Positions 1 to 64,000 of a DNA stretch of 64,000 nt are shown piece by piece. Position 1 is the stretch's first letter, and the number at the start of each line of letters is the position of its first letter. The stretch spans positions 27,780,067-27,844,066 of the forward strand of contig OZ035997.1 in the NCBI GenBank assembly GCA_964035015.1, written 5' to 3'. The notes below the pieces were generated by a model. The model had not been told where the DNA came from. It saw only the letters and a list, made by a program, of their open reading frames with translations, and made no database searches. The translations under genes were made by a program, and so were the position numbers. The stretch comes from Corallium rubrum. Taxonomy: Eukaryota; Cnidaria; Anthozoa; Scleralcyonacea; Coralliidae.

Positions 1-2418
1 GAAGTTATCTGGGTTCATATTCGTCCCTCCCGACTCCCAAGAGGTATACCCTGCATAATTGTAGGCAATGTTTACCACCCACCAAGCGCTGACGACCTGG
101 CAATTTTGGATTACCTCCTTAAATGTATGTCGGCAATCGAAGCTCGTTTCCCTAACAGTGGTGTTATCCTACTTGGCGATTTTAACAAATTGAACATCTC
201 TGGACTCAAAAATAATTTCAAGCTTAAGCAGATCGTCAAGTTTCCAACACGTGACCTAAACACCTTAGATCTTATCCTCACCAATTTGAATGATTATTAT
301 GACACTCCAATTAAGCTTCCCCCCTTTGGGCTCTCTGACCATGTCACTATCGAAGTTCAACCATTAGCACGACCTGGAGTCCACAAGTCAAAAATTACTG
401 TAAAATACAGGGATTCACAGCCAACTAAACGTCTCGCGATGCGAACATACTTAGAGTCAATAAAAATTCAAGATTTGGTCAACAGCAAGAGTTCGTGTGA
501 AGAACAAACCAACATGTTAGAAAAGATTGTTAACAACGGTATGGATATTCTTCTTCGTATGAGATCAAAAACTATTGTGGCTAACGAGCCCCCTTGGATC
601 AACCAGGCCTTGAAAAAGATGATCCGCGCTAGGCAGAAAGCCCTAGCTGAGGGAGACTTGGCCACTTTCCGAAAACTCAGGAATCGTGTAAACCGCGAGA
701 GGAAAAGGTGCCGCGCAAAGTATTACGATTCCAAGGTGAGGCATTTAAGGGGTATTGATCCGGCTGCTTGGTGGAAAGAAATTAAGAAACTTAGTGGAAT
801 GTCTGCCGCTATACGTGATGATCCAACAACAGTACTACAGCACATCGACTGCGGTCTAGAAAATCCAACTCCGGTCAATCTAGCTAACGTTATTAATAAA
901 GCTTTCCTCTCTCCGATGAGTGATTTTACACCCTTACCACCCTTACCACTCAGTATTCCTGTGGTTACAGACTCTGACTGTGTACTTACAGTCACAGAAG
1001 AATCTGTTTTTAAGAAACTCACTGCGTTAAACCCGACAAAAGCAACTGGCCCAGATGGAATTCCCAGCTGGCTATTGAAGGAGAACGCCGATATTCTTGC
1101 GTGTCCAATAACTAGCATTATGAATAGTTCATTTCGCGAAGCCCGGTTGCTTCAGTCATGGAAAGAAGCTGACATCACTCCAATACCAAAACAAAAACCT
1201 GTGAAAGACGTAAATAAACACCTACGACCAATTTCTTTGACTCCAGTTCTCTCTAAGGTTGCAGAAGATTATGTTGTTGGGAGATTCTTAAAACCAGCTG
1301 TGTTAAAGAAAGTCGACCCCCAGCAATTTGGAACCGTGCCAGGCTCAAATACCACCTACGCCCTTATCAGCATGTTACATTCGTGGAACAGTTCCACTGA
1401 TGGGAATGGTGCAACTGTCAGGGTTGTACTATTTGACTTCAGGAAGGCCTTTGATCTTATAGACCACCACATATTGGTCCAGAAGCTAGTGTCCTACGAT
1501 ATCCCATACGTCATTGTAACCTGGATCATCGACTTCTTGACCAGCCGTAAACAAAGAGTTAAACTCAGCCAGGAATGCCACTCGGAGTGGGGTGCGATCC
1601 CCTCTGGGGTACCACAAGGGACGAAATTGGGTCCGTGGCTATTCATCATAATGATCAATGATCTTAACATCTCTGGTGTAGATATTTGGAAGTACGTTGA
1701 CGACTCAACGTTTGCCGAAGTTATTCAAAAAGACGAAATTAGTCATATCCAGGCAACTGTCGACGATCTTGCCAACAAATCCAGAGTTGACAAGTTTCAG
1801 CTTAACGATTCTAAATGTAAAGAATTGCGTATCAGTTTTTCAAAATCCAATAAGGAATTTGATCCTATTATGGTAAACAACACTTCCCTAGAAACAGTCG
1901 AACACGTGAAGATTCTGGGTTTGAATGTGTCAAACAATTTGAAATGGAACGTCCATATCAACGAAATAGTGAAGAAAGCATCAAAGAGACTTTATTTTTT
2001 AACCCAGTTAAAACGCTCAAATGTAGGTTGCAAGGAATTGGTTCAGTTCTTTAAATCCTGCATTAGATCCTTGATAGAGTATGCTTGTCCAGTATACCAT
2101 GATAGTCTTCCTGAGTATCTCTCAAAGGACCTTGAAAGAATCCAAAAGCGGGCTATGCGCATTATTTATCCATCTATACCGTATGACGAAGCCCTGACAA
2201 CTGCGGAACTAGTCCCTCTCTTTCAACGTCGTCAAGAAATCACCGATAAACTTTTCCAGCAAATCCTGAACGATGATACTCACAAATTACATAAGTTATT
2301 ACCTACTGTAAATAATACTTCCCTAAATTTAAGGAAAAAGAGTACATTCATACTGCCTAGGGTCAAAACGGACCGTTTTAAAAAAAGTTTTATTATTTTT
2401 AATTCGTTGAAAACATAA
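1..2418 (+). CDS. LINE ORF2 protein: AP endonuclease (C-terminal part) plus reverse transcriptase
   Basis: The frame is open from base 1, so the true start is upstream; the first ATG inside is not the start. In order: the end of an APE-type endonuclease (VYHPP near residue 30, GDFN near 58), a basic linker, and the reverse transcriptase. The RT shows ATGPDGIP near residue 350, LRPISLT near 410, the first catalytic Asp in FDFRKAFD near 478, GVPQGTKLGP near 535 and the catalytic YVDD near 565. The C-terminal thumb region ends at a TAA. It would nick target DNA and copy its own RNA there (target-primed reverse transcription). No frameshift or internal stop is seen, so this copy is young or selected. 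Confidence 0.92.
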   Translation, partial: EVIWVHIRPSRLPRGIPCIIVGNVYHPPSADDLAILDYLLKCMSAIEARFPNSGVILLGDFNKLNISGLKNNFKLKQIVKFPTRDLNTLDLILTNLNDYYDTPIKLPPFGLSDHVTIEVQPLARPGVHKSKITVKYRDSQPTKRLAMRTYLESIKIQDLVNSKSSCEEQTNMLEKIVNNGMDILLRMRSKTIVANEPPWINQALKKMIRARQKALAEGDLATFRKLRNRVNRERKRCRAKYYDSKVRHLRGIDPAAWWKEIKKLSGMSAAIRDDPTTVLQHIDCGLENPTPVNLANVINKAFLSPMSDFTPLPPLPLSIPVVTDSDCVLTVTEESVFKKLTALNPTKATGPDGIPSWLLKENADILACPITSIMNSSFREARLLQSWKEADITPIPKQKPVKDVNKHLRPISLTPVLSKVAEDYVVGRFLKPAVLKKVDPQQFGTVPGSNTTYALISMLHSWNSSTDGNGATVRVVLFDFRKAFDLIDHHILVQKLVSYDIPYVIVTWIIDFLTSRKQRVKLSQECHSEWGAIPSGVPQGTKLGPWLFIIMINDLNISGVDIWKYVDDSTFAEVIQKDEISHIQATVDDLANKSRVDKFQLNDSKCKELRISFSKSNKEFDPIMVNNTSLETVEHVKILGLNVSNNLKWNVHINEIVKKASKRLYFLTQLKRSNVGCKELVQFFKSCIRSLIEYACPVYHDSLPEYLSKDLERIQKRAMRIIYPSIPYDEALTTAELVPLFQRRQEITDKLFQQILNDDTHKLHKLLPTVNNTSLNLRKKSTFILPRVKTDRFKKSFIIFNSLKT

Positions 2419-2540
2419 CCTGATTAATGCTTTCTAATATTGTACATATACATTTTGTGATTTTAAATTTTCTACTTATTTTATCCTTGTAAACTTAACT
2501 TAATTCAGCATTTTTGGCTGCAATGTTATTGTTAATAAAC

Positions 2541-2565
2541 TATCTATCTATCTATCTATCTATCT
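2541..2565 (+). repeat. (TATC)n LINE 3' tail
   Basis: Six TATC units follow AATAAAC directly and end the LINE. The unrelated second LINE at 43045-44277 ends the same way with (TTCA)n. Confidence 0.85.
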
Positions 2566-4480
2566 GACGACAATGCCAATGGCGTCAGATAAAAATAGGT
2601 ACGCAATGCGTACTTGTGACTACCGCTATTAAGCACAGAGAGATATAGACTTAAGAAGCAATGCATGAAAATGTGTGAAAAGTACACAGACATACAAAAA
2701 AAAGAGTTATTTTAAATCATTTTATACATGTGTTGCCAATTTGAACATGGCACATACTATACATACATCTTTACTGGCTGTTTCCATATATTAATATATG
2801 ACATAGCATATATTAGCATTATAAACATGCCCCAAAGTTTTACATGGAGCGAACTTGTAAAATTCAGGTTTTTGTATGAAGCCCAGATAGCTCATCTGGT
2901 GGATAAATCCTAGCTAGAGAACCACTATAGTGGTGCTTTGAACAACCCAATTTAACTTTTATCCACTGAACAGCACTATGATACATAACTACACGTATTC
3001 AGTGGATAAAATTTTATATTAGGTTTTCAAAGCATGATTAGTGCTGTTCTTTATCTCAACTTTGTACAACTCACCCTAGATCATGTAGATTATTTTTGTG
3101 GAAGCACCACGTAAAATATTTATTTGCTGAGCTTTCGGCCTGTTGACTCAGGTCTAAGCTTAGGAAATAAATATTTTACTTGGTGTTTCCACAAAAATAA
3201 TCTATATTACATTATCACCATGAAAACTTTCAAAGCATTATCACCATGAAAACTTTCAAAGAATTAATCACCCCAGATCATCAACATTGTGTTCCAAAAC
3301 GACATTTTACCCGTCATAAATATGCTGTCAGTGGCATTCAAGTGTTATGCATATCATTAATATTTTGTGATTCTGCTAGTATTTTAAATAAGACAGTATA
3401 ATACTCGTATTGTAGTATTGTAGTTTCAACAGATATATTTCTTCATTTCAAGGCTTTCAACATATTCGAGGCTTTAAGTTTCCCAACAGCTCACAATAGC
3501 TTCTCAACAATTTATCAAAATGTACAATTGGGTGACACTTAGACACCAAATTATAGAATATTTTAGTACTTTCACAAGAGTCAGACGTCAGGTGTATCTA
3601 CTATTCTGCGGTCAGACCGCTGTAGCAGCTCTGGTGTGTATAAACTTTGGTTTCTTAATTTCATTATACAAGATATTGAATAACACCTAAAACAAGAAAA
3701 CAAAGCACCAAGTCAAGGTTTTGTAATGTCGATATAACAGCCAAGATATTTTGTGAGCATAAATTTCTTATATACAAGTATATAGTGTAAATACAGGGCA
3801 CTGTAATCATTACCAAATCATTAATAATTTATAAACCAAACACATAGGAAAATCATGAGTGAGACAAAGGTTGGATATGTGATAAACATGCACTTAGATA
3901 GATTAAGTCAACTCTTACCTCAAACTTATCTTAAAATACTGATTTATTTGACAACTGATTCATTTCCTGATTTGTTTGATCATGAAACATTCGAAAGTTG
4001 TTTCTGATCTAATATTAATTAAACACCTACCACTATATACACATGTACATGCAGTAACACGAGTCACTGACCAGTTAGCACAACACACAATTCAACCAAA
4101 ATGAAACTTAAACTCAGAACGATTTTATCATTATAAATAATTTCTATCAAAGACTATTGACAATTTCTTCGATAAAAGAAGAAGAGCTTTGAAACAGGAC
4201 ACAGTTGAAGGCCCAACTTCTAGCGAACTTTATAAGCTGAATATTTCTAGTACTGCTATATAAGTACCGAAGTACGACGGACCAAGTATTTATAGATTTT
4301 ATATATAGTATATAAGATAAACAACGTCACAGTTTTGAAACTATTTCTTACCTTGTATAAGCTAATCAATGACAGAAACCGTTCCAAGAAGAAAAGATTT
4401 ACAAAGTAATCATTAACACTTTTCAAAAATCAAAACTGTCCAAAATGCAAAGACGGGATTCACTATACACTTGTTGACTA
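2566..4480. other. Gene-free AT-rich spacer
   Basis: No ORF looks like protein. It holds a dispersed repeat (3091-3267) and a short inverted pair of ATCCACTGAA-like sequence around 2900-3010. I see nothing else I can name. Confidence 0.6.
3091..3267. repeat. Dispersed repeat, copy 1 (CTTTCGGCCTGTTGACTCAG family)
   Basis: It shares a long stretch with 61312-61438: GTGGAA.CACCACGTAAAATATTT, then CTTTCGGCCTGTTGACTCAG, then CCATGAAAAC.TTCAAAG. In this copy the outer parts are also inverted repeats of each other around the GGCC core, and the last 25-30 bases are duplicated in tandem. The other copy carries a hammerhead-like core on its minus strand. Confidence 0.75.
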
Positions 4481-4689
4481 CACTCTAAAAAATATCTGGT
4501 GAAAATATCCTGGTGAATTTTTTTTAACCCTATCCTGGTTGTTTGTAACAAAAATCCTGGTTAATATCGTAACAAATCTTCACTGCATAATCGCTGCGAA
4601 ATCGCTTCAACACAAATCTGGTGAAAAAATATCTTGCTTGTGATTGGTTGTCACCCGATCAGCTGATCCGATCTATTCACGGTCACAGC

Positions 4690-4765
4690 CATGGTCACAG
4701 CCAGGGCGTTTATATAGGGGGCGGTGAAACGGCAATGGGCGCGCTGATCGATGTGTGATGCAGAG
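4690..4765 (-). promoter_or_regulatory. TATA promoter-like block, leftward copy
   Basis: On the minus strand the block reads CACACATCGATCAGCGCG, then CACCGCCCC, then a TATATA box at 4711-4716 and CGCCCTGGCTGTGACC. It matches the rightward block at 5866-5935 in inverted orientation. The high GC content around a TATA box stands out against the AT-rich surroundings. It would direct transcription towards the left end of the element. Confidence 0.5.
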
Positions 4766-4919
4766 GACTGGTAACAAGCCCCCTGTCACCATAGCGACGA
4801 ACGCTAAGTCAGGGAAAGTCCAAAATATGGCGGGTAAAATACGCTTGATGTGGAAGTCTCTGAGTTGAGTTTTAGAGGACGTGGATGAAATTGCCGAGCC
4901 ATACGATATATCAGTGGAT

Positions 4920-5252
4920 TCAGCTACTATATTCTCTGGTGTTACTTCCAAAAATTCGGAGTCGTTGCTGAAACATGAACAAATATGTTGCTGAAAAATA
5001 TGAACCGTACCGTTGCTTTCGCAAGAGAAATGACGCAAGAAGTCTTTGGAAATCTTTGTTTGTGCACGTTATCATTCGGCCATGTTCGATAGAAGATAAC
5101 ATTTTGCATTGAATTTTAGCTGGTAGGTCATCTTTCCAATTGAATATCAAGAAATAATCAACTCCAATTTGCATTTTCTCAATGAAACCTAACAAGAAGT
5201 CATCTTGGCTATCTGATGACAAAATTACAAGGTGTGGACGACAGTTTATCAC
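4920..5252 (-). CDS. Unrecognised 110-aa ORF inside the 5.2-kb element
   Basis: This is an ATG-to-stop frame of 110 codons. The sequence contains FNWKDDLPAKIQ and MITCTNKDFQRLL, which look like real protein, but I cannot name a family. It lies between the two inverted promoter blocks, upstream of the leftward one, so it does not fit that promoter. It may be a decayed exon or chance. Confidence 0.25.
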   Translation of the reverse strand: MINCRPHLVILSSDSQDDFLLGFIEKMQIGVDYFLIFNWKDDLPAKIQCKMLSSIEHGRMITCTNKDFQRLLASFLLRKQRYGSYFSATYLFMFQQRLRIFGSNTREYSS

Positions 5253-5865
5253 ATAATGCGCTCGGCATGCGTCCCAGCAAGTCGTATTTTAATAAATTGA
5301 TCGGAGAGTAAAATTTGTTTACAGCTTACAGTTATTCTAATCTAATGCTTCAAAAACCCGATAAAGTTATTGATATAATTACTAAGAATCGTAACATGGC
5401 AAAACTATAAGTTTTGTTTACTTCTCTTGCAGCAATTGAGGAACTAAACAGGCAAGAGTTAAGCCATAAAAATACCTAACATCCGAACGCTATATCTTCA
5501 AATAATCAACTCCGATTTTTATGAAAACTTTAAGATATAACCACACTATTATAATCTTCAACATACCTGAATTCCTAGGCATGGACGACCTGTTAACATG
5601 CTCAACTCTTGTAATGAAATTTTCCCTCGATAGAAGTCATCAAAAAATCGAGTCATTATCCATAATAACTCCTTTATAGTACAACTTTTTACGCCAAACA
5701 AATATTCATACATTAAACGAATAAGTACTTCGTCGGTACATTGCAAAAGGTTCCTCCGAAATTACATAGTTTAAGAAAAAACAGCGAGAATATCACAGTG
5801 CCCAAAAATCCACTTTTGATCAACTTTTGCTCAGAAGCACGCTCGTGCCAGTCCTTTTGTGCATC

Positions 5866-5935
5866 ACACATCGATCAGCGCGATATGAGCGCGTTGCACC
5901 GCCCCGTATATAAGCGCCCTGGTCACAGCTCACTT
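5866..5935 (+). promoter_or_regulatory. TATA promoter-like block driving the SAM-like gene
   Basis: A GC-rich block with GTATATAAG at 5906-5914 is followed by CGCCCTGGTCACAG. It sits about 120 bp upstream of the first ATG of the SAM-like gene. An inverted homologue is at 4690-4765, and the TATA core also recurs at 46272-46306. Confidence 0.55.
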
Positions 5936-6027
5936 TTTCGCCGCCATTGTAAAGAAAGTCTGCTTTAGAAGCTATTTTTCGAAGGTATTTGATGCTTTAA
6001 TTCACGCAAACGAAATGGCACGGTAAT

Positions 6028-8917
6028 ATGATGGATAGTTTTGTTGCCGAAAAACTGGAGGAGTGGAAGTTGGCCACTCTAAAAGACGTATTTGAAGGTA
6101 AATTTAAAAAAAACTTGATTTTATGTTTGGGCGGGAAACGATGACAAAGCACTTTTTAACTATTTATTTTAATGTTTTACACCTTTTGTTGATGTGTTGA
6201 CTCTTTATTTTGATGTTTTAACGTTTTAAACTGTGTTTAAAAGGTTTACAAGCTCTTCTGTTTTAATGTTCACCTCTGGTGTTTTAATGTTCAACCTTCT
6301 GTTTAATGTCCAACTTTGGTGTTTTAATGTTTAACAATTTGCTGTTTTAATGTCCAACTCTGGTGTTTTAATATTTTATTCTTGTGTTTTAATGTTTTAC
6401 TCTTGTGTTTTAATGTTTTATTCTTGTGTTTTATTGTTTAACTCTGCTATTTTGATGTTTAACTCTGGTGTTTTGATGTTTTATTCTTGTGTTTTGATGT
6501 TGAACTATGGTGTTTTAATGTTTAACTCTGGTATTTTAACGTTCAACTCTAGTTTTTTAATGTTTTATTCTTGTGTTTCAATGTTTTACTCTTGTGTTTC
6601 AATGTTTTACTTCTGTGTTTTAATGTTTAACTCTGTTGTTTTAATGTTTAACTCTGGTCTTTTTTTCTTGAATTGTGTTTTAGTGTTGAACTGTGGTGTT
6701 TTAATGTTTAACTCTGGCGTTTTATTCTTGTGTTTTAATGTTTAACTCTAGTGTTTTAATGTTGAACTGTGATGTTTTAATGTTTAACTCTGGTGTTTTA
6801 TTCTTGTGTTTTAATGTTTACCTCTGGTGTTTTAATGTTGGACTCTGGTGTTTTAATGTTTAACTCTAGTGTTTTAATGTTGAACTGTGATGTTTTAATG
6901 TTGGACTCTGGTGTTTTAATGTTTAACTCTAGTGTTTTAATGTTTTATTTTTGTGTTTTAATGTTTTACTCTTGTGTTTTGATATTTTACTCTTGTGTTT
7001 TATGGTGTTTTATTCTTGTGTTTTAATGTTTAACTCTGGTATTTTAACGTTCAACTCTAGTGTTTTAATGTATAACTCTAGTGTTTTAATGTTTTATTCT
7101 TGTCTTTCAATGTTTTACTCTTGTGTTTCAATGTTTTACTCTTGTGTTTTAATGTTTAACTCTGGTGTTTTAATGTTTAAGTCTTGTATTTTAATGTTTT
7201 ATTGTTGTGTTTCAATGTTTTACTCTTGTGTTTTGATGTTTACTCTTGTGTTTTAATGTTTAACTCTGGTGTTTTAATGTTTAACTCTAATGTTTTAATG
7301 TTTAAGTCTTGTATTTTAATGTTTTATTGTTGTGTTTTAATGTTTTACTCTTGTGTTTTAATGTTTAACGCTGGTATTTTGTGTTTTAAAGTTTAACTCT
7401 GGTGTTTTAATGCTTTACTCCTGCATGTCTTATGTTTTATGCATCAGTCAAATCCAGAGATTTGTTAGGATACGTTAGTCATGAAGAAAAATCATGGCGT
7501 GTAGATGGGCCTTTTACAAAATCGTTACAAAATACATTCTACATGCATCTACCACTAACTTTACTTGGGGAGTATATTTTAATCTACCCCCAGGGTGGGG
7601 CATTTGTCATGCACCTTTGGCCCCATGGTGGGGGATTTTTAGCTTTGATGGTTCCCAACTCCAAGGAATTTGTATAGGTAATAGCATGGTTTCGAGTGCA
7701 ATTTGGAAAAAACATGCACGAGTGAGTTTTTCAAAGACTATCAAAATTGCACGAGTCCGAAGGACGAGTGCTATTTGAGGTCTTTGAAAAACTCATGAGT
7801 GCGTGTTTTTTTTAAATTGCACGAGAAATCATGCTATTACTTATTAATAATATACATGAAAAAATTTATCATAAAGAGAATCTTTCTAATCAAAATGCTT
7901 TGTTCAAATAACATACATGAAAAAAAAATTTAACAGGAAGAGCTTTTTTTCTAGTAAAAAATTTGCACTGTATTTCATTTTTCTGCACTGAATTACACTA
8001 AAATTGCACTCCTCTCAGCCAATCAGAATTGAGAAATTTTTTGATGTGTATTATTAACATTAAAATATGAAAAAATTACAAATGCCTGGGGGTTGGCCTA
8101 GGGGGTGGGGGGGGGGGGGGGTTGAGCATCACTGGAATTGACTGATGTTGACAACTCTGGGGTTTTTTTATGTTTAATCTTGTTGTTTTTTTCTTGTGAA
8201 GTTGAAACATAAAAATACCCTATTACCCCGCATATAAGCGCAGCGCCTATAAGCGAATTTTCTGGAATTTTGAAAAAATTTTGGTATAAAAATTGCGCAT
8301 GCGCCTATACAATTTCACTTATAGGCGCACCCGACTCTCGTACCCAGACCTACGCGCATGGGGTCTGGGTACGAGAATTGGCGCATCCTTTTTAATAGTG
8401 CAAAATATTAATGGTATTATGAATACCTCAGACGAATAAACCAAAAACAATAACTATTATCATTAACCATATAACTACAATTTATAATAGACAATGTTGA
8501 TATTTTAAAACATAAAAAGTATTTGTATCATTAAAAAAGGTATTCTGTTCATGTCTGTCTAACTCGCAAATTTTGACGGTTTAAAGCCGCATGCGCCTAT
8601 ATTCGGATATAAGCGCATGCGCCTTTATCTGCAGTGCGCTTATATGCGGGGTAATAGGGTACAACTAAAACAATTACCAAAGCTAGTGCCTTTGTTCTTT
8701 AAGTGCTCATGCATTAATTCCTCAGGAAATCATTACTTGTGGGACTGCATGCTATAATTCTATAATTCTATAAATTTTAACCTATTTCTTTTTTGGTTTT
8801 ATAGATAATTGTATTGACGAGGAAGAATTTCTACTACTGGACGACGAGACAATTAAGGAGATGATCAAAGCTGTTAATCATTATTATATAATATGTCATT
8901 ATAATCATAATCATTAA
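6028..8917 (+). CDS. Small two-exon SAM-like domain protein of the transposon
   Basis: Exon 1 is 6028-6097 and ends at a GTAAAT donor. Exon 2 is 8805-8917, with acceptor TTGGTTTTATAG; the join preserves frame and gives about 60 residues. The first 46 read like a SAM domain: VAEKLEEWKLATLKDVFED, NCIDEEEFLLLDDETIKE. Spacing of W, the L..L...F helix, the acidic turn and the L..L/E..IKE helix fits the family, which mediates protein-protein interaction. The last helix degenerates into AT-rich sequence encoding NHYYIICHYN, so the copy is probably truncated or a further exon is missed. The 2.7-kb intron is mostly minisatellite and MITEs. Confidence 0.5.
6245..7415. repeat. Minisatellite, about 21-bp units (TGTTTTAATGTTTAACTCTGG)
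   Basis: Roughly fifty degenerate units of 19-22 bp fill the SAM-gene intron. Long open frames with repeated MF(Y/N)S(C/G)VL are a by-product of the repeat, not genes. Confidence 0.95.
7678..7840. mobile_element. 163-bp palindromic MITE
   Basis: The ends GTAATAGCATG(G)TTTC and their inverted copy (7814-7840) match over about 27 bp with three mismatches. The centre is a near-palindrome GCACGAGTCCGAAGGACGAG. No coding content is present. It is nested in the SAM-gene intron. Confidence 0.7.
8218..8659. mobile_element. 442-bp MITE with CCCTATTACCCCGC ends, TA-flanked
   Basis: CCCTATTACCCCGCATATAA at 8218 is repeated inverted at 8636-8659, and TA abuts both ends (8216-8217, 8660-8661). Inside are ATAAGCGCATGCGCCT motifs and a short inverted pair CGTACCCAGACC/GGTCTGGGTACG (8339-8375). 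A Tc1/mariner-type target site is likely. Confidence 0.75.
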
Positions 8918-9719
8918 TCATATGCCATGCAGTGAGAGTGTTTGATGAATATCTCAATATATGTAGAAATTACTACCTGTAACTCGCAATTAATAAATGT
9001 TCGTTAGGCGTCGTTAAACATTTGCTTTGTTTATCTGTCGAGTAAGCTTGTACATGTTAGATTGTGGATATGAATTAGTATAGGTACGGTATATACACTA
9101 GATTAACCGTGAATGATGATCGAATCTTGACTAGTAAAAGGTGTGAGAACCTGATGATGTTCAAATCAGACATAGAAGCTACTCGATTCTATAACCAGGA
9201 ATGCACGAGGTGACAAACCCTGTAACGTTTAGCATAATAGTTATCAAATTAACGATAATATGGTGACATACCCCATGATCTTTAACATAATAGTTGTCAA
9301 ATTAACCAGGAATATGGTGACATACCTGGTGATTGTTACCACAATAGTTGTAAAATTAACCAGGAATATGGTTACATACGCTATGATCTTTACCACAATA
9401 GTGGTCAAATTAACCAGGAACATGGTGAAGTAATAACGAGATAACGATAACAAATTAACCAGGACAGATTGTTGAGTTTAACCAGGAATTGGTTAAAAAT
9501 AACCAGGAATATTCACCAATGTTTCCTGGTAATCTTCACCAGGATTGTGGTTGGAATAAATTCACCAGGAATTCCTGGTGAAAATAACCAGCATAATGTA
9601 GGTGCAGTGGGCACATGGAGCCTGGTGAAATTTTCACCAGTTTCTGGTGAATTTTCACCAAATATTTTTTAGAGTGTAGCACGGAGGGAAATATCGAGTT
9701 TTACGGAGCCTAAGGCTTC

Positions 9720-9763
9720 AATGTCACCCGAGGGCTTTAGCCCTCGGGTGACATTGAAGCAAA
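9720..9763. repeat. Perfect short inverted repeat
   Basis: The arms CAATGTCACCCGAGGGCT and their reverse complement are separated by two to four bases. This would form a strong hairpin. Confidence 0.7.
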
Positions 9764-10066
9764 CGGCGAAAAGACTTACCAAACGGCGAAAAGACTTACC
9801 AAAACACTTTGACTTTGTTTTCGTAATTTCAATTCAAGTCATTCAACTAAGCAAATACACCAGACTCAACACTAAGAACAGCTTTAAAGTTCTCCAAGTG
9901 TTTTTCAGACCTTTGAAGATATGTATAGAAATTCTTTCTTTCAGAAAATGGACTATTTCGTACCAAACAAGCTCGAAACAATCTCTTCTTTTCAAAATGC
10001 CCGAAGAGTCCAAAGTTCTTGATCTGATGCAATAATCGTGTATTCACGTGAACAACGCATGATTAA

Positions 10067-10147
10067 AGCGACGTCAGAGGGAAACATTGCACTGTTTCCC
10101 TCTTCATTGTTGACGTCAGAGGGAAACAGTGCAATGTTTCCCTCGGC
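10067..10147. repeat. Inverted/direct repeat GACGTCAGAGGGAAACA
   Basis: GACGTCAGAGGGAAACA occurs at about 10070 and 10113, and GAGGGAAACA also appears inverted as TGTTTCCCTC. A hairpin or MITE remnant is likely. Confidence 0.6.
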
Positions 10148-10514
10148 AGAAAGAAACATTGAGTTTGTTGAACAACACGCGACCATGATTTGACCAATAG
10201 GATTTCATTATTGGCAAACGAAAGTCTTTGGTATATAACAATTTAGTTTATTCCCCACGAAAACAACTCGAGTTCTTCTCGAATACCTGGCGATCAATGG
10301 CGATCTTCTCGACTATATGGCGATCGTGCCGAATATCCGACGATAGCTGTCGAGTATGACGTAAGTGAGGTCCAAGACACTCAAGCAATCAAGCAAGATT
10401 TCGCCGACATTGTGGCTCCCGCTGACAGGTCAGCGGTAGTCACAAAAATGGTGTGTTCATACGGATATCACAATTATTCTTTTGGCGTTGCAGCATTCTT
10501 ATACGGTTAGCACT

Positions 10515-10700
10515 AAAACCCGGAAAATAAGTACCTCAGAACAACACACCCACAACGCAAGTACTTGAGAACAGAAAATCCGGGACGCACGTATCTCAGA
10601 ACAGAAAACCTCGAACACAAATACTTCAGAACAGAAAAACACAAGTATAATTCAGAGAAAACCTGGAATGCAAGTACTTCAGAACCGAAAACCTGGCATT
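10515..10700. repeat. Minisatellite of about 28 bp, downstream of the channel gene
   Basis: About six degenerate units of the type AAGTACTTCAGAACAGAAAA with CCTGGAA/CCGGGAC variants lie 230-400 bp beyond the channel stop codon. Confidence 0.7.
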
Positions 10701-10931
10701 GCCCCTCATATGAAAAATGACAATCATTCCAAACGAATGAGCAGCAATGAAGCAGCATCCGAGGCTCGCTAACATTTTCTGATTTTTCTGATTTTTTTGA
10801 GAATTGATTTCACATACACTAATTCACACATAAATTGCATGCCCTACTACAGTTTTGAACACTAGCTTAAGACGCTTACACAGCAAATAACGCCATAACT
10901 TGCCATAATTTCATGTCTATATACTAAGTCA

Positions 10932-23121
<12,190 letters not shown>

Positions 23122-25101
23122 TAAAAAGATACTTGGTCCTGTTTATCCTGAGATGGAGTAATTGTTCCTTTCAGTATGTGTTCTCATGCGGGGCTCGGAC
23201 AAATATCTTTGACTTCTGAGACACTCGTGCGTGAAGATGAATTCGAAATTTGATACTAATTATATGTATAGCCTGACGAGTCTCAAAATGATTCTTTTGA
23301 CTATTAAATTTTGGGAGCGAAACGTCACGAACCCTCAGGAGAAGTTATAAACACTAACAAAACAAACAACCGATGGAAAATAAAATGTTGTTTTTCATTA
23401 AAATTATAAGTAAACTATAGATAATTTATTCCAAACTTATGCAAAACTCCAAACTTGACAAATGGCCATTTGATGCTATACACACCGCCGACTGCATGTG
23501 GCTTCGCGCAGTAGGGGATATAGACTTTATAATAAAGTATAGCAATGATATTGTTATCGACTATATAAATACAACGTTTTCATACGAGTCGACTGTATTC
23601 TTTGTTATGATCTACACTCTGATCTGTAATAAAGAAAGTTGATACTGATCTGCTGCCGTGTGTCATTACTATTATGACAGCACTTACATTAGACCGTACA
23701 GCAACGCATCTTCTGTTGTCATGCACTTGTTCCTCTTTGTCGGGTGATCTTATCTTAATTTATGTAGACTATATGTAATATATAGTATACACACCTTCAA
23801 ATTAAATATGTACGAAAGTAAAATAAAGAAATAAACAAATTTTCCCAGCAGGTTCTGTTCTACCGCGGACAAGTGATGAGTCAATATAATTGATCCTTGC
23901 TAATTATGCTCACTGCAGAAACATTCAGTTTATTACTGTCCAGCGCCAATGGTTGAGTCGTAGATAAATTAAGGATCTGAGTATATAAAATTGGAAAAAT
24001 TGGTTTATGTAAAAATTTATATACAATATAAACTGATAATATGATAATTAATACACACTCTGAAACCTTTTAGTTTTGCAGAAACCTTTTCCACTGACAA
24101 TGTGAAGTTAAAAGGTTACACTAAAAAATTAATGAAAGAGACAAGTATAGCGTAAAAATTAAAAAAAAAGTAAATTAAAAATACACTTGCACAAAAATTC
24201 CACATATCAACATAACTTTATCCTTTTGAATTCTGTTCAGTTTCATTCATTGTCCTTAACTCTTGTTTATTTCAGTTCAATACAATTCAAAAGATCGGTC
24301 CTGAAAATCTTCCCGAGGCAAAGGGGAAATTTAATCGCTAATTTCCCGAAAAATCATGGTATTAGTTTGTAATATGATCGCCAGGGAAAACTTTGAGAAT
24401 CTTACCGACAGGAAATTTGCAACGGTTGATCAGAGAAGTTGCAGGAAAAATATATGCAAACGGGAAATTTAGAAGAAGACAAAGGATTTCTTTGTCTTCT
24501 AATTTTCCCTCATCAACATGCACGGGAAAATTAGAAGACAAAGGAAAAATCTCCCTCTTGCATGAACAACGAGGTGTACATTCCCTCGGAGACAAGGATT
24601 ATTTTAACGTGCAATTGTGCAATGATAAATGAGATTTGTGCAGTGATAAGCGCAATTTTGTGCAGTGACAAATTTTCCTTTAATATTTAAGAATGGGTGT
24701 TATTCGTGAAATGATTGCATTAAATTAGCAAATACACAAATAAGACGATAAGTTAAACTGAGCAGGACCCCGGTCCGATATCTTCTGATAACGTTAAGCG
24801 TACCGCAAACTAACAGCCTTATGCCCTTGATTTCAACTTTCAAGATACATGAGTGTAGCCTGCCTCCCTAATAAACAAAACGCTACTAGTGTTCTTACTA
24901 TTTAGCCAGACTACCCAACGGTGCCAAACCTGCAGCCAACCCCACATAACATGCTTGAGGCTTCTCTCACTCAGGTCGATGCGTCTGTGCCCATGTGCTA
25001 CTGTTTGACAATGATTGTTATTTTGAAAATGCGAATGTATGCTGCGCGAAAGGATTAAATCATTAAAAATTGGGAAAAGGAGGGCTGCTTATGTATACTA
25101 A

Positions 25102-25240
25102 AGGCCCATTTCCACTCAGGAGAATTTTCCTCGGACAGGAAATTTCCCTTTGTCTTGTGAGCTCTTGGGCAGAACTAATGAGTTTGAGACAAAAGAAAAT
25201 GTCCTGTCCGAGGAAAATTTTCCTGAGTGGAAATGGGCCT
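25102..25240. mobile_element. 139-bp MITE, PIF/Harbinger-like, TAA target duplication
   Basis: AGGCCCATTTCCACTCAGGA at the left is inverted perfectly at the right, with inner arms TTTTCCTCGGACAGGA also paired. TAA flanks both ends (25099-25101 and 25241-25243). GGCC-type ends and a 3-bp TWA duplication are typical of PIF/Harbinger MITEs. Confidence 0.75.
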
Positions 25241-25329
25241 TAAGAATCCGAGGCGATCATGGTATTAATATTGCAACAGATCAGATCTAGATCTAGAGTT
25301 GTCTGTGAGTAGGCACTTCGCTTGCGATA

Positions 25330-25337
25330 GGAATATT
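25330..25337. repeat. Target-site duplication GGAATATT, left copy
   Basis: It is identical to 33845-33852 and directly abuts the transposon end. Confidence 0.9.
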
Positions 25338-26881
25338 GGTTGATGTTTCATGTATCGGTGTCATCAAATCAGCCAGATAAATTTTTATCTATACCACCCT
25401 AAAGTATCCCCTTGGTATAGTGACTTGACCTTATTGTGACCCAAATATGCTATCTTTGTTAACCCCAGTTATCCCAGTTATCCTAGTTATCTTGGTTATC
25501 CTAGTTATCCTAGTTATCCTAGTTATCCTAGTTATCCTAGTTATCCTAGTTATCTTAGTCATCCTAGTTCTTTTAGTTATCCTAGTTCTTTTAGTTATCC
25601 TAGTTCTTTTAGTTATCCTAGTTATCCTAGTTATCTTAGTTCTTTTAGTTATCCTAGTTATCTTAGTTCTTTTAGTTATCCTAGTTATCCTAGTTCTTTT
25701 AGTTATCCTAGTTATCTTAGTTCTTTTAGTTATCCTAGTTCTTTTAGTTATCCTAGTTATCCTAGTTATCTTAGTTCTTTTAGTTATCCTAGTTATTTTA
25801 GTTATCCTAGTTCTTTTAGTTATCCTAGTTATCCTAGTTATCTTAGTTCTTTTAGTTATCCTAGTTATCTTAGTTCTTTTAGTTATCCTAGTTATCTTAG
25901 TTCTTTTAGTTATCCTAGTTATCTTAGTTCTTTTAGTTATCCTAGTTATCCTAGTTATCTTAGTTCTTTTAGTTATCCTAGTTATCTTAGTTCTTTTAGT
26001 TATCCTAGTTATCCTAGTTCTTTTAGTTATCTTAGTTCTTTTAGTTATCCTAGTTCTTTTAGTTATCCTAGTTCTTTTAGTTATCTTAGTTATCTTAGTT
26101 ATCCTAGTTATCCTAGTTCTTTTAGTTATCCTAGTTATCTTAGTTATCCTAGTTATCCTAGTTCTTTTAGTTATCCTAGTTATCTTAGTTCTTTTAGTTA
26201 TCTTAGTTCTTTTAGTTATCCTAGTTCTTTTAGTTACCTTAGTTCTTTTAGTTATCCTAGTTCTTTTAGTTATCCTAGTTCTTTTAGTTATCCTAGTTTT
26301 CTTAGTTATCTTAGTTCTTTTAGTTATCTTAGTTCTTTTAGTTATCTTAGTTCTTTTAGTTATCTTAGTTCTTTTAGTTATCCTAGTTATCCTAGTTATC
26401 TTAGTTCTTTTAGTTATCTTAGTTCTTTTAGTTCTTTTAGTTATCTTAGTTCTTTTAGTTATCTTAGTTCTTTTAGTTATCTTAGTTCTTTTAGTTCTTT
26501 TAGTTATCTTAGTTCTTTCAGTTATCTTAGTTCTTTTAGTTATCTTAGTTATCTTAGTTATCTTAGTTATCTTAGTTTTCTTAGTTTTTCTACTTATCTT
26601 AGTTTTTCTACTTATCTTAGTTATCTTATGAATGAAAAACTGGATATTTTTATTTCTGGAATTATTTGTGGGAACAATTAAAGTTGTCTTAATCGTATGC
26701 TATTATAGAATACGCAAAATTAAGTACTGCATTTTTTGTATTGAAAATAGCTGTCCATCATGTTATAAACGAGTTGCTTACATTCAATCTGTGGAAATTA
26801 GTAGCGATATAGAAAATATAAACAAGACACAGACTCACTTGTGTTAAAAACTATAAGTATGTTTATTTACTATTTGAAACT
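25338..26881. repeat. Left terminal inverted repeat of the 8.5-kb transposon
   Basis: About 110 bp of unique end is followed by a minisatellite array of about 1185 bp (25447-26631) and a 250-bp inner part. The inner part translates to exactly the same 71 residues as its partner (32299-32514), so the two repeats are nearly identical there. Confidence 0.9.
25447..26631. repeat. 9-bp minisatellite (GTTATCCTA/GTTCTTTTA/GTTATCTTA)
   Basis: About 130 units alternate between three main variants, mostly in 18- or 27-bp higher-order blocks. Because the unit is 9 bp, one frame stays open for 394 codons as a V-I/L-L-V-L-L polymer. No start context or codon constraint suggests a protein. Confidence 0.95.
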
Positions 26882-27049
26882 ACATGATGCACAAGGCGCC
26901 ATCTTTTTTATGCTTATTTCATTCTAACGGCTTGTACTCGCGTTAATCACTGACTGATATTGCATGATTGTTCACAGTTTACTCTCTTTACTAATTTTGC
27001 ATGTTTAATTTCATGAAAAGGACTCTGCATGGTTGATAAATGTAAAACT

Positions 27050-30000
27050 TTACTTAAAATGTTGGTTTCGTTGTCTTTTGTTGCCAAGAGGTTTACTGCA
27101 GGCTCCATCAAATAGGTTAGTTAGCATACGCGGTATTTTTTTGTGCGGGATTTCTGCTTCTTCCTCTTCCTGCTCTGATGCAGATTTTTCTTGGTCATCC
27201 TTTTCTTGGGCTGGACCAGAACTGTCGTCACGTTCTTCATCGTCGACCATATCTTCATCAACAGGCATATCCTCATCCTCGGTACTACTCTCAGAGTCTT
27301 TGTTGCTACTCTCAGAATCTTTGTTACTACTCTCAGAATCTTTGTTGATACTCTCAGAATCTTTGTTGCTACTCTGAGAATCTTTGTTACTACTCTCAGA
27401 ATCTTCATTGCTACTCTCAGAATCTTCGTTGCTACTCTCAGAATCTTCGTTGCTACTCTCAGAATCTTCGTTGCTACTCTCAGAATCTTCGTTGCTACTC
27501 TCAGAATCTTCGTTGCTACTACTATCAGAATCTTCTTCATTCCGTCTATTTTGATCAGGCTATTTTGAATATAAATTTAGAAAAAAAAGGGAAATCATTA
27601 CATAACGCTTTGCACAATCCTTATGGTGAAATAATTGCAAAACAGAAATGCATTATATAGTATTGTGATGCAAATCATGCAATACATTGGATGTTAAAGT
27701 GCTTATGTCACAAAAACTTTTTTTTAACTTTTGAGTAGAGGACAAATAGGTTCTTTAACATTTTTCGGTTTTCTCTTTTCATTCGTGAGATATGCGGCTC
27801 TAAACAGCAATTTTCGTGAAAATGTCGCGTATCAACAAGAGTCTGGGACGAGCGTGGTGTGACGTAGCTTAAGGGACTTGTTAATTTTAACAATAGCCTT
27901 TTAGTACTCCTTCACATGTGAATTCGAACCTCCGTCCCTTAAGCTACGTCACACGGCTGTCGCCCCAGACCCTTTTCCGTTTTTTTCTCGGGCGCGACAA
28001 TTTTTTGCTAAAAGCCAATTTTTCAAGGTTTAGAGCCGCATATCTCGCGAATGAAAAGAGAAAACCGAAAAATGTTAAAGAACCTATTAACTAACTTTTT
28101 GTCCTCTACTCAAAAGTCAAAAATTTTTTTTTGTGACATAAGCACTTTAAAGTTACAACGATTTGTAAATTAAACTGAAGCATATACGTTAGAAAGAACT
28201 TGATAATCCGAGCAAAAGTTATCATTTATAGAAAATGGTTTGTCACTTTCTTGATTGCTTAATATTTAAATTTTCTCCTCCTATTTAGTTGTAATGTGCT
28301 GCCCGTGTAGTTTGCATTCTGTATTAATTATGTAGATGTGTATATAAAACGTTGCCTAGTGTATCCAGTGTAGAAATTAACCACCATTAGTTGCATATAT
28401 ATGTCACGTAACCCTTACCAAGAATTTTATTCGCGTTCCAGCTGGAAAAGAGCAGTAGCTACAAACTGAAGGACCACCAAGTGCTACTTCTTGACCTTCG
28501 CTGATGTCACTAGTTATTGCGTGGGTCACTTGAAATGTATTCGTTGCAGAAATCTGGCCATGAGCCACGATGATTGTGCCTTTAACCAGCCACTTATTTT
28601 CCTCGGAACCTGTATGACAAAAGTGTACGTAAAAATAATAGCATCGTTTTCTTCAAGCCTATATTTCATTTTTATACCTTTAAAGAAAAAGAAGTAATGA
28701 TGTTCAAACACATTTTGTTGTCCGGAATATTTTATTTTTTTCTGCCTAAACTAAAGACTGGAAAATACGTATCAACTGAAAGAGCAATATCGTAGGTTTC
28801 CTGACAGCTCGGGAATCAATAAGTTGCGTGGTTTTGCGTGCAGACAAAAAAAATGCGCACGGTCATATGAGAAATTATTCAGATGTTTATTATACACTTT
28901 CTAGTATGTCTTTTGCGAAGAACGTTGCACACTGATTAATTGGTTGCCCCTCGTGTCTTTAATTTGCAATAAATATACCTACATAATATGAACTGGTTTT
29001 TTGATTAACTTTAAGTAACCAATTAAATTGTCAACCACAAATTAATTTTGCTCCTATGCTTCTTACTGTCTAGAGTAAAGATTTTTGTTTGGTGACTTAA
29101 ACAATCATAAACCTTTTTTGCCTAAATGCCCGGGAGTTTTTTTTCGGGAAATCTATGAGCTGGCATGTCCTTTTTTCAGCTCAGACATTTTTAACTTAAA
29201 AGTAGGCTTTTTTAAAAGAGTTCAAACTAATAAAAATATGTTTCTGGAGGGCAACGTCATATTACGTTTTAAGTTTATTCGAAGATAAAATTAAAGCAAA
29301 ATACATCAGTTTTTGTTGAAAATTACATATTATTAATCACAAAGACATAAACGCAAATATCCGATGACGACTTACAGATAATTGAAACCTCCTGCGCTGC
29401 TTGTGTTTCTTCGTTGTCATCTGAGATATAAAACAATTATCAAAAATTGTAAGTCAACCCATATAATGCTCGTTATATAATTAAATCTCGCGTGCAAATA
29501 TTGTAGGTAAAAAGTGTATAAATTATATATAGAGGATATTACATGGTGGTGCGAAGATATGGATTTTATCTTCGAGTGGTGAAAACAATATTTTACGAAT
29601 GAGCGTAGCGAATGAGTAAAATATCGTTTTTACCGCGAGAAGATAAAAGTCATATCTTCAAGCCAGCGTGTAATTTTCTTTTTATTATATAGATTCAATG
29701 CAAAAAGAGGTAAAATTCTTAATGACGTCATCGATATCTTCACTAGTGAGGATAAAACACTCGCATCTATATAATAAAATTGTATATGAAACGCTGCAAA
29801 CCCTTAAAAGCGTAAATCGAAAAACGAAACAATACAAGTCCCCAAAACTATAAGTCATACAGTATATAACGAACTCCTTATCTAACCTCGATTTCTAGCG
29901 CATCACGGCGGCCTGTACGAAAAGTATCCTGCAGGAAAATACCTAATTTATCTACAACAGTAAGCCTAAATTAATTAACAATTGTACGGGGAAATATTAC

Positions 30001-31338
30001 CTGGTTCATTTTGCGGAGTAGTGAAACCTAACACTGAAAAAAGAGATTAAAAATTTATCAGAATTGATATAAAAATTATTTTGCTAACCCTGCGCGCAAT
30101 ATACCTTCTTTTCCAATAATATGGGTCTTTATACGAAGTGCCGTGAATTGGATTATCTATCTTAAAGTATAATGAATTTACTCTTGGCCACGTGGTTTAA
30201 AACAACAAAATGCAGTCAAAGGTCTTTGACAAAAGATTTTGACGTTCGTTTGCTACTTTGCACTGAATTAATGTTTTTCAAAGCAAGCCTATATTATTTC
30301 TTGTATTCAGAAGGGGAGGGGGGGGGGGGGGAGGGGGCGAGGGGGCGAGGGAGCGGCTGCCTCAATGTTTTTCAGGGGTAATTTCAGATTCGTCCAAATC
30401 CGGTGAAAAATTGCTGGGGGTGCAACCATTCTGAAAATCAATATTCGGCAGTGTATGGAAAGATTATATGGAAAGTTTTAATCCTGACACACTGATGTTA
30501 CGATTTTACTAAAACAAAAGAAGAAGAAAAACCCCGAAAAAGTAATTTATGTTTTGGTTTCTCAGCATTCGATTTAGACCGAAATGTTTCTTAAAAGTGA
30601 ACGCCCTTGTTCACGCTGTTAAATATGTGATTTAAGACCTTCATGTTCTGCTGAAAAGTGCCCTCAAATGCAGGAAATGCTGTTTCAGACACCCAAAATT
30701 TAAATTTTTTTCCGAGGGTAAACCCCCAAACTCCCTAAAAACGTGTCACCAATTTTTAACAGCGTACTCTATTTCCCCCCAACTACAAATCAAAGCGGCG
30801 CTACGGATTATATTGTTTTTCTTTGATTAACATTGTGGACTGTCATTGGTTGATTTGAGTTGGGTGGCTTCGAGTCGTTACTGCAAAAGAAATAAGAAAA
30901 TAAACTGGATCTAGAAATTTGGCTCTATTTGTCATAGATTTATCACGCGAGTTTTCATTCACACAATACAGAAGGTATTGTGGTTTCCGAGAAGTTATAT
31001 TAAAGCGCTAACCTATTATAATGCCACTTACTTTTATCCAACTGTTTTCGAACTTCAAGTTTGACACAACGTCGACTAACAGTGACCGCTCGCAATTTAT
31101 TTGAGTTTTTGGTTTTAATAACAGTTGCCTTTACGCCTTCTTTCAAAAAATTTCTCAAAGGATTCAATTCTCCCAATTTTCCCCTTTCGATGGCGTTTTC
31201 GACATCCACCTTTGTTGGCTTCTTTACACCTTTTAAGGCGAAATATAAAAATCCATTTCTGCGGTTGAGTGCATAAAAATTTCCATCGGCATTATGTGTT
31301 TTCGTTGCAGCGACACAAGGATTGATGTATTGCAACAA
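27050..31338 (-). CDS. Spliced transposon-borne gene, at least 5 exons, acidic Ser-rich C-terminal region
   Basis: Exons in transcript order: 31338-31032, 30033-30001, 29420-29376, 28609-28419, 27559-27050. Each has a proper acceptor (for example TTTTTTCAG, TATATCTCAG, CATACAG) and donor (GTAAGT, GTAATA, GTAAGT, GTAAGG), and phases fit to a TAA stop, giving 361 residues. The first exon starts with TTG after an acceptor, so the true start lies upstream and is not found. Residues 1-102 include GNFYALNRRNGFLYFALKG and many Lys. Exon 4 encodes VKGTIIVAHGQISATNTFQV and ends PSVCSYCSFPAGTRIKFL. Exon 5 has about ten SNEDSES repeats, an Asp/Glu-rich segment and a basic end. The function is not recognised; transposase accessory or DNA-binding roles are only guesses. 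Introns carry MITEs while exons are intact. Confidence 0.6.
27269..27520 (-). repeat. 21-bp coding repeat (SNEDSES) in the transposon gene
   Basis: About eleven 21-bp units GAAGATTCTGAGAGTAGCAA/C are in frame in exon 5. Variants replace Glu with Lys in the units nearest the 3' end. Confidence 0.9.
27695..28149. mobile_element. 455-bp foldback MITE in an intron of the transposon gene
   Basis: AAAGTGCTTATGTCACAAAA at the left is inverted at the right. The arms of about 190 bp also share AACATTTTTCGGTTTTCTC and CTTAAGCTACGTCACAC. It sits wholly between exons 4 and 5. Confidence 0.8.
29537..29675. mobile_element. 139-bp palindromic MITE with GAATGAGCGTAGCGAATGAG centre
   Basis: The arms GAAGATATG.(A/C)TTTTATCTTC pair around the centre ACGAATGAGCGTAGCGAATG. 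It is nested in the intron between exons 2 and 3 of the transposon gene. Confidence 0.65.
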
Positions 31339-31487
31339 CTATATATAATCAGTAACGAAAAAGCAATAGATCAGTAGAAAGAAGGCAATTCAGCATCGCA
31401 TATTAACCCTCTAAGGACAATCAGGCACCCAGATATAGGGTAGAAGGCTTCTGCATGTCTCCATAAATTTTATATAATAAACAGAAC

Positions 31488-31617
31488 AATACAAGGATGT
31501 GCGGAAATATGAAATTTATTTCTCGTTTTGACCAAGATATCTTACTCGTTCGCTTCGCTCACTCGTGAGATATTTTGGTCAACACTCAAAATACATTTTC
31601 CGCACATCCATGTATTA
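31488..31617. mobile_element. 130-bp palindromic MITE with ACTCGTTCGCTTCGCTCACT centre
   Basis: AATACAAGGATGTGCGGAAA at the left pairs with TTTCCGCACATCCATGTATT at the right, and TTGACCAAGATATCT with AGATATTTTGGTCAA. It lies between the two genes of the 8.5-kb transposon. Confidence 0.75.
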
Positions 31618-31681
31618 TTCTCTATACCTTTATTACTAGTATTATTATCATCAATACCAATTTCATTTACTTCTTAAATAG

Positions 31682-32211
31682 GGCAAGAAAAAGACGAAAA
31701 GAAAAGTTGCAGATGTGGTATTAACCAAAAGCCGGACGCAAAGTTAAAAAGAAAATATAATTCGCGTTGTTCATGCAAGGGGGCTTGTGGAAAGATGTGT
31801 AAGTGTCATGGCTTATGTGGTGGCAAAGAATGTGGTGGTAATATCGAAAAAACTACAAATAATTCACCTAAAGGACGACGCAAAAGGTTCAAACACGATT
31901 TTCAAAAAACTCCTACTAAAAGATCCGTATCGTTTATGCAGGACATGGGGGAAAACGTACATGTTGGTGATCCAAATTTGCTAGAATATTATGCTATTTG
32001 TTCTCTTGTGCTTTCGCATGATTCTTTGCACCAAATTTCACCGGAAATAATTCACAAATCATTTGTTGGTCTCATTCACATATTAGTTAGCTTTGGTTTT
32101 AATCTTCCGATTGGCTTACGCACACTGCTTGAAATAAAAAAACAATTAGAAAAAATAAAAAAAATACAGCTAATGATTTATGCCATATTACATCATGGCG
32201 GAAATGCATGA
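31682..32211 (+). CDS. Exon encoding a cysteine-rich CXC-like protein, transposon-borne
   Basis: An acceptor-like TTTACTTCTTAAATAG precedes a frame open to a TAG-free stretch ending at 32211, about 175 residues. Near the start lies a cysteine cluster: CRCGIN, then 14 residues, then SRCSCKGACGKMCKCHG and LCGGKECGG, nine Cys in about 42 residues. The alternating C-x-C and C-x3-C spacing resembles CXC (tesmin/TSO1-like) DNA-binding motifs and the cysteine clusters accompanying some transposases. A basic stretch (PKGRRKRFKHD) follows, then an uncharacterised hydrophobic C-terminus. Upstream exons are not found on this strand, and the opposite-strand gene occupies the neighbouring DNA. It may be a terminal exon or a remnant. 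Confidence 0.55.
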
Positions 32212-32264
32212 CAATCTCACTCATGATCATATAGAAATGTGTATTCAAACTTAACATTGAAAAC

Positions 32265-33844
32265 TGTTTCAAATGGTAAATAAACATACTTATAGTTTTT
32301 AACACAAGTGAGTCTGTGTCTTGTTTATATTTTCTATATCGCTACTAATTTCCACAGATTGAATGTAAGCAACTCGTTTATAACATGATGGACAGCTATT
32401 TTCAATACAAAAAATGCAGTACTTAATTTTGCGTATTCTATAATAGCATACGATTAAGACAACTTTAATTGTTCCCACAAATAATTCCAGAAATAAAAAT
32501 ATCCAGTTTTTCATTCATAAGATAACTAAGATAAGTAGAAAAACTAAGATAAGTAGAAAAACTAAGATAACTAAGATAACTAAGATAACTAAAAGAACTA
32601 AAAGAACTAAAAGAACTAAGATAACTAAGATAACTAAGACAACTAAGATAACTAAGAAAACTAAGAAAACTAAGAAAACTAAGAAAACTAAGAAAACTAA
32701 GAAAACTAAGAAAACTAAGAAAACTAAGAAAACTAAGATAACTAAGGTAGCTAAGATAACTAAAAGAACTAAGATAACTAAGAAAACTAAAAGAACTAAA
32801 AGAACTAAGATAACTAAAAGAACTAAGATAACTAAAAGAACTAAGATAACTAAAAGAACTAAGATAACTAAAAGAACTAAAAGAACTAAGATAACTAAGA
32901 TAACTAAGATAACTAAAAGAACTAAGATAACTAAAAGAACTAAAACAACTAAGATAACTAAGATAACTAAAAGAACTAAGATAACTAAAAGAACTAAGAT
33001 AACTAAAAGAACTAAAAGAACTAAGATAACTAAAAGAACTAAGATAACTAAAAGAACTAAGATAACTAAAAGAACTAAGATAACTAAAAGAACTAAGATA
33101 ACTAAAAGAACTAAGATAACTAAAAGAACTAAAAGAACTAAGATAACTAAGATAACTAGGATAACTAGGATAACTAAAAGAACTAAGATAACTAAAAGAA
33201 CTAAGATAACTAAAAGAACTAGGATAACTAAAAGAACTAAGATAACTAAAAGAACTAGGATAACTAAAAGAACTAGGATAACTAAAAGAACTAAGATAAC
33301 TAAAAGAACTAAAAGAACTAAGATAACTAAAAGAACTAGGATAACTAAAAGAACTAGGATAACTAAAAGAACTGAGATAACTAGGATAACTAAAAGAACT
33401 AAGATAACTAGGATAACTAGGATAACTAAAAGAACTAGGATAACTAAAAGAACTAAGATAACTAGGATAACTAAAAGAACTAGGATAACTAGGATAACTA
33501 AAAGAACTAGGATAACTAGGATAACTAAAAGAACTAGGATAACTAGGATAACTAAAAGAACTAGGATAACTAGGATAACTAAAAGAACTAAGATAACTAG
33601 GATAACCAAAAGAACTAGGATAACTAGGATGACTAAGATAACTAGGATAACTAGGATAACTAGGATAACTAGGATAACTAGGATAACCAAGATAACTAGG
33701 ATAACTGGGATAACTGGGGTTAACAAAGATAGCATATTTGGGTCACAATAAGGTCAAGTCACTGTACCAAGGGGATACTTTAGGGTGGTATAGATGAAAA
33801 TTTATCTGGCTGATTTGGTGACACCGATACATGAAACATCAACC
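32265..33844. repeat. Right terminal inverted repeat of the 8.5-kb transposon
   Basis: This is the inverted partner of 25338-26881. Its satellite array (32515-33735) is about 36 bp longer than the left array and has a different order of variants, including a run of (AGAAAACTA) units at 32650-32730 absent on the left. Confidence 0.9.
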
Positions 33845-33852
33845 GGAATATT
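33845..33852. repeat. Target-site duplication GGAATATT, right copy
   Basis: It is identical to 25330-25337. The DnaJ start codon lies 34 bp further on. Confidence 0.9.
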
Positions 33853-33886
33853 TACATGTTGCAAAGCATGATGGGGTGTTTCCAAT

Positions 33887-36800
33887 ATGGCGTCGATTCG
33901 ACTGCAATCTTGTATATTTTGTTGGAGATCATTTCTTTTACCTTCTTCCAAACTTCAGGTCCGCCATGCTGGCCATTACAGAGTATTTTATCCATGTAGT
34001 TTAAAGTCTATTATAGTAGGACGACAAAATGGTGAGTGGATACGTGGCACGTGCTATCAAGAAATCCATGCTCAACTCGTGGAGACTATGGTCTGTGGAG
34101 TGGAACTCGTGTTATCAGAAAGCAGTTCAACAAAAATAACGTAATTTGTTTTCAACATTTTTCTAGTAAGAAGCGTTTGGAATGATGAGCTGCTTAACAT
34201 GCGTTGCCGACGCTTTCATACTTCGAGTAAGTCTTGTGTTTATGTGTTAAAATATAAACTAAGAGTGCTGCGTAGGCAGTGTTTATTTGCATAGAGAAAA
34301 CTGAGGTTTTCATAACGAAATATTGTGTTTTGAGCGGAGGCCTTCATTTACAGAGCAGAGTAAATGGCTCCTCTCGAAACGTCAGTATTTCGTTACTGAA
34401 TCCTATGCAGTTTAGCATCTACAATATTCACTTAACATATTTTTTATTGTACAATAGCACTGTATAATATATTATAACATAAGGTGTCCTCTACGCATGC
34501 TCTGATTGGTTGGGCTCCATGCATTTATAAGAGAACATAGATCATGAATGACGTAGAATTACTCAACTTCTTTCGTGTTCAAATGACGTCAAACGTACTT
34601 TTATAAGAGTACATATGCACGGAGCTTTATGTTTTATTTGTTAAATGAAGAAGTGAGTGTGGGATTTGATTGTTGTCATACACAATATATTGAAGAGTCT
34701 GACAATAATAGTGAAGTGCACAGATAATGTCAAATTCACGTTTGTCTGAGTTTATAATTTAATTATTCTCTTCATTTCCAACAAAAGGAAATTTTTATTT
34801 TTTTTTATTTTAATAACTTTGCCGTACACATTACAAACATAAATACAGACATTACAGGTAAACTACATCAAGTGTTCCTTCTTTTAGGTGCAAAGTTGAT
34901 TGCAATTTTGATTTAGTTCGTTTGCAAATTTGCAAATTTCCAATCAAATTTGCAATATTCCTATGGGAAATTCACTTCCTGTTAAATTTTCCTAAGTTCC
35001 TGTTAAATTTTCCTAAGTTCCTGTTTTAATTTCCTAACTTCCTGTTTTGTGTACTAGTCTTTTATTATGTTTTTGCTTTCAAAATACTTTTATAATAATT
35101 TTATATACTACGGTATATAAAAACTACCCAAACACATTATATTCTACTTGGTTTGATAAACTGTTACATTTGGATCACCACCTCTGCAATGAATGAGACG
35201 TATAAGTATATTCATGTAAACAAAGAGTCTGTTGGTGTTCATTGTACTTTCAAATTTTCAAAACCTTGCTGGTCACTCACTACACTTAAAATACTTCTAA
35301 GATATTGTGAACTAAATCATGCAACTGGTGATATTTTCCTGGTTGACCAACCAACTTACAAACCCGAGCAGTATTTATAAAATGCCTGCTGCATGATACA
35401 TGTCGAATACTAATTTTACTCAGGTTTGCAAGTCAATCTTTTAGTGTGTAACATCTTACAAATATTACATAAATCAAGCTAGTGACCAGCAAAGTTTTTA
35501 AAATTTGAAGCTACAATGAAAACACCAATGGACTCTAAATTTTAAAACCAGGCACCTTTGTTTAAGTTATTTGTGGGTGTGGTGGTGATTCGAACCTAAT
35601 GGCTTGTGATGTCAAACCAAGTAATGTGTTTTAGTTTTGAATTTGCTTCTTTGAATACAAAGTAATATGTATATATAGCCTTCATATATATAATTTTTAT
35701 TTTTGAGCAACCTTTTAAAAGCAAAAACATAATACATGTAAAAGACTACTACACAAAACAAGAAGTTAGGAAATTAAAACAGGAACTTAGGAAAATTTAA
35801 CAGGAACTTAGGAAAATTTAACAGGAAGTGAATTTCCTACAGGAATATTGGAAATTTGCAAAGGAAGTAAATCAAAATTGCAATCAAGTTTGCAACTAAA
35901 AGAAGGAAAACTTGATGTAGTCTACCTGTAAGACAATACACTGGGTAACTGCAACAGCTAATGCCAATTACTGCAGTCCCAAAACAAGTACGATTTAACA
36001 GAATTACTTTAAAAATACATAATGATATTACAACATTAAATACATTAAATTTACTACGATATCTACTAATAGCAACACGATGGTGGGTTCACAAGGCAAT
36101 TCAAGCTGTGTTGCATGCTTTTCCATATTCGTGAGTTGCGTAGGTCATTTTGTGTTGCTAAATGGGTCATTAGAAATCCCTCGCTGCAATTCCCATTTGT
36201 TTGTCTGAGTTTTGGTCTATAAATAGGAACTGGGCACTTTGCTATTACTGTATAGGGACAAAAATACTACGGTAAGTGTTTAGAGGAGTGTTTCTTGAGA
36301 GGTGAGTGGCAGAAATACTACAGTATATTAAAACAACATTTACAGTATATTGTGGATAAGGATCAATTCTATATATATGTCTGTGTTTTTTCAGCTTTGA
36401 ATTATCAGAAAGATTTTTATAAAATTCTTGGTGTTTCAAAGACAGCAGCACAAAAAGATATTAAAAAGGCATATTTTGATGTAAGTAAATTGCTATACTC
36501 TTTGGACACTTTCTGTTTCTACATATATATGTACAGTATTGTACAAGTCAATTGATATCCAATACCTGCAATCAGAATCAGGTGGACAAGCAGGAATTGG
36601 ACATCATGGATTGTCAAATTGATTCAGTGGACAAGGGTTTTTCCAATAGGAAAATAATTTTCAGATGGAGCAGATACATAATTATATTATTTACTGACTG
36701 GGAGGTCTGTATAGAGAAATATTTCCCAAGGTCTCAAAAATAACCCTCAGCCAAAAATGACCTGAGGTTGCAGGCCAAGGGTCATTTTTGAGGGAAATAT

Positions 36801-39800
36801 TTCTCTATACGGACCAACCAAAATGGTAAATAATTTTTTTTAATTCTAATTATCCCCACTTGGTTCTTTTGGTCTTCATCAGTGTTTAGAGTGAACAAAA
36901 AAGGGAAGTCTGTTGTTTCTTTCATAAAAGGAAATTAGATTTTAAGGTGTCTGTCACAGATGAAGAACTCACTTTCAATATGCTCGGTTTCATTTAAGTT
37001 CATTTTCAAACATTTTTAGAAAATTTTACGGCCTATAAAACATTTAAAAAATTTATCTTGAGAGGTCTGTACAGGCTCATACGGATTCACTTGTTAGCCA
37101 ATCAGAAAGCAGGATATGGTAGGATACATAAGGGCATGTATTTTCCCATATGTTGGATGGTATACAGTACTGTAGTTGATATTAGAGAACACGACTGGGC
37201 TAGAGGTAATTTAGATGGTGTCTGTTGGTTTGGATGGGTCCAATTGATCCAATGGATAATGGTTTCTCCAATAGGAAAATATTGTAGTTAGTGTGAGATC
37301 TGAGAAGAGGACTGGGGGAGAGGAGGTCTTTTGAATGGTGTCCATTGGTTTGGGTAGATATGATTGATCTGATAGACAAGGCTTTTTCCAATAGGAAAAT
37401 ATTTGTTGGATGGACATGTACAATTTGTCCAATTATATGAAAATATGTGTTTGATGGTACTGTATAGTTGATGTGAGAGAACAAGACTGGGGAAGAGGTC
37501 TCTTGAATGGTGTCCATTGGTTTGGATGGATCCAATTGATGCGATGGACAAGCTTAGGGTTTTTATGGGAAAATATTTGTTGGATGGGAGGGATGGATAA
37601 TGGCGTTTGGTGTCCAGACATTTGTAGCTCAAGCTCAATTACTGAAAGATTTCTGAGCCCCAGATATGGTACAAACCTGCAACCTTCTAATTATGACTGG
37701 TTAGACACTCGTGTCAGATGGCATAGTTGGTGCGAGATCTGAGAAGAGGACTGGAGGAGAGGTCTCTTGGATGGTGCCCATTGCCATTGGTTCAGATGAA
37801 TCCAATTGATCTGATGGCCAAGAGTTTTTTCAATAGGAAAATATTTGTTGGATGGAAAGGATGGACATATACAGTATTTTTCCAATAGGAAAATACGTGT
37901 CAGATGGTATAATGGATGTGAGAGAACAAGACTGGACTATAGGGCCTCAGAGATCAAGGAGCCTCAGAAATTGTTTAAAAGTCTTCCAAGAGATCTTTAG
38001 TATGCTAAAAAGGCCCACAATATTAAGTAAAAACTAAAAAGTAGATTTAGTTGTTTATTTCAAAGTTTAATAGCCACAGTCCTCAAATTGCAGGAAATAC
38101 AATTTCAGAGACCCAAGAGTCTAAACGTTTACCAGGGGGCATGCCTCAGACCCCCTAGTAAGGGGGCCTCCACCCAATTATTTTGCCCCAGTCATCTCTG
38201 CAAGCTTATGTTGAACTGACTACAGACTTTGACAAATGTCTAACAAATGTCTATCACATATTACAGAATATTTACTACATTTTTTGAAAAGACTACTTTT
38301 GTTTTCTGACTGCTACTGAGAATTATACATACATGTGTACTGTACTGTACTGTACTGTACTGTATTGTACTGTACTGTACTGTACTGTACTGTACTGTAC
38401 TGTACTGTACTGTACTGTACTATGCTGTACTGTACTGTACTGTATACTGTACTGTACTGTATACTGTACTGTACTGTACTGTACTGTACTGTACTGTACT
38501 GTACTGTACTGTACTGTACTGTACTGTACTGTACTGTACTGTACTGTACTGTACTGTACTGTACTGTACTGTACTGTGCTGTGCTGTACTGTACTGTACT
38601 GTATACTGTATACTGTACTGTACTATACTGTACTATACTGTACTGTACTGTACTGTACTGTACTGTACTGTACTGTACTGTACTGTATACTGTTCTGTAT
38701 ACTGTACTGTACTGTACTGTACTGTACTGTACTGTACTGTACTGTACTGTACTGTACTGTACTGTATACTGTACTGTATACTGTACTGTACTGTACTGTA
38801 CTGTACTGTACTGTACTGTACTGTACTGTACTGTACTGTACTGGTTATTGATTTCAATTTGAAATCATAGTTAATGTACTTAATATACCTTTGTTGTAGT
38901 GCGTAATTTAATGCTTGGAAACTTTGAATTGTTATGTTTATTTAGTTGGCTAAAAAGTATCACCCTGACACTAATAGATCTGCTGGAGCTGCTGAAAAAT
39001 TTCAAGAAATTAGTGAAGCTTATGAGGTACAGTACACTACGAGTTATATGTAGAACAGCCATTCCATTGTGACTCGTGTGACAAAGTCACAAAATTTTAA
39101 GGTTAAAAAGGGTTTTTTCTGCACAAATTTAGCACAAAGCAAGCTTGCTTTAGATAAGGTAGCCCTGGGGGACATAATTTAAGTAATATATTTAATTCCT
39201 AACAAATTATATTCTAAGCCTTCGATTTAATGACTTATGGCCATGTGACTCGTGTGATACCAGAAATGAGAAAGTTACCATTGGCAACATATTAATTATA
39301 TTTAATTTTATCTTTTGTAAGACATATAGTTAGACAAGATACAATGACACTCGTGTGTAGTGAAGTTTGAGCAAAAACATTTGTAGCCAACGAAATAATG
39401 TTGCAAGTTTAATGTGATTCGCGTGACATAAAAATGGGACTCGCGTGACGAGTGGCGAATAACATAACAAAAATCCAGTTTAAATAACATTAACAATCCT
39501 GCAATGTCTGGCATAGGGCTTGATACCACGCCATTAACTACTGTACCCGCACTAGTGTGCCTAAACACACTACAGTAATGTAAACGTATGACCTTCGGAG
39601 GGTGTAGCTCCGTCGGAGAGGGTTTGCCCTAATAGCTGAGGAACAGTTTACAGGAACAGGCGATCCACCAAGACGGGAGCGGTCTTATAGGTAGAGCAAC
39701 TCCAGGCAAGCCTAAACTCCCAACTAACTTGTAGCAATGTTGCCGAGAATTACCTTCTCCTAACAGAACTACTGTCACACATAAAGTGGAGACGTAACTT

Positions 39801-42800
39801 ACCAAATGATAATCAATGGTTCCGAGATTACCATACCGACCTGGACCTAAGCAAGCCACCAGGGGCCAACCAACAGAGAAATGATGAAAGCGGCAATTGA
39901 AAGACCAAACATCCAGGTGACCATCAATGAACGGAAACTGTACGCAAAGCCAGAAGCAAAGGCCCACTCCTGCAACAAAGAAAAGCAACAAACGGGCCCT
40001 TTCCAGAGCAGGTAGACAAGTACAGTACAAAGCAAACAACAGCAACCCAATAGACATAAATTACACTAAGCATAAACTGGATAAGCCAGTACTGTTAAGC
40101 ACATGCTACTAGACACTACAGCACACTACAGCACACTACTGCACATTTTCTTGGAGTAGCCAAGAACACGCCCTACATAAGTTATCACCTAGAGTAGCTG
40201 GGGGGCAGACCAGATGTACTGGCGCGAAACACACAAGTGAGCAGGCAGAACCAGAGGACCCCCCACATGACTGTGCAACAGCAGGGGAGCACAAATATAG
40301 ACCCCCAACGCCTGTACGAGCAAAGTTGCACGGTACGGACCCGCACACGCACTAGCAGTTGGCCAGCAGGCAACAGCTGACTAGAGGACCCCCCACATGA
40401 CTGTGCAACAGCAGAGGAGTACAAATACAGACCCCCAACGCATGTACGAGCAATGTTGCACAGTTGTTGGCTATCCCTCGAACCGAGTAAGATGTCTACT
40501 TGTTAAAAATATGTGATGTCAGTGTTCATTGTTTATGAGTTCGTTGATGACTGTGGAGTCCGATTCTTGAAAGGCAAATTCGTAGACAGATGGGGCATCT
40601 GAACTCTGTAGAGGTTGGAGCTGTGCTGACAGCCTGTTGTTGTCTCACTTTTCTTGCTGACCGGAGTCTCTCACTGTGCTCCTTCCTCTGTTGCTCACTG
40701 TGCGCTGCACCAGTGTGGATGGCGTGTCTCCAGCCAGGTCTGTTGCTGGCCTGTTGCTCCCAGTCCTCGGGAGCAACAGGCCAGCTTGAAACACAACCTA
40801 AAGCAATCTTTAGGTTGTGTTTCAAGTTGTCCTTGAAACGCTTTCGTTGACCACCTTGGATTCGCTTCCCATTGGTCAGCTCACCATACAGGATCTTCTT
40901 GGGAAGCCTGGACATGGGCATACGCACAATGTGACCAGCCCAACGAAGTTGGTTCTTGATGATGATGGACTCAATGCTTGTGACATTGGCCTCTTCCAAG
41001 ACACTACTGTTGGTTCGTCTGTCCTGCCATTTGATGTTAAGTATACGGCGGAGACATCGCTGGTGGTATTTCTCAAGACTTTTGAGGTGGCGACTGTAGG
41101 TGGTCCAAGCTTCTGAACCATATAGTAGGGTTGGCAGGATTATGGCTTTGTAGACCTTTGTCTTGGTATTGGTGTAGATGTTCCTGTTATCGAACACTCG
41201 GGCTCTGAGTCGTCCGAAGGCACCACTAGCTGAATTCAGACGGACTTGTATTTCAGCGTCTAGGTCTGCCTTACTTGACAGGCAGCTACCAAGATATGTA
41301 AAATGGTCGACAGAGCTAAGGCACTGCTCACCAGCTGTGATCTCTGGCTGTTGTCGTTCATGTGTGTTGTCAGGTGATGGTTGGAATAGAACCTTTGTCT
41401 TCCGAGCATTAAGTGTGAGGCCTAGCGCGTTGTAGGCATGGCTGAAAGCATCCATGGCTGTTTGAAGGTCCTCCTCTGTGTGGGCCACTATGGCATTGTC
41501 ATCGGCGTATTGGAGCTCAAGCACGGTCATGTGAGTAGTCAACGTCTTAGCCCTCAGTCGTCGTAGGTTGAAGAGCTTGCCGTCCATCCGGTATTGCATA
41601 TCTATGCCTTGGGGTAGTCTCTCCTTCACCAAGTATAGTACAGCGGAGATGAATATCGAGAAGAGTGTTGGGGCTATGACACATCCCTGCTTAACTCCGG
41701 TCTTCACTTCAAAACTTTCGGTAGACTCGCCATCAATCAGAACTGATGCAGACATGTTGTCATGCAGTAGCCGGACTATTTTTATGTATTTCTCAGGACA
41801 GCCGATTCTAGACAGCACTCTCCACAGCGTAGGCCGGTCCACGGAATCAAACGCCTTGGTTAGATCGATGAAAGCCATGTAGAGGTCTCTATGCTGTTCT
41901 CTGCACTTTTCAGCTGGCCAACAGGCAACAGCTGACTAGAGGACCCCCACATGACTGCAACAGCAGGGGAGCACAAATACAGACCCCCAACGCCTGTACG
42001 AGCAATGTTGCACACTACGGACCCGCACACGCACTAGCAGCTGTACCATAGGACAAAGCAGTCACCCTGGGTACAGGAGCAGAAACACAGCCTCTCTGCA
42101 ACTGTGGGATAGCAAATAGCGCCAACGCAATGCGGAGCCCCCGCAACTGCATGACAGCAAGGAACATTAGCACAAATGCAGCCCGCCCACCCCATCCCAC
42201 CCCACCCCAACCCCCGCAACACAATAATAGGCACGATAGCACGGTACATAAGGACAAATGCAGTCCCCAGCAACAATATAATAGCAAAGTAGCACACATG
42301 CAACCACCTGGCAACTGTACGATAGCCAGATACAATAGCACAAATGCAGTCTCCCAGCAACAATAAGATAGTAAAGTAGCACACCTGCCACCACCTAGCA
42401 ACTGCAAGACAGCCCCCAGCAACAATATTATGATTACAACAACACATACACATCGCATGATGTTAATTATTTTTATTTCATAAATACATTTAACAATCCT
42501 GCAATGTCTGGCATAGGGCTTGATACCACGCCATTAACTAGTGTACCCGCACTAGTGTACCTAAACAACGATACAGTAGTGTAAACTACTTGTAAGACGG
42601 GAGCGGTCTTATAGGTAGAGCAGCTCCAGGCAAGCCTAAACTCCCAACTAACTTGTAGCAATGTTGCCGAGAATTACCCTCTCCAACGACACCCTCCAGC
42701 TATGCTGGAGAAGGGATTCGAGGCACGAACCCTGCCCAATGGCTTTTCTACAAGCCAATAAGCTCGTGGTGAAACTGCAATACATGGAGAACTGCGAATG

Positions 42801-45800
42801 TAACGACGAGAGCCACTGCTGGACCAAGAACCAACAAATGTAAGACACGTCCGGCACAGCGACAAATATGAGCAACGACACAAGAGATGCAGCAGGAGAA
42901 AAAGGGAGGGGCACAAGGTGTGGCACGTGCCATGAGCTCGTTGAACACTTAGAACACGTACAAGCAGCAGGAATGGCAAAGCATGCAAGCACGAGCAATC
43001 GTAACCTATAAACCACCCCCACAGGCATGGTAACTAAGCAACACACTAAGCAACACAGGTCCTTTGAAAGTAACCTGTGGTGTCCCTCAAGGATCTGTTT
43101 TAGGTCCTATTCTTTTCATACTCTACATCAATGAATTGCCGGAAATTCTTGCTCAACACTCTATTAATAGCGGATGGGAACCGTCAAATTTACATCTTTA
43201 TGCCGATGACCAGCAATTGTATAAAAGCTGCCGGGTCTCAGAGTTGAACGAGTCATTGAATCAGATGAGATCGGAGCTTATACATATAAATGATTGGCTG
43301 ATTGCAAATAAATTGAAACCAAATGTTGGAAAGTATAAATTTCAAATCATTGGAACAAAAAACCAACTTTCAAAAATAAATGACATCGAACAGATTAAGT
43401 TGGACATTGGTGAAGAGTGTATCAGGCCGGAGGACACTGTAGTCAATCTGGGTATGACGCTCGACCAGCATCTTTCATGGAGACCACACGTCGAGAGGCT
43501 CTGGAAAGAAAGTATTGGTAAACTTCGGCAACTGAAATCAATTCGTGAGTGCATGCCCAGAGAGACTTTTAAAGATCTTGTAAACTGTGTAGTTTTGTCT
43601 AAAGTGGAATATGGCAACATTGTCTATGGTAATGCTAACAAGGGTGTTCAAGATATTGTGCAGAGAATTCAAAATGCAGCTGCAAAAACTGTAACTAAGT
43701 CAAGAAAGTTTGACCATGTAACACCTTTACTAGACGAATTAAATTGGCTTCGTATGTCTGATCGTTGTTACTTGCAGCGTTGTTCCCTACTTTATAAATG
43801 TTTAAATGGAGATGGTCCAACATATCTTTCGGACAAATTAATACCTTTGTCATATAAGCACAATTATCGAACAAGATCGGCGGCAAATGGACACTTGGCC
43901 ATTCCCAAGCCACGTACGAACAGTAAAATAAGATCGTTTGAATAATGGGCGCCAGTTTTATGGAATAGTTTGCCATTAGGTATTAGGGAAAAAACAAATC
44001 TAAGTAGTTTCAAAATGGCCGTTAGGGCCAATTTTAAGTAACCATTGTAAATAGGTACTAAATAGTAACTTAACTAATATGACAGTAACTTTTGATAGAT
44101 TATAATATAGTAATAACTTTAATCTGTAAACAGAGTGTAAAACGAAAAACCACTTCGTGGATTTTTCACTCTTTAATAAATTCATTCATTCATTCATTCA
44201 TTCATTCATTCATTCATTCATTCATTCATTCATTCATTCATTCATTCATTCATTCATTCATTCATTCATTCATTCAACACCCAGGTAGAGTGACAACGGT
44301 AACTTACAACCCAGTACGAGCCTCAGCAAAGTGCGACCTAAGAGACGACCGGCGACAAACAGCAGATGCAAAAGCTATTGACCCCTGCTAAGCGCATCAG
44401 CATCACAAGCGTAAGACCCATCATATGCAGCGGCAGGTGGACACAACGATGCAGCACGACCGCAAATGTAACACATCAAGTGCCACAACTAGCCAAGTGT
44501 GCGAGTTAATTAATTTTGCGCAATATAACACGTGAATGAATCAACATCTAGAGCTACTGCACAGCTTTTTGGCTATAATTACTAACTAGATTTCTGATGC
44601 AAACTAGATACGCATCACAGTTTACAGACCACAAATAAATTAGCAACCTCGTACCCATTATCTTTACTTGGTCCTAGACTTTTACAAGCCGTGTGTTTCC
44701 AAAATCATATAAAACATTTCGTTTAACGTCCCAAGCCAAAAGACAGGATTGCAAACACGTACTATCCAGATAGTCTTTTAGTATTGTCTATGTAAACTGT
44801 AGGCAATTACCTCACCATCAAAACGCAAAACAGTCAAGAGGCGCGCAACAGATCACTTCAGATCAATATTGACATTTGCCCGACACAATAAATATGGCAA
44901 AGCGGGAGACAAATAATTCAGACAGTACATTTAATGAATAAGACGCTACTATAAAATTGATTAAATTTAAAGTGTAAAAAGTCCGATTTAAATCATGCAG
45001 AAACCTTGCGTTAATTTAAAGTGCCTAACCTCTATGAAACAAAAAATAAGTCTGTCTTCTTTGAAAGAACTCTTAAAATGATAAAGTAACAACTTTTGCA
45101 GTTTTTCATTTCTTTGTTTCGTTGTTGGTATATTTCATTTTGTTTAATATGCAAAATGAGTTAATCGTAATCTTATTATATATATTATATTTCTATATTT
45201 TTAATCATTGTCGTAATTTCAACTTTTTTAGATTATTGACTATGCCAATTTACACTTTGTCAAGGACTTTTGAATATTCATAAATAATAAGTCATTCACA
45301 CACCGATACTCCAATAGCAATACTACATATTGATACTGTATATACTGTATATATACACAGCAGAAAACAGTTTCAGTTTCAGTTGCTTTAGTTTAATCAT
45401 TTTAGAGATGAATCTTTTTTAGTTTAATAATGTGATTTACAGCGACTATACAGTACAGTATATACAGCACATTAAATAAATCAAACAGAGCGGTTATATA
45501 GGTTTTCATTTGACTGATTTGTTCAATTTATCTGTTCAGTCTTGGACTGGTTCGTAGTTTGTTTTGGCGCACTTCTTGCGTACTGTCACCTTTAATGTTT
45601 GAAAGTTCATTTTTATGGACATTATTGAATTTCATGTCTACTTTGTGTATAAATCTTGCAAACGTTCTGCGACTAGCTGCAGTAAGGCAAACACCACTGG
45701 TTTCCACTACTTTCTTAATTGTATACTTGGCATTTTCTTCTTTCAATTTTGCTACAGCTTCTTCCAGTTTTCGTTTATCGTTCACATTCAAGATGTCTGG

Positions 45801-48800
45801 TCGACCCATTTTTTTCTTTTTCTTGTTGTGTGGCGCTAAATTGTTTTGTACAGCGCGAAAAACACTTGACTTGGATATGCCTGTTTTCAAGGCAATTTTT
45901 CGGTAGGAATATTTTTGCCTATGCAGGTTCACAACAAGCTTTCGTTGTTTGTCACTCAGCCGTACTCCTTTGTAAACCATCTTGTAAATGAGTTGTTTGA
46001 GTATATAATTGTTACGTCACATGATTAATTTATTATGGCGTCATGATTAATGATCGATTACTAAATATAAGGAAGGCAAAACGCACGCAAAAATATAAAA
46101 CAACATTTTGAAAACGTGCTTTATAAAGTTGACCAAAAGTTGATTTACTGTGTTTCTAGAACTCGATGAAGATATGGCGTGCAGCGCTACGGGCACTTGT
46201 ACTCATGATTGTATAGTTGACTTGTATGTTTGACATTGTATGAATAGCGTGTGCATTGGTGTGTTACGTGTCAGGGCGCTTGTATATATAAGCGCCTTGG
46301 TTACAGTTAGTTGCCGTTAAGATGTCGTGTTATAAAGTACATCTATAGTACGACCAACTGTTGTATCTTTTTATTCCGGCTTTGATGGCCCAACGCACTC
46401 ACTGTAACAACCAACCATCGACAAAAACGTTACAGAGACATGAAAAAGAAAACAATTATTTGTATATCATAAAAACAAATAAATAAAATTAACGTATATA
46501 AGTAAAAATGTACATTAATTGGTACTAGCTGCCTGTAATAATCGTGTATGCTGTGGCTAAAATTATACACGCAGCTAATAAAAACAATACAATGATGAGG
46601 TTCTGTGCCAACCTCGTAACCTGGTGGCGAGCGGGGATAAGACCCTGGGTACGAAGTTGGTTTTGTGCTGCGTTCGACACCGCTGCCAAACGTTTTGCGC
46701 ATGCGCGACGTCCGAGCTTGTCCTCGGAAAAATAGTGGGAAAACACTGAAATATTGGACTGGCCCGAGAGTACGACACAAAAGTTAAAATTATAAGCATA
46801 CTACCAAAAAGATAAGGTAGGTAATTTGTGTATGGCGTCTTTGTCAATATTGTAACATATTCTGAATTTACCCCTTCGTAATTTTTTTTACCCTTTTTTT
46901 AAACCACAAATGAATAGTCGAGTCTTACTTAGTCTTCACTGTCTGTTTGTCGATCCACGGCTAGTTCCCACTTCTCTTGCAATGTTTACTCAGCGAATTC
47001 ACGCATGCGCAAACGTTTGGCAGTGGTGTTGCTGCGTACTTGTTCTTTTTTTTTTTTTGCTTGTTTCGGACGTGTTATTTTATAAAAATTATAGAAACCA
47101 TTTTGTAGTTGTTACTGAATTATAGAAACAACACTTGTGAAAGTTTGGGGAACCCTAAATGGCGATCAAAAGACTATTCACTATTATAGCTCGTTCTTTA
47201 ATCGCTTTTTCTCGACTCGTCCTTTAAAATTTTCTATTTACAGTTGACTATCGCTCATAGAAAACGAGGGCGAGTTGTCTAATTGTTTTAGTATAAATTT
47301 ACCAACAAAAGTTAAATAAATTATCTACCATAACGTATTCTTTGAGGCTCGTTTAATACATTTTTCAACTGCCAACAACAAACGTTCAGCATTCATTTCC
47401 GACATTTCTTTGGTCCCGTACGGTAAGTGATGGAAACGTAAAGTTTTCTTACATAATTTAGCATGGGTTTTCGTGTACAATATTGAAACAATATATTTCC
47501 ATTAATTTGTTATGTAAAGTCACAAAACGTTGAAAGAAACGTTCCTTTTAGCTTGTAGGTTTACATCACGAAATCTTGTCAATAGCAAGCGTAATTTTGA
47601 AATGTATTTTGTTTGCAGTTACTTCGTTTTAAACGAACAGAGAAAAAACAATTTAACGATCTTACCATTAATAAATTCCATTCTAACTATTTTGTTTTCT
47701 GTATAGAACTTATTGCTTCGCCAAAATGTTCAATTTCTTCTGTCATTTGCCCACTAGTATCCGTTGTAATTTCGGCGCCATTGTTGCATAACAGAACAAC
47801 CGCTGACTCTAATGATCATTGCTCGTGATATACTACGCATGTTGTCATTGGTTAATTTCGCTAAAAGAAGGCTTTTCATTGGCTTATCGCCAGAGGTTTC
47901 TATTTAACAATTAGTCACCGAAGTCGAGGTGACGTAAATACACTGATAGTCACCGAGACTGAGGTGACTAATTGTTTTAGTATAATTTCAGAGGTTGATA
48001 AAAAACCAATAACGTTGAAACAAAAACATTTAAACAACTGCTTTCATTTTAACAGTTAGTGATGCTGTTTATTCACAGACGATGTTAGCAAGCCACAGTC
48101 TTTGTCAGTAAATAATTTCAAAAAAAGAGTAAACAACATCCTACTTTGGAATTAAACTTGTACATACGTTCAAATATATGCTAAAAAGACTTTTATTCTG
48201 GTGTTTTGGTTTGTTTGTTTTTTTGCACTTAATTCATGTTCAATATGTTCTTCACTCATGTCGAATTTTTCGAAAACATCGCTACGACCAAAACCTAGCC
48301 AAAACATACAAAAAATACGAAATATAGAAAATATACTTCCTTACCTTTATAAAGTTTTGTTTTTACGATATTTGATATGTACAACATCTCAGTGATAAAT
48401 GTTTTCAGTATTATGCTCTTTTGTTTGTCTCATAAACTACGGACCTCATTTTGAAAGAAAAAATCAACAGTTCAATGAACCATTAATTGAATCGACAAAT
48501 TCTAAAATCTCATACTTCAAAATGACAACTCGGAGGGGGAGACTGAAACGAGTAAAGTCAGTGCAGTGTTGAATAAGCACCAGTCTCTTTCCAAAACTAC
48601 TTTTGAAGAACAATTTCTTGTGATGTGACTATTACCTCAGATTCACCGCTGAGCGGACCAGTTAGAAAGCTGGAAAGCCTCTTTTCCACTATGAAAACAG
48701 CGGATAGTAACTCCTGCGATAGCCAATGAAAGTCAAGGATTTGTGATAGAAACTTGTAAATTTATACTAAAACTCGATAGAGACGCCGAAAATGTTTTCT

Positions 48801-51800
48801 ATTTTTATTTTCATTTTTATTTAAAGTATTATATGTTTTTATATCATTTCTTATATATTAGGTCTTAAGTGATGAAAACAAAAGAAAGACATACGATAGT
48901 TATGGACAAACTAATTTTTCTGGTAAGTGTTCCTTTTTTAAAAGTTGTTAATTTTCTAGTCAACTCATATAATTCGAAAAACACATTATTTCATTTATTT
49001 GGCTTTTCAGTAAATACATATTTAAAAGTACAGGCCTTTTTAAAGGCCTCAAACAGATTTTTGCGGCTTTGTCTTTGCGGTAAAATTGATGACTTAGGTT
49101 ACGTCACAAGATCCCCAAGCTTTCAAGGATTTCCTTGTGAAAAGTAAAGTCCGTCATCGAAAAACTGGCCTGCATGCAGCGAGTACGCATCTTATTAAAA
49201 ATAGCTCGCAGTGCTTGTTTTTTCGTTGTGAGTTCTTTTTTATTAGATGCAAGTACTCGCTGCGAGCCTGTTTTTGCGATGACTGGCTTAAGCCTGATAA
49301 GAATACTATAGTCTGTGCCAATCAAAAGTTCAAACCTGATTCATGATGAATTTGAAAGAGTGAAGAACAAGTGTTTTGTTATTTTAGGTGGTGATCCCTT
49401 TGGTGGAGCTAATCCGTTTGGTGGCATGAATGCAGAAGATATATTAAATTCATTTTTTGGAGGAAATAACGCCGGACCTTTTGGATCGACAGGATCGAAT
49501 TTCAACTCTGGTGGTTTCCAAGAGGCTGCTCAGGTTGTGGAAATAATGTTTTCATATTAAACAATTTCCAGTATGTTATGCCCGTTTCAAACCTCGGATT
49601 TCTTTCATGTCGAATTCAATTTATAAATTTTGACAGCGGTAAGATGGCTTGATAGGAATAAATTATAAAAAATCATATTGTTTCCTCTAAAACGTTTTGC
49701 AGTGTGCATTTTTTTCCTCACTCTAGTTCCTTGCACGGCCCTAGTGTCAGTGCTAATAATTGAAAAGTTTTACACTTGCAGCATTTGTGTATCTGAACAA
49801 ATTACATTTATTATAATCTGCTAATTTAATGCAAATTAGAATTTCTGAACTTACTACAACAAAGATTTCTCCCCCTCCTGAAAGTCATGGACTGTCTAAT
49901 ACTTTTCAATACTCAAGAGTAACACTAGGGCTGTGCAAGGAACTAGAACGAGGCACAAATGTACACTGCAAAACGTTTTAGAGGAAAAAATATGATTTTT
50001 TATAAATTTTTTCCTATCGAGCCACCTTGAGAAAATCTCTGCTTTCAATTTTGTATTCCTTCTCTATCTCTTTATAGCCCATCTTGTTTGGATGCTACTG
50101 ATTATATGCGACGGTTGAAACAGCAGTCGCATATCAGTCGCATCCAACTGAATTGAATTCGACACGGCGGACATGGGATTTGTGAATCTTAGCTATAATC
50201 TTAAAAGTAAATTATTGTGGCATGGTTTCGTTTCTATTTGACAAAGTTTCTCTTTTGTCATTTTTATTTTTTGCCTACAAAATATTTTAATATTGTGTTA
50301 AAAATTAAATTGAATTGTACCAATAACTTCTATTGCATTGGACTGCGCTGTGGTATCCCACAATAAAGTGTCCCTAAAACTGATTTATTTCATGATCGCG
50401 GAATTTATAGGTTCTTGTGTTTGTAGTATTACCAGTATATCGACTGTTAATAGTAGGTCCTTTTCCGTATTTTCCCCAACATTTATTCATTTATTTATTT
50501 TTCAACTGGAATCGAACTTTCTATGCTAGTGCAGTGCTTTGACAACTGCTCTACGGAGGCCGTTGCCGAGGGCTCAGTCACGAGTTTAGTATATATGGTG
50601 ACTCTACTTGGAATTATTGGATCATCACAAGTAATATATGTTATATCTATACCAAACACTATCCCGGTATTACAAGCATCACATACAGTGTATGCTAATC
50701 TCGGTTGGACAACGGCTTCTGTAGCTCAGTAACCGGAAGGCCTTGGTGTTGCACTGTTGCATTTTTTCAACTGGTCCAAAATATCTATAGAGTACGTGGG
50801 ACTCAGATGACTGAACATAGGTTCTATTCAAAGTTGTTCGATGTAGCACATTTTTACTGCTGAATCTAGATATATCTTAGCCTAATGATTGTTATATTTA
50901 TATTTATATTTAGTACAACCTTAACTTGTCCTTCATGGAAGCTGTAAAAGGAGCGAATAAAGAACTTTCCGCGCGTACAAGAGTTGTATGCGATCGATGT
51001 AGTGGGTCTAGGGCAGAACCAGGAAGTTCTCTTTCAAGATGTACTACTTGCAATGGAACTGGGCAGGTAAACTAACGTCATTTATAATGATATAAATACT
51101 GTACATAAGTAAATGATTGGAGAGATGGACAGACGAAGATCTCTAGATTGTGTTCTATTTCGTATATAGCTATACCTTTATCTCTTGTTTTATATACTCC
51201 TGGAAGATAATAGGACGAGTGGACTCTTCTTACAGTACCTAGGCTCTAAATGTTTATATTCATGCAGAGGCTCTGAATATGATTGGGACGGGCTGCGTTG
51301 AGTGAGCGTGAGGGCGAGCTTGCTTAAAAAAAACCCTGATGCACATAAATGTTAATTTTTATCGATTATTTTAAAGATACAAGTTATTTTAGCTGAGAAA
51401 ATCAAACGAAAAGTAATTCAAGGGAGTTTATACATAACGACGAGACTTAAAGGGCAATTTAAATGTACATAAAAGAAGATTCAGTATATAACCAACTAGT
51501 GGACTACTGTATCACAAATGTTGCATTCTGATTATCACCAATAGACAGTGAGTATAGCTGAACCAGACCACTAGTAGCGAAAGAGTCGAGTTTTAAACGC
51601 AAAGTAATTGGCAAAAACTCACGTTTGCTGAGGTTTGAACTTTGTATCTTTAAATAATATTTTGTCCGAGTGTTCTCGTTGTCTAATTGTTAAATATCGA
51701 ACAACTCTAATTTTCATTTTGTAAAGGAAACAGTCAACACAGGCTTTTTCCATATGCGTTCAACGTGTCGACGATGTGGTGGAAGTGGAAATATGATAAG

Positions 51801-54800
51801 AAATCCTTGTAGAAAATGTAATGGAGCTGGTAGTGTTATGGAAACAAAGAAAGTTACTGTTCCAGTGCCGGCAGGTACATCTAACCTTGATGTAAATTAA
51901 GTCCTGGAAGCTTTTGTGTGGCAAATTTCAATCATGAATTTCGATATTTCAGAATTTCAGTGGAGATGATTTTAGTGGAGATAGTCGTCTTATGTAACTA
52001 AATATTATATTTCTATACAGGTATTGAAAATGGTCAGACAATTAGGATGCCCATGGGTGGTGGTGAAATATTCGTAACATTTAAGGTAAAAAAGAATAGG
52101 CGAATTTCAGGTATTTGAATTGCCGACGTCTGCACTTTATTTCAAGTCTTTTTTGAATATAATGCAAATGTTAAATCTTTATTCGAAAAATACGTTCTAT
52201 AGTTCTCTTGTTTTATTCATTCCAGTAATATTTTTCCCCTTTTTTATCATTATGTTTAGGTTGATAACAGCAAGATATTTGAGCGTGATGGACCGAATGT
52301 TCATTCTACAGCAGCAATAAGTTTTACTCAGGTAAAAACTATTTCGAGAATACCAATTGAAATAATATACAGTCAAATCTCTACTTATATGGGCAACTTA
52401 TTTAGGCGGATACCTCTATTAAGCAGACACCCCGATTAAACGGACACGTCCCTTAAGCGGATACCTCTCTTAAGCGGACACCTCTCTTAAGCAGACGCCT
52501 CTCTTATAAGCACACTTCTCTTAAGCGGATACCTCTTACGCGGACACCTCTCTTAAGCGGATACCTCTCTTAAGTAGACACCTCTATTAAGCGGACATCT
52601 CTCTTAAGCAGACACCTCTATTAAGCGGACACGTCTCTTAAGCAGACACCTCTTTTAAGCGGACACCTCTCTTAAGCAGACACCACTCTTGAGCGAATAC
52701 ATCTCTTAAGCATTAAGCAGACACTTATCTTAAGCGAACACCTCTCACAAGCAGACACTTCTCTTAAGCGGACACCTCTCTTAAGCGGACACCTCTTTTA
52801 AGCGGACACCTCTCTTAAGCGAATACATCTCTTAAGCGGACACCTCTCTTAAGCGGACACCTCTTTTAAGCGGACACCTCTCATAAGCGGACACCTCTCT
52901 TAAGCGGACACCTCTCTTAAGTGGACACCTCTTTTAAGCGGATGCCTCTCTTAAGCGGACACCTCTATTAAGTATTAAGCGGATACATCTCTTAAGTGAA
53001 CACCTCTCTTAAGCGGATACTTCTTTTAAGCGGATACCTCTCTTAAGCAGACACCTCTATTAAGCGGATACATCTCTTAAGCAGACACTTATAGTTTCGT
53101 CTCACTATCTTTATCTCTTCTAAAAATCGACTTGTTTTATCAAGTAACATTTATAATACAGTTAATCGTTGATGCATGGTTTATAACAAATCTGCACTTT
53201 CGCTGGTTACTATTATTAATATTTTTTCATGTATGAAAAGGCAATTTTAGGTGGTTCTCTGAGAGTTCCGGGACTACACGGGGATGTTGATATTAAGGTA
53301 TCAATATTAGTTTCAACAGTTATGACTTCGTCCTTAACTACTATCCCATCCTTCTTTCTTGTCCTTTCTGTTTCTTTTCTGTTTTTCTTTCTTCTTTCCC
53401 TTCTTCCTTTTTTTCCTTTCCTTCCCTCTTCTTCCCCTCTTCGCCCTTTCATTTATTCATGTGGTTATCGTATTTTTGCTATGTACATGTAAAGATTGTG
53501 GTAAATGTTACATTAATTTCATTACTGAAATAATGGCTAAGTCACTTATTGAAGCTTCTCCCCCCTCGCCCAGTAAATTATTTGCAGATTGACACTATAT
53601 AGTTCGTCATTTAACCAAACAATATCTGCAATCGTACCCTTTTATAAGTTTTATTTGTTGATGAATAGTTAATGGTTGTGAATATTTTATTCAGATTCCA
53701 GCAGGAACACAGTCCCATCAAAAAATTCGGCTGGCGGGAAAAGGAATTTCTCGATTAAATGGTTTTGGCAGAGGGGATCATATTGTGCATTTTCAGATGA
53801 ATATTCCCAGGTAAAAATTGCATTCATAACATTAATATTTGCAGTCACGTCTATTGAATTGAATTAAGCGCAACATAATTCAACTCATTAATAATTCATG
53901 AGCAAATCGTACAATTCTTCAGATGCGCTTAATTGTACCAGGGGAGTACTGGACAGAGGACTTGAACTGTTTGTTTTTTCAAGAAATCAAATCAATAACG
54001 CAAATTCATTCACATAATCGGTTTATTGATGCGCACACTAATTACTAATACACTGATTGATTTTGACAATAAACTACTGGAAGTCATTCAAATCTGTATG
54101 ACATAAATACGTCTGTATGTTTTAGTAATGTCGTTTTGATAACCTGAAATTCATGTAAACATTGTAGGTATTTGACTGAAAAACAAAGAGCGCTTATAAC
54201 TGCTTTTGCTGAGCTAGAAGAAGACTTACAAGGAACAGTTAATGGCATAGATAAAGAGAAAGGTGAGAAATAGTTTTTAATGTTAAAACTTTGTTTTATT
54301 AAATTCTATATATATGGAGTTCGGAAGTGGGTTTCAGTGCTTTCAAGATTAAATTCATATGCCCTGCTTATATTAATCTATTTCGATTTCAGTGAGTATT
54401 TTAATTATTCTTGATATATATTTTTCAACGTGAATTGGCCACTTTCCAAGTGTTGCGCACGCTTCATTTTCGCAGGTTTTACTTGAAACCACAGGGGCGG
54501 ATAGAGGAAGTTCACGGTTACCGTGGATCAATACTCATCTCCATAACCTTGATTTACTCTAAACATAATAAGATTGTAGCAGGGTAACCACAATAGCTTT
54601 TGGCCATTACTGTGGTCCCAAATAAATTCAAGCTAAAGAAACATATTTACAAAGTTACATATACAGACATCAAGCTAGAAACAACACGGAAGGTCAAGGG
54701 GTTTAGATAGGTCACGTGCCCGATTACATTTTATGCAAATCGTTTTCCACGAACGAGGGTCATCTACATTTTAAGTGTTTTCCAAAGAAGAGTAGTAGTA

Positions 54801-55342
54801 ATTAAGTAATGTTTCTTGAAAGTTGGTAGAGATTTGTCTTTAGTTGTAATAAGTCCTATAGTCCTAAATTCTACTTTACTCTAGTCCTATAGCATTAGGA
54901 AGTTTACTTGTATTACTCATTTTTCTCACTTGTTTCTCATTGCTCGCTTTCGTCTACTGTGGATCCCGCCAAAATGATATGCGCGCAACACTTGGCAACT
55001 CGTCAATTATTAAGACATGATCAAATGCTTGATTGTACTTGGTACATATAAGGCACTCCACGTATTGAAATGACAAAACCTGTTCGTTATATTCTAGGAA
55101 ACTTTGAGGGATCTTCTTGGGAAAATATCAGAAATCGAGCAAACCAATTCAGTGACAAAATAAAACAAGAAATGCATGATAAAACACAGAGTGATTATTC
55201 TGATGAAAAAGATGACCAAAGTGATGTTCTTCATCATTCGGATAAGACAATAAGGACTGCTTTATTTGTGGCTTTCTTACTAAGTTCCGGGATTTTCGCG
55301 GGCATCATGTTGTCCGATAAAGTTTCTTCTACAACGCTATGA
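33887..55342 (+). CDS. DNAJA3: Mitochondrial type I DnaJ/Hsp40 co-chaperone (Tid1/DNAJA3-like), 13 exons, 489 aa
   Basis: Exons: 33887-34031, 36395-36480, 38946-39026, 48862-48922, 49388-49533, 50914-51066, 51727-51874, 52021-52085, 52260-52331, 53241-53297, 53695-53810, 54168-54262, 55098-55342. All phases fit (1470 nt). Residues 1-48 are basic and Ser/Arg-rich ([18 protein letters not shown]), fitting a mitochondrial presequence. The J domain (about 53-117) has [10 protein letters not shown] and H83-P84-D85, which stimulates Hsp70 ATPase. A Gly/Phe-rich segment spans about 123-170. From Cys199 four zinc-binding motifs follow: [33 protein letters not shown]-terminal substrate-binding domains contain [20 protein letters not shown] and [15 protein letters not shown]. 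The partner should be mitochondrial Hsp70. The last exon ends in a hydrophobic stretch, unusual for Tid1. An alternative acceptor at 55052 would add 15 residues in frame. The exon 5 donor (GTTGTG) is weak. Confidence 0.93.
34852..35931. mobile_element. 1080-bp TIR element in DnaJ intron 1, 4-bp target duplication GACA
   Basis: TTACAGGTA.ACTACATCAAG ends are inverted at 35931, and GACA flanks both sides (34848-34851, 35932-35935). The TIRs are about 230 bp and contain three direct copies of TTAGGAAAATTTAACAGGAA-type sequence. The 600-bp middle has a 75-codon ORF (35153-35380) I do not recognise. A 4-bp duplication suits Chapaev- or Sola-like families, but this is not proven. Confidence 0.75.
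36580..37960. repeat. Large-unit minisatellite in DnaJ intron 2
   Basis: Six to seven diverged units of roughly 120-250 bp share TGGTGTCCATTGGTTTGGAT, CCAATTGATC.GATGGACAAG and CCAATAGGAAAATATTTGTT. The shadow ORFs on both strands only reflect this repeat. Confidence 0.85.
36700..36830. mobile_element. 130-bp palindromic MITE
   Basis: The arms GGTCTGTATAGAGAAATATT and AATATTTCTCTATACGGACC mirror each other, with inner CTCAAAAAT.ACCCT pairing. It lies inside the first unit of the minisatellite. Confidence 0.75.
38336..38843. repeat. (GTACT)n pentanucleotide microsatellite
   Basis: About 100 units, with some TGTATACTG interruptions, lie in intron 2, 100 bp before DnaJ exon 3. The unit is nearly self-complementary, so the tract can fold back. 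The LYCTV ORFs are artefacts. Confidence 0.97.
40526..41911 (-). CDS. 5'-truncated LINE reverse transcriptase with C-terminal CCHH motif
   Basis: The frame starts at the truncation point ([10 protein letters not shown] about 41908) and continues through [15 protein letters not shown] (catalytic Asp), [16 protein letters not shown] and the catalytic YADD, then a long C-terminal part with LLYGSEAWT and [12 protein letters not shown]. It ends with a zinc-finger-like [20 protein letters not shown] motif. The endonuclease and RT N-terminus are missing. This layout is common in endonuclease-type LINEs of invertebrates; the clade is not settled. Over 450 codons lack a stop, so the insertion is fairly young. 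Confidence 0.88.
   Translation of the reverse strand, partial: EKCREQHRDLYMAFIDLTKAFDSVDRPTLWRVLSRIGCPEKYIKIVRLLHDNMSASVLIDGESTESFEVKTGVKQGCVIAPTLFSIFISAVLYLVKERLPQGIDMQYRMDGKLFNLRRLRAKTLTTHMTVLELQYADDNAIVAHTEEDLQTAMDAFSHAYNALGLTLNARKTKVLFQPSPDNTHERQQPEITAGEQCLSSVDHFTYLGSCLSSKADLDAEIQVRLNSASGAFGRLRARVFDNRNIYTNTKTKVYKAIILPTLLYGSEAWTTYSRHLKSLEKYHQRCLRRILNIKWQDRRTNSSVLEEANVTSIESIIIKNQLRWAGHIVRMPMSRLPKKILYGELTNGKRIQGGQRKRFKDNLKHNLKIALGCVSSWPVAPEDWEQQASNRPGWRHAIHTGAAHSEQQRKEHSERLRSARKVRQQQAVSTAPTSTEFRCPICLRICLSRIGLHSHQRTHKQ
43055..44040 (+). pseudogene. LINE reverse transcriptase fragment with a premature stop
   Basis: The fragment contains [20 protein letters not shown] and the catalytic YADD near 43201, followed by thumb-region sequence such as [19 protein letters not shown] at 43943-43945 interrupts the frame, after which typical LINE C-terminal residues ([10 protein letters not shown]) continue to a TAA at about 44040. 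The copy is therefore both 5'-truncated and nonsense-mutated. Confidence 0.85.
44181..44276 (+). repeat. (TTCA)n LINE tail
   Basis: A pure tetranucleotide run follows AATAAA directly at the LINE 3' end. Confidence 0.95.
45528..45980 (-). CDS. Tc1/mariner-like DNA-binding (helix-turn-helix) protein without catalytic domain, 150 aa
   Basis: Residues about 7-45 form a first HTH ([35 protein letters not shown]). A linker GRPDILN follows, and residues about 68-115 look like the second HTH half ([19 protein letters not shown]). This is the paired-like DNA-binding part of Tc1-type transposases. It ends at a stop just where the DDE catalytic domain should begin, and none is found downstream. Upstream on its strand are a GTGACGTAAC CRE-like site and TATATA about 30-45 bp before the ATG. 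It may be a truncated transposase or a domesticated DNA-binding protein. It lies in DnaJ intron 3, antisense to the gene. Confidence 0.65.
   Translation of the reverse strand: MVYKGVRLSDKQRKLVVNLHRQKYSYRKIALKTGISKSSVFRAVQNNLAPHNKKKKKMGRPDILNVNDKRKLEEAVAKLKEENAKYTIKKVVETSGVCLTAASRRTFARFIHKVDMKFNNVHKNELSNIKGDSTQEVRQNKLRTSPRLNR
46272..46306 (+). promoter_or_regulatory. Third copy of the TATA promoter-like core
   Basis: GGGCGCTTGTATATATAAGC followed by GCCTTGGTTACAG matches the cores at 5901-5930 and, inverted, 4690-4725. No recognisable gene follows, so it is probably the remnant of a related element. Confidence 0.45.
46677..47029. mobile_element. Inverted-repeat remnant (TTTGCGCATGCGC arms)
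   Basis: CACCGCTGCCAAACGTTTTG at 46678 is inverted at 47001-47028. Just left lies GTCTTATC/GGGTACGA sequence like the CGTACCCAGACC repeat in the MITE at 8218-8659. It lies in DnaJ intron 3. Confidence 0.5.
47925..47985. repeat. Short hairpins TAGTCACCGA..TGAGGTGACTA
   Basis: Two nearly identical small inverted repeats, AGTCACCGAAGTCGAGGTGA and AGTCACCGAGACTGAGGTGA, lie 30 bp apart. AGTTACCTCGGTTGAGGTAA at 21155 is similar. Confidence 0.55.
49086..49290. repeat. Inverted repeat in DnaJ intron 4
   Basis: GTCATCGAAAAACTGGC with GCAGCGAGTAC on the left pairs with GTACTCGCTGCGAGCC and TTTTTGCGATGAC on the right. It is probably a MITE filling nearly half of a short intron. Confidence 0.65.
49641..50029. 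mobile_element. 389-bp foldback element in DnaJ intron 5
   Basis: AAGATGGCTTGATAGG at the left is inverted as CCTATCGAGCCACCTT at the right. The arms share CCTCTAAAACGTTTTGCAGT, AGTTCCTTGCA and CCCTAGTGT. The end GGTGGCTC also occurs at the ends of the 676-bp element at 58370-59045. Confidence 0.75.
50505..50775. mobile_element. Diverged palindromic element with tRNA-like arms, copy 2
   Basis: GCAGTGCTTTGACAACTGCT, then CTACGGAGGCCGTTGCC on the left and CAACGGCTTCTGTAGCTCAG on the right match the arms of the 490-bp element at 19251-19740. It lies in DnaJ intron 5. Confidence 0.65.
52400..53095. repeat. 17-bp minisatellite (TTAAGCGGACACCTCTC) in DnaJ intron 9
   Basis: About 40 units with GGATACC and CAGACACC variants occupy most of the intron between exons 9 and 10. 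Confidence 0.95.
53345..53450. repeat. Polypyrimidine tract in DnaJ intron 10
   Basis: CTTCTTTCC/TTTCTTTTC-rich sequence of about 100 bp lies just downstream of exon 10. Confidence 0.8.
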
Positions 55343-58300
55343 TTAGCTCTGTGATAATGTTAAAGATAATGATGATTATGATATAGATGACAATGGTGGT
55401 GATGACGATAATTAACTCTAATGACGATGATGATAACGAGGATGAAGATGATGTTGATGATGGATAGTCAAATGACGCGACTAGGAGGGTCAATATCGAG
55501 CAAAAAAGATAAGGGACCTTGGATTCTACTTAGCTCATTTTCTTTCCTTTTTGGGTAAAATGCGTAACAAGTGAAGTAGTAGATTACTTTTAATTGCTAA
55601 ATTCTCCAATACTCATGAAGTCTTTTTTGAATTGCCTAAACTCTGGACATTGACACAAGGAACATCTTCATCTTCGACATTGTCATGGTGCTCATCATCA
55701 TCATCATCATCATCATCATTGTCAGTTTCCCGGCGAATTCTAATTTGACCACGCGTGCATAACTCGCATCTTATAAAAATAAAGTAAATATATAAAATAT
55801 TTGTAATTTAAATCACCAACCTCAAACAACACGAGTTACAAACCTTTTTAAGAGACACCGCAAAACGTAGAGAAGTTCGCCATAAGGAGTTTTTCTCAGC
55901 AGTGACGTTTTATCATTTGGTCCCGTTTATTGACTGCCTTATTAGATAAAGACTGTTTTAACTTAGTTTACGTAATTCAAGATGATTCTCGCGGGCTTAC
56001 AAAAATTGATATAAAAATATATATATTTTTGTTGATGAGATCTTTAGAACTTTCATGAACCGTATCAAACTTTGTGTGGAAAAATTTATAATCTACATTC
56101 ACGCTGATTTTTTTTTAAGAAATACAGAAAGCGTTTTTTGTGTTATGCTTGAGTGATGAATACGCGCGGTTAGATACAAAAGAGAAGTGCACGCATGCAT
56201 GTTGTTTTCATAACCATTAATAGAAAGTAACTATTTTAATTTAACATTAACTTGTACATGGCATGAACTTTAGAAGCTTTTAGTTTTATAAGATTAAAAT
56301 CCACAGACATGGCTCACTAAAACTCTTAATATGTCCGTTCCGGTTAAGCTGGGCGCACACGGTTCGATTTTAGTCGGTCTATTTTTATCGGCCAACTAAA
56401 TTTTGGGCTTTTGATTAAAATCGTTACGTGTGTGGTGTCATTACCGAGCAATTTTTATCGGACAATATCAATTTTTATCGGATAATGATCACTCATTATT
56501 CTTCCTGCAGTTATTTGGTTTGATGATCGTAAAAATGGTGGCTCCAGTTGTTAAAGATGTGAGGTTTTACATGAAAATAGCATACTTGTATGGTAAACAC
56601 CGATTTATATCGGTTGACCGCCCGATAAAAATCTGCCGACTAAAATCGTAGCGTGTGCGCCAGGTTTTAGTCCGAACGGAAATCTGTATTCTCCTTATAC
56701 TTGTAATAAATGAGCACGGCAGCACGAATATATTCGATTTAAATTCACTCTCACGTGACTTTAGTGGTTCGATTTTTCCAAACTATTCTTGCTTTAGAAC
56801 ATTAAGTCTTTTTACATTATACGTCAAGTATTCATATTATAAGTTGACAGAAGCGCTATTGGGAATCGCCTTCCCGAGTGTGTATTATTAATAAAAAAAT
56901 TTTATTGAAAGTTTTTTTATTGGCAAAGGCACTCTTCAGAGTTTTTTAGGCAAGCTCTATTTGAAAGCAAAAATTAAAATATCTTGCCGTGTTCACCGGT
57001 TTTCTTTGTTTTTTAAATTATTTTTCATACGTCGTCAATTTATCGCCAAGTTTATCTCATTTCTGGTTTCGTCTTTTCCTAAAGGTAAAAAAGGCGACAA
57101 TGACGAAGAAAGTAAAAAGAAAATTGGCGGTGGAAATATGTAACCAAAGCTTTCATAAACTCATTTTGGCACCTAAACCAACTTTCGAATTCACGTCTGA
57201 CACGGCAAATCTGCCAGGATAAACTGAAAATGGAAGTACAGTATTATGAAAATGACTTGTACAAGAGTAGAAAGAATGTTAAAACCTGTATGATTTAACG
57301 TCGAGTCACTGTTTCTTGTTTGAGGAGTATTGCAAAGTTTACATGAACATTGGAAATTAAAAAAAGAAGAAATATAGGTCTTACTTGCACATGTACCATA
57401 TAATTAAGGTTGGTTTTAACTTTAACTGAATGATAAACAAAGTAAACAAATTATATATATTATTTTTCAATCTTCGTTATTTTCCAATATTCATTTAAAC
57501 TTTGTTATATTCGTCGGATAGGAACCAGAGCCGTCGTGTGCAGCTCGTAAAATATTGATGAAATTGGATCATATTGTTCAATAAAATATTATAGTAGTTT
57601 CGTATAATCGTATGTACAAAGCTAAAAAGTTAAGATCCTTAAAGAACACTAAAATTTTGATAAGGAACCATGAACGCTCAGATATTGAAAATATTTTTTT
57701 ACGCTTGTTGCATGTAAATACCCCATGTATATACCCCATGTATATACAAGTAGTCACCAGTCTAAACCTCTTGCCGAAGTCGCGCGTTTGCTGTAATTTC
57801 TGGTTAATTTTTTGAATTTTTTGATATACAATTAAGAGACGAGCCAGCCCATGCAGAATGTCGATTACCGCCGGCGGCATTGTTTTTCCTCATCTAAACG
57901 ATTGACTGGCTTATTTATATACCCGGGCTGACTACCTACCCTGCGGGTTGGCAGTCAAAGTTTTGTACGCACTACAAAGTTGTTTGTCACGGAAAGGGAT
58001 AACCCAAAATAATCTTGCCTAGAGTTCTTTCGCGGCTTTTCCCATCAGTTTTTAATCTCGTGTGGTGACAGTAAAGCCATTCACTATTGTGTCAGGTTAG
58101 CCTATATAAACGCTAGGCGGTAAACGAGATTTCTGACTTGAACTCTACTTGTAAACAGCATTCTCGCGAGTAAGCGATTGAACCAGTTGCGTCAGAATGA
58201 GAAAAATCGCCCCAAAAATCGCCCGTATAAACGCATGCATGTGAGGCATAAAACCACAACCATGAAGTGAACATGCAACTTCAGTATAGAAAGTATATGA

Positions 58301-58365
58301 GATAAAACGTTTTCTGCGAATAATAATATATATATTATCCTTTAATATTACATACAATATTCGTG
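55343..58365. other. DnaJ 3' region and gene-free spacer
   Basis: A GATGATGAC-rich stretch (55360-55470) and (ATC)n (55690-55720) lie in the probable 3' UTR. An AATAAA at about 55778 is the first good polyadenylation signal. A MITE is at 56348-56663. The rest is AT-rich with no protein-like frame. Confidence 0.55.
56348..56663. mobile_element. MITE with CTGG(G)CGCACACG ends
   Basis: CTGGGCGCACACGGTTCGAT with TTTTAGTCGG on the left is inverted as CCGACTAAAATCGTAGCGTG on the right. Inside are repeats of ATTTTTATCGG(A/C)C. Confidence 0.7.
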
Positions 58366-58369
58366 TTAA

Positions 58370-59045
58370 GGTGGCTCCATACAGTTTCTTGAAAAATGGA
58401 AAATACAAGTTTGAGAGTCCAAAACACGTGATTAAACCATTCGGAAAAAGAATAAAACTATATGTTATGAATAGTTAAACATTCGGACAATCCAAAACTG
58501 TTACCAAATAAATAGCAACAGTCGTTGCTATGGCAACAATGACGTTTCAAAATGGCTGCCAATTACCCTTCAAACTAATTTAATTCGAAAGAAACTTTGG
58601 TGACCCCCAATTTTTTTTTCATTAGAACTTTCCTGGAAGTATGAGTAATCAATATGCTGATTTTAAAAAAATTCTGTAAAACGAAATTTTTTAAAAATTA
58701 ACAAACATGATTTTTCCGATAAAAAAATTATTCCTTCTACAGAATTTTTTTTTAAAATCGGCCTATTGATTACTCATGCTTCAAGAAAAGTTTTAATGAG
58801 AAAAAAATGGGGGTCACCAAAGTTTTTCTCGAATTAAATTACTTTGAAGGGTAATTAGCAGCGATTTTGAAACGTCATTGTTGCCATAACAACAACTGTT
58901 GCTATTTATTTGGTAACAGTTTTTGATTGTCAGGCTGTTTAATTATGCATAACATTTAGTTTCATTCTTTTTTGGAATTGTTTATGCACGTGTTTTGGAC
59001 TCTCAAACTTGTATTTCCCATTTTTCAAGAAACTGTGGAGCCACC
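58370..59045. mobile_element. 676-bp foldback element with TTAA target duplication
   Basis: GGTGGCTCCATACAGTTTCT at 58370 is inverted to 59045, with TTAA on both sides (58366-58369, 59046-59049). Nearly the whole length folds back: for example CAAGTTTGAGAGTCCAAAAC, AACAATGACGTTTCAAAAT and TTGGTGACCCCC all recur inverted. A TTAA site suggests piggyBac- or Kolobok-mobilised MITEs. Confidence 0.85.
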
Positions 59046-59384
59046 TTAAAAGAGAATACGACGAGACATTTGATATGGGTAATATTTTGTCTCACAAGGT
59101 TATCTTCAAACACATACTGATCTAATTGATCAAAAACTGTTTGGCTATTTATAGATTTTCCATGCAAAAGGGAGATAGTGGTATTAAAAGCCTGGCCAAA
59201 TGCTTTCAACATCGCATCAACATCATTCAACATAGTTGAACGATGTTGAATAATGTTGAAAGTACGAGTGGCCAAATGAATTCAACATCGTCAACATTCA
59301 TGAATGACAATTAAATGAACGCAGGCCAGGGGCGGATCTAGGATTTTTCGTACGTTAGTCAAAATTTTCGTTTGTGAGCATTCG

Positions 59385-59413
59385 GGGGAGGGGGGGGGGG
59401 GGGGGGGGGGTAC
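59385..59413. repeat. Poly(G) tract
   Basis: About 25 G residues occur inside the hAT element. Similar G runs lie at 8100-8121 and 30315-30345. Array lengths may be unreliable here. Confidence 0.9.
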
Positions 59414-59977
59414 GGAGATTTTTCTGGGGGGTATGATTAGTTATTAACACCCACACTAGATCCTTTTCGGGATTTTTGGTAAATAAAACGTGAGGTGCAA
59501 AATGACTGTTTCGCCCAATATCAGGGCTCATCAGCATTCCTTCCAACATGGACAGCCTTTGGAAGGCCGAAAAAGAGCACACTGGTTTTAAATCAATTTA
59601 TTTAAATCAATTATTATCAAATCACAATTTATCACATCTGAACTAGAGATCGTATTACACCAAGCCATGTGGTCTAACAAGTCAACAAGACACTGACAGT
59701 CCATTTATATGGATAATAGATATCCAAATCAAAATGTTAAACTAATATCAGGCGACAAAAAGCATAAACAAAATGCCTACACTACAGTATATATTGGTTC
59801 GGCTGGGTTCGCGGTATATAAGTGAAATATTTAATAGTAATAAACTTTTGACCGCAGTAATATGCTAATTTCATAAACGATCGTGCCAGCCGGTCATGGC
59901 GCACAGACTGTCCGGTTAATACAAGTCCAAAACTATTATAATAAGAGTCAAATTTAGTTAAAATAGAATATATTTAC

Positions 59978-60660
59978 ATTATGGCTGTACAAGACTTGTT
60001 TTTCCTTTCTCGAACATACTTCGGGATGAAAGATTCGGCACCAAAAATTTCTATCAGTGTAAACATCTTGAAGATATGGCCGATCGTTTCTCTCAAACGC
60101 GGACTGCACAGTCTCGCAAATACTACAAGACATTGCAGTATATTCGCTATTTCGCTTTTATATTTCTGTGGCACTTGAAATTGAACCTTCGCGTTCAAGC
60201 TGCGATCAGAAAGGCTAATACACGTGCAGCCGGATTATATTTAGATTTATTAGATCGCGAAAACCTTCGATAAACAATAAAAAAATGCCCAATTTAGTTA
60301 AATAGGTTATGTTTACCTTATGGCCGTAGAAGACTTGTTCTTCTTGTCGTCTCGAACATACTTGGGGATGTACGATTCGGCAGCGAAATTTCTACTGAGT
60401 GTCAAGCTCGTGTTGTTGATGGCGCTCAGAGCTCCTCGAGCGAGACGTTTGGCAACGCGTCGATTCGTTGCTTTAGACCAGCATTAATATCTCGGAGATA
60501 TCACTGATCTTCATTTTCAAACGCAGAAAGTACGGTTTCGTATGAAACACTTCCCGCAGACATAGCACTCTAGCAGTATGCTCTGATAATCTTATTTACT
60601 CTGACAAGTCGGAAATTGAACCTTCGTAGTCAAGCTTCGATCAGAAAGGCCGTAGTAATA
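59978..60660 (-). pseudogene. Tandemly duplicated coding remnant inside the hAT element
   Basis: On the minus strand both copies encode a similar segment, AESFIPKYVRERKNKSCTAI and AESYIPKYVRDDKKNKSSTA. The second copy continues into a possible donor GTAAAC near 60320. Copies are about 340 bp apart and differ at many bases but keep the protein, which suggests past coding function. I do not recognise the protein. Confidence 0.4.
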
Positions 60661-60686
60661 CTGTATTACGTTTCTCTCTGACGAAG

Positions 60687-60717
60687 GGCCTTCGCTCGAA
60701 ACGTTAGACCACTTACG
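60687..60717 (+). ncRNA. Degenerate hammerhead-like motif
   Basis: CTGACGA, a GGGC-CTTC-GCTC stem II, and GAAACG follow in hammerhead order. One extra A precedes stem II, and stem III is minimal or absent. This form is familiar from Penelope element termini, but activity is doubtful. Confidence 0.4.
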
Positions 60718-61311
60718 TTCTCTGTTTCTCCAGTATTAACCTACTATACGATATTTCGATCGTAGTAATATTATGCTGATTGCTGAAGCATATACCCCAC
60801 GCTGCGATAAGTCATGACTAACCAAAAAAATACAGCCAATGACTATTCAGATATTTCTCGAATTAGCCAATCATATAGCTTGTTTATGAGCCCCTGACCG
60901 CTCAAAGCCGGTCAGAACTCCCCGGAAAGTGGTCAACATTGACTGTGGACCAATCAAATAGCTAGATTCGGCGACAAGTTAGTCACTGCTCACGCGTAAG
61001 ACCGCTGGTTTGACTAAGCTATATTGCTTTGGGAAAAGTCAGCGCTGAACGAAATTTGACACCTGGAATAATTAATTACTGGACCGCGATTTGAATATAA
61101 TTAACCGAGTTAATTTATGACTATGCAATTTCTACGTTAGTCGCGTGACCGATTTGACTACCCCTAGATCCGCCCCTGACGCATACCACAAAAGCTGGAA
61201 TCGACAATATCCCGCATGGCGCATGTCTCTGTTCAACAAAGTTGAATGAAATGTGGCCAAGTGCGTTCAACACCTTTCAACATTTTGAGAACAATAGAAA
61301 TGTTATATAAA

Positions 61312-61438
61312 TAAGTTTTGTGGAAACACCACGTAAAATATTTCTTTGCTAAGCTTTCGGCCTGTTGACTCAGGCCTTCATCAGAAAAAAAAATTATTTA
61401 TATTACTTTATCGCCATGAAAACGTTCAAAGAATTAAT
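61312..61438. repeat. Dispersed repeat, copy 2 (CTTTCGGCCTGTTGACTCAG family)
   Basis: It matches 3091-3267. On the minus strand it reads CTGATGA, GGCCTG-loop-CAGGCC, GAAA, i.e. a hammerhead core with one extra A and no proper stem III. Confidence 0.7.
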
Positions 61439-61860
61439 AATAGAAATGTTGAACGCGTGTTGAACCAAAATTTGAACATGTTCAAATTTCGTTCAACATC
61501 ATTCAACATCATTCAACACCATTCAACACCATTCAACAACGTTCAACATCATTCAACAGGGGTGGCCAAACGCTTTTAACATGTTGAATTCAACAATGTT
61601 GAACGATGTTGAATGAAATTATGAAAGCGTTTGGCCAGGCCTTTAAGGCGGGATTCCATTCAGTGTTTCTTGTTGCACGATCGCCGTGCAATTTTTTCTT
61701 TTGGTTCGTGAGTTTCAATGTGAAACTAAGTTGAAAACTATTCAATTCAACAAAACGCTCGATCACACGATATAGTATACCCATAATCTCAAAGAAACTT
61801 TTGAGGCGTTTTTGCTGATTGCTTGGTCAAGATACAAATGAACAATAGGATATTTTATTG

Positions 61861-62120
61861 TACTGTACGAGGGGTGTATGATTGTATCACTCCTGAAAAT
61901 CTCGTACACCTTTAAAAATCCAAAAATCTCAAAAAATCCACAAAAGTCCTCAGAAAATCAGCAAAAATCTCAATTTTATCCAAAAAAAATCTCAAAAATT
62001 CTCTCCAAATCCCCCAGAAAATCCTCAGAAAATCACCAAAAATCGGAAAAAAGGGATTTTTTTTGAAAACCTCCCAAATCTAGTACACTTTTTCTGGAGT
62101 GATGCACTCCTCGGTACTGC
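61861..62120. mobile_element. Probable MITE filled with CCAAAAATCTCAAAAA-type repeat
   Basis: The left end TGTACGAGGGGTG followed by GTATCACTCC is roughly inverted at the right (GGAGTGATGCACTCCTCGGT). The interior is a strand-asymmetric A/C-rich tract of degenerate AAATCCTCAGAAAATC units. Confidence 0.5.
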
Positions 62121-62239
62121 ATGTCCGTGCAGTTATTTTTCCATCACGTAGCTCTGATCTGTGAAAACAGCTAGAATTAAGATTGAAACGTGCGGAACGA
62201 TGGGTTAACATCACAGAACCATCCTCAGAGAAACATGAG

Positions 62240-62307
62240 AGCTCAACAGGTAGAGCGGCGGACCGGTATCCCAAAGGTGCGAGTTCAAATCCCGCTCGAG
62301 TCAGCCG
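62240..62307 (+). pseudogene. tRNA-like sequence (pseudo-tRNA or SINE head)
   Basis: A D arm (GCTC-AACAGGTA-GAGC), a B box (GAGTTCAAATCCC) in a TpsiC arm GCGAG..CTCGA-like context, and a 3' part CTCGAGTC are visible. The acceptor stem has a mismatch and a wobble, and the anticodon stem pairs at only three of five positions. A functional tRNA is unlikely; a tRNA-derived SINE or decayed gene fits better. Confidence 0.45.
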
Positions 62308-62614
62308 AATTTTTCGGTTGACATAGCAGTGTTAAGAAAATCATGAAGAATCAGTTTCTCATGGGTTTACATATAACAGGACTTTAGTGTTCGATCTTTA
62401 TACTATTCAAACATCATACAGGTTATGTCATTTGACTAGTTATGTCTATAATCATGTCTTTCGCACGTTATTTGTGCTCAGTGCATGTCAGTGACATGTA
62501 AAAGTGGCACAACATAAATAATTGTAAACTTTGATGTTTCCTCGGAGTATCGTAAGTCATTTTAAGTCCAGGCCTATATCTACCACTAGCTTTTACCACG
62601 GCTAAATAATATTG

Positions 62615-63208
62615 TTAATATCTATGAAACGTCTGCCGTTTCATGACTGGAAGATTCAAGTGGGTGGCAGTATTCTTAGTTTTATTTCGTGATTCATTTT
62701 CTCCGCAGTCTGCAGCAGCAGTGATGCGTATAGCAGGTAGTTTGAATCCAAGCGATGATGACGACGTTACTTTCTTATCCAATTCCGCAATGGCGTTGTC
62801 GTGAAGTGAGTAAGTTTGTAGGTATGGTTTTTCGAAAGTAAATCTTTCTGGTACATTTACATTTAATGTTTCTGGAGCACTCACTGTCCTCCTTGCCTTC
62901 TCTCTCTTAGGGACCATTATTGTTGGTGTTTCACATGATCTGGAGTACCTCAGTTTCGACGAAAAGCCATAGATATTCAGACCGTTTCTTCCATCCCCTA
63001 CATTGTTGCGCTCATGCGAATAAAACGTTCCGGATTTTTTTGAGTTTAGACCTCGAGATGTGTTTATTAGTTCATCAGGTTTCGGTCGACGTTGCTGGGA
63101 TAGCTCCAATGTATTTAGATCAACCGGTACAGCCAGAGGTGAACGGCGACAGAGCTTGTCTCGTTTCGGTGCTTGATTTCCAATGGCGCCGTTTTGACGT
63201 TTCTTCAT
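62615..63208 (-). CDS. Hypothetical single-exon protein, 197 aa
   Basis: The ATG at 63206-63208 is supported by an in-frame TAA five codons upstream, and the frame closes at 62615. The protein is basic and polar, rich in Arg, Ser and Asn. It has no signal peptide or membrane segment, and has predicted-disordered segments such as MKKRQNGAIGNQAPKR and VPKREKARRTVSAPETLNVN. The KREKARRTVSAP stretch could be a kinase site or nuclear signal, an inference only. Composition and complexity are protein-like, unlike the repeat-derived frames nearby. I do not recognise the family. It may also be the first exon of a longer gene running left. Confidence 0.6.
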   Translation of the reverse strand: MKKRQNGAIGNQAPKRDKLCRRSPLAVPVDLNTLELSQQRRPKPDELINTSRGLNSKKSGTFYSHERNNVGDGRNGLNIYGFSSKLRYSRSCETPTIMVPKREKARRTVSAPETLNVNVPERFTFEKPYLQTYSLHDNAIAELDKKVTSSSSLGFKLPAIRITAAADCGENESRNKTKNTATHLNLPVMKRQTFHRY

Positions 63209-64000
63209 TCTTGATTTTTTCCTTTAAATTCCAAATTTGCCAAGTTGTTTGTCTTTCAGAGCCGTTAAAAACATTGAGTAAATGTTTATTTTGATGTTAC
63301 TTCCATCCTAAACATGATTGGCCGTTACGTTTTTATCCGCTAAATTATTTTCCGGGGCTCCGTCACTTCAAGAATAATTCTACCAAAAACGTTTCGATTG
63401 AAGCTCTCTCTCTTATAGAGAATACAAAGCTATCTACGCGCATCATCTGTATAATTCGTAACATAATTATAAACATGTTATTTGTTTTCTTTAAAATCTT
63501 ATTTATTATTAAAGACTATCCATATATACATCATTAACATCATTAATTTCTTCCATGTACCAGTATAGGATATAAGTAGTCTTGGTTTATATATAGTAAC
63601 TAATAACCGGGATATCGATTTGTTTAAAGCATAGAGGTATAGTAACTTGAAAGAAATATAAAAAGAATTAGCGTGAACGTCAAAACATGTAGAGAATAAA
63701 ATCAACAATGAAATAAAGTTTAACAATCACCTATAACTGGCTAACATTTTTATTTACGTGATGTGTAAATATACATTTTTATAGTCACTCATGGAGAAAC
63801 TCAACTGCACCATATGTCCGACCCGGGCATTTCTTGCATGTTTAGTTTATATGTTTGGATATGCATTAATCGCATAACCTGTTATTGGCGCTTAAATCGA
63901 CGAGATCTATATATACTTCCTTTTTTGCATTAGTTTGAAATGACAAAATTATATGTCAATGACAAAAGTTTAAGTTTAGAATCCTTTCGCTCTTCCTTTC
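63209..64000. other. AT-rich flank upstream of the hypothetical gene
   Basis: This should hold the promoter of the 62615-63208 gene. No clear TATA box, repeat or other gene is visible. Confidence 0.5.

Follow-up and report, generated by a model that had tools for sequence, protein, structure and literature searches.

What kind of element carries inverted repeats filled with a minisatellite, and how does the copy at this locus relate to one that can move itself? The DNA analyzed here is a 64,000-nt window of the Corallium rubrum genome (GCA_964035015.1, contig OZ035997.1, positions 27,780,067-27,844,066, forward strand). It contains a transposon at window positions 25338-33844, which a first-pass annotation had left without a superfamily. 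The element ends are GGTTGATGTTTCATG and its complement, directly inside two copies of GGAATATT. Upon self-BLAST analysis, we found inverted arms of ∼1.55 kb that are 90.5% alike over 1,587 aligned columns, a span that partly includes the duplication. The proposed coordinates were exact to the base, and the perfect 8-bp target duplication, the ∼1.5-kb inverted repeats, and the 9-bp satellite filling most of each repeat were likewise borne out. The end features, in window coordinates, are as follows.

25330-25337, no strand: left copy of the 8-bp target duplication, GGAATATT, perfect, abutting the element end
25338-26880, plus strand: left terminal inverted repeat (self-BLAST)
25338-25466, plus strand: left terminal domain, 129 bp ahead of the satellite; its first 32 bp match GGTTNNNNTTTCATGNNNCGNNGTCACNAAAT with 1 mismatch
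25467-26628, plus strand: left satellite array, 9-bp units AGTTATCYT / AGTTCTTTT, period 18 (two 9-mers), 64.6 copies
32266-33844, minus strand: right terminal inverted repeat (self-BLAST)
32518-33715, minus strand: right satellite array, oriented inversely to the left one, with 66.6 copies
33716-33844, minus strand: right terminal domain, with the group motif GGTTNNNNTTTCATGNNNCGNNGTCACNAAAT at 0 mismatches
33845-33852, no strand: right copy of the 8-bp target duplication, GGAATATT, perfect, abutting the element end

A genome search with the terminal 131 bp gave 36 matches, many as convergent pairs, and the 8-bp duplication is perfect in six of the seven copies for which both flanks were read. 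This implies that the element is not a chance pattern. The exception is L017, where the duplication agrees at only 6 of 8 positions. Absence of the ends or of the 8-bp repeat elsewhere had been named as the result that would speak against the boundaries; other copies have both. Across the group, each end opens with a terminal domain of ∼110-150 bp that contains a conserved 32-bp motif; the inverted 9/18-bp satellite comes next. We found 76 genomic matches to this motif at ≤3 mismatches and 0 with the reversed-pattern control. The genome holds 19 convergent motif pairs, and 6 of them enclose a transposase. Several of the 3-mismatch matches look chance-like. A second family, represented by the C15 element, is related in its termini but has an 18-bp satellite of its own, which flanks the transposase as an inverted pair. 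The foldback architecture of long inverted repeats made largely of tandem units is present both in the window element and in this second family.

Between the arms, the first-pass annotation had described, with no transposase recognized, a spliced minus-strand gene and, on the opposite strand, an exon rich in cysteine. Both coding features are present, each as the remnant of a larger gene.

27050-27559, minus strand: last exon of the second gene, with acidic Ser/Glu/Asp repeats (21-bp period) and then a basic end, as read by eye
28419-28609, minus strand: adjoining exon of the second gene, bordered by GT-AG
31032-31338, minus strand: C-terminal-region exon of the second gene (putative P-loop NTPase), with homologues at 6 further loci, of which 4 have the P-loop exon
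31468-31471, no strand: deletion junction, TTTT, a 4-bp microhomology at which the second gene runs into the final transposase intron
31682-32211, plus strand: last exon of the predicted DDE-OTU-CXC transposase, encoding the nine-cysteine CXC domain and the C-terminal tail; the window copy lacks the catalytic and OTU exons

The window copy arose by internal deletion, and both of its genes are remnants. The transposase missing from the first-pass annotation is recognizable in sister copies with the same ends, to which the window copy is nearly identical. For instance, its CXC exon region is 98.5-99.3% identical to L009, L015, L017, L019, and L022 and 96.6% identical to L021, all of which have whole or broken transposase ORFs. 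This bears out the suggestion that the window element could be a non-autonomous member of its group. Transposase open frames of 1013, 1088, and 1050 aa contain DDE motifs, an OTU-like region, and the CXC domain. Pfam placed the OTU domain at 3.5e-5 in L039 and below cut-off in L040 and L015, and its scan of L048 listed none. The CXC domain of L048 matched Pfam MSL2-CXC at 1.9e-5, just under its cut-off. Searched against the PDB at E up to 1, the CXC profile matched no chain, and the transposase compared by sequence gave, among others, weak OTU-type matches only. A scan of IMG/VR with the family profile returned 80 pattern matches and 0 relatives.

A 28.2-kb relative, C150, has a perfect 8-bp duplication and encloses matches to both genes, and it is the one copy found that combines these properties. 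Its match to the N-terminal NTPase exon contains two stops. The terminal motif lies within 25 kb of only 14 of the 72 transposase places, and therefore the majority of the wider family is broken or ends differently. At C28, which is among the four two-gene loci, no right end fits the motif. The satellite is unsupported as a universal trait of the wider DDE-OTU family, since the C284 ORF has no satellite within 2.9 kb and C52 has the 9-bp array on one side only, with no terminal motif beyond chance level.

To which superfamily would this transposase belong? We compared the family core with MULE cores by hhalign, using four sequences a side (the MULE set being 4 domains from the C. rubrum genome itself), and obtained a probability of 89.7 and an E value of 1.8e-6 over the D2 half of the domain only. 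In controls, 80 column shuffles reached at most 2.8 and the reversed profile 0.1. The catalytic D and the (C/D)xFH motif aligned with those of MULE at the same spacing, 21. The D1-D2 distance is 71 to 73 residues and the D2-E distance 126 to 132, with the third acidic residue placed by within-family alignment. The predicted RNase H-like core, with D, D, and E and a (C/D)xxH after the second D, has the pattern by which MULE cores are recognized, and the 8-bp duplication falls within the 8-11 bp given for MULEs in Table 1 of PMC6446971. The Pfam MULE model (PF10551) matched 98 places in the genome, 0 of them at transposase places of the family, and it was unlisted for three long ORFs (E up to 10, with HMMER filters dropping most matches >0.1). 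In longer family members, where a domain search had been proposed, profile comparison points to a MULE-like core, though the Pfam MULE model is silent.

This silence favors a doubtful but still credible alternative, namely that the family is a superfamily of its own, sister to the MULE/IS256/ISL3 cores and outside MULE, set apart by its divergence, its OTU-CXC domains, its NTPase partner, and its satellite ends. Weak matches are indeed scattered over several other cores (DDE_Tnp_ISL3, 0.15 and 0.21; ZSWIM1-3 RNaseH, 0.2; a PHROG transposase, 0.036), and the second gene has a P-loop. Against a separate superfamily are the D2-to-(C/D)xFH spacing equal to that of MULE, the hhalign probability given above, and the presence of an OTU domain in one previously described MULE group from Cnidaria (PMC6446971, Table 1).

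The superfamilies that the first-pass annotation had suggested fared worse. An 8-bp duplication is attributed to KDZ elements, and together with the cysteine-rich domain it could indicate a KDZ/Zisupton element. However, the KDZ domain (PF18758) occurs at 30 places in the genome, shares 0 with the family, and was unlisted in Pfam scans of the family proteins. A comparison with three of the genome KDZ domains gave a probability of 0.2 and an E value of 0.28, as opposed to the result for MULE. The cysteine exon, rather than forming a KDZ-type cluster, aligns with the C-terminal CXC domain, which in a relative matches that of MSL2. We consider a KDZ/Zisupton origin highly improbable. The same holds for a foldback/Galileo-type element whose satellite repeats derive from a P/THAP transposase lineage. 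It would share the long inverted repeats built around internal tandem units, and those of Galileo contain transposase binding sites, according to the account in PMC4079207. Yet Pfam scans of the L015, L022, L039, L040, and L048 proteins, which include the transposase of same-ended copies, listed no THAP or P-element domain, the family core aligns to MULE cores, and the duplications here are 8 bp. The hAT suggestion was dropped as well, with no hAT dimerisation domain or BED finger listed in Pfam scans of the family proteins. Rehavkus was also rejected, the duplication being 8 bp rather than 9 and no PHD finger appearing in Pfam scans.

The minus-strand gene has three exons in the window, with GT-AG borders where tested; the spliced gene reported earlier is thus present, as the C-terminal remnant of a larger one. 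Its P-loop exon occurs at 4 genomic places, one being the query's own, and all 4 (3 independent) have an OTU-transposase place no more than 12 kb away, whereas at most 0.36% of the genome is that near. Two further exons of the second gene are present at the same 4 loci. Walker A/B-like motifs, read by eye, suggest that the second gene is a multi-exon P-loop NTPase; the NTPase exon had no naming match in Pfam or PHROGs and nothing useful in the PDB. A captured host gene is disfavored because the window exon recurs at 6 other places, and at 4 of these an OTU transposase lies next to the P-loop exon. An older host origin may nevertheless apply, since two of these six relatives, C37:13973217 and C198, have no listed transposase or P-loop exon nearby. 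In a eukaryotic cut-and-paste element, linkage to a P-loop NTPase gene would be unusual.

Another copy, L018, with matching ends (98%), a matching satellite, and a perfect 8-bp duplication, carries a gene for a Pox_A32-type ATPase, so that a virus-like element or provirus could be the true autonomous form. ORFs beside the transposase of C231 also look virus-like by eye; one of them was scanned and gave no convincing Pfam family. This viral reading is very improbable. The ATPase family recurs genome-wide at a distance from these ends (129 of the 1711 candidates were scored), so the ATPase is rejected as a regular component and holds for L018. Moreover, the 28.2-kb element pairs the same ends with transposase and NTPase, and among the 19 convergent pairs, whose contents were read for a minority, the ATPase is known in L018 only.

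Taken together, the window element is very probably a non-autonomous derivative, through internal deletion, of a large MULE-like cut-and-paste transposon with two genes and satellite ends. The complete element is most likely the 28-kb form exemplified by C150, with two genes. With good confidence, based on motifs and domain matches, the product of the first gene is predicted to combine a DDE core with an OTU cysteine-protease domain and, toward its C terminus, a nine-cysteine CXC, and the second gene to be multi-exon with a Walker A exon. We infer that the transposase binds the terminal motif, excises the element, and makes a staggered insertion of 8 bp. Satellite units may serve as multiple docking sites for the CXC or another zinc domain, which would account for arrays being retained while their sequence changes by family. 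The OTU domain could aid transposition through recovery from a ubiquitin-dependent host response, and the NTPase through synapsis or target choice. The window copy would make neither active protein and would be mobilized in trans. A broader proposal, which we regard as unlikely, is a distinct superfamily-level lineage with a DDE-OTU-CXC transposase and a P-loop NTPase helper, in which arrays of CXC sites co-evolve, one satellite per family, and which takes up virus-like modules, as in L018. In that proposal, the helper might be, by analogy, a eukaryotic counterpart of the MuB/TnsC principle.

For the MULE-like two-gene transposon that we favor, a large, little-described group can now be defined and tested, because the C. 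rubrum genome also contains relatives with a gene for a cut-and-paste enzyme and another that is ATPase-like. Two families have a common terminal motif and different 9/18-bp satellites. The group also acts as a source for satellite DNA and, in L018, for gene capture. We found no description of an architecture combining DDE-OTU-CXC, NTPase, and satellite ends in the open-licence literature on related transposons. The closest element in print, compared by description only, is MuDR-6_HM of MULE group 14 (Cnidaria), which is likewise cnidarian with a MULE DDE core and an OTU domain. Its record in PMC6446971 gives one ORF, TIR "None," and no indicated TSD, and that record has no mention of a satellite, a CXC, or an NTPase gene, all features here. 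Rehavkus, an outgroup of MULEs from Arthropoda and Annelida, shares a minisatellite near the ends and a MULE-like DDE core, according to the entry in PMC6446971. It is described there with a 9-bp duplication, inverted repeats of 26-400 bp, and a PHD finger, in contrast to 8 bp, ∼1.55 kb, and OTU plus CXC with no PHD listed here; its minisatellite precedes the 3′ repeat, whereas the satellite here lies inside both repeats. Some Hydra Ginger1 transposases end in OTU, and the authors suggest a role for OTU/Ulp1 in transposition (PMC2836005); the account given there has a Gypsy-integrase-like core and other zinc fingers, unlike our family, and describes no satellite repeats or second gene. The CXC domain resembles that of MSL2, in which it is DNA-binding with nine cysteines and three zinc ions, though MSL2 is a chromatin targeting protein and not a transposase, as outlined in PMC3447885. 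Lastly, Tetris and Galileo have long inverted repeats with internal tandem repeats, as here. In the description of PMC4079207, Tetris has units of ∼220 bp, versus 9 bp here, and 8-10-bp duplications, which together with earlier foldback suggestions placed it in Mutator; no autonomous copy was found. Foldback-type elements can, as in this case, be known from dead copies only. Here, a transposase-bearing partner is in hand with exact ends and duplications, and therefore the role of satellite inverted repeats becomes testable.

The window element carries every detail listed for it in the first-pass annotation, including its ends, duplication, satellite arms, spliced gene and cysteine-rich exon. 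A 129-bp terminal domain lies outermost in both arms, and over their innermost ~250 bp the left and right arms are 99.5% identical (~190 bp compared).

Features of the window element (window positions)
25338-33844: transposon, bounded by the copies of the target duplication
25330-25337: 8-bp target duplication GGAATATT, left copy, a perfect match to the right copy
33845-33852: 8-bp target duplication GGAATATT, right copy, a perfect match to the left copy
25338-26880: left inverted arm
32266-33844: right inverted arm
25467-26628: satellite of the left arm, period 18 (two 9-mers)
32518-33715: satellite of the right arm, period 18 (two 9-mers)
31338-31032, 28609-28419, 27559-27050: second-gene exons, minus strand, with GT-AG borders where tested

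Other repeats occur nearby. A palindromic short repeat (25095-25247; arms 61 bp, 90%) lies a little way outside the left end, and a small element at 34852-35931, ~1 kb beyond the transposon, has ends TTACAGGTARACTACATCAAG and ~210-bp inverted arms that contain a 21-bp tandem repeat; by eye, no duplication was seen around it. Further satellites in the window have units of 17 bp (TTAAGCGGACACCTCTC, 52402-53088), 21 bp (6253-7420) and 5 bp (TGTAC, 38336-38843).

In the 474-Mb genome the terminal 131 bp matched 36 times, often as convergent pairs spaced 8-16 kb apart. We retrieved 20 stretches that cover 17 places outside the window; six copies, window included, had two ends and readable flanks, and the remaining places had single or degraded ends and hence fall outside the duplication count. 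With the C150 element added, six of the seven copies with flanks read have a perfect 8-bp duplication. The ends and the duplication first read from the window copy recur in other copies.

Target duplications of the other copies
C37 copy: GATTTACA, perfect
L015: AATTTTTG, perfect
L018 (G000:C8:48566300-48574550, with window-type ends and satellite): CAATTTTA, perfect 8 bp
L019: CTTCCAGG, perfect
L017: CAAAGTTC versus CAAAGTGG, 6 of 8 positions matching
C150 element: CCAGTTTC at both flanks, perfect 8 bp

At the place of the window's second gene, the related copies L015 and L019 carry long ORFs, followed by the same cysteine-rich exon; in L009, L017, L021 and L022 the transposase ORF preceding this exon is interrupted or partial. 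The window exon region (element positions 6139-7215) is 98.5-99.3% identical to L009, L015, L017, L019 and L022, and 96.6% identical to L021 over a shorter part. Searching the genome with the L019 ORF gave at least 103 matches (81 of 185 candidates scored), which merged by hand into 72 transposase places. Three diverged members have long open frames (L039, 1013 aa; L040, 1088 aa; L048, 1050 aa) and share the motifs CDHTxK/ADHTFK, D(N/T)CCxW, D(L/P)FHA and, late in the protein, (D/N)E(R/G), which together read as a predicted D-D-(C/D)xxH-E series; the first and second D are 71-73 residues apart, with 126-132 more to E. After the DDE core comes an OTU-like region, over the Pfam cut-off in L039 (OTU, 3.5e-5) and under it in L040 (0.054) and L015 (0.0082); OTU is absent from the Pfam hits of L048, where the region was assigned by alignment. 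The series ends in a CXC domain, matched by Pfam in L048 (MSL2-CXC, 1.9e-5, slightly under the cut-off). A Pfam scan of the window's cysteine-rich exon lists no domain, and its place in the family was assigned by alignment with L040, L048 and L039.

The Pfam MULE model matched 98 places in the genome, none of them at places of this transposase family. A profile of the DDE cores of four family members was compared by hhalign with four canonical MULE domains of this genome; the match had a probability of 89.7 (E 1.8e-6), and the second catalytic D and (C/D)xFH were in register at equal distance (21). Forty column shuffles per side gave maxima of 2.8 and 0.7, the reversed profile gave 0.1, and three KDZ domains from the same genome gave 0.2 (E 0.28). 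On this comparison we call the predicted core MULE-like, whether inside MULEs or beside them. The element, previously left in an unassigned superfamily, belongs to this MULE-like group, which has transposase-bearing members in the same genome.

The C231 copy aligns piecewise, at 93.7-100%, with element positions 1272-6142; it is without positions 2371-2818 (a palindromic insert) and has a short gap near 4753-4842. In the C231 copy the second gene extends upstream into an exon with a Walker A motif, GPNNTGKTT (GDNDTGKTT in the C28 relative). This exon has four genome matches, at C231 (the query itself), C150, C28 and C82, and each of these is no more than 12 kb from an OTU-transposase place, a zone that covers at most 0.36% of the genome. 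The window's second-gene exon and an N-terminal exon were each found at the same four loci, with further matches at C37 and C198 for the former and at six weaker places for the latter. Because these exons recur beside the OTU-transposase at four loci, the predicted NTPase-like gene is, on sequence grounds, a linked second gene in a subset of the group. Pfam and PDB searches returned no family naming it.

At a deletion junction in the window copy (31468-31471, TTTT), second-gene sequence meets the last intron of the transposase gene, with the C231 copy as parent on one side and L015, L017, L019 and L022 on the other. The window copy has lost the second gene's P-loop exon as well as the transposase's catalytic and OTU exons. 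It cannot be autonomous; a non-autonomous member was one of the alternatives in the first-pass annotation. Its near identity to other copies says that it moved or was copied recently. Three palindromic short elements are nested in the transposon: one (27694-28150) is absent from the C231 copy, and the others (29527-29685 and 31478-31626) are about 72% alike, the latter adjoining the junction.

The group extends further. The C28 transposase, which has 38% identity to that of the window family, is preceded by GGTTATACTTTCATGATACGCAGTCACGAAAT; this resembles the end sequence of the window element, and ~110 bp beyond it comes an 18-bp satellite unlike the window's. With up to 3 mismatches allowed, the combined end motif matched the genome 76 times and its reversed control 0 times; of the matches with 3 mismatches, a few look unrelated. 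The matches pair convergently 19 times at less than 30 kb (range 3.5-28.2 kb), the window element being one such pair, and six pairs have a transposase place between them. A motif lies no more than 25 kb from 14 of the 72 transposase places (~0.6 expected). Between the ends of the C150 pair (28,235 bp) are matches to the transposase and to each of the three NTPase exons used as queries; we do not claim it intact because it is known by matches, and its N-terminal NTPase exon match has two stops. In the C15 element (16172101-16180999) the transposase sits between two blocks of the second satellite, whose exact copies span 16172249-16173209 (plus strand) and 16178747-16180851 (minus strand), positions among the matches listed of 657 genome-wide (control, 0). 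Because these blocks are opposed around the transposase, a second family, as far as its sequence tells, is of the same build with a different satellite: end motif, ~150 bp, inverted satellite. Counting against generality, the 2.9 kb around the C284 ORF show no satellite, and the 9-bp array of C52 is one-sided, with no end motif. C82 holds nine of the 72 transposase places (86 kb to 2.81 Mb), a hot spot or transposon graveyard.

What L018 has in common with the window element is limited to the terminal ~142 bp (terminal part 98%) and the satellite. Its arms are 98% identical over 2.7 kb, and its core has a Pox_A32-type ATPase gene (Pfam 8.9e-6, over the cut-off); it looks like a virus-like module taken up between window-type ends. 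A32-type ATPase ORFs form a large repeat family scattered over the genome (129 scored of 1711 candidates), with inverted neighbours at 1-2 kb spacing at several places. Elsewhere, at L041 and L047 (G000:C231:118500-131500), ORFs virus-like by eye, including a membrane-type protein and an integrase-like ORF, adjoin a truncated family transposase; a Pfam scan of one gave no convincing family. Near another member copy, an ORF (L021:8482-9666) matches a Parvo_NS1/E1-type helicase (Pfam 8.5e-21).

In sum, the window element derives from a MULE-like group with two genes and satellite ends, and is itself non-autonomous. Our proposed mechanism draws on the conserved ends, 8-bp duplications, inverted satellites of family-specific sequence, a transposase with a DNA-binding-type domain, the linked NTPase gene and a deletion derivative with intact ends. 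The transposase would recognise the terminal motif, and the satellite would supply an array of extra binding sites for CXC or an N-terminal zinc-type region, the role proposed for the internal repeats of Galileo (in the portion of PMC4079207 on these repeats). OTU may protect the transposase or repair machinery against ubiquitin-dependent control, along the line suggested for Ginger1 (in an excerpt of PMC2836005), and the NTPase may serve synapsis or target choice. We regard this general reading as probably right; CXC has about an even chance of binding the satellite, and a requirement of the NTPase for transposition seems doubtful.

We found no account of this combination in the published literature searched. 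Individual parts have counterparts: the MSL2 CXC holds a Zn3Cys9 cluster (as described in part of PMC3447885), and nine is also the count of cysteines in the window's CXC. In the excerpted text of PMC6446971, the cnidarian MULE group MuDR-6_HM has an ovarian-tumour domain like the window family, and no TIR or TSD is listed for it; Rehavkus resembles the group in its minisatellite and differs in its PHD finger and 9-bp duplications.
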